IMG/VR virus record: IMGVR_UViG_3300040801_001810
Span: 102,194 to 166,193 of that record
Strand: one strand, 5' to 3'
DNA from: a virus
DNA length: 64,000 nucleotides
A program made the translations under genes and the position numbers. This document shows positions 1-64,000 of the stretch, one piece after another (position 1 is the stretch's first letter; each line of letters begins with the position of its first letter). The notes beneath the pieces are model-generated. The model was not told the DNA's origin and ran no database searches. It was given only the letters and a program-made list of their open reading frames with translations.

Positions 1-35
1 ATAGACATAGAGGGAGTACTATATGGATAAGACAT
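1..35 (-). CDS. Start of an unidentified gene, cut by the window edge
   Basis: The first eleven codons read MSYPYSTPSMS and stay open to the edge. GGAG at 41-44 lies five bases upstream of the ATG, so this looks like a real start following the fibre gene that ends at 45. It is probably another tail-fibre or baseplate-peripheral gene by position. Nothing can be said about its function from eleven residues. Confidence 0.55.
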   Translation of the reverse strand, partial: MSYPYSTPSMS

Positions 36-44
36 GTTATCTCC

Positions 45-2141
45 TTACAAATCTACGTTGTTGTATGCTTCTCTAAGCAAAACTTTTAACTCATTATCAT
101 AAGATGACTGAATTAAAGCATAATCATAAGCAAGTTTATAACGGTATAAGCCGCTTGCATTATAATAATCAGCTACGAATATAGATCCATCTTCGTATGC
201 TGTTATATCTGTTGGATAGTAATTGCCTGAAGTAAGTACACATTCTTTTGGTCCACCAGATGTCCCAGGCTTCTTTATATAGTTATAGAATAAGTCATTG
301 TTACTATACCATAGTAATTTACCTAAAGCCGATCCACTTGGAACTGCTGATCTATTAGTAACATCAGATGTTTGATAATCACTAGCTGTAATATATACAT
401 TATCTTTATAGGCAAGAACGCCTCTTAGATCGTATTTAGTATTTATATCTGTGCAAATCCATTGAAAATATCCCTGTTCATTTTCGGCAAGTAATTCAAT
501 ATTAGGATCATCTTCTCTTCTAAATCTATAGTAGTCTCCATCAACCGTAATATAGATTAAACCAGACGGCTTAATAAATGTCTTTGTTGGAATAGAGCTT
601 AGTAAAGGATATTCATTTATATTCTCGCCAGTAAAAGTATTCTGTTTAATTAATGATTGATTGCCACCATCTACTATCCAGTTAATAGTCTCAACTGGAG
701 AAGATAAATTAGAATCATATGCTATTCCTCTATAATCAATATTATTATATACTTTAATATTTTCTTTTACAATTCCTTCAAATAGAACCGATGTAAATGA
801 CTCACTAGTTAGAAAGTTTTGAATAATATCTTCTATATTAATAATAGATCGGGGAATAATATAATTATTATGCTTATCTATCTGAGTTGATTGTATTTCT
901 TTATAATCCCAATCCCATGGATGCATATCTATATCATTAATGTCAGGATCAAATGCAGGTTGTGTCTGAACATTACGTTGACTAAACAATGCATTTCCAT
1001 ATATTTCATATGCAAGCGTTCCAAAGTTAGCCTTCGTTTCAGCAAACTTAATCTCTTTACCATAATCACTAATAACTATAGATGATCCTTGGCTATATAT
1101 GTATGGAATAAATTCATTAATAGAAATCATTCCTTTATAGTCATAGAATTTTACTTGACCTGGTTGAGTTTGAATAGTAACACCACTGGCAACAGCAGGA
1201 TTTTCAACATGCTCAACACAAGGAGAACCTCCAGTAATCTCAAACTTTAGTCGATAGTCACCATAAGTAGGATTATTAAATTTAGGATCAGCTTCAATAT
1301 TATTTGTGCCACTTATATTAACCGTATCAGAATATCCTGATGGATATATATTAGAATTGGAAATATGTGACGATGCCGCAGCGGTACCACTTAGTTGCAT
1401 TAGTATTGTTTTATCAATATAAACACTATCGCCATCAATTAGATTAAAGCTATTTGAAGTAGTCTTGTCTAATGTAATAATACCAGAAGTAGAGTATATA
1501 TCATAAGAATTATCATATAACAACGATTCAGATATACCAACAGTTCCTAGATTTGAGTATACCCCATATGTATTATGATGTATAAAAGACTCATCTATAT
1601 TAATGCTAGAATTATTAACATAAATTCCTGAGTTAAAATTAGATATAATCGAATTAGAAATATTAGCATAACTGGTTGAGTATAAAAAATATTGTCCGCT
1701 TGTTCCTAGAGCAGATACTTTATTTAAGATTACGCTGCCTTCGTTATAGATACCATCTGTGAATGATAATAATTGAACATCATCTAACATTAATCCAAAT
1801 CCACTTGACACGACAAAACCTGGACCAGATACTCCAGAGTTAATAATATCCATATTCTTAATTGTAAGAGAAGGAGATAATTGATCTAGATAATTTCCAC
1901 TAACCCCATCAATAGCTGAGGTTAAGTATAAGCTACCATAATCTCCTTGAATAGTAAATATTCCACTATAAGGTATGGTACCAACAAGAGTCCCAGAGTA
2001 TACTCCACTATCAACAAGCATAAGATAGTCAGTAATCTCGCCAGACATAGATAATCCACTAGCTAACATTGCTGTAAAGCCTGTTTCTATATCAGCATAG
2101 TCCCCAGTACCGTTCTCATATATGTGCTTAATTAACGTCAT
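45..2141 (-). CDS. Beta-helix tail fibre/spike protein (698 aa)
   Basis: A structural protein that probably belongs to the tail tip and contacts the host surface. Roughly residues 80-270 are a run of short Asn-, Ser-, Ile- and Gly-rich strands in which 'SGIY', 'YGVYSN' and 'YDIYST' recur at about one turn each, the look of a right-handed parallel beta-helix (pectin-lyase-like). The remaining 400 residues are beta-rich with Tyr, Asn and Ser. I see no recognisable catalytic motif, so depolymerase activity is not claimed. The start ATG overlaps the stop of the upstream gene by one base (TAATG), so the two are probably translationally coupled. Position after baseplate J and an adaptor protein suits a fibre. 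Confident it is a tail-fibre-class protein; the receptor is unknown. Confidence 0.7.
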   Translation of the reverse strand: MTLIKHIYENGTGDYADIETGFTAMLASGLSMSGEITDYLMLVDSGVYSGTLVGTIPYSGIFTIQGDYGSLYLTSAIDGVSGNYLDQLSPSLTIKNMDIINSGVSGPGFVVSSGFGLMLDDVQLLSFTDGIYNEGSVILNKVSALGTSGQYFLYSTSYANISNSIISNFNSGIYVNNSSINIDESFIHHNTYGVYSNLGTVGISESLLYDNSYDIYSTSGIITLDKTTSNSFNLIDGDSVYIDKTILMQLSGTAAASSHISNSNIYPSGYSDTVNISGTNNIEADPKFNNPTYGDYRLKFEITGGSPCVEHVENPAVASGVTIQTQPGQVKFYDYKGMISINEFIPYIYSQGSSIVISDYGKEIKFAETKANFGTLAYEIYGNALFSQRNVQTQPAFDPDINDIDMHPWDWDYKEIQSTQIDKHNNYIIPRSIINIEDIIQNFLTSESFTSVLFEGIVKENIKVYNNIDYRGIAYDSNLSSPVETINWIVDGGNQSLIKQNTFTGENINEYPLLSSIPTKTFIKPSGLIYITVDGDYYRFRREDDPNIELLAENEQGYFQWICTDINTKYDLRGVLAYKDNVYITASDYQTSDVTNRSAVPSGSALGKLLWYSNNDLFYNYIKKPGTSGGPKECVLTSGNYYPTDITAYEDGSIFVADYYNASGLYRYKLAYDYALIQSSYDNELKVLLREAYNNVDL

Positions 2142-4414
2142 TATTGAACCTCATAGTAGACTTTAAAGAAATCTATATCTACAGAACAATTTTTAAATAT
2201 CTGCAAGTAAGTAGAAGATACCGTATCTGCTGTTGTAGTTGAGAGAATAAGTCTAATTTCACTAAATCCTACGCTTAATTCGCTCTTATAGTATAACTTG
2301 AATGTTGGAACAGAAGAGGATAAATCATCTGCTACATATCGTAGAATAAACTCTTTATGTATATTATCAAATGTAATATTATCTGACGAATAGAATGTAT
2401 AGTCCCCACTCTTAATAATTATTCTACCTGACTTCTCTACTGTAAGTGTAAGATATTTATCTAAAGTCGTATCCTGTATTTGAATTAAAGTAGCATTTTG
2501 TTCAGACTTTAGTTTAAATCCTAGATGGAAAAATGTATAGTCTTTAAGAATAGATAGATTATTAATGTAATAGAATGAATCTTGACCAGTTATAATCTTC
2601 TTTCCATAGTAGCTTCCATAGTTAATCTGATATAGAGTTCCAGAACCATTATAAATAAATTGATTCGAGTTGCCTGTTAGATCTAATTCGGTAGCAGTAC
2701 CAGATACAACTGGTTGATCAAAGTTACAATTAACAAGATAGTTTCTAAGATTAGTCGATTCTTGAGGAACAAAGTCGTCTGAATATCCAATATATTGCTC
2801 ATTAGCATTTAAAGAGAAAAAGCTATCTAATAAGCTGGACTTCAACATTAAAGGTATATCAAAATCAATCTTGTATAAATATTTATATGGTCTTGTAGTT
2901 AACCCATCAAACGTAATTATCTTACTCTGTTGATTAGCCTCAATTAAATGAGGATTTCTAGTAAACTCAAAAGGGACTTGTTGTAGATTACCACTGGTTA
3001 CATCTACTGTATATATTGGACTAATGCTTTCATTAGATACAAATCCATTTGATTCCAGAGACGATATATATTTAGATTTATTATGAGACTTATATTTATA
3101 TTCTACCATATACCTAGTTTGAGGATTAGTAATAGATATCTTATTAGTTATATCTCCACTTCCATTTACAAATTGTAATGTACCAGGATCAATCTGGGCA
3201 CCATCATTAATATATTCCCATGATATAGTTTTAAATAATGTCGTTGGTTTTCCTTGAGAGTATTCGCTAAATCCATTTCCACTTGGAACAGAAGTCTCAT
3301 AACCAAGATATATTGGATCAAACATTGTTCCAGAATAGGTACCAGAACTACCTACAAACATTCTATCAGATTTATAGTAATATATTGGTTTACCAGAAGC
3401 TGGTATTTCAGTTGCATTCCCAGATAGATCTAGTATATCTATATCATATAATTTTAGTGTACCACTAATAGGAGTATGTTCTAAATCTAGGTACGCTATA
3501 TTGTAATTACCATATCCATATGGATTATTCTTAGCAGTTCTATAGAAAACCTTTGTCCCATTATCATCATAATAATATGTTCCAGAATAATCAACTACAG
3601 CTACTACATCTCCTGTCTCATTTCTAGTCCATCCATGGTAAGGAGTATAGTGATCGATTGACCATATTATTCCACTATTATCTGTTACCTCTCTATGAAG
3701 AGGGTATAGTCCACTTAAAGTTCTTTCTGTAATAGGATCAAGTACTTCATACTTTCCGTTCTTCTCAAAGCTTTGATCTTGAATCCCAGTAAGGAAACCA
3801 TATCTTCTGTCGAAATCAGAGAATGTTTGGAAGTTAGTATTGACATCTAGTCTATGTGCACTCCACATATTATTTTGATAAGAAGTTACCTGATCATCAT
3901 CAGAAAATATAACAAAGTAACCAGACCCTCTTTGATTAGCTCTAAAGTATTCTAGTCCGATAATACCAGAAACATTGGACCAGCACTGTGTATAAAATCC
4001 ACTAACAAAACTATTGTCTTGGTGATAGCTACCTACATAAGCTCCAGAGTAAATTGGAAATTGATATCGTTTAAGATATCTTACTCTAGTTGGAGATCCA
4101 TTATAAAATTCATCATCATTAGTTACTTTAATATTAATACTAGAATCACCATTTAGATATTGGGTATTAGGTGTACCAGAAACATCTACTTGATATAGTT
4201 CGTAGTCTTTTGATACGTCGAACGTATCTATAAAAGAGTCATTATAAACTTGCTGTGAACGACGATGCGCTTCATCAAATTCAACACCATAAAGCAAATT
4301 AATATATTTAAATCCATTGGACTTTATATCATTAACGATCTTAAAGTTCTCAGGAAAAACAGCTTTTAGAATTCTTTGAGTACTCTTTGCTTGTATCGGT
4401 TTTTTAGTATTCAT
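2141..4414 (-). CDS. Baseplate-to-fibre adaptor/fibre protein (757 aa)
   Basis: Probably links the baseplate wedge to distal fibres. The N-terminal ~80 residues (motifs NGFKYINLLYGVEFDEAHRR and SFIDTFDVSKDYELYQ) resemble the wedge-attached domain often found immediately downstream of baseplate J. A long Tyr-, Ser- and Gly-rich beta region follows. Residues ~570-757 alternate strands ('FFHLGFKLKSEQNATLIQI', 'FDFFKVYYEV'-type ending) like a concanavalin/LamG jelly-roll, which would suit carbohydrate binding; that is inference. I place the start at the ATG ending at 4414, which forms TAATG with the baseplate J stop. A TTG four codons upstream is possible but not needed. Confidence 0.6.
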   Translation of the reverse strand: MNTKKPIQAKSTQRILKAVFPENFKIVNDIKSNGFKYINLLYGVEFDEAHRRSQQVYNDSFIDTFDVSKDYELYQVDVSGTPNTQYLNGDSSINIKVTNDDEFYNGSPTRVRYLKRYQFPIYSGAYVGSYHQDNSFVSGFYTQCWSNVSGIIGLEYFRANQRGSGYFVIFSDDDQVTSYQNNMWSAHRLDVNTNFQTFSDFDRRYGFLTGIQDQSFEKNGKYEVLDPITERTLSGLYPLHREVTDNSGIIWSIDHYTPYHGWTRNETGDVVAVVDYSGTYYYDDNGTKVFYRTAKNNPYGYGNYNIAYLDLEHTPISGTLKLYDIDILDLSGNATEIPASGKPIYYYKSDRMFVGSSGTYSGTMFDPIYLGYETSVPSGNGFSEYSQGKPTTLFKTISWEYINDGAQIDPGTLQFVNGSGDITNKISITNPQTRYMVEYKYKSHNKSKYISSLESNGFVSNESISPIYTVDVTSGNLQQVPFEFTRNPHLIEANQQSKIITFDGLTTRPYKYLYKIDFDIPLMLKSSLLDSFFSLNANEQYIGYSDDFVPQESTNLRNYLVNCNFDQPVVSGTATELDLTGNSNQFIYNGSGTLYQINYGSYYGKKIITGQDSFYYINNLSILKDYTFFHLGFKLKSEQNATLIQIQDTTLDKYLTLTVEKSGRIIIKSGDYTFYSSDNITFDNIHKEFILRYVADDLSSSVPTFKLYYKSELSVGFSEIRLILSTTTADTVSSTYLQIFKNCSVDIDFFKVYYEVQ

Positions 4415-5670
4415 TATAGTGCGCAACAGTTAATTAGTCCAGAATCAGAGTACCACTTCTGATTGTATTTTGCTTTTTGATTAGAGAATCGTAAAGCTAC
4501 TTGTCTATTATTTACTTTGGTAAAAGAATTATATTCCCCATATTTAAATACTCTTGGTATAACATCTTGAATGCCCTCTATAGATAGAACTGTAGATATT
4601 ATTCTATTCCAAACTATTTCGCCGCCAATTGGAAGATCATTTATATATTGTATAACAGCTGATCTTGCTTGCGATCTAAGAGTATTAATATCTCCAGCAC
4701 CTGGTTCGCCTAATATAGCAAAGTCAAGTTCTACTCCAAGATACTCAGGAACAGTTACATATATGATATCTCCATATGATAATTCTTGTTGAATCTTTTC
4801 TGTTACTACATTAATTAGGCCATTCGAAACTAATGGCGAGACTCCGTCAATAATGATACTAACAGTTCCATTACCATATTTATTCTTTTCAAATATTACG
4901 TCTCTAACTCCTGGAACAGAAAGAGCCGTTCTTCTAATTGATAATTCATTAGTTCTAATAGCTGATCTAGCTGTAGAAATTTTATATCTAAACTCCTCAT
5001 CAGTCATGGAATACTTTCCATTCTGAATTGGATATCTATTGGAGCATTTAATATATTGAGATATCTTTCTTAATTCTGGAATACTTTGAATTAAATGTGA
5101 TACTAATGTATTAGTTTGTATGTTGGATGATGGGCCAGATATAGTAGCCACTACTCCAACGTATGCTTCTGTAGAGGCACCTATAATAGCAGGACCTATA
5201 GATGTATAGGAAGTAGCACCATCAAAAGTTTGAATAGTAGTACCTTGAGGAATTATTAGTGTATCTGGATCACCATTTACATCGTTAGAAATGAATCCCT
5301 TATCTAATAAAATTCTTCTTTCTTCTGCGGTATAGCTTCTCTTGATTAGAGTAGGAACAGTCCAGTTTAGCCTTGGATCTATATAGAAGTAGAAGTTTGA
5401 AGTAGAGTAGTCAGAGGCTATGATAGCGGAATCTCTTAATTCGCCAACTAGGTATCCGATCTTATCAAGACTTAAGCCTGCCGCTTTAGTAGGGTCAATT
5501 GAATTATATATGAATTCAATATTATCATACATTTTTTCTAGTTCAATACCAAGTATGTCAATTAATCCTTTTGAAATACCTTGAGAGTTAAAGTTGTTAA
5601 CTGGAGTATTATTTTCTAGACGAGTTTTCCCATCTTGAACGATACTTAAATAATTTCTTCTATTAGGCAT
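4414..5670 (-). CDS. Baseplate wedge protein, J family (gp6/gp47-like)
   Basis: Wedge subunit that forms the baseplate ring around the hub in contractile tails. 418 residues, within the usual range. Family-like features are the N-terminal helix region with 'DILGIELEKMYDNIEF' and 'KAAGLSLDKIGYLVG', a central beta domain, 'RYKISTARSAIRTNELSIRR' and 'VPGVRDVIFEKNKYGNGTVSI', and the C-terminal 'PIGGEIVWNRIISTVLSIEG', the usual baseplate J ending. CGGAG sits about seven bases before the ATG. It lies directly after the gp25-like gene, the conserved order in myoviruses. High confidence. Confidence 0.92.
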   Translation of the reverse strand: MPNRRNYLSIVQDGKTRLENNTPVNNFNSQGISKGLIDILGIELEKMYDNIEFIYNSIDPTKAAGLSLDKIGYLVGELRDSAIIASDYSTSNFYFYIDPRLNWTVPTLIKRSYTAEERRILLDKGFISNDVNGDPDTLIIPQGTTIQTFDGATSYTSIGPAIIGASTEAYVGVVATISGPSSNIQTNTLVSHLIQSIPELRKISQYIKCSNRYPIQNGKYSMTDEEFRYKISTARSAIRTNELSIRRTALSVPGVRDVIFEKNKYGNGTVSIIIDGVSPLVSNGLINVVTEKIQQELSYGDIIYVTVPEYLGVELDFAILGEPGAGDINTLRSQARSAVIQYINDLPIGGEIVWNRIISTVLSIEGIQDVIPRVFKYGEYNSFTKVNNRQVALRFSNQKAKYNQKWYSDSGLINCCAL

Positions 5671-5680
5671 ATTGTCTCCG

Positions 5681-6208
5681 TTATTGAGTATTGTAGTTTT
5701 CTTTTATACTCTTCCAATATTTATTAGGGACTTTCATATTAGATATGTCATTAACTCGTAATGCTTGAGATGATTTAATAGGAGTAGTTCTAATATCTCT
5801 CCTATCTAATTTCTTGAATCCATTTATAAAGTCGAAGGTAAAAGGAATAGATGTGATTTCTGAATTCTGTACAAATATATCTATAAATATAGCAACTGCA
5901 TTGTAGTCTGTAGGAACAATTCTAACAGCTAATTGGCCAGGAAGAACAGTTGCTTGTAAGTTCTTTTGTAGGTAGTTTTGCATTTCTAGTGCGGTCTCAC
6001 GACTATTTTGTTCGCCTATAAATTTTTCAGGAGTAGCACCTATAGTAGGATCGGCTTTCCAGTCTCCCTGAATGGTAATTAATAATTTATATACTTCTCT
6101 CTCTATATAGTCGATACCAGAGGTAAGCATGAGATCACCGTTTTCAAAATAAAAATCAGTGTCATACCCAAGTAAAACATCAGTCATTCCAGAATAAGCT
6201 TCTGCCAT
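5681..6208 (-). CDS. Baseplate wedge protein, gp25/lysozyme-like fold
   Basis: Small wedge protein that contacts the sheath initiator. 175 residues. The segment 'DFYFENGDLMLTSGIDYIER' followed by 'VYKLLITIQGDWKADPTIGA' is the signature layout of gp25 (GPW_gp25) and related baseplate proteins: a short N-terminal beta hairpin, then a helix with a strongly conserved acidic or aromatic core. The family fold resembles lysozyme without its activity. It is followed at 5670 by baseplate J and preceded by a spike candidate, which fixes its role. Confidence is high for the family and moderate for the exact homologue. Confidence 0.85.
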   Translation of the reverse strand: MAEAYSGMTDVLLGYDTDFYFENGDLMLTSGIDYIEREVYKLLITIQGDWKADPTIGATPEKFIGEQNSRETALEMQNYLQKNLQATVLPGQLAVRIVPTDYNAVAIFIDIFVQNSEITSIPFTFDFINGFKKLDRRDIRTTPIKSSQALRVNDISNMKVPNKYWKSIKENYNTQ

Positions 6209-6209
6209 T

Positions 6210-7004
6210 TTAACCCACTAAGTCTTTGATTTTACCAAGCTTAGAAACAACGTCTCTAACCTTTTTACCACCCTCGGCTATCTGTACAAATTTTGCCATG
6301 TTTGGTAATTCTGGTATAGCAACTGCTCCAGTTGGAATAGTAGAAGGGATAAATCTTTGTAAGAAGTTATCTGCCATCCACTCTCGTTGGTGTTCTGAGG
6401 ACTCCCATCCAACACTTCCAGCAATATAGACTCCTTCTTCACCAAGAGCTATGGATCCACCAGCTGATTTAATTAAGATAGCCCCATCCGTATTTATAAA
6501 TATACCTACATTTTTATCGCCTAAATCCTCTTGACCTTCAGTAGCAGATTGTTGATTTTTAGCGTTACTACTAGTATAGTCCTTATTAGTAGGCGGGGTA
6601 AGAGCCATGGCTACCTTTTCTAAATCTAACATACTGATCTTACTAATCGAAAATGTTGACCCTCCACTATTAGCGTTAGTACTTGAAGATGACTGATTTA
6701 AAGGCAATACATATACAAACCCTAAAGGAAGATCTGCTAGTGTTCCTTCTTCATCAAGTATGCCTGGAATAAAACTAAGTCGCTCTTCATCTATACCAAA
6801 ATCTGATATAGCTTCATCATGTGTTGCAACAACTGCAACATGTCTTTTAGGGTGCGGAACTTCTGCTCCTCCTAAGTACTTGAAATCAAAGAACTTACCA
6901 TTAAATTCTATTCTAACTATTCTATGAAATTGATTATAGTAATTAGTAGCTGCAATTTTAGCACCAAACTGTTTAAACTGATATCTATTATCAGAATCGT
7001 ACAT
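6210..7004 (-). CDS. Baseplate spike / gpV-gp5-like protein (264 aa)
   Basis: Likely the central puncturing spike or its carrier. An N-terminal beta domain ('FNGKFFDFKYLGGAEVPHPKR') looks like an OB-fold spike base. After a Ser/Asn linker comes a short repetitive beta stretch ('NVGIFINTDGAILIKSAGGS', 'IALGEEGVYIAG'), like the triple-stranded beta-helix of gp5 or phage P2 gpV. The C-terminus is helical and basic. There is no lysozyme or amidase motif. The start overlaps the stop of the giant hub gene in a TAATG junction, and the gp25-like gene begins two bases after its stop. Functional assignment rests on position plus the repeat. Confidence 0.6.
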   Translation of the reverse strand: MYDSDNRYQFKQFGAKIAATNYYNQFHRIVRIEFNGKFFDFKYLGGAEVPHPKRHVAVVATHDEAISDFGIDEERLSFIPGILDEEGTLADLPLGFVYVLPLNQSSSSTNANSGGSTFSISKISMLDLEKVAMALTPPTNKDYTSSNAKNQQSATEGQEDLGDKNVGIFINTDGAILIKSAGGSIALGEEGVYIAGSVGWESSEHQREWMADNFLQRFIPSTIPTGAVAIPELPNMAKFVQIAEGGKKVRDVVSKLGKIKDLVG

Positions 7005-10000
7005 TAGCTTCCTCCTGCGATTGCTTCAGGTATGGATCCAACAATACCTAGTAAGCTAGACTTAAAGTTTTCTGATGGTTCAGGTGTAAAAGGAAGTCCT
7101 GGAATACTCCATAAGATACCTCTGTACTCATCTGGGTTAAAATTAGTTGTTATATTTGCTTTCAATGGATCACTAAATGCAGCAAACCTGGCAATAGGAC
7201 TCTTAACACCTAACACATTATGATTCATCAATGTCTTCAAGTTAGTATAATCTACTCCATTGAATCCTGCAACATAAGGAACTCCATGATACACTAATGC
7301 TGTAAAGTTAATACAGTCTCTTCCAAGAATATTACCCATCATATCATATAGAAACTTATGATTTTTTTTGTATGCATTAACAGTATTATTCCAGAAGATC
7401 GATAAGCCAGTTAAAGCTCCAACTCCCCCACCTATGAAATTACCCCCAGCGGCAGAAATTCCACCAGCTGTAGCAATACCTGCTCCTACTCCAGCAAACA
7501 CTAATTGACTACGTTTCCTCGAGATATAGAAATCATAAATCTGATTGATAATCTGGACGTCCTGTAATTGAATTGGATTCCTATCATAAGTAACTAGGTT
7601 AGGAGTTATGATTGTTCTAAATCCTCGTTCAGGAGTAAACGAATGTATAACTTCTTCTACTTCTACTGTTCCAATCATATCATTTAACCTATCATCGATA
7701 TGAAGTATATCATAAGGCTGGATACTAGTATCACCAATAATTTCAATAGTTCCTTGATACATCTTTTCTACTTCTTGTTGTAGAAGACGCACAGCTACCA
7801 TTACAAATGATGGGAAGTACTGCCAATTAGGAATGTCTTTATTTTTATCAGATGATCCTAAATATTTATTGATCTTTTTAGCAGAGTCTTCTTCATCTCT
7901 AATTCTTCTAAATTCTTTAAAGAACTTATCGTTCTTCTTAGTAATATCAAACCAATTAGCATCTATATTCTTTTGATAACTATTAAGCGGTCTTGTGTGT
8001 TCGTCTCTTAGATCTCCAAATGCCTTAGTCTGCCACAGTTGTAATTTCTTAGATATGAATGCATCACTCATATCACCCAACCTAGCTGAAGTTAATTTAG
8101 GTTCATTAGTATAATATAGATTAACAGCATTAGCAAAATTAGAACTTAATGCGATGTTATTAGATATTAAGTTGGTAACATCCGAAATTAAATGGTGAGA
8201 TTGGATCTTCTTATATTGCGGATCCTTAGCTAGCTGTGGATCGATATTGTCAGTTATACTTTTAACATTATAGAAATCCTCAGCTGATAGAGATGTATTT
8301 ACTTTAGGTCCCCAATTGGCAAACATTAAATCATATAGATTATGCACTGCTAAGCTAAACTTTTTTGCAAGTTCTTTATCAGTTTTAAAATCAAAAGTAT
8401 TTATATCGTCTTCATCTACTGATGAGTATTCGGCAAACTGTAATAATGCTGTTATAGTTTCTCCAAATGCATTTGGAAGAGAAGAGTTATTACCAAGTAA
8501 ATTAGATAATGTTTCCATTAAACTATCATTTGCTCCAGCAAGCTCTGTATTCTTTAATATATGCTGTGATAAAACTAACGCATTTAATCTTTTTTGTAGA
8601 TAAGTATATACAATTTTATATTCAGGTTTAATAATTAGAGGATTAATTAATCCACCAGTAAAGAAACTAGCAATAGATATATTATCAGGCAATGAAATAT
8701 TTTTAATAGTATTTAGAACAGAAGGTAACTGTTCAATACTTTGTTCGATTTGTTTAATGTTTAATGACGATAAAGCAAATGCGTCGGTGTATTTATAATA
8801 TCCAGATTTTTCACCTATAACTAGAGTCTCTCTATATTGTTTCTTTTTAGATATACGGTCATCATTAAATGATCTAACTACAGGAATTGTATCTCTATGA
8901 TATAAACATAGTTCTTTCATTGCTTCCCATACACTCTGATCAAAAATCACCCAATCAAAAGTTGGTTTATGATACTTTGATAGAATATGACTGTAAGGTA
9001 GATATATATTTTCGTCTCTTGGATTATCTTGAGCAAATACATTAGCAGTTGCTCCACCTAAAAGATTACTCATTAAGAACTTATCAGCAAGCTTTCCTCT
9101 GCTATTTTTAATATTTCTTCCAGTGAAATCTCCATGAGTAACAGAACCAAGAGTTGATATCTTTCCTAGATTTTCTAGACCAGGGATCATATCAAGAATA
9201 GATGACGCTACATCTCCGTGATCTTTTGTAGTAGATAAAAGACCAAACTTATGTGCAACAACATGATGATTTAACTGAGCGCCGTAGCTTTGACATACTA
9301 GCTCAACAACTGGACCTGAAGTCATTTCTATTATTCTACCTTGGAAAGCAATATCTAGTAAAGAGTCATGAGGACCATATCCCATTTTAATTAATATAGA
9401 TGTCCCAGGCTTAATATCTAAGGTACCAAAAAATAAGTTATCATCATTACTAGGAGTATTTAGATTGCCAGCAAAATCAGATCTTTCTCTAAATAGACTT
9501 AGTCTATCAGTAAGAGTATTAGTGACGTTACTTAATCTAATGATTGCTGTTTTACCAGCTGAGCTTTTATTAGATACAATTTCAATTGATTGTATTGCGT
9601 CATAGCTGAAGTAGTCGTCTAGATTTTTAGGATAGAATGTTTTATCTTCTTCTATAAAATAGATCTTAAATGCAGGAAACATCTTAATAGTTGTATCTTT
9701 GCGTTTAAGTCTTTGATCCATAAATTGCTTTAACATTTCAGTTTTTCTATCGGCAGCTTCTTTGCTTCTAAAGTTCCAGAACTTTAAAAACTGTAGCTCT
9801 GGTAAGCTGTCAAAGTTTAAGTTAGGTGTAGGATTTAAATTATACTCATGAATAAAAGTATTTAATCTAATATAATATCCTATTTTATTATATAAATAAC
9901 TTTGAATATTCTTAATATCAGGAAGAGATAACCAATTTTCTTCTGTTGATGAGGCTAGTCCTGATCTCATTTTAGAAGCAATTTCTTTTATAATAGTTTT

Positions 10001-13000
10001 CTCTTCTGATGATGCTTGTTCTATTTTAGGATCACTAACAGTAGCGGTAGTTATATTCTCTGCATGTTTAAGTACTGTCATTATGTGAGATCTAAGCTTA
10101 GCTATCTGTGCTGCTTGTGCTCCACTCTTTGAGAGTGTTCTAAAGATCTGATCATTTTTTTCTTCAAACTTACCAAGAATACTATTAGCGGCTACTTGAG
10201 ATACAAGATTATTGTTAACAAGTTTTGATCTATAATATTCGTTTATATGTGTATAAACTTCAAAGATTTCTATAAGCGTTTTAATCCTAGCAGCATTTAT
10301 TAAATTGATCTTAGTTAGGTCTTGATTCTCAAATATAATAGATTTACTAGATCCACTAATTCTAGTTTTAAATGATTCAAACTCATAATCCCATGTAGAT
10401 TTATTAGGGGCCTTTTCTCTAGGATTAGCAGCAATGTAAGCATCAATATATTCATTTATTGTATCATTAGTAAACTTTCCATCATCAAGATTATTAGTAG
10501 CTCTAGATAAAACAACTTGTGTATTTTCAAGCTTCTCAATTAATTCTTTTAATGTACCAGCATTAGAAGAGAAAGACTCTTTTAATAAAACATTCTCAAC
10601 TCCATTTTTAATATCTGGATCAAGTTTTTGTGATGCAGATATTAACTCGTCATACTTCTTAATGGATTCAGTGCTTTCAACAAGACTCATCATTGCATGG
10701 AGTTTACCAATTTTAGCATACTTTCCAACAGCAGAAGTAACATAACTTGCTATATCGTACTTACTATCTATTTGATTATATAAGTAAAAATCTGGTGATA
10801 AAAGAACTTCTCCAAATTGTGCTGGTATATCGAAATCTTTATAGCAGTTGACATGCACTTTAGTTTGATTGCTAGTTATTGTATCAATTTTCTTAGAGCC
10901 AAAGATATCTTCTGTGAATAGTTTATTTCTAATAACAGGATCTCTAACAACATCGTTGGCAAGTATACCAGCAATAGATGAATTAAATGATTCGATCATT
11001 CCAACCATAGATGAACCAGCAGTATTAATAACTGCATTCTTAGCAAATTCCCCAGCAAGGTCAATTCCTATTAGTCCTATTGCTCCAATACCAATTAGAG
11101 AAGCAGCAATTATCGGTAATACAGCCGCTCCTGTAAAGAAAAGACCAACTGCAATTCCAATACCAACAGCAGTTCCTTGAGTTCCGATTGAATCTAAGAT
11201 CTTTGTAAATAAAGATTTATTTGGTTGTATCAGATTAATAATAATATCTGCTTGTTGTTCCATTACAGAGTCAAACTTACTAATAATAAATTTAATAATT
11301 TTATCTACTTCTGGATATTCATTAGCAATTTTATTAAGAGCGTTAGTAGCAGTTGCATTAATATCATTAATCATTATTGAAGAACCAAGAATTTCTTTAC
11401 TTTGCTTATCAATAACATTTGCAGCAGCTGCACCAATTACCTCATTAGAAGTAACCTCAGAATTAATTGGTAATTTATTATTCTTAGATAGGGATCTTTT
11501 ATTCTGTGCTTCGGCTATAACCTGGTTAATATAATTGATAACTCTTTTGCCATGAGAAGACAGGAAGAATCTTGATCTAATTATATCGTCAAGACTTGGT
11601 TCTTCTATCTCATCATTATTCACTATACCAAAAGTTTTAACTACGTATCTATTATTTTCTATTTCAGTAGCAGCCAGAAGCTTAGCAAAACTGGTAATCT
11701 GTATATCATCGGATGACTCTTGATCAATTGAGTGATAGTCTTGTATAGTAAATTTAGCCTGAGTTAAACTTAAGTTAGTAGACCACGAGCCTGGCTGTTC
11801 TTGTATATTGGTTGAGTTAGATGTATCATACACAACTTTATCTACACCAAATACTTTGAATACATGATGGAGAGGAACATCAACAATTATTCTACTATCT
11901 AGATATGTTATTAGTTCAGGAGCAGTATATGTAATAATCTTAACAGTCTCTTGTAATCTTTCCGATAATAGAGATAATTTTGTCTTAAGATCTTCTACTT
12001 CATTTGAATTAACTGAAGTTATATTTAGAGACATATTAATATCATCATGTCCGATATGTTGATAATAAGGATATTTATATGCAGACAAAGTTATTGGTAT
12101 AAACTTATTATTAAAAGTAAGAGACCAACTTATAGTTATATCTTTAGCATTATCTATAATAATAGTATCTTCAGTAATAGGTAATCTAAATGTTTTAAAT
12201 GGAGACTCTGCCCCTGGATCAGCTCTAGCTATTACAATACTATCACTAGAACCTACTCCTAGTTCAGTTAGAATTGTCTGTCTTAGATTAAATAAGAAAG
12301 CAGCAAAACTAGATTTTTTATCTTCAACTTCTGCTTTTGATCCTTTTTCTAACCATGCCCAAATCTTATCAATAGCAGCTTGAGCTGTAGTAACACCAGC
12401 TGCATTTTCAATAGGAGTAACGCCTGTCTCATAATGTAATACTCCTCTTAAAAGTCCAGGAACGTCAACAGTATCTTTCTCAAACTTCCCTTGTACTAAA
12501 TCAGTAACCTGATTAAATAGAACTGTGGATTGTTCGAAACCAACTTTTCGTGATAGCCCTCTCATCAACAATCCAAATGTTGATTGAATTGGTTTAGTAG
12601 TATCATCAGAATCTAGTGTAATACCTTGACTGGCTAAGAGAGTCGGTATTATATTATTAAACTGATTAAATTTAACTGATACTTCATTAAAGAAATCTTG
12701 CTTAGTAAGAAAAGTATTAACTATCTGTCTAACCAGACCAGTCTTATCTTGTATCTGATCAAGAGTACTATTTAATTGTTGTAGTGTATCTACTTGAACA
12801 TCAAATCGTTCATTTGATATCTGAGAAGCTATGTCTCTAAAGGATCCATTAAAGTATCTGTACTTAAATTTAATTGGCTTCTTATTATCTTCTGCTTTAT
12901 AGCTATATAGAAAGTTCTCTCTATTATTTGGTCTTAGTTTTTCAAGAGAATATGCATCTTTAATTATTTCTCCATTAGAGAATACTGGGATGTTATTTCC

Positions 13001-14173
13001 ATTCTCATCCTTAACATAATTTCTATCACCAATAAGACTTTGATAGAATGCTCTAAATGGTAAGCTTTCCTTAAAATTTGGTGATCTATCAATAGTAATA
13101 CCTAATACATCTTCTGCTCTCTCTGGTACTACTGATTCGTCATTAAGCTTAGCTTCAGCCTTAGCAAGTAGATCCTTAAGAAATTGATCTTTATACAGAA
13201 TATCTTGTTGATATTTAACATCTTTAAATGTAGCAAGACCTTCGAATGGGCCATTAATAGCTTTAGGATCAAATGGTAGAAAAGTTACCTGAGCTTGAAG
13301 TGTATTAGGAAATCCTTCAACTGATTGTATATGAATACTTTCTAAAGCAACAGATACCCATTGATTAGGCCACGAAGTACCAGAACAGATTTCTTTAAAG
13401 AACGAGCATATATCTTTATTACGAATATTAACAAAAGGAGTTCTCTTAAACATAGCAAACAGATTTAACAATTGATAGTTAATAGAATCTTCATTAGGAA
13501 ATATTAAAGATATAGAAATATTCTTAACCTGTTGCATTGTTGGTATCTTTGGATTACCAGCTGTACGAACAGTAGGAAAATATTGATAACCATTCTGTGT
13601 ATTAAATGATATCTGAGTAGGATCTACTAAAAATCCTAGATCACCAACTTGGAGATAACCGTCTGTTAGCTTTCCAATCTTATCAGATAAGAATCTAGCC
13701 TCATTCTGTCTATCCTCCGCTGATTTATTCTCAGCGGAATTTTCTTTTAATATAGAATTAAGTTCTTCTAAAGAAGTATTATTAATTGAGCTAAGATTTG
13801 GTCTGATAACTCTAAATATTCTAGTTGGATTAGATAATTGTGCTTGATCTTGGGGAGGTAATTCTGGCCACGCATTAAATGTATTATCAGGGAATGTAAT
13901 AGTAACAACATACACTCTATTAGAATGCATGATTATATCGCCAGATCGTAAGTTTCTGACATTAATAGGTTTATCGCCATCAAGATCAACTTTTACTTTA
14001 AGATACTTAGAGTAAGCGATTGGAATTAATGATCTTATAGTCTTAATTTTATTCTGGTTATTTATTTGATTAGCACTAGACTCCGTATTAAACGGATCTT
14101 TTTTAGTTAAAATTAAGTGAAGGGTTGCGCCTAGGTTTTCAGGATTAACAGGCTTTACAACAGCATTATTCAT
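7004..14173 (-). CDS. Giant baseplate hub protein with membrane segments (2389 aa)
   Basis: Appears to be the tail hub (gp27/gpD-like) expanded several-fold. The N-terminal ~350 residues contain 'GDLGFLVDPTQISFNTQNGY' and 'VKNISISLIFPNED', typical of tail-tip proteins that join tube to hub. At about residues 1500-1680, 'LDIKPGTSILIKMGYGPHDS' and 'FQGRIIEMTSGPVVELVCQS' match the hub beta-barrel layout. A second hub-like part, 'GTIEIIGDTSIQPYDILHI' then 'GTVEVEEVIHSFTPERGFRT', lies near residues 2150-2230. Hydrophobic glycine-rich stretches near residues 995-1055 and 2265-2310 are candidate membrane spans. A usual hub is 350-500 residues, so the extra ~1900 may include ejected or tape-measure-like parts. 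No catalytic motif was found. Confidence 0.75.
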   Translation of the reverse strand: MNNAVVKPVNPENLGATLHLILTKKDPFNTESSANQINNQNKIKTIRSLIPIAYSKYLKVKVDLDGDKPINVRNLRSGDIIMHSNRVYVVTITFPDNTFNAWPELPPQDQAQLSNPTRIFRVIRPNLSSINNTSLEELNSILKENSAENKSAEDRQNEARFLSDKIGKLTDGYLQVGDLGFLVDPTQISFNTQNGYQYFPTVRTAGNPKIPTMQQVKNISISLIFPNEDSINYQLLNLFAMFKRTPFVNIRNKDICSFFKEICSGTSWPNQWVSVALESIHIQSVEGFPNTLQAQVTFLPFDPKAINGPFEGLATFKDVKYQQDILYKDQFLKDLLAKAEAKLNDESVVPERAEDVLGITIDRSPNFKESLPFRAFYQSLIGDRNYVKDENGNNIPVFSNGEIIKDAYSLEKLRPNNRENFLYSYKAEDNKKPIKFKYRYFNGSFRDIASQISNERFDVQVDTLQQLNSTLDQIQDKTGLVRQIVNTFLTKQDFFNEVSVKFNQFNNIIPTLLASQGITLDSDDTTKPIQSTFGLLMRGLSRKVGFEQSTVLFNQVTDLVQGKFEKDTVDVPGLLRGVLHYETGVTPIENAAGVTTAQAAIDKIWAWLEKGSKAEVEDKKSSFAAFLFNLRQTILTELGVGSSDSIVIARADPGAESPFKTFRLPITEDTIIIDNAKDITISWSLTFNNKFIPITLSAYKYPYYQHIGHDDINMSLNITSVNSNEVEDLKTKLSLLSERLQETVKIITYTAPELITYLDSRIIVDVPLHHVFKVFGVDKVVYDTSNSTNIQEQPGSWSTNLSLTQAKFTIQDYHSIDQESSDDIQITSFAKLLAATEIENNRYVVKTFGIVNNDEIEEPSLDDIIRSRFFLSSHGKRVINYINQVIAEAQNKRSLSKNNKLPINSEVTSNEVIGAAAANVIDKQSKEILGSSIMINDINATATNALNKIANEYPEVDKIIKFIISKFDSVMEQQADIIINLIQPNKSLFTKILDSIGTQGTAVGIGIAVGLFFTGAAVLPIIAASLIGIGAIGLIGIDLAGEFAKNAVINTAGSSMVGMIESFNSSIAGILANDVVRDPVIRNKLFTEDIFGSKKIDTITSNQTKVHVNCYKDFDIPAQFGEVLLSPDFYLYNQIDSKYDIASYVTSAVGKYAKIGKLHAMMSLVESTESIKKYDELISASQKLDPDIKNGVENVLLKESFSSNAGTLKELIEKLENTQVVLSRATNNLDDGKFTNDTINEYIDAYIAANPREKAPNKSTWDYEFESFKTRISGSSKSIIFENQDLTKINLINAARIKTLIEIFEVYTHINEYYRSKLVNNNLVSQVAANSILGKFEEKNDQIFRTLSKSGAQAAQIAKLRSHIMTVLKHAENITTATVSDPKIEQASSEEKTIIKEIASKMRSGLASSTEENWLSLPDIKNIQSYLYNKIGYYIRLNTFIHEYNLNPTPNLNFDSLPELQFLKFWNFRSKEAADRKTEMLKQFMDQRLKRKDTTIKMFPAFKIYFIEEDKTFYPKNLDDYFSYDAIQSIEIVSNKSSAGKTAIIRLSNVTNTLTDRLSLFRERSDFAGNLNTPSNDDNLFFGTLDIKPGTSILIKMGYGPHDSLLDIAFQGRIIEMTSGPVVELVCQSYGAQLNHHVVAHKFGLLSTTKDHGDVASSILDMIPGLENLGKISTLGSVTHGDFTGRNIKNSRGKLADKFLMSNLLGGATANVFAQDNPRDENIYLPYSHILSKYHKPTFDWVIFDQSVWEAMKELCLYHRDTIPVVRSFNDDRISKKKQYRETLVIGEKSGYYKYTDAFALSSLNIKQIEQSIEQLPSVLNTIKNISLPDNISIASFFTGGLINPLIIKPEYKIVYTYLQKRLNALVLSQHILKNTELAGANDSLMETLSNLLGNNSSLPNAFGETITALLQFAEYSSVDEDDINTFDFKTDKELAKKFSLAVHNLYDLMFANWGPKVNTSLSAEDFYNVKSITDNIDPQLAKDPQYKKIQSHHLISDVTNLISNNIALSSNFANAVNLYYTNEPKLTSARLGDMSDAFISKKLQLWQTKAFGDLRDEHTRPLNSYQKNIDANWFDITKKNDKFFKEFRRIRDEEDSAKKINKYLGSSDKNKDIPNWQYFPSFVMVAVRLLQQEVEKMYQGTIEIIGDTSIQPYDILHIDDRLNDMIGTVEVEEVIHSFTPERGFRTIITPNLVTYDRNPIQLQDVQIINQIYDFYISRKRSQLVFAGVGAGIATAGGISAAGGNFIGGGVGALTGLSIFWNNTVNAYKKNHKFLYDMMGNILGRDCINFTALVYHGVPYVAGFNGVDYTNLKTLMNHNVLGVKSPIARFAAFSDPLKANITTNFNPDEYRGILWSIPGLPFTPEPSENFKSSLLGIVGSIPEAIAGGS

Positions 14174-14176
14174 TTA

Positions 14177-14359
14177 CTATTCCTTTAAGTTTCTTAAAGC
14201 AATTGGGCTTAGTGATAGAGGATCATCTACCTCAATGACATTAATCTTAGTTGGTTTTCCGTTTAACTTTGAGATTTCTCGTTCTAATAAACGTAAATAT
14301 TCTGAATAATCTTGGCCGTCATCGACATTGATTGATATATTTGCTTCAACTACACTCAC
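14177..14359 (-). CDS. Small unknown protein between two giant genes (60 aa)
   Basis: Starts with GTG, which overlaps the TGA of the 2350-residue gene (GTGA). AGGAGAG lies about eight bases upstream, so the start is well supported. The product is acidic and mostly helical, with 'YLRLLEREISKLNGKPTKI' predicted as one amphipathic helix, and has no cysteine or membrane segment. I do not recognise it. Its place between the polymerase-like protein and the hub suggests an adaptor or chaperone for the giant proteins; that is inference. Confidence 0.6.
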   Translation of the reverse strand: MSVVEANISINVDDGQDYSEYLRLLEREISKLNGKPTKINVIEVDDPLSLSPIALRNLKE

Positions 14360-17300
14360 AGATCTGCTCTCCTATCTAATTGGGATGAACCAAATTGTGG
14401 TATGTAACTAGTATAGTTCGAATAGTTATTATTTGGAGGACCGAAGAACGCTTGTCTGTTTTGATTTACAGTACCTACTGTATTATCAATCATCCTAGAT
14501 ATAACACTAGATCTCTGTCTCTTATTGTTTCTATTGCTATTTAATCTAATAAATGCCTGTTTAGAGAATGAAGCATCAACCATATCAAGAGGAATATTTC
14601 TATTTAATTCTACTGAGGAGCTAATAGCATTATGCGAACCATCAATATCAACACCAAGATCAGTAAATGCATCTAATGGATTAGCTGAATTAGATAACTG
14701 ATTAGGTTTAAAGAAAGTGGCAGCCATATATATACCAGCAGCAATAGCCCCAACTTTCCCTCCCTTTTTAAAGAAGGATCTAGCATTAGGTGTATCCAGT
14801 TTAAATTTTTTAGATAACTGATCTCCTAACTCTGATACTGCTGATCTAGTAGGTGCTGGTACAGAGAATTTATTCTCTAACATGAAATCCTTCTCAGCAG
14901 CAGATATTATTATATCAGCTATATTTGCATTATCTCTAACTAGATCAATATTATCAAATGATCTTTTCATATCAAATAACTGAGATCCTCTTGGAGCGAT
15001 TTCTTCCATTTCTCTCATTATACCAATAGATTTTTTATAGTAAGATTGTCCTTCATCTGCTCCATACATATCAGTAAATAGATTTTTAAGCGAATTCTTA
15101 TCTTCTCTAGTAGAATTTTTTGGATCTAAGAAGACCTTAGCAGCAGAAGCAAGTCTTCCAAAATCAGCATTAGGATGCTTTGCCAAACTAATAAACGTCT
15201 GGGCAATACCAGCATAACCATGATTTAAGTTGCCCATTAGCGCTTTAGCAGCTACACTATCTTTTCCAATAAGTCCTGCTTGTAATAATTGTCTTGATCT
15301 AGTGTAAGCAACATTTGTCATTAGTCCTATTACATTCTTTGATACCGCAGTATGAGCAACTCTATCCATTTGATTACCAATATACTTTGCAGTAATAACA
15401 TTAGGATTGTGCAGCTGAATAGTCTTAATGTTTTCAGCAAATGATTGAAAGTCATTAGCAAACATTGTCATAGTTTTTTGGGAATTAATATCCATACTCT
15501 TAGTAATAAAATTACCTTGATCATCAAAGCCTCCCATTAAGACTCCATCTTTAGTTCCAGGAGTAATATCCATTAAGAACATCTTCTCTTTTAAACTATC
15601 TCTTAATGATTTAACTACGCCTTGTTTAGCAGAAACTACAGAGTCTAAAGCTTTTCCTAGTGATGCAGAATGTTCTGCACCATAACCCATTAGAGATTCA
15701 GCTGTCTTGAGACCTTTCATTACAAAATACGCAACATCACCATCAAAGTCAGCTCCAAACAACTTAGTATATTGAGCATGTACTTGAGCTTCATTAGCAT
15801 TCATTCCAAGGAACTCACCGACTTCTTGTGGAATTATATTTAACCGCATATCTAGTACAGCATCAGTTGCAGATTGTACGTTAGGATGACGAGTCATATA
15901 TCCATATAGATATTCTTCTCCTCTCATTATACTAGATATTTTACCAGCATTATCTGGTCCAAATACTCGAGCAAGATGTTCAGTAGCTTTAACTACATTA
16001 TTAGCTTTATTAATTTGCATTGGAAGCTCAAAATTTTTAAAGAACGCATCTGTTACATATACATCAGAAAGATTAGATTTAGATGTTAGTCTTTTAATTA
16101 ATTGATTTGCTTGTGTAACGCTTCCTTTAAACTGATCTCCAAAAGTAGCAAATCCTCCACGTCTTTGAATATCTAAAGCCTTTTCAATTATATCTGCCGC
16201 TCCTCTAATAGGTGCTTGAACTCCACGAGGAGCAAGCTCATTAGCTCTAGCATATACAGAAGAAGAATCCATTAAGAATCCTTGATTCATATAGTTTAGA
16301 TATTGTCTCTTTAGAAAACTCTCTGCTGTTCTTACATCAGTTTGTCCTTTACTACCAGATCTCATTTCAGATAGTACAGATTCATAATGTTTAGCTGCTT
16401 CAATAACTTTATACTGTTGTTTATTTCCTTGGCTTAAATATCCAATAGAAAGATCTTTACCATAAGGATTAAGTACATTGTATATATTTTGAGGAGACGT
16501 GTCAGCGTGCATTACTAGTTTACGTAATCTAACAACTTTATTAGTTTCATCTATGCTTTCAACTATTCCTTTACTTGGATCCTTAGCTGAATCATACATA
16601 GTCTTAAACATAGACATCATTTTATTCTCTTGCTGAATCGCCATCTGTGGATCAAGCTCTGAGTTCTTAAGCATGTCAGCTATATGAAATTCAAATGCTC
16701 CTCCAAGTTCTTTCTTAGCAGAATAAGCAAAGACGCCTTTATCCTTAGCCATTGCAGCCCATGACTGTACAGCAGACATTGAAACAAAGTTTTTATTATT
16801 TTCAAATGATTCGGCAAGTTTTGATGTTTGTAATTCATGAATGATTGACTTAACAGCTTTCTCTAAGTCTTCCCCACTTCGACCTTCTTCTGCAAGCATG
16901 GCAGAAACGTGCTGTATCATTTCAGCTTCAGCAGTATCACTATTAATAATTCGTCCAAGCTTATTAAGATCAAGTCTATTAACTCTATCTAATAGTTTAT
17001 TAATATCTTTTATATTAAGTTCCATATTAGAAGTAGAGACTGCTCTAGATAGCAACACATCTTTAAATCTATCCATGGTTCTTCTAGCAGATGCAAATCT
17101 TTTGTCTTTAAGGAATCGTCTACTTGTTTTTAAATCATCAATAGTAGAGCGAGATACATGACCAAAAGGAGTATCTATTAATGAAAGTAAACCCCCACGT
17201 AATTTTAAATCAGTTGGTTTAGGTTGTCTTCCCTTCATTATATTATAAATTGCTCCACGTTGTCTATGTCTGAACCCAGGAATAAAAGGAGAGTCGTCTC

Positions 17301-20300
17301 TATCCGTCCATTTCTGAATTGGTTCTAAGAACATAGGAATCTTAGCTCCTTCATCTATTCTTTTAATATCTGGAAGGAAGTATGTCTTAAGTGTTGGGGT
17401 CATACTTTCTTTTATATTAACTAAGTCGTCTCTATGAAAACTAGATAAGGCTCCTTTTGAATTGCTAAGTGTTGCATCTATATCTTTAGTTGAGTTCCTA
17501 ACTGTTTGATTAATCCAATCTTCAATATTCTTTCTACCAGATTTCATTACATTATCAGAACCAACTGCATCTGAGTCAGCCCACATTCCATACCAGTTCT
17601 GTGCTTTTTGTTTATCCCAAATTATTCCAGCATCAACCATATAACCATTAAGTTTCTCTATAGAAAGATCAATATTACCAATAAATTTCTTAGCAACAGC
17701 AAGTTCTTTTGGATCAGTTATATTCTTAAATTTAATATTAGTCTCTGGATTATGAATAATAACACCACGCTTCTTATCAAAGCTTGAATTAATTTCAGTA
17801 GATATCTTTTTGATTACCTTCTCAGCTCTAGTTTTCTCTGCTTGAGTGCCAGTCTCTGTTTGATCCAAAAGCTTGTCAAATACCTTTTCTATTAAGGCGT
17901 TCTTTTGTGCACCTACATATCCTTTTTCTATAAAGTCTGCTGTAGAAACATGCTCAGCACCACCCATAGCAATTCCAAGAGATAACCATTTATCTACTAC
18001 TCCAGTGCTCTTAGTAAGCAATGATCTATAGTTAAAAGTAACATGATTAAAATCTGAACCAGCTGCTGTAAATAATAGGTTGCCGTGAACTTTAATCTTA
18101 CCAGCTGTATCTCTATCTATCATGACGTTTCTTAATACACCATCTAGTTCAGCTTTAGTAGTAACAAAGCTTTTATCTCCTTGAGCCATAGTTAAACTTG
18201 TGCCTCTAGGAATATCAATAGTTAATCCTTTAGAATCCATATCTGCTTGAACGTCTTTTAGCGCAATATCCCAATGTGATTTTTTAACTGAACCGCCGTC
18301 CAGATCAGCTAGTTCCTTAACTCTTTTTCTAACTCTTCCCTCAAGATCTAGTACTCTTTTACTAAGATGAGGATCCGCAGATGTCCATTGAGCAGAAGTT
18401 AAATCAACATTTTTTTCGATATGAAATTGATGTCTATCAAATACTTTTTGAGAGAAGGCATTATATCCTTCTTGTCCTCTCCAAGAATTAAATACTGATA
18501 CGCTATCTGTCATGATATGATGAGAGAACTCATTCGTCATTGCGTCAGATTTAAGTTTCCATCCAGCGGCATCTATTTCGCCTTGAGAAATAAATGATGG
18601 TCTAAAATACTTTCTATGCATTGCTCTTTTTTCAAGGTCAGTTCTTCCTTTCATAGATTTCATGAATTGGCTGCTTACTCTATTCTTAATACCCATATAA
18701 AACTGATCCCATTGTTTAGTCATTGGGTTATCAGAGTTTGGGATCAAGTGGTTAGGAGAGAACATAGACATAGTTTGTTTAGCTATCTGTCCTTGACCTA
18801 GTAATGATGCAGATGCGAATTCTCCATGAATGGTATATCCTCGTTCTAGATACTTAGCCTCTTCAAAGCTTTCATCAAGACCCATTATTCGTTTACCATC
18901 TAAAAGGAACTTTTGTAGTTCACTAAGATTCTTATATGATTTTTCACCAGATTGAAACTTGTTAATTTCATCGATTAACATCACATTAGTAAATAAACTA
19001 TCAACAACAGGAGAAGCATGTGCTTGAGATAAGAATCCCTTTTGTGCCCAATCAGTAAGCATCTCGTCACCAATTATAATATTACCCTTACGTCTAAAAT
19101 GATCAATAGCTTTTCTTATCTGACCAGGTTTATCAATATTAATTGGATCGGTGCCTTGTCTACCCATCATTCTCATAATAACTTTATTAAGAGCAAGAGA
19201 TCCTTCTCCACCAAATCCTAACTTCTGATAGTATGCTATACTATGAACGTCTATAAATTTTAAATACTTTTGTAATTTAGCCCATGCCTTTGGTGCTTTA
19301 TTCTTTAGCATATGTAGATCAAATTGAGAACCATTCTTAGTAGTAAAGAATACTTTCTTATTGGCAGCTACTGCGGCTTCAACTTGTCTTAGAATAGATT
19401 CACCAATATGTTCAGCAAAATCCATATTATCTTTAAATTTAGGTGCTCCTCTAGATGTTCTAAAGTTCTCAGCTTGTCTTCTAATTTGTTGTCCCCAGGC
19501 TTCTCCTACTTCATCAGGAGTAGTAAGATGAGCAGATTTATCACCAAGTTCACGTCTTAGCCATGAAGCAGTATCTTCTGTCCATCCATACTTTTTCATT
19601 TGATAGTATCCATGATCAGATACAAATTCATCAGCTCCAGTATGAACTAATTTACCATTCTTAAATTCAGACGACACAACTCCTGCTTTAGTTAACTGAG
19701 TATATTCGTCTCGAGCCATCCACTCTGGACCAGGAAGATCTCTAGAGATACTTTCAAAGTCAAACGTAATATTAACTACGTCTTCTCTATTCTTAATAGC
19801 TGTAGCTAGTGTTCCAAGATTTTGCATTGACTCATGAGCATTACCTAATCTAAGTAACTGATTCTTAGTAAATTTACTTTCTGTAACAAGTCTACCTGCT
19901 TTGAACGAGTCTCTAATAGTGCCCTCAGCTAATGGGGAATCTTCTAGAAGATTATTCATTGAAAAATGTATTCTTCTAATAGCTTTATCAGGATTAATAG
20001 AAAATTCGTTTTCCATCATATTACTATCAAGAATATCATTTAGTGCTCTAATCATCTGTTGTGATTTATTTTCGATATCCTCATTTATTCTAAGATCTTT
20101 ACCAAGAGAATGTTTTTTGTTAAGACGTCTAATGGCGTCTCCTTCTGTCTTTAGATAGAAACCATCTAACATCTCTGTTACGCTTGGAGTTGATCCTGGA
20201 ATTCTACCATGTTGAGCAAGAGGAATCTCAGTTGAGAACCGCCCCTTCGTATTATGTTCAAATGAAACTTTAGCATAATACTTAGGATCAGTGGCGCTAC

Positions 20301-21408
20301 CTTTAGTTATAATTTCAAATCCAACATCTTTAATTTGAGTATCAGCCGCTCTTGTAGTCTTTAAATCATTTAGCTTATCGCTTAACTTCTTTAATCCAGC
20401 AGTATAATCAAATTGACTTAATAATCTAAATCTTTTATTATCAGGAACAAAAGCCACTCTATTTAATGAGCCTGATGTAATTTTATTATTATCTTGTGCT
20501 AGAAGATCAAACGCATTAACTCCTTTAACAGAATGTTTATTATAACCTTGACCAATTCTCTGTGAATATACCTTTTGCCTAGCAACTGAAAGATGTGTTG
20601 AATCAAACTCTTCGCCACCATATAAGAAGCTTCTTACATTTGTTTCCGTAAAAGTTTGAGTAGTAGGATTAGCATCATAAGCATTCTTAGCCATAGAATA
20701 AGAGGATTTCATTCTATTTAGTCTTCTTTGATAAAGATTAGCATAGGAAGAATCATATTCTAAATAATATTCATGTAAAGCTTTTAATCGAGTCTTATCA
20801 GAAGCAGGAGATTTAATAGAATGTAAAGTAGCTACGTCTTCTTCTCTAGCAGCAGACTCTCTCGCAAAGTGCTCGTATAATGTGCTTTCTCTGAGGGTAA
20901 ATAGAATGTCATCTCTATCAACAGTTACATCAACAGCTGGCTTAAGTGGATATCTGGATCCTTTAGGAGTTCTAACAGCTCCACGAGCAAATCCAAGATC
21001 CTCTTCTGTTCTAGATATAATTGAGTCTTCTGCTCTCTTAACATAATTAATATATGATACGTCTTTCATTTCAGCCATATCAAATTTAGTAGCAGTGTCC
21101 ATATCCAAAACATCATCCAAAGATCGTTGAGTTTCTTCATCAATATCAATACCAAAATAAGGTTGCTTAAGGGAAGCAGATTCGCTGATGATTCTTTCTC
21201 TTGAATCAAATTGTTTCATTGCTTCTCTAGAAACTATCTTATTTTTATATTGATCTAGGTACTTTAATGCCAATCTTCCAGTTGGGCCTTTAATCTTATA
21301 TGCACCAAAAGCCATACCAGTTAAGGCTCCAAGTTTCATAAAGGTATTAAATGTCCAGTGACCTTTATCAACATCTTCTTTTTTAAATGGATTATAAATA
21401 TCAGCCAT
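14356..21408 (-). CDS. Giant virion protein with RNA-polymerase-like DFDGD motif and DEDD exonuclease-like domain (2350 aa)
   Basis: Candidate virion RNA polymerase of the double-psi beta-barrel type. Directly visible: 'LFGADFDGDVAYFVMKG' with D1887, D1889 and D1891, equivalent to the NADFDGD metal-binding loop of RNAP beta-prime; R1840-H-P1842, 47 residues upstream, comparable to the R-x-P of the same barrel; and 'NVIGLMTNVAY' (G2028), comparable to the 'GVIANAH' element after the DxDGD of RNAi-type polymerases. A second module at ~548-805 has DnaQ-like motifs: D550-F-E552, 'KNGSQFDLHML' (D697), and H797-x5-D803. Near the C-terminus (~2230) is one hydrophobic segment. The gene sits in the tape-measure region between two other giants and overlaps both neighbours (TAATG upstream, GTGA downstream). 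Known analogues are crAss-like phage virion RNAPs and YonO. Polymerase activity is inferred. The second barrel was not located by eye. Confidence 0.7.
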   Translation of the reverse strand: MADIYNPFKKEDVDKGHWTFNTFMKLGALTGMAFGAYKIKGPTGRLALKYLDQYKNKIVSREAMKQFDSRERIISESASLKQPYFGIDIDEETQRSLDDVLDMDTATKFDMAEMKDVSYINYVKRAEDSIISRTEEDLGFARGAVRTPKGSRYPLKPAVDVTVDRDDILFTLRESTLYEHFARESAAREEDVATLHSIKSPASDKTRLKALHEYYLEYDSSYANLYQRRLNRMKSSYSMAKNAYDANPTTQTFTETNVRSFLYGGEEFDSTHLSVARQKVYSQRIGQGYNKHSVKGVNAFDLLAQDNNKITSGSLNRVAFVPDNKRFRLLSQFDYTAGLKKLSDKLNDLKTTRAADTQIKDVGFEIITKGSATDPKYYAKVSFEHNTKGRFSTEIPLAQHGRIPGSTPSVTEMLDGFYLKTEGDAIRRLNKKHSLGKDLRINEDIENKSQQMIRALNDILDSNMMENEFSINPDKAIRRIHFSMNNLLEDSPLAEGTIRDSFKAGRLVTESKFTKNQLLRLGNAHESMQNLGTLATAIKNREDVVNITFDFESISRDLPGPEWMARDEYTQLTKAGVVSSEFKNGKLVHTGADEFVSDHGYYQMKKYGWTEDTASWLRRELGDKSAHLTTPDEVGEAWGQQIRRQAENFRTSRGAPKFKDNMDFAEHIGESILRQVEAAVAANKKVFFTTKNGSQFDLHMLKNKAPKAWAKLQKYLKFIDVHSIAYYQKLGFGGEGSLALNKVIMRMMGRQGTDPINIDKPGQIRKAIDHFRRKGNIIIGDEMLTDWAQKGFLSQAHASPVVDSLFTNVMLIDEINKFQSGEKSYKNLSELQKFLLDGKRIMGLDESFEEAKYLERGYTIHGEFASASLLGQGQIAKQTMSMFSPNHLIPNSDNPMTKQWDQFYMGIKNRVSSQFMKSMKGRTDLEKRAMHRKYFRPSFISQGEIDAAGWKLKSDAMTNEFSHHIMTDSVSVFNSWRGQEGYNAFSQKVFDRHQFHIEKNVDLTSAQWTSADPHLSKRVLDLEGRVRKRVKELADLDGGSVKKSHWDIALKDVQADMDSKGLTIDIPRGTSLTMAQGDKSFVTTKAELDGVLRNVMIDRDTAGKIKVHGNLLFTAAGSDFNHVTFNYRSLLTKSTGVVDKWLSLGIAMGGAEHVSTADFIEKGYVGAQKNALIEKVFDKLLDQTETGTQAEKTRAEKVIKKISTEINSSFDKKRGVIIHNPETNIKFKNITDPKELAVAKKFIGNIDLSIEKLNGYMVDAGIIWDKQKAQNWYGMWADSDAVGSDNVMKSGRKNIEDWINQTVRNSTKDIDATLSNSKGALSSFHRDDLVNIKESMTPTLKTYFLPDIKRIDEGAKIPMFLEPIQKWTDRDDSPFIPGFRHRQRGAIYNIMKGRQPKPTDLKLRGGLLSLIDTPFGHVSRSTIDDLKTSRRFLKDKRFASARRTMDRFKDVLLSRAVSTSNMELNIKDINKLLDRVNRLDLNKLGRIINSDTAEAEMIQHVSAMLAEEGRSGEDLEKAVKSIIHELQTSKLAESFENNKNFVSMSAVQSWAAMAKDKGVFAYSAKKELGGAFEFHIADMLKNSELDPQMAIQQENKMMSMFKTMYDSAKDPSKGIVESIDETNKVVRLRKLVMHADTSPQNIYNVLNPYGKDLSIGYLSQGNKQQYKVIEAAKHYESVLSEMRSGSKGQTDVRTAESFLKRQYLNYMNQGFLMDSSSVYARANELAPRGVQAPIRGAADIIEKALDIQRRGGFATFGDQFKGSVTQANQLIKRLTSKSNLSDVYVTDAFFKNFELPMQINKANNVVKATEHLARVFGPDNAGKISSIMRGEEYLYGYMTRHPNVQSATDAVLDMRLNIIPQEVGEFLGMNANEAQVHAQYTKLFGADFDGDVAYFVMKGLKTAESLMGYGAEHSASLGKALDSVVSAKQGVVKSLRDSLKEKMFLMDITPGTKDGVLMGGFDDQGNFITKSMDINSQKTMTMFANDFQSFAENIKTIQLHNPNVITAKYIGNQMDRVAHTAVSKNVIGLMTNVAYTRSRQLLQAGLIGKDSVAAKALMGNLNHGYAGIAQTFISLAKHPNADFGRLASAAKVFLDPKNSTREDKNSLKNLFTDMYGADEGQSYYKKSIGIMREMEEIAPRGSQLFDMKRSFDNIDLVRDNANIADIIISAAEKDFMLENKFSVPAPTRSAVSELGDQLSKKFKLDTPNARSFFKKGGKVGAIAAGIYMAATFFKPNQLSNSANPLDAFTDLGVDIDGSHNAISSSVELNRNIPLDMVDASFSKQAFIRLNSNRNNKRQRSSVISRMIDNTVGTVNQNRQAFFGPPNNNYSNYTSYIPQFGSSQLDRRADL

Positions 21409-24400
21409 TATAAATTAAACTTCTTTCTTACATCAAAGGCTCTAGATATAGTAAGAGATCTATCTCTTCTAATTGTTACATTAATAACATTTGCATCACT
21501 AGCTCCATTATTAATATAGACCATAGCGTTAGATTTAATGCCATTCTGTCTAAATAGATTATTTATTATCCCTCTAACGTGACCAGAACTTAAGTTCGGA
21601 GTTTCCATAGGAACTTCATTCATATCAGCTGCTTGTATCTCTCGATCAAATCCTTGCATTCTAAGCATTTGTTCATTCCAACCAAGCCCAAATTCATGTG
21701 CATCAAAACCTTGTTCCTGTATAGTTTTTAATTCGATATCTTCTAACTGGACGCCTGGGTCAAGAACGCTTCTATTAAATACATGTCTTCTATCAACCGA
21801 TATTCCTTTACTTGTATTCTCTACAAAAGCACCAGTTGCTTCTTTTTGATCACTAGCATTCCATTGTTTCTTAAGAGCGGCCCCTAAGTCAGAAGGAAGT
21901 ACACTAAGAATTTCTTTTCGTTCTCTTGGATTTCTAGTATTTAAGAATGATTCTATATATGGTTTCTCAGTAAAAGGAGTTGCTCTAAATAGATCAGCTA
22001 CATTTCCTTCGCCTTGATTAATAGAAGTTAGGGTTGATCTTCTTGCATCCATAAACTTCTTCTGAGTTAATCCCGATGATAATTGTGTCAACATATCAGC
22101 TTTAGCATATTTAGCTGCGTCAAAGTATGAAACTATATCACGCTTTTCTTGAATACTATTTGGAATATATTTTGAACCAGTCGCAAATCTATAAAGTCCA
22201 TGAACTGTTCCATATGCAGTACCTAACCCAGCACCTATAACTGTACCTAATGGTCCACCTAATACAAAACCTCCTGTACCATAAGAAATGCTTCCTGCTA
22301 GGGGGTCAGTCTTTGAAGCGAGTCCTCTTGAGTATGGTTCTACAAATGAGCTAATTGGTTCATCCCATGGCTTGTATTCTTTACCATATAATCTAGTCAT
22401 CTTATAATGTTCTATTGGATCTTTCATTCCAAATAGTTTATTAGTAAGCAAGAAATTAGTATTAGTAAAATTCTCCCAAGCCCAACCAATTGCTCTTTCC
22501 TTTAAACTATAATCCGCTCCAGCTTTAATATCTTCATTAATAGATTGTATATTCTTTTGAGTATCAGGAGTTAATAGTTTCCCTTTGAATCTATTTGGAT
22601 ATAATTCGTATTTACGTAATCTAGCCTGTCTTTTCTTAAGGGCGAATTTATATCTATTTACTTCTTTTTCAGTAAGGACACCAAATTTGATTTGCTTCTC
22701 TACAAGAGTTTTAACTTCTTTATACTCTTTAGAAGTAGGAGCAACGTCAGCTAGAATATCAAGTCTGTCTATCCAGGAATAACTATATCCATAATTATCT
22801 TCGACGCCCTCATCTAGCATTGATTGAGCTGTTTGTCTCGCTTTTTGTAGCTTTGCTAAATCTTTTTCCCATCTATTCCTACTATAATTGACTTCAAATA
22901 ATTTAGTCATCGTAGGATTATCTCTATTTATATATAAGATATTACCCTTATTAAGTCCAAGTTCTTTCAGATAAAAGTTAATCTGGCCAACGTGCTGATA
23001 CTTAGGTCCTTCAGCTAGTTTCTGAAATCCTGCATCATTGATAGATTTAATTTCTAGTGCTCTACGACCTTTACCTCCTTTACCATCTCTAATAACAGCA
23101 TCTACGTGACCAGTAATGTCGTTCTTAATATCAAATACTAGAGCTTCTGCCTGAATTAATAATCCTTCAGCTGCTAGTGAGTCTTGAATAGCAGCGTGCA
23201 TTTCAGTTCCTTCTTCCATTATATCAAACGATTCTTTTAATGTAGGAGTTATCATACCTGTAAAGTACTCTAGTATCTGTGGTTCATTAGCTCCCAACAT
23301 AGATGCTCTAGCAGGCATTGTTCTTCTTAAAGTTGTATGTGTCTTAGAGTAAGCTTCTCCAGGTAATCTAAGTTCTCCTCTTAGAATCTTTTCATAAGGA
23401 TCACCAGAAAGGAATTGAGCTGGTAACCAGTTAGGCATTAAGTTAGGAATAGGATTAATTCCGTATTGCTTATACTCAGGTTTGTCTATTAATCTTCTGA
23501 TAGGCTCAGTTAAGAATCCCATACCACCAAGATTCTTATCATAAAAACTTCTACTCATAGAAGCAATTCTACCAGCTGTCTGTAAAGTAGGCATTACAGC
23601 AGGTTCACCAAATACTCTTTCAGTAATACTTCTACCTAGGAATCCTTTTAGTCCAGCAAATTGCGAAACGTCATATAAGAAATCTTCTGCTGCTGTCTCA
23701 GACCAATTCTTATTTGGCATTATATTTACAGTCCCACCAGCCGTAGCTATTCCTGTTGTGCTTCTAATCTGAGACTGATTCCTCATTAAACCAAGACCTT
23801 CCCCTAAAGTAGGAGGTCTTATTGCGAATGGATATGGATCACCTGCTCCACCAGCTTTAATTGCATCTGAAGTTAAGAACTCTTGATGCATAGTCTTCTG
23901 AGGTTTAATTATTCTACCAATAGTTGCTGATAAAGGTTTACCAATGATTGGCATCTCATCGAATATGCCGCCAGTTACTGGATATGGTCTGCTAAAGAAG
24001 TGCTTACGCTCCATATAATAAGGGTCAACTAAGTCGCCTACATTAAATCCTATAAATGGCAAAGGCTCATGTATTAATTTTCGAAAAGCGGATCCATATT
24101 TTGTATCAGTCTCTTGCCATCTTGACTTAGCTCTTACATACCAGTTTGGAGACCAACCTATAACTTTAGATCCTTCCCACGGAGTTCCACCAAGTAACCA
24201 TGTTGGTGATTTCATCATTGGGACTTCTGCTCTACCAGCATAAATTTCTGTAAGTTCCTGATGACTCTTAGTCATATCTGGAATATAAGGAGAGGCCAGT
24301 CTATTAACTATAGCTCCAGTTAATACTCCCTTAGCTACTCCAAGTGCTCCTCTACCAGTAATCATACTAGAAAGGCCACCAACTATCATACCAGGAAGAG

Positions 24401-27400
24401 TGCTTTCAGAACCAGGAGCGAGACCATGCATATATTTCATCATGCCTGTAACACCTGTCACATCTGAAGCTCTTGCTAATCCTAGTCTACCTTTAGCAAC
24501 GACATCAGCACCAAAACCAGTTAAACCTTCATCAAAAGAAGTATCATCAAATAGAGGATTAGTTGCAATTAAAGTGTCAGCTACTTTGTATGAACCAAAT
24601 GCTAAAGCTGTGGTAGACATTATACCACCAATAAATTTAGCGCCTCCCATTAATCCGTGATGTGAAATATATCTTTTCTTAAATGGCAACCACTCTGATA
24701 TCATATCAGTAGTTGAAGTCATTGTCTTTCCAAGAACATCACTCATTGCTCTTAAGCCAGTAGGAGCAGAGAAGTAAGGAGATGTACCACCAGATAAATC
24801 AGATGGATCGAATTCTGCATCTTTAAGAATTCCCCCCATAATTCTATTCTGTTCAAAGTCAATCTTTGGATTTTTAATTCTATTATTAGAAACAAAATCT
24901 ATTATCTCATTTCCAACATCCCACTGTTCTTCTTTGGCTCTATGTCTAACCTTTTTTAATACGCTAGAAAAAGTGTCAGACGACTTAGCTATGTTTCTAA
25001 CAAGACCGTCATCTCTAAACACAGATAGCTTAGCGTGTAACTTAAGAGCTTTAGCTTCTTTATTGGTAATAATTCCTTGTTCTAATAATCCTGGGACCGC
25101 TGCTATTAATGGGTGTGCTTCTCCTGGTCTAGGATTAGTCAAATAAGATTTATTAAATATATCATCTATATAATTAGTTCTAGCTACATCCATGGATGTC
25201 ATAGATGAAAGTGGACCTAGTCTTTTAACAACTTCGTGTGTCTGCGATTCTTTTGGAAATGCTTTGACTTCTTCTACTGCTCTTTTAAAACCAGTTCTTT
25301 TAATCCAGTCACCAGCTCTCCAATCAAGACTATCTAATTTATCTACTAGCGCACGATCATCAAAAGCTACGTTTAAAATATCATCTGCTAGTGTTTTATC
25401 GTGGACAAAATGAGCTATCTGTTGAAGCGCATTCTTATTTTGTAGAACTCTAGATTGTACTTGAGATGTATGAGTTAATAGATTATCTAATAATGGTAAA
25501 TGTTTTTCTCCATCTAAAATATTACCATTGCCAAATATATCAGCGGATAGTTGTTGGTAATGTTTATTTCCACTTAATCTAGCATCAATATTTCCAAGCA
25601 TTTCATTTAGCTTGGAAGGTAGTCCAATATTTCTTCTATCTAGAAAGTGTAAGAATGTATTTTTAGGACTATCATAATAGTCAACTTGTTCTCTGATCTT
25701 ATTAAAGTCAGATCCAGCGTCCATTGCTGCATCACGTAATCTATTAATTGCTAAGCTTTTAAGTTCATAGCTCTTATCTCTTGAAGCTCGAGGAGCACGA
25801 TATAGTTTTCTTTTAGAATCAACTTCTCTAATACCTTCACCATCAAAAATAGCCCACTTACCATTAGCATACATGAAAGAAGCGTCTTTACCACGAGCCA
25901 ATTCTCCAATAGATCCATTACCAAATTGAAATTCAGGCTTTCTATCAAAGAACTCAAATGAAGGAGCTTCAGATAAATACTTGCCAGCTCCTGTTAGTTC
26001 AGATAAAGTAAAATTCATAGATGATAGTGGAATATGGAATCTCTTATTAGCTATCCATGAGGCCCCTCTTCTCATAACATGAATAGGATCAAATGCTCCA
26101 AGATCTACACCAGCACCCTTAGCTTTACCACCACGCCAATCTCTATAGATATTATTTCCAACACGCATGTTAAGAACATTACCCATTAGAGTTTCTGCGG
26201 TTTTATTACCATATCTTTCAGATAGTGTTCCTTGTGTTCTTCTTATCCAGTCTTCATTAATAACATCTTTATTACGTAATGGTTCTAAGAAACCAAATAC
26301 TTTATTAATAAATGATTTTTGATTAGCTTGTCTCTTAAGCTCAGGAATAAAATGATCTGATAATCCATTAGAAGCTAGTGATGCTTGGCTTCCTACATTT
26401 GACATAGAAGCTACTTTATCAAGTGCTTCTATAGCTCTAAGACCAGAGTATTTAATAGTAGAAGATGGAGTAACTCTATCTTTAGCACCCATCTCTTTAA
26501 CATTTTTAAGAGCAGCATTAATAGTACTAAATGCTTTTTTAGTACGTTGGCCAAAGGACCCCTTAGATCTCCATGCTTCTTTTGCAGCGTCAGGTAATGT
26601 ATATAACGCAGATTGTACACTTCTGTACTTATCTCTAATACTTTTTCCTGCTTCTAAGAAGGATAATCCCTTCTTAACCATATCAGAAGCAACCTTAGTT
26701 TCCTGCTTACTTCTTAGTTCTCCAACGACATCTTGTTTAAGGTATTTCTCATATCTAGCTCCTCTAGGTATACCAGGGGAGTTAGGAGCCATCCTAGCTG
26801 CCAGAGACCTTCCCATAGCTCCACCAAAGGCTTTGGATGCACTACGCATACCAATACTGCCTATAGCTCCAAGTCCTCTCTGTGCGCCCCCAAAGGCCAA
26901 TCCAGCAATAGAGTCATTAACCATCCATCTACCAAAGTTAGATATCTGACCAGGAACGTCGTACCATGATTTTTTCTCGAGACCCATATCTTTAGAGATA
27001 CCAAGCATTGAGTCTACTGCGTAAGCTACTCCCATACCAGATAATACGTTTTGTTTCCAAACGCTACCAACTGAGGCTATAAATGTCTTTGGGTTTTTGA
27101 ATGCTGAAGTAAATCTAGCAGCGCCATAACCAGGCTTACCTTTCATACCAGCAAGAGACTGCATTCTAGTGGTATGTGCTTGCCCAATAGATGTTTTACT
27201 AATGGCCCTCTTAATATCAGACTTAGCTTGATTTACTGTACTAGTTACACTATACGCCCTCTGGGCAATTTGTTTTCTAATACCAGATGGGCGGTTCATC
27301 CATTTCTTAACTATTCCCCCACCAGATTTAGAAAGTCTATGGGTAATAGCTCCACCAATTAAGTTTAATCCACCAATAAGTGCTATAGACTTAATAGCCT

Positions 27401-27491
27401 GGGCAGCACCCTGCATTGGATTACCCTCATTCCTTACATTATCATAAGGATTATAATAGGAGTCGTTACTATCGGGATTATAAATTGCCAT
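21408..27491 (-). CDS. Giant tail/ejection protein with PD-(D/E)XK (Cas4/RecB-like) nuclease domain (2027 aa)
   Basis: Occupies the tape-measure position, directly after the tail-chaperone-like genes. The N-terminal ~250 residues are basic and Gly/Ala-rich with hydrophobic stretches. Further glycine-rich candidate membrane segments lie near residues 950-985 and 1720-1760. At ~1425-1530 is a RecB/Cas4-type nuclease: 'EGTEMHAAIQDSL', then 'ITGHVDAVIRDG' (D1464), 'ALEIKSI' (E1480, K1482) and 'HVGQINFYLKELG', matching the order H...GxxD...ExK...QxxxY. All expected catalytic residues are present. A normal tape measure is helical coiled coil; this protein is not obviously so, which is odd. It overlaps the start of the polymerase-like gene by one base. 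The nuclease call is strong; the ejection role is inference. Confidence 0.75.
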   Translation of the reverse strand: MAIYNPDSNDSYYNPYDNVRNEGNPMQGAAQAIKSIALIGGLNLIGGAITHRLSKSGGGIVKKWMNRPSGIRKQIAQRAYSVTSTVNQAKSDIKRAISKTSIGQAHTTRMQSLAGMKGKPGYGAARFTSAFKNPKTFIASVGSVWKQNVLSGMGVAYAVDSMLGISKDMGLEKKSWYDVPGQISNFGRWMVNDSIAGLAFGGAQRGLGAIGSIGMRSASKAFGGAMGRSLAARMAPNSPGIPRGARYEKYLKQDVVGELRSKQETKVASDMVKKGLSFLEAGKSIRDKYRSVQSALYTLPDAAKEAWRSKGSFGQRTKKAFSTINAALKNVKEMGAKDRVTPSSTIKYSGLRAIEALDKVASMSNVGSQASLASNGLSDHFIPELKRQANQKSFINKVFGFLEPLRNKDVINEDWIRRTQGTLSERYGNKTAETLMGNVLNMRVGNNIYRDWRGGKAKGAGVDLGAFDPIHVMRRGASWIANKRFHIPLSSMNFTLSELTGAGKYLSEAPSFEFFDRKPEFQFGNGSIGELARGKDASFMYANGKWAIFDGEGIREVDSKRKLYRAPRASRDKSYELKSLAINRLRDAAMDAGSDFNKIREQVDYYDSPKNTFLHFLDRRNIGLPSKLNEMLGNIDARLSGNKHYQQLSADIFGNGNILDGEKHLPLLDNLLTHTSQVQSRVLQNKNALQQIAHFVHDKTLADDILNVAFDDRALVDKLDSLDWRAGDWIKRTGFKRAVEEVKAFPKESQTHEVVKRLGPLSSMTSMDVARTNYIDDIFNKSYLTNPRPGEAHPLIAAVPGLLEQGIITNKEAKALKLHAKLSVFRDDGLVRNIAKSSDTFSSVLKKVRHRAKEEQWDVGNEIIDFVSNNRIKNPKIDFEQNRIMGGILKDAEFDPSDLSGGTSPYFSAPTGLRAMSDVLGKTMTSTTDMISEWLPFKKRYISHHGLMGGAKFIGGIMSTTALAFGSYKVADTLIATNPLFDDTSFDEGLTGFGADVVAKGRLGLARASDVTGVTGMMKYMHGLAPGSESTLPGMIVGGLSSMITGRGALGVAKGVLTGAIVNRLASPYIPDMTKSHQELTEIYAGRAEVPMMKSPTWLLGGTPWEGSKVIGWSPNWYVRAKSRWQETDTKYGSAFRKLIHEPLPFIGFNVGDLVDPYYMERKHFFSRPYPVTGGIFDEMPIIGKPLSATIGRIIKPQKTMHQEFLTSDAIKAGGAGDPYPFAIRPPTLGEGLGLMRNQSQIRSTTGIATAGGTVNIMPNKNWSETAAEDFLYDVSQFAGLKGFLGRSITERVFGEPAVMPTLQTAGRIASMSRSFYDKNLGGMGFLTEPIRRLIDKPEYKQYGINPIPNLMPNWLPAQFLSGDPYEKILRGELRLPGEAYSKTHTTLRRTMPARASMLGANEPQILEYFTGMITPTLKESFDIMEEGTEMHAAIQDSLAAEGLLIQAEALVFDIKNDITGHVDAVIRDGKGGKGRRALEIKSINDAGFQKLAEGPKYQHVGQINFYLKELGLNKGNILYINRDNPTMTKLFEVNYSRNRWEKDLAKLQKARQTAQSMLDEGVEDNYGYSYSWIDRLDILADVAPTSKEYKEVKTLVEKQIKFGVLTEKEVNRYKFALKKRQARLRKYELYPNRFKGKLLTPDTQKNIQSINEDIKAGADYSLKERAIGWAWENFTNTNFLLTNKLFGMKDPIEHYKMTRLYGKEYKPWDEPISSFVEPYSRGLASKTDPLAGSISYGTGGFVLGGPLGTVIGAGLGTAYGTVHGLYRFATGSKYIPNSIQEKRDIVSYFDAAKYAKADMLTQLSSGLTQKKFMDARRSTLTSINQGEGNVADLFRATPFTEKPYIESFLNTRNPRERKEILSVLPSDLGAALKKQWNASDQKEATGAFVENTSKGISVDRRHVFNRSVLDPGVQLEDIELKTIQEQGFDAHEFGLGWNEQMLRMQGFDREIQAADMNEVPMETPNLSSGHVRGIINNLFRQNGIKSNAMVYINNGASDANVINVTIRRDRSLTISRAFDVRKKFNL

Positions 27492-28042
27492 TATGATCCT
27501 AGATGTTGGTTAAGTTCATCCATTTTTTCTTGTAGGCTTTTGCCATCATCTGGAAATTGTGATGGATTTACTAATGTTCTACCTTGTTTCTTGAAACCAC
27601 CAAATTTAAATAGTGGTCTTTTTAGTATTAATTCAGCTAAACACATTAATTCAAAAATATCTCTGGGAGTTAATTTTAGTAAGTCAGTTATAGATTGACC
27701 AGGAAAAGCTTCCAATATATCTTTAAGTCCGATATATAAATAATGTTCCTTAAGTTTTTCTCTACTCTCAGAAACAAATATCTCTAGTAAAGTTATATCA
27801 TTCACTTCTTTATTACTATAAGAAATAGCCTGTTCGCCAATCATAACTAATGTTGGAAAGGGAACTTTATTAGCTTCCATATTATAAACAGATATTTTGC
27901 CAGCTATCTCATTTTTAATAATTTCATTTTTAATATTATTTAGAAACTCAAGTTCTAATATAGTGAGGTCTCTAAAGTATACATCTACTGTTTTCTTATC
28001 TTTTTTAAAGGTTGTTTTATACAACTTGGTATTTTTTGTCAT
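27491..28042 (-). CDS. Tail-assembly-chaperone-like protein (183 aa)
   Basis: Located between the tail-tube genes and the first giant gene, where myoviruses encode the second tail chaperone. The protein is helical and charged with no catalytic motif; 'VDVYFRDLTILELEFLNNIK' and 'TPRDIFELMCLAEL' give the general look of this class. I choose the ATG ending at 28042 because GGAG lies five bases before it. A GTG two codons upstream (28048) overlaps that ribosome site and is unlikely. The usual programmed frameshift linking the two chaperones is not evident here; instead a terminator separates this gene from its upstream partner. The stop overlaps the next start (TAATG). Confidence 0.55.
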   Translation of the reverse strand: MTKNTKLYKTTFKKDKKTVDVYFRDLTILELEFLNNIKNEIIKNEIAGKISVYNMEANKVPFPTLVMIGEQAISYSNKEVNDITLLEIFVSESREKLKEHYLYIGLKDILEAFPGQSITDLLKLTPRDIFELMCLAELILKRPLFKFGGFKKQGRTLVNPSQFPDDGKSLQEKMDELNQHLGS

Positions 28043-28055
28043 GATCACTCCAAAT

Positions 28056-28086
28056 TAAAAAAGGACAGGGATTCATAGCCCTGTCC
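28056..28086 (-). terminator. Rho-independent terminator between the two chaperone-like genes
   Basis: On the minus strand, GGACAGGG and CCCTGTCC form a perfect 8-bp stem with an 8-base loop, followed immediately by six T residues. The ribosome site of the next gene begins only a few bases later, so read-through must feed the giant genes unless a promoter is hidden here. Confidence 0.85.
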
Positions 28087-28114
28087 CCTTAAACTAACCA
28101 CTCGTGGATTGTGA

Positions 28115-28414
28115 TTAAAGTTCTTCGATTTCAGTCAATTCAAATCCTGAAACAACCATAACTCTTTCCGAAATAACAGCAGATATTCCTGCATTTTTCT
28201 TTAGTTCTGCTTCGTCATATTCACTGACTACGCAAGATTTAAATACTTCAATGTCATTATCAAAAGTAGTTGGATTCATTGCTTGCTTCATTTGTAGGTC
28301 TAGATATAATTCTCTATTCATATTATGAAAATAATAATCTTTTCCAGCTACAGTTGCTCGGTAAATTTTTCCGTGCTCTTCTTTCCAGGTCGTAATTTGT
28401 TCTTGTGATACCAT
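28115..28414 (-). CDS. Small tail protein, probable first tail-assembly chaperone (99 aa)
   Basis: Short acidic helical protein opening with 'MVSQEQITTWKEEHGKIYRA' followed by 'GKDYYFHNMNRELYLDLQMK', a pattern I associate with the small protein preceding the tape measure in contractile-tailed phages of Bacillota. GGAGG lies seven to eight bases upstream. A terminator follows 29 bases after its stop. No slippery heptamer leading into the downstream frame was seen at its 3' end. The function call relies on gene order; no catalytic features. Confidence 0.5.
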   Translation of the reverse strand: MVSQEQITTWKEEHGKIYRATVAGKDYYFHNMNRELYLDLQMKQAMNPTTFDNDIEVFKSCVVSEYDEAELKKNAGISAVISERVMVVSGFELTEIEEL

Positions 28415-28428
28415 AAATTTCCTCCAAT

Positions 28429-31203
28429 TTATTCGGTTAGTGATTGATAAGAGAATTTTTCTCTTACCAAATTATCATAACTAGTATAGTCTTCAGTAGT
28501 AGGATTATCTGTTGGAACAGTATTTCGATAAGCATCTTCACCAATTTCTAGATTACGTATTACATTTTGTTCAAATGAACGACCACTATATCCTCTTGTT
28601 TGAAGATGAATATGATCTTCTGAATAAGGAATATAAGTACCTTGATCTAGTGTTTGTGCTATATCTAAATTATCTAAATACTTTTCATCAATATGATGAA
28701 TTTCTATTATTTCCCCAAATTGATCTCTACCTCTAATAGAAGTAGTTCCAATAGATTCTATTTTAAGTTTGAATGGTAATGGAATACTGCTTCTAGTTTG
28801 ATCTCCAAGATCCAATCCAACTAATTCTCCTCTATTTGTACCATATCTATTAGCTCTCTTTTCTCCGTACTCTTTAGCGTGCTCTAAAGTAGATCCTGTT
28901 ATAGCTAGTCCTCTATTTCCAGTAGAAACTCTTGATCCTTGAATATCATAAGCTAGTCCTCTAGCTAGATCTTCATCGATCTTAGCTTTTTGACTTTCTT
29001 CCTGTCTAAGCAGCCTTTCTTGTTCTAATAATTTATTTTTATCATCTTGTTCTTTTTTACTTAATTCTTTTTCTGCAATGATTCGTTTTTCATCTTCTTG
29101 TCTAATTTTATCTAAGCTAGTAGCATAATCTTGCTTTCTCTTAGCTTCTTCAGCTTCAGCTATTGCTAGTGAATCTCTAAGATCTTTTCTTAATTCATCA
29201 ACACGAGCTTCATCCTTAGCTAGTGCTGCTTCTTTTTGTCCTAAGTAATCAGCTTGCTCAGTTCTTTCTTTAAATGCAATTAGTTCATCATCACTAAAAT
29301 CTCTATCTTGAACATCTAATTCCTGCTGTTCGATTAGGTCTTTCTTAGCTCTATCTAACCTAGCTGTAGCAATTCTTTCGCCAAGAGCAGTCTTAGTATC
29401 ATCAGCAGCTTGTGCTCTATTTGCTACTTTTCTATATTCGTCCTGTAACCCTTGATCATATTCATCACTCAGTACAAAATTAGTAGCATCATCATATTCG
29501 CTTCGAGCTTGTTCAACTTTTTCATTTTGACGTTCAATTTGTTTCTGTCTAAACTTAGAACGCTCATCTTCTGGAACTTCTTGTAATCTATCAAGTCTTT
29601 CCTGGGCATCATTTAGTTTTTTAAGTTCGTCTTCTCTACCAACCTCAGTAGATGCACTATCAAAGGCTGCTTGTTCTGCATCTAATTCTTTTTGTCTAGA
29701 GTCTAATTCTGCTTGCTTAGAATCAATTGAACTCTTAACTGTATCTAGAGGAGGAGCAAGTTCAGATAAATTAGAAAATAGATCTTCTCTAGTAATAACA
29801 CTCTTAGCAGCAAATCCTGTTCTAGTAGGAGATATAACTTTGTAAGTTCTTGTATTAGCTATGCCTTGTTCTAATACCATTACCAAATCTGTATCACCAG
29901 TTCCAGCTCCTACAACTTTAACTATATATTGTTGTTTACCAGTATCAACTATCTTTGCTATTTCTGGATCAAGACTATTAAATAATCTCTCTACTGCATA
30001 TATAATTTGATCAATAAAAGGCTCTGATCTATTTGCACTAAAGTTTCCAGTTAACTCGCCTTGAGCTGGAGACCAACCGTAATCATCAAATGCTGCTTCA
30101 AAGTCAATTAATATTTCATCTGGTGTTCTAGACATATACTCTTGAATAGTTGCTACATCTTCAACTTTAGATATAGTTAAATCATCATTACCAACATCTA
30201 ATTTAATAGGATTGATACTAGCTAGTATTTCATTACTAATTGATTTATTAATGTCTCTTGCAAAAAAGTTATATGTTTCTCCAATTGGATCACCGTTAGG
30301 AGTAACTATCATTCCAGTCGATACAAAGTGTACGTCGTTAATAGCTACTAAAGTATGTTCTGCTCTAAAATCGTTAATGTCCCCAAAGGTAAGAAGTATG
30401 TTCAATACATTTGAATAATTATTACCAACAGCTGTAGTAATACCACCATTTCTATTGTAGTCAAACTCATCAGCTCTTCTTAATTGATTAGACAAAGATA
30501 ATGGATTACCATTACTATCACCCCAAATAGAATCTTCTAATACTTCAGCAAAGTCTTCAAAATCTCTGCTCTTTTCCTGGAGACCAAGTTGCTTAGATAA
30601 ACCAAGACTTGCTTTCTTACCTAATAAAATATCTTCTATGGTTTCGTTAGATCTAATTATTTGTGGATTTCCATTAGAATCATAGTTAGTGCTATATGAA
30701 TTAGGAGCAGGATCGTCACCAAGCTGAGTAAGTCTAGGTACAAATTTAGCTAGCTTATGATCTGCAAGCGCTCTATATGTATCTACTTTATTTTGTATGA
30801 TCTTACCAGCATTACGATTTTGTGCTTCCATAGTAGCTTGAATTAGATTTAGGTATCCAACTTCTTTAAATGCTACTGCTATGGATCCTTGAACTAGGAT
30901 TTGACCTTTAGCTACTGCATCAAAGTTTTGTGATGCATATCCAAATATAGGAGTTTTTGACTGATTAACATTCCATTGTATAGTTACAATATCGTCAACC
31001 CAGATATCACCATAGAATACTCTACAGTCAGCACCAGAAAAATAGTCATATGGATATGTTCTATAGTTAGCACGGGCGGCATCTGTATTAGGTGCTTGTG
31101 CTGAACCTTTAAAATTAGATATATCCTGGCTATTTATAGAAGACTGATGATCATTAAGATCTTTAGATTTTCTTCTAAGTTGACTGTTAATTCTTTCTGC
31201 CAT
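28429..31203 (-). CDS. Tube-like virion protein with long coiled coil and degenerate M23-like C-terminus (924 aa)
   Basis: Composite virion protein. Residues ~50-130 ('GADCRVFYGDIWVDDIVTI' ... 'GQILVQGSIAVAF') share the layout of the two following tail-tube-like proteins: an interface strand, a 'tentacle' and a GS-containing strand. Residues ~490-750 are strongly charged Glu/Lys/Arg/Gln repeats, a long coiled coil. Residues ~790-870 look like an M23/LytM fold: 'VGLDLGDQ' (D798), 'GEIIEIHHIDEKYLDN' and 'YSEDHIHLQTRG' (H864, H866). The first zinc-ligand histidine of HxxxD is replaced (L794), so the domain is probably inactive. AAGGATG precedes the ATG. It could be a tail-tip or central-fibre protein; role uncertain. 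Confidence 0.6.
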   Translation of the reverse strand: MAERINSQLRRKSKDLNDHQSSINSQDISNFKGSAQAPNTDAARANYRTYPYDYFSGADCRVFYGDIWVDDIVTIQWNVNQSKTPIFGYASQNFDAVAKGQILVQGSIAVAFKEVGYLNLIQATMEAQNRNAGKIIQNKVDTYRALADHKLAKFVPRLTQLGDDPAPNSYSTNYDSNGNPQIIRSNETIEDILLGKKASLGLSKQLGLQEKSRDFEDFAEVLEDSIWGDSNGNPLSLSNQLRRADEFDYNRNGGITTAVGNNYSNVLNILLTFGDINDFRAEHTLVAINDVHFVSTGMIVTPNGDPIGETYNFFARDINKSISNEILASINPIKLDVGNDDLTISKVEDVATIQEYMSRTPDEILIDFEAAFDDYGWSPAQGELTGNFSANRSEPFIDQIIYAVERLFNSLDPEIAKIVDTGKQQYIVKVVGAGTGDTDLVMVLEQGIANTRTYKVISPTRTGFAAKSVITREDLFSNLSELAPPLDTVKSSIDSKQAELDSRQKELDAEQAAFDSASTEVGREDELKKLNDAQERLDRLQEVPEDERSKFRQKQIERQNEKVEQARSEYDDATNFVLSDEYDQGLQDEYRKVANRAQAADDTKTALGERIATARLDRAKKDLIEQQELDVQDRDFSDDELIAFKERTEQADYLGQKEAALAKDEARVDELRKDLRDSLAIAEAEEAKRKQDYATSLDKIRQEDEKRIIAEKELSKKEQDDKNKLLEQERLLRQEESQKAKIDEDLARGLAYDIQGSRVSTGNRGLAITGSTLEHAKEYGEKRANRYGTNRGELVGLDLGDQTRSSIPLPFKLKIESIGTTSIRGRDQFGEIIEIHHIDEKYLDNLDIAQTLDQGTYIPYSEDHIHLQTRGYSGRSFEQNVIRNLEIGEDAYRNTVPTDNPTTEDYTSYDNLVREKFSYQSLTE

Positions 31204-31214
31204 TAATTCATCCT

Positions 31215-32294
31215 TTAGATTGCAGGCTGAGCTTTGAGGTTACTAATTCCAGCTACTCCAGAGCGCCCTTGTTCAGACTGGTAGCCATTGTATCCTTTAA
31301 TATTTTGTTCATAGTTTGAAACTTCTCTATTTATTTTCTCTAACTCATTAAGAAGAAAAGCTTTAATTTTAAGTTGCTTTGTTTTTTCATTATTAAGATC
31401 TTGTCTAGTTACTGTTGTCTTTCCTCTGAATACAGAAGTTAACAGGGTACTTAGTCCAAAGGATGCACCTAATGTAAGTACTCCACTAACTGCTCTCCTA
31501 CCAGTTTCTAGATCTAACGCATCGATTGCATTATTAGTATCTTGTAATTGTTGCTGAATTCTATTTTTATATTCTAGTATAGCTGTTAATTGATTATCGA
31601 CAAACAATCCTTTTGCTTGTCTTTCAAATAACATATTCTTAAAATCATTAATTTCTCTATAAGCTACTAATTCATCAATATCTCTAGCTACATATTGCAT
31701 TGTATTTTCTGAGTATAAATCATTAATAGAATGAACTTGTCCAGCTTGAGTAAATTCAACTCCATATAGTCTTAGTATAGATTGATGTCCATACTCATTA
31801 TGAAAAATTAGTATTAAATCTAAAGGAGGAAGTTGATCAGGTAATGGAGATGTAGCTCTATCTGTTGGGTTTCTAACATAATTGATTTGTCTAACTACAT
31901 CATATAATGGTGCTCTATCAAATACTATAAATACCATACTACCAGCTATGCTTCTTCCTCCAGCTGTATATGCTTTAGCGTGGGATCTTCCTAGTACTCT
32001 TACTGGAGCTTTTTCTCTAAAAGTAGAATAAGAAAATGTCTCGAGATTACCAAGAACAATTAGTTGATCATTTAGTTGTACAATTGTTGTACAGTCAGTT
32101 CCACTATAAGAGGAATTTGACTTTTCAAATTTAATTATTGGATCAGGGGAAAACGGATTAGTTTCAACAGGAGCACCTAGAGTAAAAGGTCTATCACCAG
32201 AAACCTGCTGTTGAAAAGCAGATATATTTTCTGTGCGTTCCTTAAACTCGTCTCTTGCGTAATTACCAACTTTAGTAAAGATATTATTAGGCAT
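31215..32294 (-). CDS. Tail-tube-like protein 2 (359 aa)
   Basis: N-terminal ~200 residues repeat the tail-tube module of the next gene upstream: 'GTDCTTIVQLNDQLIVLGNL', 'SYSTFREKAPVRVLGRS', 'SIAGSMVFIVFDRAPLYDVV', and the late strand 'NTMQYVARDIDELV'. The C-terminal ~130 residues add a helical or coiled-coil part ('KNRIQQQLQDTNNAIDALDL') with a short hydrophobic stretch. Probably a minor tube subunit, tube initiator or distal tail protein. Paralogy with 32353-33084 is visible by eye. The downstream gene begins 11 bases later. Confidence 0.65.
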   Translation of the reverse strand: MPNNIFTKVGNYARDEFKERTENISAFQQQVSGDRPFTLGAPVETNPFSPDPIIKFEKSNSSYSGTDCTTIVQLNDQLIVLGNLETFSYSTFREKAPVRVLGRSHAKAYTAGGRSIAGSMVFIVFDRAPLYDVVRQINYVRNPTDRATSPLPDQLPPLDLILIFHNEYGHQSILRLYGVEFTQAGQVHSINDLYSENTMQYVARDIDELVAYREINDFKNMLFERQAKGLFVDNQLTAILEYKNRIQQQLQDTNNAIDALDLETGRRAVSGVLTLGASFGLSTLLTSVFRGKTTVTRQDLNNEKTKQLKIKAFLLNELEKINREVSNYEQNIKGYNGYQSEQGRSGVAGISNLKAQPAI

Positions 32295-32302
32295 TAGACC
32301 CT

Positions 32303-32341
32303 CTAGATATAATAAGCCCCATGCATCACTACATGAGGCTT
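32303..32341 (-). terminator. Hairpin with U-rich tail after the tail-tube gene (weak terminator or mRNA processing/stability element)
   Basis: Minus-strand RNA can pair AAGCCUCAUG with CAUGGGGCUU (10 bp, one G-U pair that forms only in the minus-strand transcript) around an 8-base loop, followed by AUUAUAU. The tail is too weak for a strong terminator. It lies just downstream of the tube gene stop. Confidence 0.45.
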
Positions 32342-32352
32342 AGCGTCACGAA

Positions 32353-33084
32353 TTAAGCTAGGCTTTGTGCGATTTCTGCTTGTTGTACTGCGGTAAGATT
32401 ATTAATCTGTGTAAGAACGTCAGCTTTTACATTAACATTCCCGCCATTTTGACTAACCGCTTGCCAGCCTATAATAGCTCTAGCAACAAATGTCATTTGT
32501 GTTTCAGTAACGATATCATCAATAGATACACCAGAACCTTCATTAATTAATTCTACACCAAGAATATGCATAGCACTGATGTTACCATACTCATTCATAG
32601 ATGTTAATGAAATTGTAAAAGGTGGTAGCTGATCACTATAATTAGCTACTGATTTGGCTGAACCTAGAATGCTAAGTGAATCCAACTGATCTTTACCTAA
32701 TAACTTACTTCTTCCTCCAGCAGGAATGTCAGTAACCTTTTTAAAATATTTATATCTATCTGAAGGACCCTGGTTTGTTTCTGAGAATGTGCCTTCCATG
32801 ATGTCATGAAGTGCATGACGATCAAAGTTGGTAAAAATCAGAGATCCAGCGTGTCCTCTCTTACCTCTACCAAAAGATACTGCGTCTACACTACCCATAA
32901 CATAGATAGGAGCTTTTTCTCTAGTAGTTGAATAAGAAATACCATTTAGGTTTCCAATTAGAATTCCGTCTATTGTTGCTACAATATCTGTACCAGCAGA
33001 AGCATTATAAGATTGTCTTATACCTTCTACAGCAGATTCAACGGTTTGATAATTGGCAGCCTGTGGTGATAACGATTGTGCCAT
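32353..33084 (-). CDS. Major tail tube protein candidate (243 aa)
   Basis: Likely forms the inner tube through which DNA passes. It follows the sheath gene, the canonical order. Visible motifs are 'GTDIVATIDGILIGNLNGIS', 'YSTTREKAPIYVMGSVD', 'GHAGSLIFTNFDRHALHDIM' and 'TQMTFVARAIIGW', shared with two larger neighbours. Length is close to that of other tube proteins. GGAGG lies about eight bases before the ATG. Hairpins flank the gene on both sides, consistent with independent mRNA levels for an abundant protein (inference). I prefer this as the main tube because it has the tube module with little else. Confidence 0.75.
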   Translation of the reverse strand: MAQSLSPQAANYQTVESAVEGIRQSYNASAGTDIVATIDGILIGNLNGISYSTTREKAPIYVMGSVDAVSFGRGKRGHAGSLIFTNFDRHALHDIMEGTFSETNQGPSDRYKYFKKVTDIPAGGRSKLLGKDQLDSLSILGSAKSVANYSDQLPPFTISLTSMNEYGNISAMHILGVELINEGSGVSIDDIVTETQMTFVARAIIGWQAVSQNGGNVNVKADVLTQINNLTAVQQAEIAQSLA

Positions 33085-33107
33085 CGGATAACCTCCAATT
33101 TGTTAGT

Positions 33108-33131
33108 GAGTGGGGTGATTAAACCCCACTC
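33108..33131 (-). promoter_or_regulatory. Strong intergenic hairpin between sheath and tube genes
   Basis: GAGTGGGGT and ACCCCACTC form a perfect 9-bp stem with a 6-base loop, seven bases after the sheath stop. On the minus strand it is followed by ACTAACAAAT, without a T-run, so it does not look like an ordinary terminator. RNA stabilisation or processing is a possible role. Confidence 0.5.
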
Positions 33132-33137
33132 TAGTAG

Positions 33138-35900
33138 TTAGGAAACTGGAAGATTTTTTCTCAGTTTAACTGTAGTTCTAATCTTCTTGATTGTGAAGAT
33201 AGGAACTAATATCAGGTCGACTTCAACCACACCGATCACTTGCTGTGTAGCACTTGATGTTACGGAGAAATCAAACTGTCTAAGTCCAGACATAGAAACT
33301 AGAGCATTTGAAATCATCTGCTCAAGAGAAGTTCTTACTTCCACACTATTTGGTTTTCCAATAAAGCTATCTGCGATTGCATAGACTCTATTAGCTGCTT
33401 CGGCTGTTATGCTAAATGTTGACCAATTAACAAAATCACTTCCAACAGGTGCGGCTGTAACGTCTTCAACTATAACTGGGTTTCTACCAGGTCTTGTCTT
33501 CATTGTTACGTATCTGGCGCTATTCATTGCTTCATATTGTGTAGAAGACAATCCGAATCTAAGATTCTGAATTCCAGATATTGCTTTATTTGTAGGTGAA
33601 ATGTCATAAGGCATTGATGCTAACATACCTGCATAAGCTGCTTGACCATTAGCTACATATGGGCGTCCTCTACCTAAATTTAGGAAGACTGGTTCAAATG
33701 CTACAACAGAAATAAACTTATTCTGTATAGTTGCCATTAGGTTTGCTGCTCTAGTAGGATCAGAAGTATCTCTAACCGTTAATCTTTTTACCCATAGATC
33801 TTTATTTGCTTGAGTCACATCTTCCATTGGCTTAGCACCAAGGATTGCATGTGGTTGTATATTGTTGATTGAAAGATCTTCAAGAAATTCATCTAGATCA
33901 CCTGCGTAATCTACTGCAATAGTTTCTTTTAGTCCTGTAATAGGATTAAATCTTTCAGTTAGCTCATCAATATATGCTCCCATTGGTACCCATAAATCAG
34001 CACCATAGTTGCGTAGTAACTCATAAGCAGTATTAAACTGTTCTTTACGTTCTCTACCGTTAAGAATGTTTCCATCTTTACCACCAGTCATAGATCTGGC
34101 AGCAGTTGTGATGTTAGGCCATGTTGGTAGGAATCTGTATCTGAATCTGATATAAGATAAATCAGTTGAATCCAGTTTAAGTCCACCAGGACCAGGTAAC
34201 AATCCTACAGTATTAAAAGTGAATTTTCCATTATTTGGATCAGTTAGATCAACAGTAGACCCAACCTCATAGGATATTCTAGTTCCATAGTTTACATACA
34301 TGTCAAACACAGGAGCAGAATTAAATACTATTTCTTGTCCTCTAACAAAGTAATCAGAAGGATAAGCATTTGAAGTAGTAAGACCATTCAAATTTTCCTT
34401 CTCAGTAAGAGTACCCTTAATAGTGTTAGCTGAAACTCTTACATAGACGTTTGGTCTAATCGAATTTCTAGAATCAACAAGTGTCTGCATGATTGGATTA
34501 CCACTAGCAGTAGGTCCTACTTTAAAAGTAGCTACTCCAGAAACGCCTGTTGTTCCTGTCCAGTTCTCTAAATAAATACCAGAAGTAGTGTTATATGGTA
34601 GTGTCTGCCAGAATCCATTAGGATCGCTAGTTGTTGACACTTGTACTACGATGTTGCCTGAAGGTCTAACATCAATTCCATTAACTTCTTTTTGTGCAAT
34701 ACCTGAAGCAGCAGCTAGTAAGTAATTACCTCTGTAATTAGTATAATAACTATCAGTCATGATAACGCCGCTTGCAATTCCACTATTAGATGTTTCCTCT
34801 GTATCGTCTAGACATAAAGGAACACTTATTCTAATTTCTTCTTGTGCTGTCCCACCTAAGTAGTAACCACCAGAAAGTGTAGGTCCGCCTTCTCCGCCAC
34901 CACCATCCATTAATGCATAATCTAATGAATAAACGTATTCAGAAACAATCGAACCACTTGGGTCAGATGAATAAATACCATCACTATCATAATCATACAT
35001 TGCTTGAAGTGTTTGCCATGCTGCTGGAGATTTACCGTCCAGAGGCATTAGTGAAAACGAATTAACAGCTGCGCCTTTGCTTGAAAGCTTTTCCCAATTT
35101 GAGATGCTTACAGCTTCAACAGCTTCTATTTCAATAAGATTATTTCCAGCAGTATGTTCTCCATTAATTGGACTAGGAATCATATATCCACTAGTTGTGA
35201 TATATCCTGCATCTATTACATCTGGTAGGGAAATTTCTACAAATGAATTTGTAGAATTAACTCCAGTACTTGAACCACTTACAGCTATTTCGAAGTCAGC
35301 AAGTATTCCTGAGTATGAAGCAACCATTATTGAATTTAAATTTATATTTGCATTTATGGCATCAACCAGCTCCGCCACATTTCTAGCATCTACGTTTGGA
35401 TTAGTTGGATGTTCTGGGTCTACTGAAATTACAGAAGTTGTACCAGTTTTTGGATTATAGATAGCAACATTTCTATTGTCATCATATCCAATAGTAGTAC
35501 CATTATAAATAGCTCCTGGATAAAGAGCCTCTAGCTTTAATGAAGTAAGGTTGCTGCCTTGTTCCTGATCAACACCAGTTCCAGTAGTTTCCTCTATCTC
35601 TATTTTAGCTTTAGTTCCGTTACCAATACGAACACCTACAACAGTAGGATATCCACCCTGTACATCCCAACTTTCGAAGATACCTCTTACAAGATCGCCC
35701 GCTCCCAGTCTTCCAAAAACAAATTCAGCGTCCTCTGGCTTGTCCATTAGAATTGGCTCATACATTGGGCCGTCTTCAGCAGTGCCTAGAACAACTATTC
35801 TCTTGTTTCTTTGAACAGGGGATGGAGTTACATTAAGGCCAAAATCTTGTACGTAAGTCGCTGGAGATGGAGTTGTTTTTTCTCGAGCTTTAATAGCCAT
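33138..35900 (-). CDS. Tail sheath protein (920 aa)
   Basis: Contractile sheath subunit. The N-terminus ('SPATYVQDFGLNVTPSPVQR', then 'RIVVLGTAEDGPMYEPILM' and 'DLVRGIFESW') is typical of sheath proteins. The C-terminal third holds the conserved core: 'SMTGGKDGN', 'SARYVTMKTRPGRNPVIVED', 'VTAAPVGSDF' and the final beta strands ending 'KIRTTVKLRKNLPVS'. At 920 residues it is longer than usual (about 400-650), the extra length being beta-rich insertions in the middle (residues ~120-600), probably exposed on the tail surface. GGAGG lies upstream of the ATG. High confidence. Confidence 0.93.
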   Translation of the reverse strand: MAIKAREKTTPSPATYVQDFGLNVTPSPVQRNKRIVVLGTAEDGPMYEPILMDKPEDAEFVFGRLGAGDLVRGIFESWDVQGGYPTVVGVRIGNGTKAKIEIEETTGTGVDQEQGSNLTSLKLEALYPGAIYNGTTIGYDDNRNVAIYNPKTGTTSVISVDPEHPTNPNVDARNVAELVDAINANINLNSIMVASYSGILADFEIAVSGSSTGVNSTNSFVEISLPDVIDAGYITTSGYMIPSPINGEHTAGNNLIEIEAVEAVSISNWEKLSSKGAAVNSFSLMPLDGKSPAAWQTLQAMYDYDSDGIYSSDPSGSIVSEYVYSLDYALMDGGGGEGGPTLSGGYYLGGTAQEEIRISVPLCLDDTEETSNSGIASGVIMTDSYYTNYRGNYLLAAASGIAQKEVNGIDVRPSGNIVVQVSTTSDPNGFWQTLPYNTTSGIYLENWTGTTGVSGVATFKVGPTASGNPIMQTLVDSRNSIRPNVYVRVSANTIKGTLTEKENLNGLTTSNAYPSDYFVRGQEIVFNSAPVFDMYVNYGTRISYEVGSTVDLTDPNNGKFTFNTVGLLPGPGGLKLDSTDLSYIRFRYRFLPTWPNITTAARSMTGGKDGNILNGRERKEQFNTAYELLRNYGADLWVPMGAYIDELTERFNPITGLKETIAVDYAGDLDEFLEDLSINNIQPHAILGAKPMEDVTQANKDLWVKRLTVRDTSDPTRAANLMATIQNKFISVVAFEPVFLNLGRGRPYVANGQAAYAGMLASMPYDISPTNKAISGIQNLRFGLSSTQYEAMNSARYVTMKTRPGRNPVIVEDVTAAPVGSDFVNWSTFSITAEAANRVYAIADSFIGKPNSVEVRTSLEQMISNALVSMSGLRQFDFSVTSSATQQVIGVVEVDLILVPIFTIKKIRTTVKLRKNLPVS

Positions 35901-36834
35901 TTAGTCTATCCTCCGAGTTGGTTAATTGAACCCACTTATTAACTAATTTGTCATAAGAAAGTCCTATTGATTGATCTCCTTCACTAATTGCTTTCTGGAG
36001 ATCGTTAACAGTTATATTAAGGTTAATCTGATTTATTGGTCCTATGTATTCAGGCTTAACTCTTTCTGTTCTAATGTAGTATAGGACCGACCTAACATGG
36101 TAGTCATTTTTCATTTGAATGATGGTGTCATCTCTGACACGGCTATAGAAGTACATATTGACTATGCCTGCTTCTCTAAACATTCCTATGAAATTATCCA
36201 TGTACTCAGCTTGAAACCATTCTGTTAATCTTTCAGCTTCATAATTAGATTTACTCCAAATATTATACTGAACTAAATTATCAAAAGATTGAGCTTTTAC
36301 TTTAACATATGCTATTTTATTAGCTAATGCTTGGATAATTGTAGCTGTACTACTTGTTAAATATTTCCTACCCTCAGCACCAAAGTAACTAATATATTCT
36401 CTGAACCTAGCTTTTATTTCTTGTGTTCCTCTAAAAGGGGGACCACTTACAGTTCCAGGCTCACTCCTTACAACACCCCAAGTTATTGCATTTCTTGGGA
36501 TTTGTGGAGATGAGGTATAATTGGTGGGTGTTACTCTATTAGGTGTTAAAAAGTCAGGAAAATCTGGGGCAAAGAATATACCATTCTCAAGTATACTTTG
36601 CTCAATACTTCTATCATTTAAATATGTAATATCGTCGCTAGTTGTTAAACAATCAGTTTTATAAGGCGCTAATATTTCCATAGACTTAGACATTAAATCA
36701 TGCATTTCATATAACGAATTAATTCTCCCAACTGATTTAAGTCTAGGAGGATCAACGGTATACACTAATTGTAACTTATTAGGATTAGATGCGTTATTTT
36801 CAACAATTGTAAATCTAAAATCAGGAGTAGCCAT
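35890..36834 (-). CDS. Neck/tail-completion protein, possible tail terminator (314 aa)
   Basis: Sits immediately upstream of the sheath and overlaps its first bases. Helix-rich with a conserved-looking block 'WFQAEYMDNFIGMFREAGI' and 'YFYSRVRDDTIIQMKNDYHV'. No enzymatic motif or membrane segment. In contractile phages the genes between head and sheath encode head-completion, joining and tail-terminator proteins, and this is the one nearest the sheath. The specific role is inferred from order only. Confidence 0.5.
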   Translation of the reverse strand: MATPDFRFTIVENNASNPNKLQLVYTVDPPRLKSVGRINSLYEMHDLMSKSMEILAPYKTDCLTTSDDITYLNDRSIEQSILENGIFFAPDFPDFLTPNRVTPTNYTSSPQIPRNAITWGVVRSEPGTVSGPPFRGTQEIKARFREYISYFGAEGRKYLTSSTATIIQALANKIAYVKVKAQSFDNLVQYNIWSKSNYEAERLTEWFQAEYMDNFIGMFREAGIVNMYFYSRVRDDTIIQMKNDYHVRSVLYYIRTERVKPEYIGPINQINLNITVNDLQKAISEGDQSIGLSYDKLVNKWVQLTNSEDRLNGY

Positions 36835-37391
36835 TAGTATCTAACCTCGTCTAATTCTGTACTTGCTATATAGTATTGTATATTTCCATTTTCTAATCTA
36901 TAATCATGTATTCTCATAATACTATATTTATCTATTAAAGTAAGAGCACTAATATCTGTAGGAGCAACTGAGTGATCATCCCAGTCTATCTCAAATATTT
37001 GATCTCCTCTTTTAGGTTTTACTGTATATTCAAAGTAATAAATGTATTTATCAACTAAATCTACGCCAGCTTTTAGAGGATCCACTGGTGTTCCTTTTCT
37101 ATCTACAGGTACTCGTCTTGTCTTAAGTAGTTCATCTGTATAGACATACGCTGGTCCACCAACACCTTCATGTGTTCTATTACTATAATATTCAGATGTG
37201 GTGCACCTATCAAATCGTCTGTAGACAACCCAATGTCCCTTAGCTAGTCTTTTAGGAGGATTATTCTTACCGTATAGAATCCAATATAGTTCTTGTCTTA
37301 GGTCAATGCCTTCACCTTGAACTACTTCTCCCTTATAGAAAGTACTACTTACATAAGTATCAACCGTAGTAGGATCATTAAAAAGATTCAT
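36834..37391 (-). CDS. Neck/head-completion protein (185 aa)
   Basis: Mixed beta protein with 'FYKGEVVQGEGIDLRQELYW' followed by 'WVVYRRFDRCTTSEYYSN', resembling stopper or head-completion proteins with a small beta-barrel ('FEIDWDDHSVAPT' near the end). TAATG junctions couple it to both neighbours, so the three neck genes form one translational unit. No catalytic motif. The assignment is positional. Confidence 0.5.
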   Translation of the reverse strand: MNLFNDPTTVDTYVSSTFYKGEVVQGEGIDLRQELYWILYGKNNPPKRLAKGHWVVYRRFDRCTTSEYYSNRTHEGVGGPAYVYTDELLKTRRVPVDRKGTPVDPLKAGVDLVDKYIYYFEYTVKPKRGDQIFEIDWDDHSVAPTDISALTLIDKYSIMRIHDYRLENGNIQYYIASTELDEVRY

Positions 37392-38155
37392 TATCTAAAT
37401 CCTCTCCAGCTACTACTATTTTGCCATGGTCCGCCTGGACTAGAGTTATTAAAACTAACCGCTCTTACTATTCTATTATGTTGTGGTTCTCTTGTTGGAT
37501 GAGCATATCCTTTACTTTCGTCCCAGTATCCTCTAACTGCTACATTCATATTTCTCATCATGCGCATAGATTCTCTCCAGCATTCATATAAATCAGCAGC
37601 TCGTTTTGGGTCATCATTAGAAGAACTATTATTTCCCCCGCCATATTTAATAGTCATATCGCCAAGAGTTTTAAGTTGATCTCCACCATTAGTTCCACCA
37701 GAAGACGAACTATTAAGTTTAGCTAGAGCTAGTACGTCATATGCTGTCTTACATTCTACATATCTTCTAATATGAAAAGGAGCACCTTGCCAGTCACAAC
37801 CATAATAATCATAAGCAATAGTAACATTAGCAGAAGCATTATTAATAATTAATAAATCAATTGCATCTAATGAATTTTTATGAATCATTCTATAAATTGT
37901 ATCATCAGTAAATGTATCAGCTACTGGACCAGCTTGAAGCTTAACTCTACCTATAGTTGTATATAATGGACAATATAATGAAGTAAACCAGAATTGATAT
38001 TCTGATTCTAGGGCAGCAATATCCCCATTAGGCAATGTGCCTGATATACCAGGACTAACAGTAACAGTATATTGTCTATTAGAGGCACATCTTTCAGTAA
38101 AATCTAGAAAAACTATATTATCATTAACACTTATTGTATAATCAGTATAAACCAT
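37391..38155 (-). CDS. Neck-region virion protein (254 aa)
   Basis: N-terminal half is beta-rich ('YTISVNDNIVFLDFTERCAS', 'QYTVTVSPGISGTLPNGDIA'). The second half is helical with a Ser/Gly linker ('NSSSSGGTNGGDQ'). Possibly a head-tail connector or a decorating fibre anchor. It is the first gene after the fibre module and begins the translationally coupled neck triplet. I do not recognise a family. Confidence 0.45.
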   Translation of the reverse strand: MVYTDYTISVNDNIVFLDFTERCASNRQYTVTVSPGISGTLPNGDIAALESEYQFWFTSLYCPLYTTIGRVKLQAGPVADTFTDDTIYRMIHKNSLDAIDLLIINNASANVTIAYDYYGCDWQGAPFHIRRYVECKTAYDVLALAKLNSSSSGGTNGGDQLKTLGDMTIKYGGGNNSSSNDDPKRAADLYECWRESMRMMRNMNVAVRGYWDESKGYAHPTREPQHNRIVRAVSFNNSSPGGPWQNSSSWRGFR

Positions 38156-38184
38156 ATGTGGTCTCCTTTAGAGTAGTATAAGAC

Positions 38185-39252
38185 CTATATCGGATAACAG
38201 AATCGAGATCCGTGTCTTCTTGGTGCACTATAGCTGCTTGATGGTCTAGTTGGAGCAGTATATCCTTCTCCAGTTACTCTATCAGGAGCAGTGTATGTTC
38301 CTACAGGTCTAATTGGTGCAGTATAAAAATCAGGATGTCTACATGCCCAAAGAGCGTGATCAAAAGGAACAAATAATATACGACCTGGACATTTCTGTCT
38401 AAATTCGTCGCTAACTATAATCTCTTGAACATAATTATCAAATATAAATTCTGAAGTAATAGTATTATAGGAAGCGCCCGCACTTACAAGTTGTCCATTA
38501 GCTTCAAAGAATATTGTTCCAGGAATATTAAAGTATGAAGCTCCAGTGTATACGTTATGAGAACTAGAACCATATTTTAATGTAGATACAGTTGGATAGT
38601 AAGCCGCTCCTATATTAACGCTTTGAGGATTAGTTACATACTGGTAAAATTCTTCACTAGAAGTATAAGATGCGCCGCCGCCAATTAAATGTTCATTTTG
38701 AACGTATTGATATAAACTTAATATATTACTATATGAGGCACCAGTATATATACTGTGAGTATTTTCATTAAATAATATTGAATTAGCAGGAGGAAAATAT
38801 GCAGCTCCAATACCAACTCTATGAGGGTTATATGCAAATACTATTTCAGTTAGTTCAGTATCATATTCACAGCCTTCAGCATATGTTCTAAAATAATGAA
38901 GTACAGTACTTTCTCCGTAGCTAAAATAACTACTCACCATTGGAGCATTACCAGAGGTTAAAAATAACTCTGATTCTCCATAACTAAATTCACTTAGGCC
39001 ATTAATAATACCAGAACCAATTTCAGGAGCAAGCGCACCAGCCGATACCGATGACTCATTCACACCACCAATGCTATATCTGCCTAGCCTATCAGATTGA
39101 ACAGCTCCTGCATCTACAAAAGAATAGTTGACATAATCTTCAATACTATCTTCTACAGGTAACCCAGCAGTACCAAAGAAATAGTTCTTTGGTGGGGTGC
39201 CTCCGTATTTACTAGCACTAATACCAGCGGCTCCATTATAGAAATTAGCCAT
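38185..39252 (-). CDS. Repeat-containing fibre protein (355 aa)
   Basis: Beta-rich protein built from a recurring ~35-residue unit with the core 'GASYxxI' or 'GAAYxP' (for example 'NIGAAYYPTVSTLKYG', 'VYTGASYFNIPGTIFF', 'LVSAGASYNTITSEFIF'). It ends with three or four copies of a 'YTAPxRP' unit before a final 'RRHGSRFCYPI'. Such repeats suggest a fibre or collar appendage. I choose the ATG at 39252 because it forms TAATG with the upstream stop; an ATG four codons earlier is possible. The upstream stretch GTAGGATG may serve as the ribosome site. Confidence 0.55.
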   Translation of the reverse strand: MANFYNGAAGISASKYGGTPPKNYFFGTAGLPVEDSIEDYVNYSFVDAGAVQSDRLGRYSIGGVNESSVSAGALAPEIGSGIINGLSEFSYGESELFLTSGNAPMVSSYFSYGESTVLHYFRTYAEGCEYDTELTEIVFAYNPHRVGIGAAYFPPANSILFNENTHSIYTGASYSNILSLYQYVQNEHLIGGGASYTSSEEFYQYVTNPQSVNIGAAYYPTVSTLKYGSSSHNVYTGASYFNIPGTIFFEANGQLVSAGASYNTITSEFIFDNYVQEIIVSDEFRQKCPGRILFVPFDHALWACRHPDFYTAPIRPVGTYTAPDRVTGEGYTAPTRPSSSYSAPRRHGSRFCYPI

Positions 39253-40202
39253 TAGTCTACGCATCCTACTTGAAGTGGAGTACTACGCATTGTAGCGAAG
39301 TCTGTAAGATTAAAGTTATCGTTTGCTCTATCTGTGTATCCTTCTGTGCCAGCAGATAGGGAATCACCACCGAGAATCAGGTCTCCATCATCTAATATCG
39401 GTGCTATCGTGTTGTTTAGAAAGAAATTAAAATTCTCAAATCCAATACTTGACGCATTATCAAAATGAATACCATATTCTACACTATTCGTTAATCGGTT
39501 GAGTATTGCAATTACTATTTGAGTAGTAGCATTATCGTCAGTAATTGCGCTTCCACCATTACCATCTATGACATTTTGAAGTATCGTTATAGGTGCCTGT
39601 GACGTACTTTTTACTTGAATTCCGTCTGAGGTATTATTAGCTACTATGCACCCAATTACAGATGAAACAGATGACGCAGACATACCATAGGTTCCGTTAC
39701 CAATCGCATCACAAAACAATAATGCGTCAGCGTTTAGACCGTACCATCCATATTGAGTATTATTACGAACAGAGCATTGTATATAGACGCAGTAATATTT
39801 GCTTTGAAAACCTCTAGCACAATCGTGAATATATACTTTATGGAAAATTACATAACCAGCATTCTGATAAACTCCAGAATTACTTCCGTTCTTAATTTCA
39901 ATATTCTTGAAATAATGATATGCTGTAATTGCTCCTATACCATAAGAATCAGCATCTATCACAAACGGGGTGCCATCGTCTACTCCAGCAGAATTCACGC
40001 CAATCCATTTAATAAACGCTCCCGCTGCACCCGCTGTTGTTACATTCCAATATGTTCCAGACGGGGTGTAAGTTCCACGAAGATAAACGGTATCTCCTGG
40101 GGCGACGGTTGCTAGCGCATCACTAGGTGCGGTCCAAGCATCTGTCCAATTAAGCCCAGTTCCACCACCTGTCGCAGCAGGGTCTACATAATATGTAGCC
40201 AT
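39252..40202 (-). CDS. Beta-helix fibre/spike paralogue A (316 aa)
   Basis: Starts 'MATYYVDPAATGGGTGLNWT' and then 'ATVAPGDTVYLRGTYTPSG', the entry pattern of pectate-lyase-like right-handed beta-helix proteins. Coils with Asn ladders follow ('FKNIEIKNGSNSGVYQNAGY', 'GYVIFHKVYIHDC'). The opening motif and the C-terminal Gly-Cys ending recur in the genes at 40844 and 41809, so these are paralogues. No catalytic residues can be assigned with certainty. GC is clearly higher than in the flanking tail genes. Confidence 0.65.
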   Translation of the reverse strand: MATYYVDPAATGGGTGLNWTDAWTAPSDALATVAPGDTVYLRGTYTPSGTYWNVTTAGAAGAFIKWIGVNSAGVDDGTPFVIDADSYGIGAITAYHYFKNIEIKNGSNSGVYQNAGYVIFHKVYIHDCARGFQSKYYCVYIQCSVRNNTQYGWYGLNADALLFCDAIGNGTYGMSASSVSSVIGCIVANNTSDGIQVKSTSQAPITILQNVIDGNGGSAITDDNATTQIVIAILNRLTNSVEYGIHFDNASSIGFENFNFFLNNTIAPILDDGDLILGGDSLSAGTEGYTDRANDNFNLTDFATMRSTPLQVGCVD

Positions 40203-40615
40203 TATACCACCTCCAACATTTCTACATAAGTGTAGAAGCGACCTATTTCAACACTGTCTTCTATAACTATGTGTTCCTCGGAATGCTCGCAATCTTCAGC
40301 ACATTCGGGTAAATCTTTGAAGTTATTCTCATGAGAACACCAAGATATAAAGTTGCCTACTTGTGAGCAGTCTTCTAAAACGGAGCCAGCAGCTATGTCA
40401 CAATTATGAAGATTACATTCTCTAAATATCACCCCATCAGCACCAATGGCAGTATGAGGAATAGTGGCTGCAAAGTTGCACTTATAAAACACCTGCTGAG
40501 TTCCTTCTACTATCTCACCCAGTACATGATCTTCTTCAGAGTCTGCCCATCTCTGACACGAGATAAACTTTGGAAGTGGCTGCTTGCCATGAGCATAGTT
40601 TTCATTCTTAATCAT
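40202..40615 (-). CDS. Cysteine-rich pentapeptide-like protein (137 aa)
   Basis: Contains nine or so cysteines and a run 'QVFYKCNFAATIPH' ... 'VIFRECNLHNCDIAAGS' that looks like a few turns of a pentapeptide-type (A/C-[D/N]-L/F-x-x) quadrilateral beta-helix. Flanking parts are acidic. Possibly a cap or adaptor to the neighbouring beta-helix fibres. It overlaps the 78-residue gene before it by eight bases and couples to the next gene through TAATG. Family not recognised. Confidence 0.45.
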   Translation of the reverse strand: MIKNENYAHGKQPLPKFISCQRWADSEEDHVLGEIVEGTQQVFYKCNFAATIPHTAIGADGVIFRECNLHNCDIAAGSVLEDCSQVGNFISWCSHENNFKDLPECAEDCEHSEEHIVIEDSVEIGRFYTYVEMLEVV

Positions 40616-40844
40616 CTATAAGCTCCCATATATCTGGAAAGTTCTTCTTCACGTATTTGCAGATATCAATCATGAATCCTATAAGTGGCAACTTGCCAGC
40701 CTTGTATAATTGTATCTTCTTAGCTCTGGGTGCCTTATTCCACAGCGGAATATACTCGTCCCATCTCTGCTTTAGCTTTAGAAGCTTTGGGCCGATAGTA
40801 GCCTTGTCGGCTTCTACGTTTGTAAATGTGTAATTAGTTGCCAT
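40608..40844 (-). CDS. Small basic protein in the fibre module (78 aa)
   Basis: Helical basic protein: 'LLKLKQRWDEYIPLWNKAPR' then 'KKIQLYKAGKLPLIGFMIDI'. I place the start at the ATG at 40844, which forms TAATG with the upstream beta-helix gene; an ATG four codons earlier (40856) is possible. Could be a fibre-assembly chaperone, as these are often small and encoded beside fibres. No motif identifies it. Confidence 0.5.
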   Translation of the reverse strand: MATNYTFTNVEADKATIGPKLLKLKQRWDEYIPLWNKAPRAKKIQLYKAGKLPLIGFMIDICKYVKKNFPDIWELIDD

Positions 40845-41809
40845 TAGAATGAACATCCTATCTTTACTGCTATATTTCTCGCTTCGGCATCTTGTTTCAA
40901 GTTATAAACTTTGCTAGTTGTGTCTAAGTAACCTGCGCTTGACATTGATACATCGTTATCGCCACCTATGTATGTCGCAATGCTCTTTTCTCCGCTATCA
41001 TTTAAATAAAAAGCATTATAGTCTCCAAATATAAGCGCTCCAGCAGCACCAACAATACCCCATGCACTGCCATTTGTTATGCGATTGTTTCTAATAACTA
41101 CCCCAGTATTTACTGAGCCTGTTGTAATTTCTATGGCATTCCCTGTTACCTTGTGAAAGGTATTGTCAGATATTGTACATGAGACTGTACCAGTATAATA
41201 GATTCCATAAGAGGAAAGATTAAAGACCAAATTCCCAATAAATTGAAAAGTACGGCTTGTATTTATAAAATCCCCAGTAATGTTTGAGAATATATTTCCG
41301 ATGATATGAGAATCCGAACCAAAACTAATGATACCATAACCTGAAAATGTGTCTACCGTACACCCAAAGATGTTTATAGACTCATTTGAGGCACTCATAA
41401 AATCCACGCCATCGTGGAAGTAACAATCTTTAAGAGTTAAACCATCACCACCAGATATTGAAAACATTGCAGCTCCAGAATTATGTGCCTCAACTCCTAC
41501 CATCACAAAAATTGATTGCGGTGTACACAGAAACGGATTTGATGTTCCATTACAATCAATTACTATTGCTCCTGGTGTTGGTGTTGTAAGGGTTGCATCA
41601 TAAGCAGTGAGAGTAATTGGGTCTGCGACTGTTCCTGCCGTTGTCCCTAGATCAACTGCTGCTGAAAGGGTTTCACCGCCAGTACCACGTATATCGTCAC
41701 CAGCAGCCATACCAGCCACCATATCAGCAAGACTTTGCCACGCATCAGCCTTTGTTGTTCCATCGTTGGAGCCACTAGCTAAATCAAGATTTAAGTATTT
41801 TACTGCCAT
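40844..41809 (-). CDS. Beta-helix fibre/spike paralogue B (321 aa)
   Basis: Second copy of the family: start 'MAVKYLNLDLASGSNDGTTK' followed by 'ADMVAGMAAGDDIRGTGGE', then right-handed beta-helix coils ('IFGCTVDTFSGYGIISFGSD', 'IIGNIFSNITGDFINTSRT', 'AIEITTGSVNTGVVIRNNRI'). It ends in a Gly-Cys pair, 'KIGCSF', like paralogue A's 'QVGCVD'. Higher GC than the neck and sheath genes suggests recent acquisition. It likely forms a trimeric appendage; enzymatic activity is unproven. Confidence 0.65.
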   Translation of the reverse strand: MAVKYLNLDLASGSNDGTTKADAWQSLADMVAGMAAGDDIRGTGGETLSAAVDLGTTAGTVADPITLTAYDATLTTPTPGAIVIDCNGTSNPFLCTPQSIFVMVGVEAHNSGAAMFSISGGDGLTLKDCYFHDGVDFMSASNESINIFGCTVDTFSGYGIISFGSDSHIIGNIFSNITGDFINTSRTFQFIGNLVFNLSSYGIYYTGTVSCTISDNTFHKVTGNAIEITTGSVNTGVVIRNNRITNGSAWGIVGAAGALIFGDYNAFYLNDSGEKSIATYIGGDNDVSMSSAGYLDTTSKVYNLKQDAEARNIAVKIGCSF

Positions 41810-43293
41810 TATGCCACCTCAACTTGTGGGTCTATGTACTTGTGAAGAGTTGCGCTGTACTTCGTACAAAAGCAGCGTAAAGTTATCCAGCCTGCTACTG
41901 GCTGAGTAACCGCTGCCTCAATATAATTAGTCCAGTCACCTGCTCCAGACCTTGCAGCAATAGCCTCGTCTGACTTAGTAACATTCCCGTAAGCATCTTC
42001 AGCTTCAAGCCAAAGTTCGCTTGATGTAAGAGCGTCTGTTACTGATTGAACGTAGTAGCGATATGTTTTTGCTGTGAATGAGGTTTGCCAAATGCGGTGT
42101 TCAAAGACCATTGCTGTTGACTGAGGATTTGACTTAATTCCATCTTCGGTCTTTCTACCAATTCTACTAGCATTAATATCGAATAATATATCGATTACTT
42201 TATCTGATCCACCCGAGCGAAGATTAACATCAGCACCAGAACCATCATTAGATGACACCCACCCAGCACCGTTGATATATTTAGTATTAACGCCTTTTAC
42301 ACGTTCGGCATCTTCTATCCAAGCTCCGTTAACTTGTGTCGGAGTAGCAACAACAGAGTACCAAAGCTGTGATAGCGGTAAGGAACAGTTTTTAAGTATA
42401 ACTTCGCAATCTTGAGAGTTTTGGTAAAATGCGTTTATTGATCCAGACCTATTACAATCATCTAAAATAACTGTAGAACCGCTATGAATAAATGGTCCTG
42501 TATTAATAAAAGAACATCTTAAAAATGTTGCTTCATATGTATAGATATAATTTGAAGTAACATCGGCTCCACTTATAATACAATTTATCAATACCGAAAA
42601 GCTAATAGCTGAAAATATGTAATAAGCGTTTGGCTGAATTATATAACAGTTAATAACTCTCCAACCTAGTGACTGCATATTAAAGAAAGACTTAGCATTT
42701 CCTATAAATTGTATGTTAGCAAACGTCCAGTAATAATCCCCAGCCCCGTTAAAATCTGCGGCTGCTATATAATTAAGCCCTGGAACTACATCTGGATCAG
42801 CATTCCAAGTTGATATAAGAACGTCTCCTAGAGCTTGTGCTTCATCATAATATTCATCGGCCTTAATAGTAAAAGAACCTGTTACGGTATCCCCAATATA
42901 CTCGCAGTTAAGTGTTACTTGAGATGTGCTGTCTATCGTTTCTATCCAATAAGGATTCCCATCAGGCCCTGTAATACTTCGTCCATTATGTGCAAAAGCT
43001 AACATATCGTTGCTTACAATACCAGTAACAATTTTACTTCCTTGAGTAAAAACTCCAGAAGTGCTTTTAGCTGCCCTTGGCCAACCAATAACTTTAATTG
43101 GTAAAACGGATGTTCCGTCAGCTGTTAAATCTACATCAGCAGAGATATCTTGAAGTGTTGTTCTTCTTACCCATACAGTGTCTCCTGCTGATAAAGCTGA
43201 TATTAATACAGCAGCTAGATCAGTATATGCATCAGTCATACTTGTGCCATCAGGTGTGCCAGTAGCAGTATCATCTACAAAGATATTTGCCAT
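41809..43293 (-). CDS. Beta-helix fibre/spike paralogue C with C-terminal beta domain (494 aa)
   Basis: Third copy: 'MANIFVDDTATGTPDGTSMT' and 'ALSAGDTVWVRRTTLQDIS' at the N-terminus, then beta-helix coils around residues 170-290. The last ~170 residues ('ILFDINASRIGRKTEDGIKS' onwards, ending 'LHKYIDPQVEVA') form a separate beta domain that A and B lack, perhaps a receptor-binding or trimerisation head. It couples to genes on both sides through TAATG junctions. Confidence 0.65.
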   Translation of the reverse strand: MANIFVDDTATGTPDGTSMTDAYTDLAAVLISALSAGDTVWVRRTTLQDISADVDLTADGTSVLPIKVIGWPRAAKSTSGVFTQGSKIVTGIVSNDMLAFAHNGRSITGPDGNPYWIETIDSTSQVTLNCEYIGDTVTGSFTIKADEYYDEAQALGDVLISTWNADPDVVPGLNYIAAADFNGAGDYYWTFANIQFIGNAKSFFNMQSLGWRVINCYIIQPNAYYIFSAISFSVLINCIISGADVTSNYIYTYEATFLRCSFINTGPFIHSGSTVILDDCNRSGSINAFYQNSQDCEVILKNCSLPLSQLWYSVVATPTQVNGAWIEDAERVKGVNTKYINGAGWVSSNDGSGADVNLRSGGSDKVIDILFDINASRIGRKTEDGIKSNPQSTAMVFEHRIWQTSFTAKTYRYYVQSVTDALTSSELWLEAEDAYGNVTKSDEAIAARSGAGDWTNYIEAAVTQPVAGWITLRCFCTKYSATLHKYIDPQVEVA

Positions 43294-43805
43294 TAATTAC
43301 CCACTTTGTTATCTTTGATCTCTTTGACTTTCAAAGCAAGATCAAGTTGTTCTTCATCAGTGAACTGATTCTCTACATAATCATCAACATTGGTTTCAGT
43401 TGATCCATCAATAATTGCCCCAACAGCTTCAAGCTTCTGCATTGGAAGAGTCTTATCTTTGAATTTAATGTCAGAATCTTCAATCTGCATAATGGTTTTA
43501 TTCTTAAACTCCGCTTTTAGCACGCCAAGCTCTTTGAGTTTCGCAATCTCAGGGGAGTCTTCTATGGGTGGAGGATTTTCAATAGAATCAATATGCTTTG
43601 CAATACATTCAACTATTTTTGCAGTCAACTCTTCTTGTGTAGGTTCTTGTTTTAATAATACTGGATAATTACGAAGATCTGTATATTGTTCGCATGTAGT
43701 CTTATCAAATACATCGTCTTCTGACTTAACTATTCCACATAGAATATAACCATCCCAACCTTTGGAATGTCGTCCTCGGCCATGAAAGAAACCTTTAACA
43801 ATCAT
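43293..43805 (-). CDS. Unknown acidic protein heading the fibre module (170 aa)
   Basis: Starts 'MIVKGFFHGRGRHSKGWDGY' and continues as an acidic helical protein with many Glu/Asp-Lys pairs ('EELTAKIVECIAKHIDSIEN', 'KLKELGVLKAEFKNKTIMQI'). AGGGG lies about seven bases before the ATG. No membrane segment or catalytic motif. It could be an attachment protein for the beta-helix fibres; I do not recognise it. Confidence 0.45.
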   Translation of the reverse strand: MIVKGFFHGRGRHSKGWDGYILCGIVKSEDDVFDKTTCEQYTDLRNYPVLLKQEPTQEELTAKIVECIAKHIDSIENPPPIEDSPEIAKLKELGVLKAEFKNKTIMQIEDSDIKFKDKTLPMQKLEAVGAIIDGSTETNVDDYVENQFTDEEQLDLALKVKEIKDNKVGN

Positions 43806-43808
43806 AGG

Positions 43809-44234
43809 TTACCCCTGATACATTTTAAATAGACCGCTAGCATTAACTACGATTTTAAAGTCAGTGCCATCATTAGCTGTCTTGTCCGTTAGAAAGTCCA
43901 TAATATATACATACTTATTAATGCCGCCTTGAGTATCTACGATTGCACAGTATCTAGCAGGACCAATATCTCCACCAGCAGCTGTCCAAGTAACATCAGC
44001 TATATCAAAAGTAGCATAAAGTCCACTACGAGTAACTTGCTGGCTAGTAACAGCCATATCTAATTGAGTATATCCGCTGCCTGTAGGCATTTCGTATGTA
44101 TTAGCATAATCTTCTGAAGCATATGTAAAAGCAGCTCCAGATGAGTGTAAGGTAGCAACCATAGAATCAGTATCTAGATCAACTGTACCACTAGCAACTA
44201 ATGCTATTAAACTAATAGGAATTATATCTGCCAT
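43809..44234 (-). CDS. Small beta-rich head/decoration protein (141 aa)
   Basis: Glycine-, Ala- and Thr-rich with alternating strands ('GTVDLDTDSMVATLHSSGAA', 'TRSGLYATFDIADVTWTAAG', 'RYCAIVDTQGGINKYVYIMD'), similar in character to small capsid or fibre-base proteins that many phages encode downstream of the capsid gene. AAAGGAAA precedes the ATG. A virion protein is likely; the exact role is unknown. Confidence 0.5.
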   Translation of the reverse strand: MADIIPISLIALVASGTVDLDTDSMVATLHSSGAAFTYASEDYANTYEMPTGSGYTQLDMAVTSQQVTRSGLYATFDIADVTWTAAGGDIGPARYCAIVDTQGGINKYVYIMDFLTDKTANDGTDFKIVVNASGLFKMYQG

Positions 44235-44246
44235 AAAAATTTTCCT

Positions 44247-44858
44247 TTATTGTAGTACTGGAGTCTCGTCTACTGTAATATAACTTGAGAGGTCACTTAC
44301 ACTAGTTAATACATTACCAGTAAAAGTAATGTATACTCCAGATAATTGTGTCTCTACGTTAGGCTCTTGATTTTTAGGATCAGTTCCATATACGTAGAAT
44401 CTAGCTAAGCCTGATTCTAAATAATCAGGTACACCAGATAAGTTTATTCCTGTTCCAGAAGAAGGTATGTCCCCACTAGGAACAGCACCAGATTCTGTAA
44501 CCGAATCGTATTCAAGTATTCCAGTAGTAAAATCCCAGGAATAAGTAGATTGTATTTCTGTTCCATCTAAAGCTATAATGCTGTCTGGTTTTTCAAATAC
44601 ATACACTGTATAATCAGTATTTGGTTGCATGTTAACTTCTGGTATGAAATTAACTTGAACAACTGTACCACTAGAAGTCCATGCTACCTCCAGAGAACCA
44701 ACCACTGAAGTATAAGTACTTTTATCGTTAACAGATATAGTACTCCAATCTACAGTATTAGGTTGAATAGGTCTATCGAAATAAATCTTAATAGTTTCAT
44801 TACGATAGACTCCAGTTGCATTTATAGTTGGTGTATGACTAATTACTTTTAATGCCAT
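44247..44858 (-). CDS. Bacterial Ig-like domain protein, probable head or tail decoration (203 aa)
   Basis: The first ~110 residues match the Big_5/SbsA-type Ig-like pattern: 'SHTPTINATGVYRNETIKIY' leading to a 'FDRPIQPNTVDWSTISV' strand and 'VNFIPEVNMQPNTDYTVYV', closing on 'STYSWDFTTG'. From ~150 a second copy begins ('GTDPKNQEPNVETQLSGVYI') but the gene ends before it is complete. Surface decoration that binds carbohydrate is a common role for phage Ig-like domains (inference). It lies four bases from the preceding gene. Confidence 0.65.
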   Translation of the reverse strand: MALKVISHTPTINATGVYRNETIKIYFDRPIQPNTVDWSTISVNDKSTYTSVVGSLEVAWTSSGTVVQVNFIPEVNMQPNTDYTVYVFEKPDSIIALDGTEIQSTYSWDFTTGILEYDSVTESGAVPSGDIPSSGTGINLSGVPDYLESGLARFYVYGTDPKNQEPNVETQLSGVYITFTGNVLTSVSDLSSYITVDETPVLQ

Positions 44859-44863
44859 AAATT

Positions 44864-45553
44864 TTATTCTTCTTCGTTAACTCTTATTCCAGTCATTCCA
44901 GGACCAAACTCATTTAATTTTTTTCTTATTAATTCAAGAACTTCCTGTCTAGCTCTATTCAAAGGGTTATATCCTTTTTGTTCATAGTCTAGTAGGTCAA
45001 TTAAATTTCTTCTGGCTGCTTTGGTTAGAGGAGCATCATTAACAAATTTACGTAAATTAATGAAGTTTAGATTTTGTAGCTTAGTGTACATTTCTTTATT
45101 TTTTCCAATAAAGACTCTATCGCCATTATCTTTATATCCAAATTCATCTGCAACGCCAGTTACTTCTTTCTTTTTTCCTGGAGGATTTTTAGGATCCGCT
45201 TCAACTAAAATACCAAACTTATAAGCTAGTAATACTCTAGAGAGGTTTTCCTTAGGAATTTTAGTAGTGTCTACATACCATTTAAGATCAGTTTCTTTCT
45301 TTCCAAAACTCACATAGTCTGAATTACCATGATCATCTTTTTCTATTTCAGTAGCAACAGGAACATTAACTTTTTCTCCTGTCATATCTGTGACTTCTAT
45401 CATTTTAAAGGGGCGTCCTGTTAGGACTTTTGTTGAAGCAAATAGTCTTACTCCTGAACAATTATCTCCTTGATCGTCAAACCACATAGATCCTTTTTCT
45501 AATCTTAGATATTTTGGTAATTTAAATTCTTTTGATTCTTTTGATTTAGCCAT
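44864..45553 (-). CDS. Unknown lysine-rich virion-region protein (229 aa)
   Basis: Charged, Lys-rich N-terminus ('MAKSKESKEFKLPKYLRLEK'), a beta-rich middle with 'KVLTGRPFKMIEVTDMTGEK', and a helical end ('RARQEVLELIRKKLNEFGPG'). AGAGGAAGG sits upstream of the ATG. It is the first gene after the capsid-gene terminator, so it may have its own promoter. Head-completion or head-surface protein by position only. Confidence 0.45.
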   Translation of the reverse strand: MAKSKESKEFKLPKYLRLEKGSMWFDDQGDNCSGVRLFASTKVLTGRPFKMIEVTDMTGEKVNVPVATEIEKDDHGNSDYVSFGKKETDLKWYVDTTKIPKENLSRVLLAYKFGILVEADPKNPPGKKKEVTGVADEFGYKDNGDRVFIGKNKEMYTKLQNLNFINLRKFVNDAPLTKAARRNLIDLLDYEQKGYNPLNRARQEVLELIRKKLNEFGPGMTGIRVNEEE

Positions 45554-45591
45554 AAAACCTTCCTCTTTTCTGTTTTGGGTTTCTCCTTTTT

Positions 45592-45611
45592 TTAGGTATA
45601 ATGATACCTAA
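45592..45611. promoter_or_regulatory. Perfect inverted repeat TTAGGTAT-N4-ATACCTAA in the leader after the capsid terminator
   Basis: Two 8-base arms surround AATG. It could be an operator or an mRNA hairpin in the 5' leader of the next gene. A plus-strand TATAAT overlaps it, but no matching -35 element is present. A minus-strand TATACT lies at 45626-45631 without a good -35 box, so I do not call a promoter firmly. Confidence 0.4.
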
Positions 45612-45652
45612 TAGCACTCCTATCTAGTATAGTACATACATCTGAAAAAATA

Positions 45653-45693
45653 CTTAAATGAAAAAAGGGCAGAAGAAAATCTTCTACCCTTTT
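45653..45693 (-). terminator. Rho-independent terminator after the major capsid gene
   Basis: On the minus strand AAAAGGGTAGAAG pairs with CTTCTGCCCTTTT (13 bp with one G-U pair in RNA) around a 5-base loop, and the T-run continues for two more bases before CATTT. It lies 27 bases after the capsid stop, a usual place to end the highly expressed capsid transcript. Confidence 0.85.
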
Positions 45694-45719
45694 AGGTTTC
45701 TCTACTATCTCAACCAAGA

Positions 45720-47048
45720 TTATGGAAGAGCAGGTGATGGAGCTGTGAAGCCGCTTGGAACACCACTTAGAGTTAGATTAGCCAGACTTTGACTATTCGA
45801 GTTCTCGAAGTTGTAGTTTCTTGCGATAGCTATATTAGAGGCTTTAGCAATTGCTTTACCTTGTTCTAATACTGCGAATCCATATGCTTCTCTCATTTTA
45901 ATGTTGAGAATATCCCTTTCAGGATCTGTCCAACGATCAGTTCTCACTGCTTCGCTTTGTCCGATAACACCACAATTATCACTATCAACCATGATAACAT
46001 TAGTAGCGCAACCAGTATCCATTCTTTCGATACCTTGGGCACCGTATGTGAATGGGACATAGTGTGTAACAACAACCTGGATAGGTGATGGCAAGTAACT
46101 TGGAGCTACTTGGAATGTCGAACCTAGAGGATTAAGAGTTTGAACCCAAGGATTTGGACCCTTAACTGTGTTACCACTTGTTTTTTCTGTTCCAGTTGCA
46201 CCAGTACGTAGACCGTAGCCCATGTGTGATGTACCCCAGTTAGGACCTGATTGACCACCCTTAACCTGAGCGATTGTAGATGCAGCTAGTACAACTTCTC
46301 TCATTTCAGGATCTGTGGCGAAAGTTTTCCATGCAAGTGGATGCAATAGAAGAGTATCAGGACTGAAACCACGATTTAGAAGATAAGCGTATAGTTCGAA
46401 AACATCAGTTGCTGTCATTGAACCATTTGCTACGCCTGTTATATCTCTACCAGTTGTTGAACCAGCGTACGATGTAGCTGGGGATGCATTATCAAAGATT
46501 TTGTATCCCATTTCGTTAATAAGCTTAGCTGCAACTCTTTCTTTGCAACGAGCAAGTGCTTTACCAGCTGCTCTTAGCCAAACATTAACTACGTCAAACT
46601 GATTTTGTTGTACAACATCTTCAGTTAGTGAGATTTTTAGACCATACTTGTCTGTTGTGATCGCAACCATGTCTCCACCGTCTAGATCTAACATTCTTTC
46701 AGGATACTCACCAGCTTGACCTACTCGGCCAGCTTCAAGTGCACCAAGTGCACCAATTTGAATTCTTGAACCTTGTTCGATAGTTATCTGTTGGAATAAC
46801 TTCTGAACGATGAAAAGATTAGGTTCGATTGCTTCTCTAACAACTGTTTCAATTGTTTGAGGAACAAATCTCATTAGATCTTCTTTAGTTACAAGGTCTC
46901 TTAAAGAGAAAGATTGTATGTCACCTTTTTCATCAATAAGGCGTCCACGAGAAGTGAAAGCATCGTAGGTGTTAAGGTACTTAGTACGGTCATCTTTCTT
47001 TGGGAAAAAATCCCATGCAACTTGATCTCTAATTGTCATATAAGCCAT
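45720..47048 (-). CDS. Major capsid protein, HK97 fold (442 aa)
   Basis: Main shell protein. The N-terminal ~60 residues are charged and may be removed on maturation. The core reads 'VREAIEPNLFIVQKLFQQIT' and 'GSRIQIGALGALEAGRVGQA', then 'GEYPERMLDLDGGDMVAITT', 'DKYGLKISLTEDVVQQNQFD' and 'FSPDTLLLHPLAWKTFATDP', which is the HK97-type E-loop, spine helix and A-domain layout of large myophage capsids. AGGAGG lies seven bases before the ATG. Its own terminator follows. High confidence. Confidence 0.9.
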   Translation of the reverse strand: MAYMTIRDQVAWDFFPKKDDRTKYLNTYDAFTSRGRLIDEKGDIQSFSLRDLVTKEDLMRFVPQTIETVVREAIEPNLFIVQKLFQQITIEQGSRIQIGALGALEAGRVGQAGEYPERMLDLDGGDMVAITTDKYGLKISLTEDVVQQNQFDVVNVWLRAAGKALARCKERVAAKLINEMGYKIFDNASPATSYAGSTTGRDITGVANGSMTATDVFELYAYLLNRGFSPDTLLLHPLAWKTFATDPEMREVVLAASTIAQVKGGQSGPNWGTSHMGYGLRTGATGTEKTSGNTVKGPNPWVQTLNPLGSTFQVAPSYLPSPIQVVVTHYVPFTYGAQGIERMDTGCATNVIMVDSDNCGVIGQSEAVRTDRWTDPERDILNIKMREAYGFAVLEQGKAIAKASNIAIARNYNFENSNSQSLANLTLSGVPSGFTAPSPALP

Positions 47049-47063
47049 GTGTATTCCTCCTAA

Positions 47064-48227
47064 TTATGATACAAGCAGTTGGATTCTAGCCAGACCGAAT
47101 GCACCGCTACGGATTGCATTAAAAATAGCTTCCACTGATGGAGCTGTTCCTGTGCCAATATACAGACAGTAGTATGCGAAATCAAAAAGATTTTTGATCA
47201 TACCAGCAGTTTGTGAACCAGGCATTCCAGATCTTGGGTAAGTCAGAACGTCGTCTAGTCCGTGTTTAGGCATTCTAGTATCTAAAGCAATTAATTTTCC
47301 TACTGTTTGAGGAGTCTTAGGCATGTTATAAGCAGTTAAGCCAGTAACACTTACACCAGAAGCAGTTGTCAATGTTGCTGCTGACTGAATAGCATAGTTT
47401 CCAATACCATCAGAAGTTACAAATTGACCAGCTTTTGGAGCCGAAGTTGTTCCATCAAAAGCAAGATATGTGAATGATTTGTTAACACTTCTCCAAAGAA
47501 CAGTATTAGTGTAATCAGCTGATGCGACAACTGGATTACAACCCGATGCTGCTAATGAATCAGAATAGTTAACGAAAGGTACTTCAACATACCAGTCAGT
47601 TAAGAAATGATAACCATCTGGATGCATTCTGTAGTTAATCCATTCTCCACGAATATCTTGATAGACATCTGTGAATGCTACGCCGATTGGGCAGTTAGCT
47701 GGATTAACAAATGAACCGCTTGCAGCAGCTCTAAGGCCGCCAGCAGCTCTTGTTCCTGCTGTTACATCGTCTGATGTATAGTAACCACTATAAACTGCTC
47801 CACCATTTGCAGGTACGATCAGTCCAGCGATTCCATCTTCATAACCGAAGTATGAAGAGTCAATATTTACGTTAATTTTGGCACCAGTTCCTGTGCCCAT
47901 GTAGTCACCCTGGTTTGCAATTGTAATAGTTCCGCTGTTAATTGGATGAGCAAGACCGCTAACAGGAGTTGAATCAAAAGGTGTAATTGAAGAAATAATT
48001 CTTCCCTTAGGTATTACTACCCAATCTTCTGTGTTGGTATCTTGTAACGCAACAGGTAGATTTTTATAAACACCCATGTATTCAGCAGGACGCACACCTT
48101 CAGACTGTTCAAATCTCCAGTTACGAAGATCAGACATAGCATACTTTGAAGGTCTAGTTCTAATATCCTGCTTCCATGTAGTTCCAGCTGTAAATTGCAT
48201 TGGAGTGAATTGATTGCTAATAGCCAT
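47064..48227 (-). CDS. Capsid-associated structural protein (387 aa)
   Basis: Gly/Ala/Ser/Thr-rich protein with low charge, between scaffold-protease and capsid. Features include 'FTAGTTWKQDIRTRPSKYAM', 'DWVVIPKGRIISSITPFDST' and the ending 'GAFGLARIQLLVS'. 'VVIPKGRII' resembles a capsid-decoration beta-tulip entry. Possibly a decoration or minor capsid protein made in large amounts, since GGAGG precedes the start and the capsid gene follows 15 bases later. Family not certain. Confidence 0.55.
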   Translation of the reverse strand: MAISNQFTPMQFTAGTTWKQDIRTRPSKYAMSDLRNWRFEQSEGVRPAEYMGVYKNLPVALQDTNTEDWVVIPKGRIISSITPFDSTPVSGLAHPINSGTITIANQGDYMGTGTGAKINVNIDSSYFGYEDGIAGLIVPANGGAVYSGYYTSDDVTAGTRAAGGLRAAASGSFVNPANCPIGVAFTDVYQDIRGEWINYRMHPDGYHFLTDWYVEVPFVNYSDSLAASGCNPVVASADYTNTVLWRSVNKSFTYLAFDGTTSAPKAGQFVTSDGIGNYAIQSAATLTTASGVSVTGLTAYNMPKTPQTVGKLIALDTRMPKHGLDDVLTYPRSGMPGSQTAGMIKNLFDFAYYCLYIGTGTAPSVEAIFNAIRSGAFGLARIQLLVS

Positions 48228-48229
48228 TA

Positions 48230-49762
48230 TTAATCCTCCGTTATAGAACTTCTATCTATGTTAAAGACTGAGAATTTATCTCCAGAGTCATCTAACAATT
48301 TATCTTTATTCTGTGTTTCAGAATTTTCTGTTTCTGTTTGAAGGGTCGAGTCTTCAACTTTTTCGCTTGATCCAGTATCTGTTTCACCAGATTTTAGACC
48401 AGAACGCAGATCTTCAAGTGTATCGTTGAGGCTTTCTGTCTGTCTCTTTGACAGCTTAGCTCTTAACTCATTGATATCCTCATTATTATTATCGGTCATT
48501 TTAAGATCAATTACATTAGAAATAACTGAGTCTCTAAATTTCTTTTCGAGTACAACTATTTTATCTAGGTAACCATTGATCTCATCTTCCCTCTGAAGTG
48601 ACACTGTTTCTGTATCTTGAACCTTAGTTTCAAGAGCAGTAATTTTTTTATCTCTTGCATCTATAGCTTCTTTGTTAGCAGCCTTAGTGTCTTCAATTTC
48701 CTGTTGAAGTTTTGCTACAAGTTCTCTTAAATCGGCAACTTTCATTTTAGAAATATCAGTTGTCTCTTCTTGAGAATCATCAGCTGTATTTGTTTCTTCT
48801 TTTCCTTCTGTTGCATCTTCTGGAAGATCAGCATCTGGATTAGCAGTGAAGTAATCCTCAATAATTTGAGTTTCTTCAGCAGTCCAATCATCTTCTAACC
48901 TTGCAGTTAAAAGATCTGGATTTTCCGCTAATTCATCATTCGATGGCACGATACCATATCTTTGTCCCTTACGATATAAGCCCGCTGTAATTTTAGCTTT
49001 GGTTTCATCAGAAAATTCAGATTTTCCAATTAGTTCTAAGCCAGCTTTAACGTGAGCAGCATCGTGTGCTGGGAAAGATCTTCCAGGACCAGCAAATGAA
49101 GTTTCAGGAAGTTTACTTCTTGCTTCAGAACTTAGTTTTGCATTCTTTGCCATAACTATTGTGTCCTTTAAGATTAATTCCGACAGTAAACTATCACGAT
49201 TATCCATAAATAAATTATAAGCTACCCACCCAGCTCCAATATTTATAGAATCTATTCTAGCCCACTCATCGGCAGGTTCGTTGACGAATGAATCTTCAAC
49301 GTACTCTATTTGGTCAATGATCCAATGGATCAATTCCCCTTTATCATTATATGAGCCTTTTTGATGTTCACAGAGGCCCTCTTCTGTTAATACTGTTCCA
49401 CAATCACTACAAGTAACTTTTGTAGTTCTAGATCCAACAGATACGGTATTATACCTTCCATCTAGGATCTTTTCTATTGATGAGGATTCTGTAATTCTTA
49501 CGGTGAGTTCTAAATAATTTTGTGGTTCTGGTGAAGAGTCATCATTATGCTTAATAACTCTAGACGAAATAACTCTTCCGATTGGATCGGATTGTTTATT
49601 ATGTCCGATTAATTGTGGTTTAGGGTACGGAAAGGTCCAAGAGTCTTTGCCTCTTTTAACACCTTTAACCGAATACTTTAACGCATTTTTATTTATAAAT
49701 GGTTCTAAATGCGAAGCCCTAAGTCTTATATCAATCGAATTAGGTAAGTTCTGTAAACTCAT
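48230..49762 (-). CDS. Prohead protease fused to scaffold-like region (510 aa)
   Basis: Likely matures the capsid. Residues ~60-180 follow the layout of prohead proteases of SPO1-like phages: 'QSDPIGRVISSRVIKHNDDS', 'SIEKILDGRYNTVSVGSRTT', a zinc-knuckle C-S-D-C ... L-C-E-H, and 'YVEDSFVNEPADEWARI'. The Ser in 'TVSVGS' is the probable nucleophile. A short motif 'GPGRSFPAHDAAHVKAG' near residue 230 matches a domain often found on such proteins. Residues ~285-460 are acidic coiled coil, as in scaffolds. The start overlaps the portal gene's end by 23 bases. Protease identity is moderately certain. Confidence 0.7.
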   Translation of the reverse strand: MSLQNLPNSIDIRLRASHLEPFINKNALKYSVKGVKRGKDSWTFPYPKPQLIGHNKQSDPIGRVISSRVIKHNDDSSPEPQNYLELTVRITESSSIEKILDGRYNTVSVGSRTTKVTCSDCGTVLTEEGLCEHQKGSYNDKGELIHWIIDQIEYVEDSFVNEPADEWARIDSINIGAGWVAYNLFMDNRDSLLSELILKDTIVMAKNAKLSSEARSKLPETSFAGPGRSFPAHDAAHVKAGLELIGKSEFSDETKAKITAGLYRKGQRYGIVPSNDELAENPDLLTARLEDDWTAEETQIIEDYFTANPDADLPEDATEGKEETNTADDSQEETTDISKMKVADLRELVAKLQQEIEDTKAANKEAIDARDKKITALETKVQDTETVSLQREDEINGYLDKIVVLEKKFRDSVISNVIDLKMTDNNNEDINELRAKLSKRQTESLNDTLEDLRSGLKSGETDTGSSEKVEDSTLQTETENSETQNKDKLLDDSGDKFSVFNIDRSSITED

Positions 49763-51749
49763 TTAAGCTCTCTTCATCTATTTCACATGAACATTGGTAG
49801 CTAAAAGGCGGTACCTTTGAATATCCGATGTTCTTAATCTCAATATTAGTATCGGTATGTTTAGAACATTTATCCGATGTAACTAGTATAGTCTTGTATC
49901 CCAATGATTTGTATATTAATATTTTAGCAAGGTTCTCTATCTTAGCTGTTTGATCTAGTAAGAACTTAGCTGTATATCGTTTTGCGAATCCAAATCTGAT
50001 GTCATCATCGAGTACTTTACTTGCTCGTTTAGCGTGATCCTTAAGTATTAAAGAAACTCCTGACAGATATCTATCTGTTAATTCGTTGTCAAGTTCTGGT
50101 TTCTCAATGTGATAGAAATCACATATGTTATTAATAGTATAATCCAATTCACTGATAATCTCACTTCTTATAGTATTATCCAATTTTTTGGAAAAATTAT
50201 CTACATTAAATATAGTAAGACCATTAAATATGTCCATAGATGTTTTAACATATTTAGGTCTACCTGTTGACTTTCCGTGCTGATTAGCTGGTCTAACTTT
50301 ATTATTAGTTGTATTAGCTTTCTTCTTAGTAGAAGTACTTGAACTACTTGATGATCCAGTTGCAGTTGGTTTAGGTTTAGATTTCTCTATTTCTATTGCG
50401 CCTTGAGTCTCAGCTTCAATCTTTGGAATTTCTACTATATTAAGGAATGTGTCCTTATCCTGTATAGCTACGTCGTAGTCCATTAGATTTCTAGCTTCTG
50501 TTCTAGTAATTAAATTATTCTGCCATAATTGAAGTATATGTGTTTCTTTCTTAATCTGATTTTCTAGATCAATTTCTGGAAAGTTAAATTCAATATCATC
50601 AACTATATTTTTAAATCCGCCATCTAGGATTAGTTCTCTAAAGAACTCTATCTCTAATCTACTTTTAATAATAGATTGATAGTTCATTGTAATAGTCTGC
50701 ATACCAGCATCTAATACTTCTGCTGTATTTCTATTAGAAGTTGATGACTCTCCCATAGCTACTGGTGATACACCAAGTCCAGCATATACTCTAGATTTAA
50801 AGTGAGTTACATACTTTATAATATCTATGGAATCATTTCCAGTAGAGGGTACTTGAATATCATGGTGGCCTGGAACTACCAACATACCATAGGCAGGCAT
50901 ATTGTTAACAACAGAACTTACTTCGTCGACTTCACCAGGAGCAGGTGGAATGTCCTTGTTTCCTACTTTATATAAATATAAAGGAATAGAATACTGGAAG
51001 CCTAATATTTCGATTTCTTCTTCAAGCTTGCGTAATGCTCGAACGTCATCTAAGATTGGAATAATAGGAGACATACCAGCTAGTATACCAGGTATCTTAT
51101 TATATGTAAAATGAATTACATCTCTTTCATCCCATATTCTTTCCTCACCACGAATGCTCTGTTTATATGTAGTAACAGCACCTTGAGCGTTTAGCCCAAT
51201 TTCCATTGTAGCAGCATCTGCTAGGAATAGCCCAACAATTGGATTATGTTCTTTTCCATATAATCTATATGGTTTCCCAAATTGAGATTTAACACCAGAT
51301 CTTTGTTTGATTATATATGCGTTTCCATATGTAACTAATTGAGTAGATAACCAATTTAAAGTATCATAAAAAGAAATACCAGTTAGATTTTGGATTTCCT
51401 TCATTCTACGCTCAACGTGTTTTTGTATCTTAGTATTCTTGGATGTTAGTTCATATCCATTTTTAAGAATATGTTCAGTGAATAGATTAACAGCTCTTCT
51501 TAAAAGCCCATCGAGCTGTACAGCGTTGGCAATCATTGGAAGATCATATTCAGGTTTTTGGAAAGTTACGTCTCTTCTATTAACACTAGATCTATATGTT
51601 CCTATATGTTTTGGACCACAGAATTTTCCTGTAGGATCGTTCACATCTCTTTTATCCAAAACCTTACCATTAGCTAAAACCTCTTGGGTTGATTCGCTAA
51701 AATCAAATGCCTCTTTTATGACCTTCGATAATTTTGCAGGTAAATTCAT
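49740..51749 (-). CDS. Portal protein (669 aa)
   Basis: Ring at the packaging vertex. Core motifs include 'SFYDTLNWLSTQLVTYGNAY', 'PYRLYGKEHNPIVGLFLADA', 'RIWDERDVIHFTYNKIPGIL', 'GMSPIIPILDDVRALRKLEE' (wing and stem helix) and 'SSTSNRNTAEVLDAGMQTI'. The last ~200 residues follow a Ser/Thr/Lys linker and contain 'NQHGKSTGRP' and a Cys-containing end ('TSDKCSKHTDTNIEI' ... 'YQCSCEIDEE'), an extra domain that may bind zinc. The position between terminase-side genes and protease is canonical. Confidence 0.9.
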   Translation of the reverse strand: MNLPAKLSKVIKEAFDFSESTQEVLANGKVLDKRDVNDPTGKFCGPKHIGTYRSSVNRRDVTFQKPEYDLPMIANAVQLDGLLRRAVNLFTEHILKNGYELTSKNTKIQKHVERRMKEIQNLTGISFYDTLNWLSTQLVTYGNAYIIKQRSGVKSQFGKPYRLYGKEHNPIVGLFLADAATMEIGLNAQGAVTTYKQSIRGEERIWDERDVIHFTYNKIPGILAGMSPIIPILDDVRALRKLEEEIEILGFQYSIPLYLYKVGNKDIPPAPGEVDEVSSVVNNMPAYGMLVVPGHHDIQVPSTGNDSIDIIKYVTHFKSRVYAGLGVSPVAMGESSTSNRNTAEVLDAGMQTITMNYQSIIKSRLEIEFFRELILDGGFKNIVDDIEFNFPEIDLENQIKKETHILQLWQNNLITRTEARNLMDYDVAIQDKDTFLNIVEIPKIEAETQGAIEIEKSKPKPTATGSSSSSSTSTKKKANTTNNKVRPANQHGKSTGRPKYVKTSMDIFNGLTIFNVDNFSKKLDNTIRSEIISELDYTINNICDFYHIEKPELDNELTDRYLSGVSLILKDHAKRASKVLDDDIRFGFAKRYTAKFLLDQTAKIENLAKILIYKSLGYKTILVTSDKCSKHTDTNIEIKNIGYSKVPPFSYQCSCEIDEESLNEFTELT

Positions 51750-52990
51750 TAAGTTGTCCTATCTCTCAAGTTTAGCATCCATCGTAATGTTTCTTGTGCT
51801 GTTGGTGTATTTGCACATCTGCTAACTATTGTATCCACATTAGATGAAGTAACATTTGTTCCTTGTATGTGATCAGCTGCGGTTCCTCTAGTTAAAGTAT
51901 TGTCAATTACATCATATGGAAGATTATATTGAGAATGTATAAATTCTCTTAAAAAACTATTAGACACTCTTGGTATATAGTTTCCATTTGCTGTATTTGC
52001 AACCGCATCCTTATTAACTAGGATAGTACCATCTGCACCAATAGTATAGCCTTGTTGTGAATTTGGATCTCCGACATTGTCGTATTCTGGATTTCTGAAT
52101 TTATTTAAAGTAGCGCTTCTGTCCATTTCTTTAATTCCGATATCTGATGGTGTACCAGTTGCAGGAACAAATTCATAGTCAACACAGAAATCAAAGTTTA
52201 ATACAGCTCTTTTTAATTTGATTAATAGATCTCGTAACCAGTATAAAAACTCTAAATCTTTAGCATTAGGAACAACTGCTTCTAATTTCTTAGACCAACT
52301 TCCTTTCATTCCAGATACGAATCCTTTAATTTTTCCCATTAATTCGGCTAGTGCGCCGTAGTCATGGACATATTTCTTTAATACATCAATCATGTGTTTA
52401 AGTGGGAGACACTTGGCCCATGTTCCATTATTATCCCATTCATCCATCCAGTCAAATATAACTCTAAGTACAGAGTCTCTTAGTGAAAAAATAGTTTCTT
52501 GTATCACTAATAAAACTGCTCCCATTATAGCTGAGAATATTTCCTTAATTACATCTGGAATAAAGAATGTTAATTTTTTAATATCGTCAGTTAATAATAT
52601 AATAATAAAGTCAACAAATGTGATAAGCATATCTAGAAACTTACCAAAGTCGGAATCAGCTAAAGTTAATTGTCCTCGAGGGTCATTACCAGTAATATCA
52701 TTTTGGGAAGCATAAGCAGACCATATTCCATGAATTAAACAACATAGAACTTCTGGATCATCTAACCAAGATACCAATACACTTAACATGTCATTAGCAA
52801 ATTGTTTAAGTATTGGTTTATCTACTTTATTAACTGTCTCTCTTAATAGACTCATTCTATCTGATAGAATTCTACCAGGAGTATTTAATATAGTAGTTAT
52901 ATTAGGATTAGACGCTCTATTAATTACATCCTCTACACCATTAGAGAATTGATTAACGTCTAATTGTGAATTAGCGTTATTTGGAGCCAT
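51749..52990 (-). CDS. Unknown virion-region protein with hydrophobic core (413 aa)
   Basis: Largely helical with a long hydrophobic block around residues 115-180 ('FLDMLITFVDFIIILLTDDI', 'AIMGAVLLVIQETIF'), amphipathic rather than clean membrane spans. The C-terminus ends 'TAQETLRWMLNLRDRTT'. It lies between terminase and portal beside a similar-looking 395-residue protein. Possibly an internal head or membrane-interacting injected protein. I do not recognise a family. The start overlaps the 80-residue gene by 14 bases. Confidence 0.45.
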   Translation of the reverse strand: MAPNNANSQLDVNQFSNGVEDVINRASNPNITTILNTPGRILSDRMSLLRETVNKVDKPILKQFANDMLSVLVSWLDDPEVLCCLIHGIWSAYASQNDITGNDPRGQLTLADSDFGKFLDMLITFVDFIIILLTDDIKKLTFFIPDVIKEIFSAIMGAVLLVIQETIFSLRDSVLRVIFDWMDEWDNNGTWAKCLPLKHMIDVLKKYVHDYGALAELMGKIKGFVSGMKGSWSKKLEAVVPNAKDLEFLYWLRDLLIKLKRAVLNFDFCVDYEFVPATGTPSDIGIKEMDRSATLNKFRNPEYDNVGDPNSQQGYTIGADGTILVNKDAVANTANGNYIPRVSNSFLREFIHSQYNLPYDVIDNTLTRGTAADHIQGTNVTSSNVDTIVSRCANTPTAQETLRWMLNLRDRTT

Positions 52991-53219
52991 TCTGTTTCCT
53001 TCCAGCTGCTGTCATTTTTTCTGATTCAGCATTATTATATCTAAATGCGTATATCTGTTCTTTCAATTGAGCTGTTTTAACTTTAAAATTTTGCGTAGTT
53101 TCATCGTCACGAAGAACTCTACACTGAAATTTTTCAAACTCAATGTGTTCCCTTAATTTTTTAACATGGGGCAATAATAAGATAGCACCAGAGACATAAC
53201 CGTTGTTTTTTACATACAT
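52977..53219 (-). CDS. Small unknown protein (80 aa)
   Basis: Basic, helical protein ('VKKLREHIEFEKFQCRVLRD', 'KTAQLKEQIYAFRYNNAESE') ending in 'RKQNGSK'. It overlaps the next gene by 14 bases and lies nine bases after the previous one. The overlap and tight packing support a real gene. No recognisable domain. Confidence 0.5.
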   Translation of the reverse strand: MYVKNNGYVSGAILLLPHVKKLREHIEFEKFQCRVLRDDETTQNFKVKTAQLKEQIYAFRYNNAESEKMTAAGRKQNGSK

Positions 53220-53228
53220 ATTATATAC

Positions 53229-54416
53229 CTACTTAATAACATTTAATATGCTATTCCTTGTTGTTCCTGCTCCTCCAGGTTTATATTCGCCCTGTGGAGG
53301 AGTTAGTGCATCAGATAATACAGCATCTAATACCGTTCTTGCTGCTTTAACACAAGCAGGAGAAGCACCAAAACCAGTTGGAAGAGTTTTATCAACTCCT
53401 TCTAGTAATTGCTTGGAAGTAAAACAATTAGAATCCATTGCAGAATCAACAAACTCTCCAATTTGAGAATTCTCTTTACTTGGTTTAAATTCTGATCCTT
53501 CTGTTTCTGGAGGACACGTATCGTCTATTCCTCCACAATCTATTTCTACTATAGGGTCGTATCTTGGATATAAAGGAGGAGGAATCTTACATAATAATAA
53601 TTTTCTTAATTTATTTAAAAGTTTATTAATTGGGCCATTCTTTTTAATCCAGTCAGATTTCTTTCTCTTAAATCTAGGTCTCTTCTGGAAGAAAGTAATT
53701 AGAGCATCTGTAGGATTAGCAATAGCCATTCTAATAGGATTAATAATTGTCATATCTACAATAAATTTAGGCCATAACATATTCCACCATAGTTGAAGCA
53801 ATATTTCTAATATCATTTCAATCATTCTTTTTTCGTGGTTATCAGCTATCTTAGTTGAAGAGTCAGCAATGGCAGCCTCTGCTTCATATTCATTTCTAGG
53901 AGGATTAGTTAGAGTTTTAGCTATTGCAGAAGTTATCTGATTACATTCGAACCACTTACCATCAATAGTTCCATCTCCTACTAGTGCAGCTAGTACTGGA
54001 TCCTGACCCATCGACATTAATGGCCAATAATCTATAGTAGCCATAGCTGTGTCTAATACTTGTTTAGTTATATTTCCATCATCAGAACCAAGACGTTTAG
54101 CAGCTGCGGATATCGAATCATTAGCTGGAGGAATACTCATATCTTTAAGATGTTCATCTATTAGTTCTTCAAGCTGTTCTATTGTGTCTTCTAGATCAGC
54201 AGTATTTTTAATAAATCCATCTAGTTCTTTTTCTGGACTTTCTGAAGGATCGCTGGTGGTATCTTGTTGAGCAGAAGTAGATACAGCAGAAACAGTAGTA
54301 GGATTTAGCACCTGTTGTACTCTTCCTGCTATTCGAAGTTGCTCAATAATTTCGGTAGGTATTTCTTTATCTACGAAATCAGCAATATTAAAATTTGTTT
54401 TTTCGTTAGTTGGCAT
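53229..54416 (-). CDS. Unknown virion-region protein with hydrophobic segment and Cys-rich centre (395 aa)
   Basis: Acidic Ser/Thr/Asp-rich N-terminal 100 residues, a hydrophobic segment near residues 195-235 ('MILEILLQLWWNMLWPKFIV'), a basic stretch ('KRPRFKRKKSDWIKKNG'), then a Pro/Cys region ('LLCKIPPPLYPRYDPIVEID', 'CGGIDDTCPPE'). The layout could suit a membrane- or DNA-interacting protein inside the head. It couples to the large terminase through TAATG. Not recognised. Confidence 0.45.
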   Translation of the reverse strand: MPTNEKTNFNIADFVDKEIPTEIIEQLRIAGRVQQVLNPTTVSAVSTSAQQDTTSDPSESPEKELDGFIKNTADLEDTIEQLEELIDEHLKDMSIPPANDSISAAAKRLGSDDGNITKQVLDTAMATIDYWPLMSMGQDPVLAALVGDGTIDGKWFECNQITSAIAKTLTNPPRNEYEAEAAIADSSTKIADNHEKRMIEMILEILLQLWWNMLWPKFIVDMTIINPIRMAIANPTDALITFFQKRPRFKRKKSDWIKKNGPINKLLNKLRKLLLCKIPPPLYPRYDPIVEIDCGGIDDTCPPETEGSEFKPSKENSQIGEFVDSAMDSNCFTSKQLLEGVDKTLPTGFGASPACVKAARTVLDAVLSDALTPPQGEYKPGGAGTTRNSILNVIK

Positions 54417-56260
54417 TAAAATATACTCCTACCACCAAGAGAACCACCCATTGAAAACCCAGCTGTTCTGGATCCAATTCTAGGTATTCCTACTCGTTGA
54501 GGCTTTTGTCTAGAGGTTGGTTTATCAGGATCACGAATTGGCATATTATATGAGTTTCCATAACCTGTTGATTTAATAGGACTTGATGTCGAATTAGATC
54601 TAATTGGATACATCGAAGCTCTAGGATCTGGACACATGCCAATATTATAAGTTAGTCTTGATGTTAACAATGAACCATAGTTTTGTTGAAATCCATATAC
54701 AGCTAGATTAAATGCATCTAAGATGTGATCTTCTCCTTCATAAGCAAATTCGCCTCTTGCGGTAACATGTTTAACTTTGTACTCTCTCATTTGGCCTATT
54801 AATCTTGTATTAACATCTTCTTCTTTAGGAAGAACAAACATGCCTTCTTCTAGTGATATTACAGAAAAGTTTACCATTAATGATTTATTTCTTTTCTTAA
54901 CATGCTTTTGTAATACATGGTCATAATGATCCACTGTTGCTCCAGAGTCAATTACCTTAAGTTTCTTATTTAGTCCTAGTTCAGGATGAGTTTTTCCATA
55001 TAAACTAAGTTCTTCAATATTGGTATCTCCTGCTCCATAATCTACATATAAATAGTCTACTTTATAGTAAGTCATTAATCTTATTATTTCTTGTCTAGTA
55101 AATCTTTGTGTAGATTCTTTTGATCTTATTCCTCTTCTATAGAATAATCTATATTTACCAGTAAAGTCTATGAAAACATCTTTTTCTAGATCATCATCAT
55201 AATATTCAACAGAAGTAGGTGTACTACAAAATTCAAGCATTACTATTTGCCCACCATTAATGTAGCTATTCCAGTCTACTCCAATAATATATTTATGTTC
55301 TGGATGTTGTTCAAAGCCAGGATCAAATATATCTGGATCTGATATGTCTATGTTTCTACCATACTTAATCATGGAAGAAGCAATTAGATGGTGTTTATAT
55401 ACTCCACCAAATTCTTCACCAAATTCTCCACCATATTCTCGAGCATAAGCTGCACTATCAGTTACTTTTTTAACCTGGAACTCAGTACTATCAGTTATGT
55501 TTCTTCCAACTTCTTTTGCCTTTTCAATACTTAACCAGTTATCATTATCTGGGTGCCAAGACGGAAAGTGTAAATGTAGCCAACCCATTTCCTCTGCTTC
55601 GGTACACCACTTAAAATATAGTTCACGTTTACCACTTGGAGTAGAACATATTCTACGTTTTACATCAGGGTGAGTTGTAGTAATAGGAAGAATAACCTGT
55701 TTAATAATATCTGATGGGATAAAGTCCATCTCATCAATAAATATCATATCTCCAGATAGTCCTCTTAATGATGTACCTTGGTTAGATGAACTAATACCAA
55801 TAGTGTATCCTTTGATTATACTTCCTGGATTATTTCCTTGACCATAAAACTCAATTGTATGAACATCAGATGTTCTAATCTTTTTTACTTGATCTTTAAG
55901 TAATGGGGAATCTCCAATTAGTTGAGTAAATGTATTCCATAATTCCTTAACTTGAGATTCATAAGGGGCAAATACTAAGATTGTAAATGGTTTTGGTTTC
56001 TTAGATCCACTCTCTAACATATCAACTAGTGGCCATGCCGACGCCCACCATAGACAATCAGCACACATTACTACAGATTTACCCATACGTCGTCCCCAAC
56101 GTAAGATAATATTTTGTTGTGTTCTGGAGTTATCTGTAATTTGTTGTTGATAAGATCTTAATACTAAAGGAATTTCTCTATTCCTAGGATCTCTTAAATA
56201 GGATTCGCACCATACTGTTGGATTCTTAAACGTCTCCAATATTTTTGCATTTAATGACAT
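54416..56260 (-). CDS. terL: Terminase large subunit (614 aa)
   Basis: Motor that packages DNA through the portal and cuts it. ATPase: Walker A-like 'ILRWGRRMGKSVV' with K61, Walker B 'MIFIDEMDF' with D176-E177, and coupling-type motif 'RRICSTPSGKRELYF'. Nuclease: D329 in 'GVDWNSYING', D407 in 'YVDYGAGDTN' and a late acidic 'DHILDAFNLAVYGF', the RNase H-like metal triad. Length is normal. AGAGGAAG precedes the ATG. A low-complexity Ser/Gly C-terminal tail follows ~560. High confidence. Confidence 0.93.
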   Translation of the reverse strand: MSLNAKILETFKNPTVWCESYLRDPRNREIPLVLRSYQQQITDNSRTQQNIILRWGRRMGKSVVMCADCLWWASAWPLVDMLESGSKKPKPFTILVFAPYESQVKELWNTFTQLIGDSPLLKDQVKKIRTSDVHTIEFYGQGNNPGSIIKGYTIGISSSNQGTSLRGLSGDMIFIDEMDFIPSDIIKQVILPITTTHPDVKRRICSTPSGKRELYFKWCTEAEEMGWLHLHFPSWHPDNDNWLSIEKAKEVGRNITDSTEFQVKKVTDSAAYAREYGGEFGEEFGGVYKHHLIASSMIKYGRNIDISDPDIFDPGFEQHPEHKYIIGVDWNSYINGGQIVMLEFCSTPTSVEYYDDDLEKDVFIDFTGKYRLFYRRGIRSKESTQRFTRQEIIRLMTYYKVDYLYVDYGAGDTNIEELSLYGKTHPELGLNKKLKVIDSGATVDHYDHVLQKHVKKRNKSLMVNFSVISLEEGMFVLPKEEDVNTRLIGQMREYKVKHVTARGEFAYEGEDHILDAFNLAVYGFQQNYGSLLTSRLTYNIGMCPDPRASMYPIRSNSTSSPIKSTGYGNSYNMPIRDPDKPTSRQKPQRVGIPRIGSRTAGFSMGGSLGGRSIF

Positions 56261-56271
56261 AAACTCTTCCT

Positions 56272-57186
56272 CTATTGATGCATATACGAAGCTTCTGATC
56301 CAAATGCGGATCTACCGTTAATATACGACTTGCTTATAGCTTGTATTGCTCTTTGTCTTTCCGTAGCAGCTCCTTGTGATAAATAACTTAACTCTAATCT
56401 TCCGCCTGTTTCAGGCATAAATCTATTATTGTATTCAGTTAATGTATTATCAAGTGTTCTTATCGCTGCTCTCCCTAATGGCTCACCAACCATACTAATC
56501 ATATCCCAGGCAAACATTGCTGCTCCAACCATGGATACTACTTTACCAGCACTTAGTCCTACTTTTGCTGCAATTTTTAATCCTCGTCCACTTTTGGCAG
56601 CACCTAATAACTTTTGATATCTTTGAAGATTTCTAGTACCTTTTTTATGTAATGAATCCCAAATTTGAAATTCTGATTTTTTACCAGCTTTCCAATCCAT
56701 TACATGACCTAAATGAGAAGGATCTTTAATTTTATTAGTATATTTATAAAGATTACTTAATTTTCCTGCTTCAGCTAAGTACATTTCGTTTTTAAGCATT
56801 TGAGAAGCAACTTTTCCTTCTAATTTGTTTATATTAATAGAAGAACCTAACCACTTACCACCAACATGACCGCCACCAATAGTTCCAAATGAACCTAACC
56901 TTCTGACACTTTCGGCTCCAAGACTCAAGCTTCCTCTTACTATTCCTTGTTTACTATAAGCAGCTTTAGCCATACTGCGTGCTCTAGTAAGTGTCCCTGC
57001 TATGCCTCTAGTTTCTAGACTTTTTCCAATACCTGGAATCCATAAACCTTTTGATGGGCTTGGAAAGAATCCAGGCATTTGCCACATACCAAGATAAGTA
57101 GACGGTCTAAGAGGAGAAGTAGCATAATCAGCTAATGTCTGACCTACTGTCATTTGTTCTGCGCCGTATGGATCATATTGTGGCAT
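56272..57186 (-). CDS. Glycine-rich virion/ejection protein candidate (304 aa)
   Basis: Gly/Ser/Lys/Arg-rich N-terminal half ('ARSMAKAAYSKQGIVRGSLS'), one hydrophobic segment near residues 210-230 ('GLSAGKVVSMVGAAMFAWDM'), and a C-terminal 'ATERQRAIQAISKSYINGRS' followed by 'AFGSEASYMHQ', a motif style that recurs in internal phage virion proteins. It starts with TAATG coupling to the preceding gene. A role in the capsid interior or in membrane penetration is inference. Confidence 0.45.
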   Translation of the reverse strand: MPQYDPYGAEQMTVGQTLADYATSPLRPSTYLGMWQMPGFFPSPSKGLWIPGIGKSLETRGIAGTLTRARSMAKAAYSKQGIVRGSLSLGAESVRRLGSFGTIGGGHVGGKWLGSSININKLEGKVASQMLKNEMYLAEAGKLSNLYKYTNKIKDPSHLGHVMDWKAGKKSEFQIWDSLHKKGTRNLQRYQKLLGAAKSGRGLKIAAKVGLSAGKVVSMVGAAMFAWDMISMVGEPLGRAAIRTLDNTLTEYNNRFMPETGGRLELSYLSQGAATERQRAIQAISKSYINGRSAFGSEASYMHQ

Positions 57187-57650
57187 TACATTCCTCCATG
57201 TCGAGTTCTACTCATTGCATTAGATAGACCCATAGTAGATCCATAATTTTGCATTCTGCTTGTTCCTGATGCTAGACCTAGTCTTGTATTATTTAACATA
57301 TTTTTACTAACAGCAGCATCTTGCATATATCTTTCATAAACTATTTCTCTAGATTGATTAAGTGCACCTTTAAGCATACTTACACCCAACATAGCAACAG
57401 CACCAACTATCATTCCTCCTGTTTTAATTGGACGAGGAGTAGCTCTATAAAGTCTAGCTCCAAATTTTGATGCACTAAACATACCCTTACCAACTGCTTT
57501 AGATGAAGAAGTAACTTTTCCTGTCATGGCCGCAACGCCTTTATATATAGATTTATAAGGAGTAGTTTTAGGCGAAAATTCTTTATTAGCCTGATTAAGA
57601 AATCTATTAGTAATTGTTTCTTTTTGTGTTGGTATTTTTTTTGAAGCCAT
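57186..57650 (-). CDS. Basic membrane-segment protein (154 aa)
   Basis: Strongly basic (many Lys, Arg) with a hydrophobic segment at ~75-95 ('TGGMIVGAVAMLGVSMLKGA'). C-terminal Met/Arg/Gly/Ser tail. One of three similar small genes preceding the terminase. Possibly an internal head or DNA-bound protein; not recognised. No clear ribosome site, so translation may depend on the upstream gene whose stop is two bases away. Confidence 0.45.
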   Translation of the reverse strand: MASKKIPTQKETITNRFLNQANKEFSPKTTPYKSIYKGVAAMTGKVTSSSKAVGKGMFSASKFGARLYRATPRPIKTGGMIVGAVAMLGVSMLKGALNQSREIVYERYMQDAAVSKNMLNNTRLGLASGTSRMQNYGSTMGLSNAMSRTRHGGM

Positions 57651-57652
57651 AA

Positions 57653-58237
57653 TTAGTATTTCGTATGGTTAATTGCATGTTTAGATGCAAATAGAGCGGG
57701 ATTTCTTTCTGTAGTGGTTCTAACAGAAGTATGAAATCCTTTTCTAACAGTAGAATAGTAAGGAGTGATTGTCTTTGATGCGGTTTTACTTAAATTAACT
57801 GGAGATCCAAAATCAGTCATTGATTCTGTAATTAAATCATATCCTCGTTCATACTCTTTAGGAATAGCTGGTGATGGGGTAAATCCAGACATAGCCTTTC
57901 CAGCTAGGTTAAATACAAATGAGGCACCAAGAGCAAATGCTCCTCTTCGTGCCCATTTATTTCCAGCAATCTTTTGTAGAACTCTTCCAGCTTTGGATCC
58001 AGATAATAATAAATTAGTTTTATTAGATATCTTTGTAACAGATTCATTAATTTTTAATGCAGGTTTACCATTTCTTTTTTGCTTTAGTCGTTGTGTCTTG
58101 CTATCAATACGTTCATTAGGTCTCTGAGTCACATTATTAAGCATTGACTCTCTAGCAAATAGATGTCTAGTGTGTCCTGTAATAAAGTTTTGTGCTTTAT
58201 TATAAAAATTATGAATTAATTTAGTCTCCATCAACAT
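57653..58237 (-). CDS. Basic membrane-segment protein (194 aa)
   Basis: Lys/Arg-rich N-terminus and a hydrophobic stretch near residues 95-115 ('RRGAFALGASFVFNLAGKAM'). The first ATG overlaps the upstream gene by 17 bases; a second ATG two codons later is equally possible. Same character as the two following genes, suggesting a family of small cationic virion components; that is inference. Confidence 0.45.
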   Translation of the reverse strand: MLMETKLIHNFYNKAQNFITGHTRHLFARESMLNNVTQRPNERIDSKTQRLKQKRNGKPALKINESVTKISNKTNLLLSGSKAGRVLQKIAGNKWARRGAFALGASFVFNLAGKAMSGFTPSPAIPKEYERGYDLITESMTDFGSPVNLSKTASKTITPYYSTVRKGFHTSVRTTTERNPALFASKHAINHTKY

Positions 58238-58883
58238 TAGCCGCCGCTTGTCTTAACATAGCTTCAAGAGTACTTGCATCAGCATTCATACCGTATTTCT
58301 TTTTAGCTCTTCTAGAAGCCGCAAAAGCATCAATAATACTATGCTTTAATTTCTTTAATTCTATCTTCATTTCAAGTGTTGGTGAAATTTCTTCTCTTGA
58401 AACAGTTGCTTGACCAACTTTTTGTTCTACTATTTGTACTAATTTCCCATCTCTTAGTTTTCCAGAAGCACGCATATCAAGTATCTTGGTTTCAATTAGA
58501 TCCCATAACATTTCCATTTCAATTGGATCATTTCTATCTATATCCAGAGAAGTTATTACATCAAGTTCCATCTCCATAATAATTTTCTTTTCAACAGGAC
58601 AAGAATATCCAAATGGAGCTAGGTCACTTCTATATAGTATACATGCGTCTTTAAGTTCACAACTCTGAGAACAAGTCATTAGCATTGTATTAACTGTAGC
58701 AGTACTAGTTGTATCTTTAAAAAATTTTGCTATTTTAAGTAATTTACTTTTATTATTTAATAAATTTTTAGCAGCCTCTTCTGGATATATTTGAATTAAT
58801 GCTTCTAATTCTGGATGATCTTTTTTCATTATTGCTAGGTCGTGCTCTTCTGTATGAACCCGCAAATTTACAGCATTGGACAT
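58221..58883 (-). CDS. Four-cysteine protein in the small-terminase position (220 aa)
   Basis: Helical protein with C-S-Q-S-C-E-L-K-D-A-C ... 'FGYSCPVEKK', four cysteines within about 30 residues (near residues 70-95) that could bind zinc or an iron-sulfur cluster. The C-terminal region is a long helix ('LEMKIELKKLKHSIIDAFAA', 'RAKKKYGMNADAST'). The location four genes before the large terminase could suit a DNA-recognition (small terminase-like) role, but no helix-turn-helix is obvious. GAGGAGG precedes the ATG. Function unknown. Confidence 0.5.
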   Translation of the reverse strand: MSNAVNLRVHTEEHDLAIMKKDHPELEALIQIYPEEAAKNLLNNKSKLLKIAKFFKDTTSTATVNTMLMTCSQSCELKDACILYRSDLAPFGYSCPVEKKIIMEMELDVITSLDIDRNDPIEMEMLWDLIETKILDMRASGKLRDGKLVQIVEQKVGQATVSREEISPTLEMKIELKKLKHSIIDAFAASRRAKKKYGMNADASTLEAMLRQAAANVDGD

Positions 58884-58916
58884 AAAACCTCCTCGTTTAG
58901 TTCCAAAGTCTTAAGC

Positions 58917-59654
58917 CTAGGTATCTTCTTCTCCCATAAATTTACCCATATCATTGGCAAAAGATTCATTTAATTTTTTAATTTGTTCGTCTATATCGTT
59001 TCTAATCTCTTTAGCTTTAATAAAAACTTCATTAGTTAAATCTTCGATACGAGCTTCATCAAGTTTAACAAATCTTTCTGAAAGTCCAATCTGCATTCCC
59101 TGATGAGGATATCTATTAATGAAATAATTTTTAGCTATAGATATTATTGCTCTCGTCTTATCTTTTACATACTCTCTAAAATCAGAATCTTTAAGCTCGT
59201 GAAAACCATTTTCTTTAAATGATCTTCTTACTTCATCTTTAACTTGAAATAAAGCGTTCTTTAAAGCTTCTGAGTAAAGAGTAATTTCTTTATTTTTTCT
59301 TATTGGATCCACATCACCAACTTCTTTTTGTTGTTGGTTATATGAATCAATAAAACCAAAGAGGACCTCTTGCATTTTTTGTTCAACAAAATTCATCTGG
59401 TCTCTTAGGATACTTGCTTCTTTTTTCTCGACAATACTAGAATGTTGTGCTTTTTTAGAAAGAATGAGTAACACACAATCTTTGCACGACCTCTCTTTTT
59501 TGCCACTGCTGTTTTTTCCAAATCCTAATCTTGTTTTCTTACCCCATGAAAATACCGCATTACCATATATTGAAATTAATAATATAATAAATAGCGCAAC
59601 AATAGGGAGAGAAAACTGTGCCCATATAGGCATTGTGCCAAGCCAGGTCCACAT
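58917..59654 (-). CDS. Membrane-anchored coiled-coil protein (245 aa)
   Basis: One clear N-terminal membrane span at about residues 12-33 ('FSLPIVALFIILLISIYGNA'), a short basic region with C-K-D-C, then ~200 residues of helical, charged sequence ending in a coiled coil ('RNDIDEQIKKLNESFANDMG'). AGGGAG lies upstream of the ATG. Topology suggests a short outside N-terminus with a large cytoplasmic part. A holin/spanin-type role is possible but there is no specific motif. Confidence 0.5.
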   Translation of the reverse strand: MWTWLGTMPIWAQFSLPIVALFIILLISIYGNAVFSWGKKTRLGFGKNSSGKKERSCKDCVLLILSKKAQHSSIVEKKEASILRDQMNFVEQKMQEVLFGFIDSYNQQQKEVGDVDPIRKNKEITLYSEALKNALFQVKDEVRRSFKENGFHELKDSDFREYVKDKTRAIISIAKNYFINRYPHQGMQIGLSERFVKLDEARIEDLTNEVFIKAKEIRNDIDEQIKKLNESFANDMGKFMGEEDT

Positions 59655-59669
59655 ATTAACTCCCTATTT

Positions 59670-60038
59670 TTATGTTCTAAAACGCCATGGTGTTGGATAG
59701 TAAACTACTTCACCCCTTGCATTTCTACCAGTATCGGTTGTCATATAACTATTCATATCACCAATTTGAACATAGTTTACTAGTGCTGTATATTCACCAG
59801 AGAATCCAGCAGTTGTAAAATAAACTGTTTCATTTGGTAAGAATCTAATATTTGGTTTAACGGAATTATGATAGGTATAGGCTCCAGTAAGAGAACCACT
59901 TATGGTGATAGAAGGATCTGTGTTCCCAACATCACTCAAAGGTAGATCTATTTCTATAGAATCTATTAGATATGCCATCGTAGGTATTTTATTTAATTGT
60001 CCCGAGGCGTCAACTCCGTTCAATCTAATTGTTTCCAT
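59670..60038 (-). CDS. Unknown beta-rich protein, possibly structural (122 aa)
   Basis: Beta-rich, with Thr/Tyr/Gly-containing strands ('ITISGSLTGAYTYHNSVKPN', 'NETVYFTTAGFSGEYTALVN'). Ending 'YYPTPWRFRT'. AAGGAG lies seven bases before the ATG. Character resembles small virion proteins. It follows the endonuclease candidate. Not recognised. Confidence 0.45.
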   Translation of the reverse strand: METIRLNGVDASGQLNKIPTMAYLIDSIEIDLPLSDVGNTDPSITISGSLTGAYTYHNSVKPNIRFLPNETVYFTTAGFSGEYTALVNYVQIGDMNSYMTTDTGRNARGEVVYYPTPWRFRT

Positions 60039-60069
60039 TAATATCTCCTTAATATTTAATGTTTAATAG

Positions 60070-60588
60070 TTAAACTATTATTCTTTCTTTTTCTACCTTA
60101 GTTATTACATAATCGTCAAACATTGGTTCGTCGTATTTAAAAATAATAACTTTAGTCTTATTTTTTTTAGCTAGTTTAAGTTTTAATCTATCTAATCTTT
60201 TTCTTTGGTTAAAGATTTTCTTAGTGCGTTGAAAAAATGGAGTGTGCTCATAGTGTTGTTGTCCATTATATTCAATTGCTAGATTAAGACTTTTAATGTA
60301 TATATCAAATTCTAATAGTACATCTTTATTGCTAACGGCCCAAATAGGATGATATCCTGTAACTACATTAGTATATCCATAATAGTTCTCTATAATTTTT
60401 GTTAATCTAATCTCGTTTTTATGGTAATCATTTTGAGTATATCTAGATCCTGTTAGTCTTTTTTTAAGTCGAAATCCTTGAATTGATGAGTCCCACATGT
60501 ATTTTTCGGCATGTGATTTACATAGACCATCTAATCCAGGTCTTTTACAAATGTAACATATTGATCTCATAGAATTAGTATAAGTCAT
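60070..60588 (-). CDS. Vsr-like (PD-(D/E)XK) homing endonuclease candidate (172 aa)
   Basis: Likely a free-standing mobile endonuclease. The N-terminal C-Y-I-C ... G-L-C-K-S-H is a small treble-clef zinc finger. The core 'LLEFDIYIKSLNLAIEYNGQ' then 'QHYEHTPFF' and 'QRKRLDRLKLKLAKKNKTKV' follows the ExD ... QxH ... D layout of Vsr/EDxHD nucleases such as I-Bth0305I and of related phage proteins. I start at the ATG ending at 60588, just after the terminator T-run. An ATG six codons later (60570) is equally good, and a GTG at 60669 would put the terminator inside the gene. No strong ribosome site is present. The target site is unknown. Confidence 0.65.
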   Translation of the reverse strand: MTYTNSMRSICYICKRPGLDGLCKSHAEKYMWDSSIQGFRLKKRLTGSRYTQNDYHKNEIRLTKIIENYYGYTNVVTGYHPIWAVSNKDVLLEFDIYIKSLNLAIEYNGQQHYEHTPFFQRTKKIFNQRKRLDRLKLKLAKKNKTKVIIFKYDEPMFDDYVITKVEKERIIV

Positions 60589-60590
60589 AA

Positions 60591-60626
60591 ACAAAAAAAT
60601 AAGTGCCCAGAAGAACTCTGAGCACT
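60591..60626 (-). terminator. Rho-independent terminator upstream of the endonuclease gene
   Basis: On the minus strand AGTGCTCAG pairs with CTGGGCACT (9 bp with one G-U pair that forms only in this orientation) around a 7-base loop, followed by TATTTTTTT. It ends transcription of the small genes on its right and immediately precedes the endonuclease ATG. Confidence 0.85.
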
Positions 60627-60731
60627 CGAGGAGAAAGGAGGTGCGGAAGGAGGAGGTTTTATGTACCACTGTGCTGGTTTCCCAGCACCCTCATAAATAG
60701 TATGAGGCATCCTAAACTTTGCTGATCACTT
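60627..60731 (-). ncRNA. Structured intergenic RNA region with anti-Shine-Dalgarno mimic
   Basis: In the minus-strand transcript, CCTCATA and TATGAGG (60689-60707) form a 7-bp hairpin with a 5-base loop, followed directly by GTGCTGG-GAAA-CCAGCAC (60671-60688), a 7-bp stem capped by a GNRA tetraloop. Then come two pyrimidine blocks, CCTCCTCCTTCC (60645-60656) and CACCTCCTTTCT (60632-60643). The second equals the 3' tail of Bacillus-type 16S rRNA. The terminator follows at once. Whether this is a separate small RNA or the 3' end of the small-gene mRNA cannot be decided here. Confidence 0.45.
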
Positions 60732-60875
60732 TTATGCTGATGTTATTACAATTTCTTGAGACAGCTTTCTAGGATCAATTTTTCTCTTAGGCAGGAGGGT
60801 TTGGTCCTTAGGAACTTTTACCTTTCCTTTAGTACCAAGTCCAGTAATTTTGTTTTTAAAAGTAGTAATTTTCAT
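60732..60875 (-). CDS. Small basic protein (47 aa)
   Basis: Reads MKITTFKNKITGLGTKGK and continues to a C-terminal 'EIVITSA', Lys-rich and without cysteines. The ATG lies two bases after the stop of the 37-residue gene, so it may be read by re-initiation; the upstream AAGAAG is a weak ribosome site. Its stop is followed by the structured region and terminator. Small, plausible, unrecognised. Confidence 0.45.
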   Translation of the reverse strand: MKITTFKNKITGLGTKGKVKVPKDQTLLPKRKIDPRKLSQEIVITSA

Positions 60876-60877
60876 TA

Positions 60878-60991
60878 TTATTTCTTCTTTTTCTTTTTAC
60901 ACTTGTCATTTGTAGTGACAACCGTGGTTTTCTTTGGATCGTGAGATTTACCACCAATTAGACCACCAAGACTAGGTATACTTTTAGCCAT
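60878..60991 (-). CDS. Small lysine-tailed protein (37 aa)
   Basis: Reads MAKSIPSLGGLIGGKSHD and ends in C-K-K-K-K-K-K. GGAGG lies six to seven bases before the ATG, a strong start signal, and the previous gene ends one base upstream. The glycine-rich front with a polylysine tail could suit a small virion or nucleic-acid-binding peptide; unrecognised. Confidence 0.6.
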   Translation of the reverse strand: MAKSIPSLGGLIGGKSHDPKKTTVVTTNDKCKKKKKK

Positions 60992-60992
60992 A

Positions 60993-61457
60993 TTAGTCCT
61001 CCAATTTAATTTCAAGATCTGCTGCTTTATCTTGTAAAGACTGAAGATTTCTGCTTAAAAGGGTATCTTTATTTGGACACACAATCCCTTTTTCTTCGCA
61101 GTGGGCAATGATTTTATCAACGATAGAAGCGACTTCATTGTCAGCATCTTGACCCACGAAGCGAACGATAGAGTCTTCAACTTGGTCTTGGGATTTAAGC
61201 TTTTGTCCAAGGCCGTTCGTATAGTTTGTGTCAGTTGTTCCATAAGCTTTTCTTTCTGCTACGCCTTTATCGTCTACTGTTACGTATTCTACAGAAACAT
61301 GACCTTTATATAAATCTCCTGAATACTTACTTCTATAAGAAGCACCAGCAGTTAGATAAATACCTACTACATTTTCTTTCTTAGTTACTTCTTTTCCGTC
61401 CACTGATAGCTTTGTATTTGCTATAGTTCCGTCTGTTTCTACTGTAATTTTCGCCAT
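60993..61457 (-). CDS. Unknown acidic protein (154 aa)
   Basis: Beta-rich N-terminal half with 'ITVETDGTIANTKLSVDGKE' and 'YKGHVSVEYVTVDDKGVAER', and a helical C-terminal half ('SIVDKIIAHCEEKGIVCPNK' through 'LQDKAADLEIKLED'). AAAGGAT precedes the ATG. Predicted cytoplasmic, with no catalytic or membrane features. The first of a run of small genes after the lipase. Confidence 0.55.
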   Translation of the reverse strand: MAKITVETDGTIANTKLSVDGKEVTKKENVVGIYLTAGASYRSKYSGDLYKGHVSVEYVTVDDKGVAERKAYGTTDTNYTNGLGQKLKSQDQVEDSIVRFVGQDADNEVASIVDKIIAHCEEKGIVCPNKDTLLSRNLQSLQDKAADLEIKLED

Positions 61458-61560
61458 TTGAATATCCTTTGTTTATAATTTTTGTTAATAAATGAGAAAC
61501 CACACATCTAGCTGCTGTAGTACTCAATTGAGTTATTAATGATCTTGTAAAATAGTTCAT
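61381..61560 (-). CDS. Possible small overlapping gene (59 aa)
   Basis: Its ATG overlaps the TGA of the lipase gene as ATGA, a normal coupling arrangement. The product begins MNYFTRSLITQLSTTAARCV and turns Arg/Asn/Ser-rich. It overlaps the next gene (61457) by 77 bases in another frame, which argues against it, and that gene has its own ribosome site. Without it, 61458-61556 is simply a leader. Confidence 0.25.
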   Translation of the reverse strand: MNYFTRSLITQLSTTAARCVVSHLLTKIINKGYSNGENYSRNRRNYSKYKAISGRKRSN

Positions 61561-62300
61561 TTAATTACTTCTTCTCTATATAGGTTAATATCGTGGTTAA
61601 ATAAATCGTCTAATATACTATCTTTATTTTTAAATCTTTTCTTGAAGAACATTATAATACCAAAAAATGGAGATCTTGGTCCAATTGGATTACTAGTTCC
61701 ATGTTGAGAATAACCGTGATACTTCCTCTGTTGAAACCAGGAAGGTGGTAAATTAGGAACTATATCTCTTCTCATATAAGTTCTAATGGTCTTTGGTACT
61801 CTTTTATTAAATGATTTAACAAAATACTTATTACCTACCATTGGATTTCCTGATATCAGACATAGGATAGGGAAATTAAAGTTATATTGTAAATCAACAG
61901 CACATAAAGTAGCTAATGCTCCTCCGAGAGAATGACCAGCAATAATTGCCTCAAATTTCAGAGATTTATTTAACATACTAACATATTTATGTATTTTTGG
62001 TCTTACTTTTAGATATGCATTCATGAATCCTCTGTGGACTTGAATCTTAGTGTCTTTATTACCGTACGGGAACACAGTATGAAATGCATTAAAGTCAGTA
62101 AGCCAATCCTTTGATTGTTGAGTACCACGAAAAGCTATGATTAATTCGCCTATGCCTTCATGATACCAAATAAATCCCTGAGTATCAGTAGGGACATCTT
62201 CTAAGAAGATCGCCCCTGGATATTTAGCTATAACTTGATCTTCAGACATTCTAGCGTCTTCTGACAATTGTAAGCCCTCTAGTACCATTGTTTTATACAT
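61557..62300 (-). CDS. Class 3 lipase (alpha/beta hydrolase, 247 aa)
   Basis: Hydrolyses ester bonds of lipids or related substrates. The full Lipase_3 triad is visible: S124 in 'IIAGHSLGGALA', D179 in 'MRRDIVPNLPP' and H236 in 'LFNHDINLYREEV'. 'LIIAFRGTQQSKDWLTDF' (oxyanion region) and 'VHRGFMNAY' are typical too. There is no signal peptide or obvious membrane anchor, so it acts inside the infected cell or after lysis. The start overlaps the dUTPase stop (TAATG). Lipases are rare in phages. Substrate unknown; membrane lipid attack during lysis or host takeover is a guess. Confidence 0.85.
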   Translation of the reverse strand: MYKTMVLEGLQLSEDARMSEDQVIAKYPGAIFLEDVPTDTQGFIWYHEGIGELIIAFRGTQQSKDWLTDFNAFHTVFPYGNKDTKIQVHRGFMNAYLKVRPKIHKYVSMLNKSLKFEAIIAGHSLGGALATLCAVDLQYNFNFPILCLISGNPMVGNKYFVKSFNKRVPKTIRTYMRRDIVPNLPPSWFQQRKYHGYSQHGTSNPIGPRSPFFGIIMFFKKRFKNKDSILDDLFNHDINLYREEVIK

Positions 62301-62875
62301 TATTCTGTTCCTGTGTGTCCAAATCCACCACCTCGATCTTCATCATATGGTTCTGGTAGTGAAGAAACGATTTTAATTTCAGGAAGAGCGACAGGAGCTA
62401 CTATTAATTGAGCTATTCTTGTATCTAGTGTTATAACTTGTTCTTTTCTAGACAAATTAACAACTATGATTCCGATCTCGTGTCTATATCCTTCATCTAT
62501 GGTTCCTGGAGTATTAATAACAGTAAGACCGTTCTTAAGAGCTAGGCCGCTTCTAGGTCTTGCTTGTATTTCATATCCAGCACCACAAGTAGCTTTAATA
62601 CCTGTACCAATTAAAACTCGTTCCAAATACGTAAGAGTAATAGTCTTATCTCTTACAAAGTTAGCTAGAAGTTTATCTTCTAATACTCGTTCTCCGTTAC
62701 CACCAAAATTTTGGTATAACTTCTTAAATGAATGAGCATAGACATCAAAACCACTATCTGTCGGATTACTTTTAACTGGAGCTTTAGCATCTGGTGCTAA
62801 AAGTTCCACATATAAGGTCATTGGTACTGTACCCACCTTTGTTACGTTATTTCCTTCTGATTTATTCTCTGACAT
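62300..62875 (-). CDS. dut: dUTPase (191 aa)
   Basis: Converts dUTP to dUMP and diphosphate, keeping uracil out of phage DNA and feeding thymidylate synthesis. All five motifs are present: 'SGFDVYA' (~41-47), 'PRSGLALKNG', 'GTIDEGYRHEI', 'RIAQLIVAPV' and the C-terminal P-loop-like 'RGGGFGHTGTE'. A trimeric all-beta enzyme is expected. It is somewhat long because about 40 residues are inserted after motif 1. AGAGGAGAG precedes the ATG. It pairs functionally with the adjacent ribonucleotide reductase. Confidence 0.93.
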   Translation of the reverse strand: MSENKSEGNNVTKVGTVPMTLYVELLAPDAKAPVKSNPTDSGFDVYAHSFKKLYQNFGGNGERVLEDKLLANFVRDKTITLTYLERVLIGTGIKATCGAGYEIQARPRSGLALKNGLTVINTPGTIDEGYRHEIGIIVVNLSRKEQVITLDTRIAQLIVAPVALPEIKIVSSLPEPYDEDRGGGFGHTGTE

Positions 62876-62886
62876 TTCTCTCTCCT

Positions 62887-64000
62887 CTATAATTTAGTTA
62901 CTTCACATGCTCCGCCTGAGCACGCACTTTGGTCTTTAAAATTAGTAGCATCATGATCTTCAACTACTTTAGTTAAGTCAATATTTCTTACCTTTGATAG
63001 CAATTCGCTATATTCTTCTTCTGTACAATCAGTAAAAGGCATTTGTGTATATGATCCTCCATTATAAGGGAACACCGCTATTCCATTATAACAGTCTCTA
63101 TTTTGCCACATCCAATCACCAACTTGACTCCATTCCTCTGGCTTAATACTAACAGTTATGCTAACATTATGAGTATTTTGACCATCTATATGGCCAGGTT
63201 TAATCCATTTCTCATGAAAATACTTACCACGTTCTAGTAGGTCAATAGCAGACTCTGTTCTTAGTATAGCTCCTTCTGGAGCTTTAATTGGTATTGAAAT
63301 TACTGCTTGAAGATCAGGTTTTAGTACATCGTCTTCTATTAAATCAGGTATTGCTCTCTTTAGATAATTATAAATAGGCTCGTTCTTACCAACCTTCATT
63401 CTTCTAATAAAATGATCCCAATGCCAAGCATGAATTCCGCTTGAGGTACCTAATACACAACTAGCTGTCCCTTCTGGCTTAATACAAGTAACTCTGATAG
63501 CAGGTTTAATTCCAAGTAACTTAGCCACTCTAATATTTTCATCTACTGCGCACTTAGCTGCTTCTTCAAGATTATATTTTAATACTGCACCACTAGCTAT
63601 ACCCGTCATGCTTACACCTAGTAATGGTTCTTTCTTACTATTGATCTCCCATTCATCTCTTAGATAATGAAAGTCGGTGTAGCTTGATTGAAGTGTCCCA
63701 ATAAAAGACGCCGCTCTAACTCGTTCGTTTAGATCTTCTTGTGATTCAATATTACTTACGTTGACAGTTGTTAAGTTACAGAACTGCATAGACTTAAGTG
63801 CGATTTCACAGCACGGATTACATCCATAGTCCTTATCGTTAGTGAAATATATACCAGGTTCTCCGCTTCCACTAGCTTCTATTTTTTCCCAGAATTTTCT
63901 GAATTGCTTTTCTCTGATTTTGTTTCTGAGGATAACTGCTGAATTATTTGCTCTAGCAAGATGAGGCTGTGTTTCCCACCAATTACCATACTTGCAAGTA
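62887..64000 (-). CDS. nrdJ: Adenosylcobalamin-dependent (class II) ribonucleotide reductase, C-terminal part
   Basis: Reduces ribonucleotides to deoxyribonucleotides. The start lies beyond the window; about 370 C-terminal residues are visible and the frame is open to 64000. The catalytic loop 'GCNPCCEIALKSMQFCNLTT' matches the NPCxEI motif (thiyl Cys and catalytic Glu), with 'KPEGTASCVLGTSSGIHAWH' further on. The end 'SACSGGACEVTKL' gives the C-x4-C redox pair of monomeric RTPR-type enzymes. The ATG at 63789 is internal. Class II enzymes need B12 and work without oxygen, so the host probably makes or takes up cobalamin. Confidence 0.92.
   Translation of the reverse strand, partial: TCKYGNWWETQPHLARANNSAVILRNKIREKQFRKFWEKIEASGSGEPGIYFTNDKDYGCNPCCEIALKSMQFCNLTTVNVSNIESQEDLNERVRAASFIGTLQSSYTDFHYLRDEWEINSKKEPLLGVSMTGIASGAVLKYNLEEAAKCAVDENIRVAKLLGIKPAIRVTCIKPEGTASCVLGTSSGIHAWHWDHFIRRMKVGKNEPIYNYLKRAIPDLIEDDVLKPDLQAVISIPIKAPEGAILRTESAIDLLERGKYFHEKWIKPGHIDGQNTHNVSITVSIKPEEWSQVGDWMWQNRDCYNGIAVFPYNGGSYTQMPFTDCTEEEYSELLSKVRNIDLTKVVEDHDATNFKDQSACSGGACEVTKL

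Follow-up and report, generated by a model that had tools for sequence, protein, structure and literature searches.

The window analysed here, a 64,000-nucleotide stretch of a viral genome, contains a giant tail-region gene whose product carries a DFDGD sequence. The question raised by this locus is whether that sequence marks an RNA polymerase (RNAP) and, if so, what such an enzyme would do when encoded where a contractile-tailed phage has its tape measure gene. The ORF opens with ATG, has no internal stops and encodes 2350 amino acids. Its elements are as follows:

14356-21408 (-): giant protein of 2350 aa with RNAP-like and exonuclease-like domains; homologues of 2250-2506 aa
15736-15750 (-): DFDGD, D1887/D1889/D1891, putative catalytic Mg-binding triad of the first barrel (DPBB-A), from conservation in homologues
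15883-15891 (-): R1840-H-P1842, the RxP motif, 47 residues ahead of the triad; aligns with RAP of E. coli beta'
15313-15330 (-): IGLMTN, aa 2027-2032, candidate bridge-helix element; G2028 invariant in 17 sequences
15178-15201 (-): Q2070-x2-I2073-x3-K2077, candidate trigger-loop-like element; invariant in 7 sequences and mostly kept in 19
15016-16821 (-): aa 1530-2131, modelled from an alignment of 17 sequences (AlphaFold2, Foldseek)
15718-16221 (-): predicted barrel (DPBB-A), aa 1730-1897; block pLDDT mostly 75-89, Foldseek matches to RNAP
17794-18171 (-): aa 1080-1205, a candidate and unproven location for DPBB-B, the second barrel, from invariant columns (K1133, K1162, K1200, EKGYVG)
18979-19791 (-): DEDDh exonuclease-like domain, D550-x-E552, D697 and H797-x5-D803; invariant in 7 sequences

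The three elements on which the first-pass annotation had based its proposal of an RNAP-like signature, namely ADFDGD, an R-x-P 47 residues before it and IGLMTN, were all recovered at the residues given for them. Taken alone, D.DGD is a weak signal: 0.40 occurrences are expected in shuffled window proteins, and a second copy, DLDGD, is found at aa 63 of the 2389-aa hub protein, without RxP. It is therefore not rare enough to mean anything. The combination of RxP with DxDGD 30-50 residues further on occurs once in the window and is expected in 1.55% of shuffles. The hub copy is what might be seen if DFDGD were a convergent or chance DxDGD (an EF-hand-like loop or another that binds metal) in a coiled tail protein with no relation to RNAP, but the profile, profile-profile, Pfam and fold evidence given below, with controls in which DxDGD was kept, contradicts this explanation, which we consider extremely improbable. 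The DFDGD motif is real, and more than a chance DxDGD.

We investigated the conservation of the motif in related IMG/VR records, which were reached via a terminase query and in which the giant protein was then located. Six homologues (2258-2506 aa, counted stop to stop) were fetched by a scan with the C-terminal segment, without the motif as a criterion, and these form, with the window protein, a set of seven unselected sequences. Despite a full-length identity to the window protein of only about 16-31%, RxP and all three aspartates of the triad were kept in all seven, and the glycine in six. The triads of the six homologues read DVDGD, DNDGD, DSDGD, DTDGD (two) and DNDVD, each preceded by RxP at a distance of about 47 residues. 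The residues of the RNAP region invariant in the seven sequences are K1133, K1162, Y1164, G1166, K1200, R1840, P1842, E1862, G1868, D1887, D1889, D1891, G2028, N2032, Q2070, I2073 and K2077. We regard this conservation as decisive for the reality of the motif.

The aspartates and RxP were present in 19 of 19 aligned proteins, comprising the seven unselected sequences and 12 less closely related proteins encoded at that gene position, ten of the distant members having been chosen by RxP...DxDxD and thus providing no independent evidence of conservation. A chance origin of the motif in those ten nevertheless appears unlikely, because they share the position and the IGxxxN and QxxIxxxK elements, candidates for a bridge helix and a trigger-loop-like element, respectively. 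A pattern in the adjacent upstream gene identified 37 loci, and in ten of these, outside the six homologues, a giant downstream ORF contained RYP...DxDxD at a similar place. Two isolates, Acinetobacter phage ME3 and Bacillus phage KLEB27-3, share the terminase lineage of the window phage, and their same-position genes encode a diverged REP...DHDQD and an RYP...DYDGD, respectively. Among the loci found with the upstream-gene pattern, RxP...DxDxD was absent from the same gene in 0305phi8-36 (locus L148, 218,948 bp, which is very probably this phage) and several relatives, indicating that tails of this type can do without the RNAP domain.

The shorter, motif-free same-position proteins of several lineage members, together with the altered glycine position of some triads (DNDVD, DTDDD, DIDAD and DHDQD), would be consistent with a domesticated or dead RNAP relic, now structural in the tail. 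Such a relic seems highly unlikely: retention of the three aspartates and RxP throughout the alignment at low identity is expected of a working metal site, and the crAss-like virion RNAPs likewise have no glycine there (DFDID/DFDVD).

When the window protein was searched directly against Pfam, PHROGs and PDB sequences, nothing matched in the RNAP region; tblastn found no phage or plasmid relative, and a host search of GTDB genomes found no relatives. Long profiles (507 positions from five homologues; 496 positions from seven, including two named phages) retrieved no RNAP from PDB; only a 75-position segment did so. This profile, built from the RxP-DxDGD segment of the 19 proteins and run against all PDB sequences, matched 117 distinct sequences at E≤10, and the best 60 rows listed were all RNAP largest subunits. 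The top match was a subunit of the phiKZ multisubunit RNAP (E = 4e-4), and the others included the P23-45 tape measure RNAP (8h2n; E = 6.6e-4), RPB1 of a large eukaryotic DNA virus and bacterial beta'. With the seven unselected homologues alone, 10 of 12 PDB matches were beta' chains, mostly in register, at E values of only 1.3-1.5.

Profile-profile comparison with hhalign was controlled with 100 column shuffles in which DxDGD was kept. The 19-sequence profile aligned with a single E. coli beta' sequence (score 41.2, E = 1.1e-4; best shuffle 24.2) over residues 421-472, which run from RAP to DFDGD, with RxP and DxDGD of the window protein in register. High scores were also obtained with the crAss RNAPs (42.2, E = 7.9e-5, RxP and triad in register; best shuffle 21.9) and with Thermus RNAP (36.9; best shuffle 28.5). 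The seven-sequence profile scored 32.2 against crAss, and the crAss-Thermus pair, the relationship of which is structurally established, itself scored 29.7. The Pfam family RNA_pol_Rpb1_2 (PF00623) matched five of the 19 members singly (best E = 7e-4), and whole-genome scans with it picked out the giant tail ORFs of KLEB27-3 and of four other genomes (G042, G043, G015 and G048).

YonO and the crAss virion RNAP had both been proposed as relatives in the first-pass annotation. YonO was rejected as the closest relative, its score of 24.9 falling within the range of the shuffled controls (best 26.3); PF05183, the YonO/RdRP-type family, had no match in the genome of the window phage. Better matches to the window segment than YonO came from the cellular beta' and from the phiKZ, crAss and P23-45 enzymes. 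The profile search, the controlled profile-profile comparisons, the Pfam matches and the predicted fold support the view that the DFDGD region is homologous to the largest subunits of RNAPs.

The AlphaFold2 model of aa 1530-2131 was of moderate confidence (pLDDT 63.8, pTM 0.44), with most blocks of the RxP-DxDGD barrel at 75-89. Foldseek against PDB returned 263 matches at E≤1e-3; RNAP largest subunits accounted for all of the best 50, with low global TM-scores (about 0.17); given these scores and the confidence of the model, only the local barrel is supported, not the whole enzyme. Among viral models, the named matches were mostly RNAP subunits. An earlier model of aa 1015-2200, based on seven sequences, was poor (pLDDT 49.6), and the Foldseek matches listed for it were mostly RNAP largest subunits, none of them significant. 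The barrel in the model lies at aa 1730-1897. The profile, profile-profile and AlphaFold2/Foldseek results show that the window protein contains the first barrel, DPBB-A, with its triad and RxP.

The second barrel, expected somewhere in the chain on the earlier proposal, was not recognised when profiles were compared with rpoB, the crAss and Thermus enzymes and YonO. Single-chain phage RNAPs conserve DPBB-B much less than DPBB-A (PMC10770324), which makes this failure expected, and the roughly 700 uncharacterised residues between 1015 and 1730 provide room for a second barrel, which we infer to lie within the same chain. Alternatively, the protein might contain the DPBB-A-type catalytic half only, with the second barrel supplied by another virion or early protein, as in a split, phiKZ-like phage RNAP. 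The single recognisable barrel, the phiKZ subunit at the top of the PDB matches and the constant presence of the adjacent upstream protein are consistent with such a split, as is a weak hhalign match of aa 1060-1400 of that upstream protein to rpoB 1052-1119, the lysine-bearing part of DPBB-B. At E = 0.32, this match is within noise, and the upstream protein was rejected as the carrier of the second barrel; as non-detection is expected and space is available in the chain, a split enzyme is unlikely.

The gene neighbourhood was compared with those of 0305phi8-36, ME3 and KLEB27-3. The relevant features of the window are:

21408-27491 (-): adjacent upstream protein of 2027 aa, co-conserved and used to find the lineage; Cas4-like nuclease at aa 1423-1556
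22824-23225 (-): Cas4-like nuclease domain of the upstream protein (phrog_1706, E = 1.2e-15; phrog_1990, E = 4.7e-9)
7004-14173 (-): downstream baseplate hub/endolysin-type protein of 2389 aa (phrog_20474, E = 2.7e-42; synteny)
33138-35900 (-): tail sheath of a contractile tail (phrog_16991, E = 1.5e-41)
27491-28414 (-): two small ORFs at the tail-assembly-chaperone position, inferred from position only

Sheath, baseplate wedge, portal, capsid and TerL were identified in the window phage, and the hub assignment rests on synteny with ME3_37 and 0305phi8-36. The RNAP-protein gene lies between the Cas4-bearing protein and the hub, with the small chaperone-like ORFs on one side and the giant hub on the other, as for orf146, the tape measure protein of 0305phi8-36. 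Synteny with 0305phi8-36, ME3 and KLEB27-3 identifies this as the tape-measure gene position, and its assignment to a contractile-tailed phage, already made in the first-pass annotation, was borne out. The Cas4-like domain is absent from the aligned upstream-protein counterparts in KLEB27-3, ME3 and MTATph1. Intein-like insertions ending in V/AHNS are apparent at two different sites in the upstream tail proteins of two relatives (L118, at 3-3677, and L121/L137).

We therefore consider that the C-terminal third of the protein is, with a probability of about 0.8, a highly diverged beta'/RPB1-type two-barrel RNAP, fused at the tape-measure position in a jumbo phage that has a contractile tail and belongs to the 0305phi8-36 lineage.

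The same chain contains the DEDDh 3'-5' exonuclease pattern (DxE, D, H-x(4-5)-D), invariant in all seven unselected sequences, the window protein included; the first-pass annotation mentioned neither this motif nor the P23-45 gp96 enzyme discussed below. Pfam RNase_T is matched above its cut-off by the proteins encoded at this gene position in L161 and Moorella phage MTATph1, and a weak alignment links KLEB27-3 gp034 to the MTATph1 protein across the exonuclease region. A profile of the exonuclease motif (A9) had no match among PDB sequences.

Elsewhere in the window, a 300-aa ORF (62887-63789, -) resembles only the C-terminal part of the ribonucleotide reductase large subunit, and this gene may be split or interrupted. 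An ORF with a GHSLGG lipase-like motif (61557-62300, -) adjoins a dUTPase-like gene (62300-62875). Outside the window, the genome of the phage (G000) carries about 27 tRNA genes (G000:C1 1-15000, around 176000 and 210000-230000; L013, L019, L021 and L022), which between them serve most amino acids, as well as a tmRNA gene whose tag is GEETTEEFYPLAKAA.

Virion packaging, injection and early-gene transcription can be proposed for the window protein by comparison with Thermus phage P23-45 gp96, a tape-measure-fused virion RNAP described in 2024, which transcribes the pre-early genes from the virion, a second enzyme being made later (PMC10770324). The RNAP-bearing protein would be packaged in the tail, or together with the DNA that is ejected, and would enter the cell at infection. 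The D1887/D1889/D1891 triad would bind Mg2+ and transcribe the phage genes that arrive first, before the host RNAP is redirected, which by analogy with gp96 is the most likely role of the enzyme. The DEDDh exonuclease (residues ~550-803) would be carried along in this chain and may trim nucleic acid during entry. A DxDGD scan, PF05183 and PF00623 revealed no second RNAP in the genome, and later transcription would therefore presumably depend on the host RNAP. A search for a virion-RNAP promoter motif in the intergenic regions of this genome recovered only pieces of tRNA genes.

The enzyme could instead be a non-virion RNAP made after infection and merely encoded in the tail cluster, as the only recognised RNAP of 0305phi8-36 (orf99, RdRP-type) sits outside that cluster. 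Three observations make this decidedly unlikely. KLEB27-3 gp034 carries the annotation of a structural protein, and in the late operon the RNAP-protein gene directly adjoins or overlaps the genes beside it. Two genomes, G019 (L149) and G048 (L154), carry, besides the tail-cluster RNAP, a separate RdRP-type RNAP (FRSPL...DxDGD) above the family cut-off, and G050 (L157) has a tail-cluster RNAP and a sub-threshold RdRP-type candidate, a situation comparable to the virion/non-virion pair of P23-45. As a side observation, in G044 (L146/L178) and G052 (L159) the tape gene lacks the RNAP motif and a separate 508-571-aa ORF matches RNA_pol_Rpb1_2, weakly in G052, which suggests that these phages use a separate, perhaps multisubunit, enzyme instead.

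Like the window protein, P23-45 gp96 is a giant protein at the tape-measure position with an RxP...DFDGD RNAP core. However, gp96 has 5002 aa, an N-terminal RNAP (residues 327-1124) and a non-contractile tail, whereas the window protein has its core at aa ~1530-2131 of 2350, in the C-terminal third, an added exonuclease motif and a contractile tail. The crAss-like virion RNAP (Cellulophaga phi14:2 gp66, PDB 6VR4) is likewise a single-chain core in a giant virion protein, but these phages have short non-contractile tails, a non-glycine triad and no full-length similarity to the window protein. Cellular beta'/RPB1 and phiKZ-type beta' share the RxP...DxDGD catalytic segment and the predicted fold, but belong to multisubunit enzymes, whereas the window protein is a single giant fusion for which no partner subunit was recognised. 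The tape measure protein orf146 of 0305phi8-36 (PMC2147016) shares gene position and lineage, but lacks RxP...DxDxD, the RNAP of that phage being encoded by the separate RdRP/YonO-type orf99. SPbeta YonO belongs to the same superfamily of two-barrel single-chain RNAPs, with DNDGD, but was indistinguishable from shuffled controls. Our literature search found no description of contractile-tailed phages with an RNAP in their tape-measure gene, and the P23-45 report, its supplementary survey aside, mentions RNAPs fused to other large proteins in crAss-like and N4-related phages only (PMC10770324). New here, relative to gp96, are the contractile-tailed jumbo lineage, the C-terminal RNAP and the exonuclease fusion.

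A bolder reading, which we consider doubtful, is that a broad contractile-tailed jumbo lineage delivers a multi-enzyme tail polypeptide, DEDDh exonuclease plus RNAP, in which the second barrel is highly derived or displaced to another injected protein, such as the Cas4-bearing neighbour. If true, this would be a new RNAP architecture, which would have to pass the tail tube and refold in the cell.

On the preferred reading of a fused two-barrel RNAP, virion RNAPs joined to tail proteins are extended from P23-45, with its long non-contractile tail, and the short-tailed crAss-like phages to contractile-tailed jumbo phages. The lineage includes isolates, KLEB27-3 and ME3, that are open to virion proteomics and in vitro transcription, and the apparent dual RNAPs of G019 and G048 constitute a natural comparison of the division of labour between virion and non-virion enzymes. 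These findings suggest that the lineage may inject its own transcription enzyme along with its DNA, and bear on the host-independent start of phage transcription and on the question of whether polymerases are able to traverse a contractile tail.
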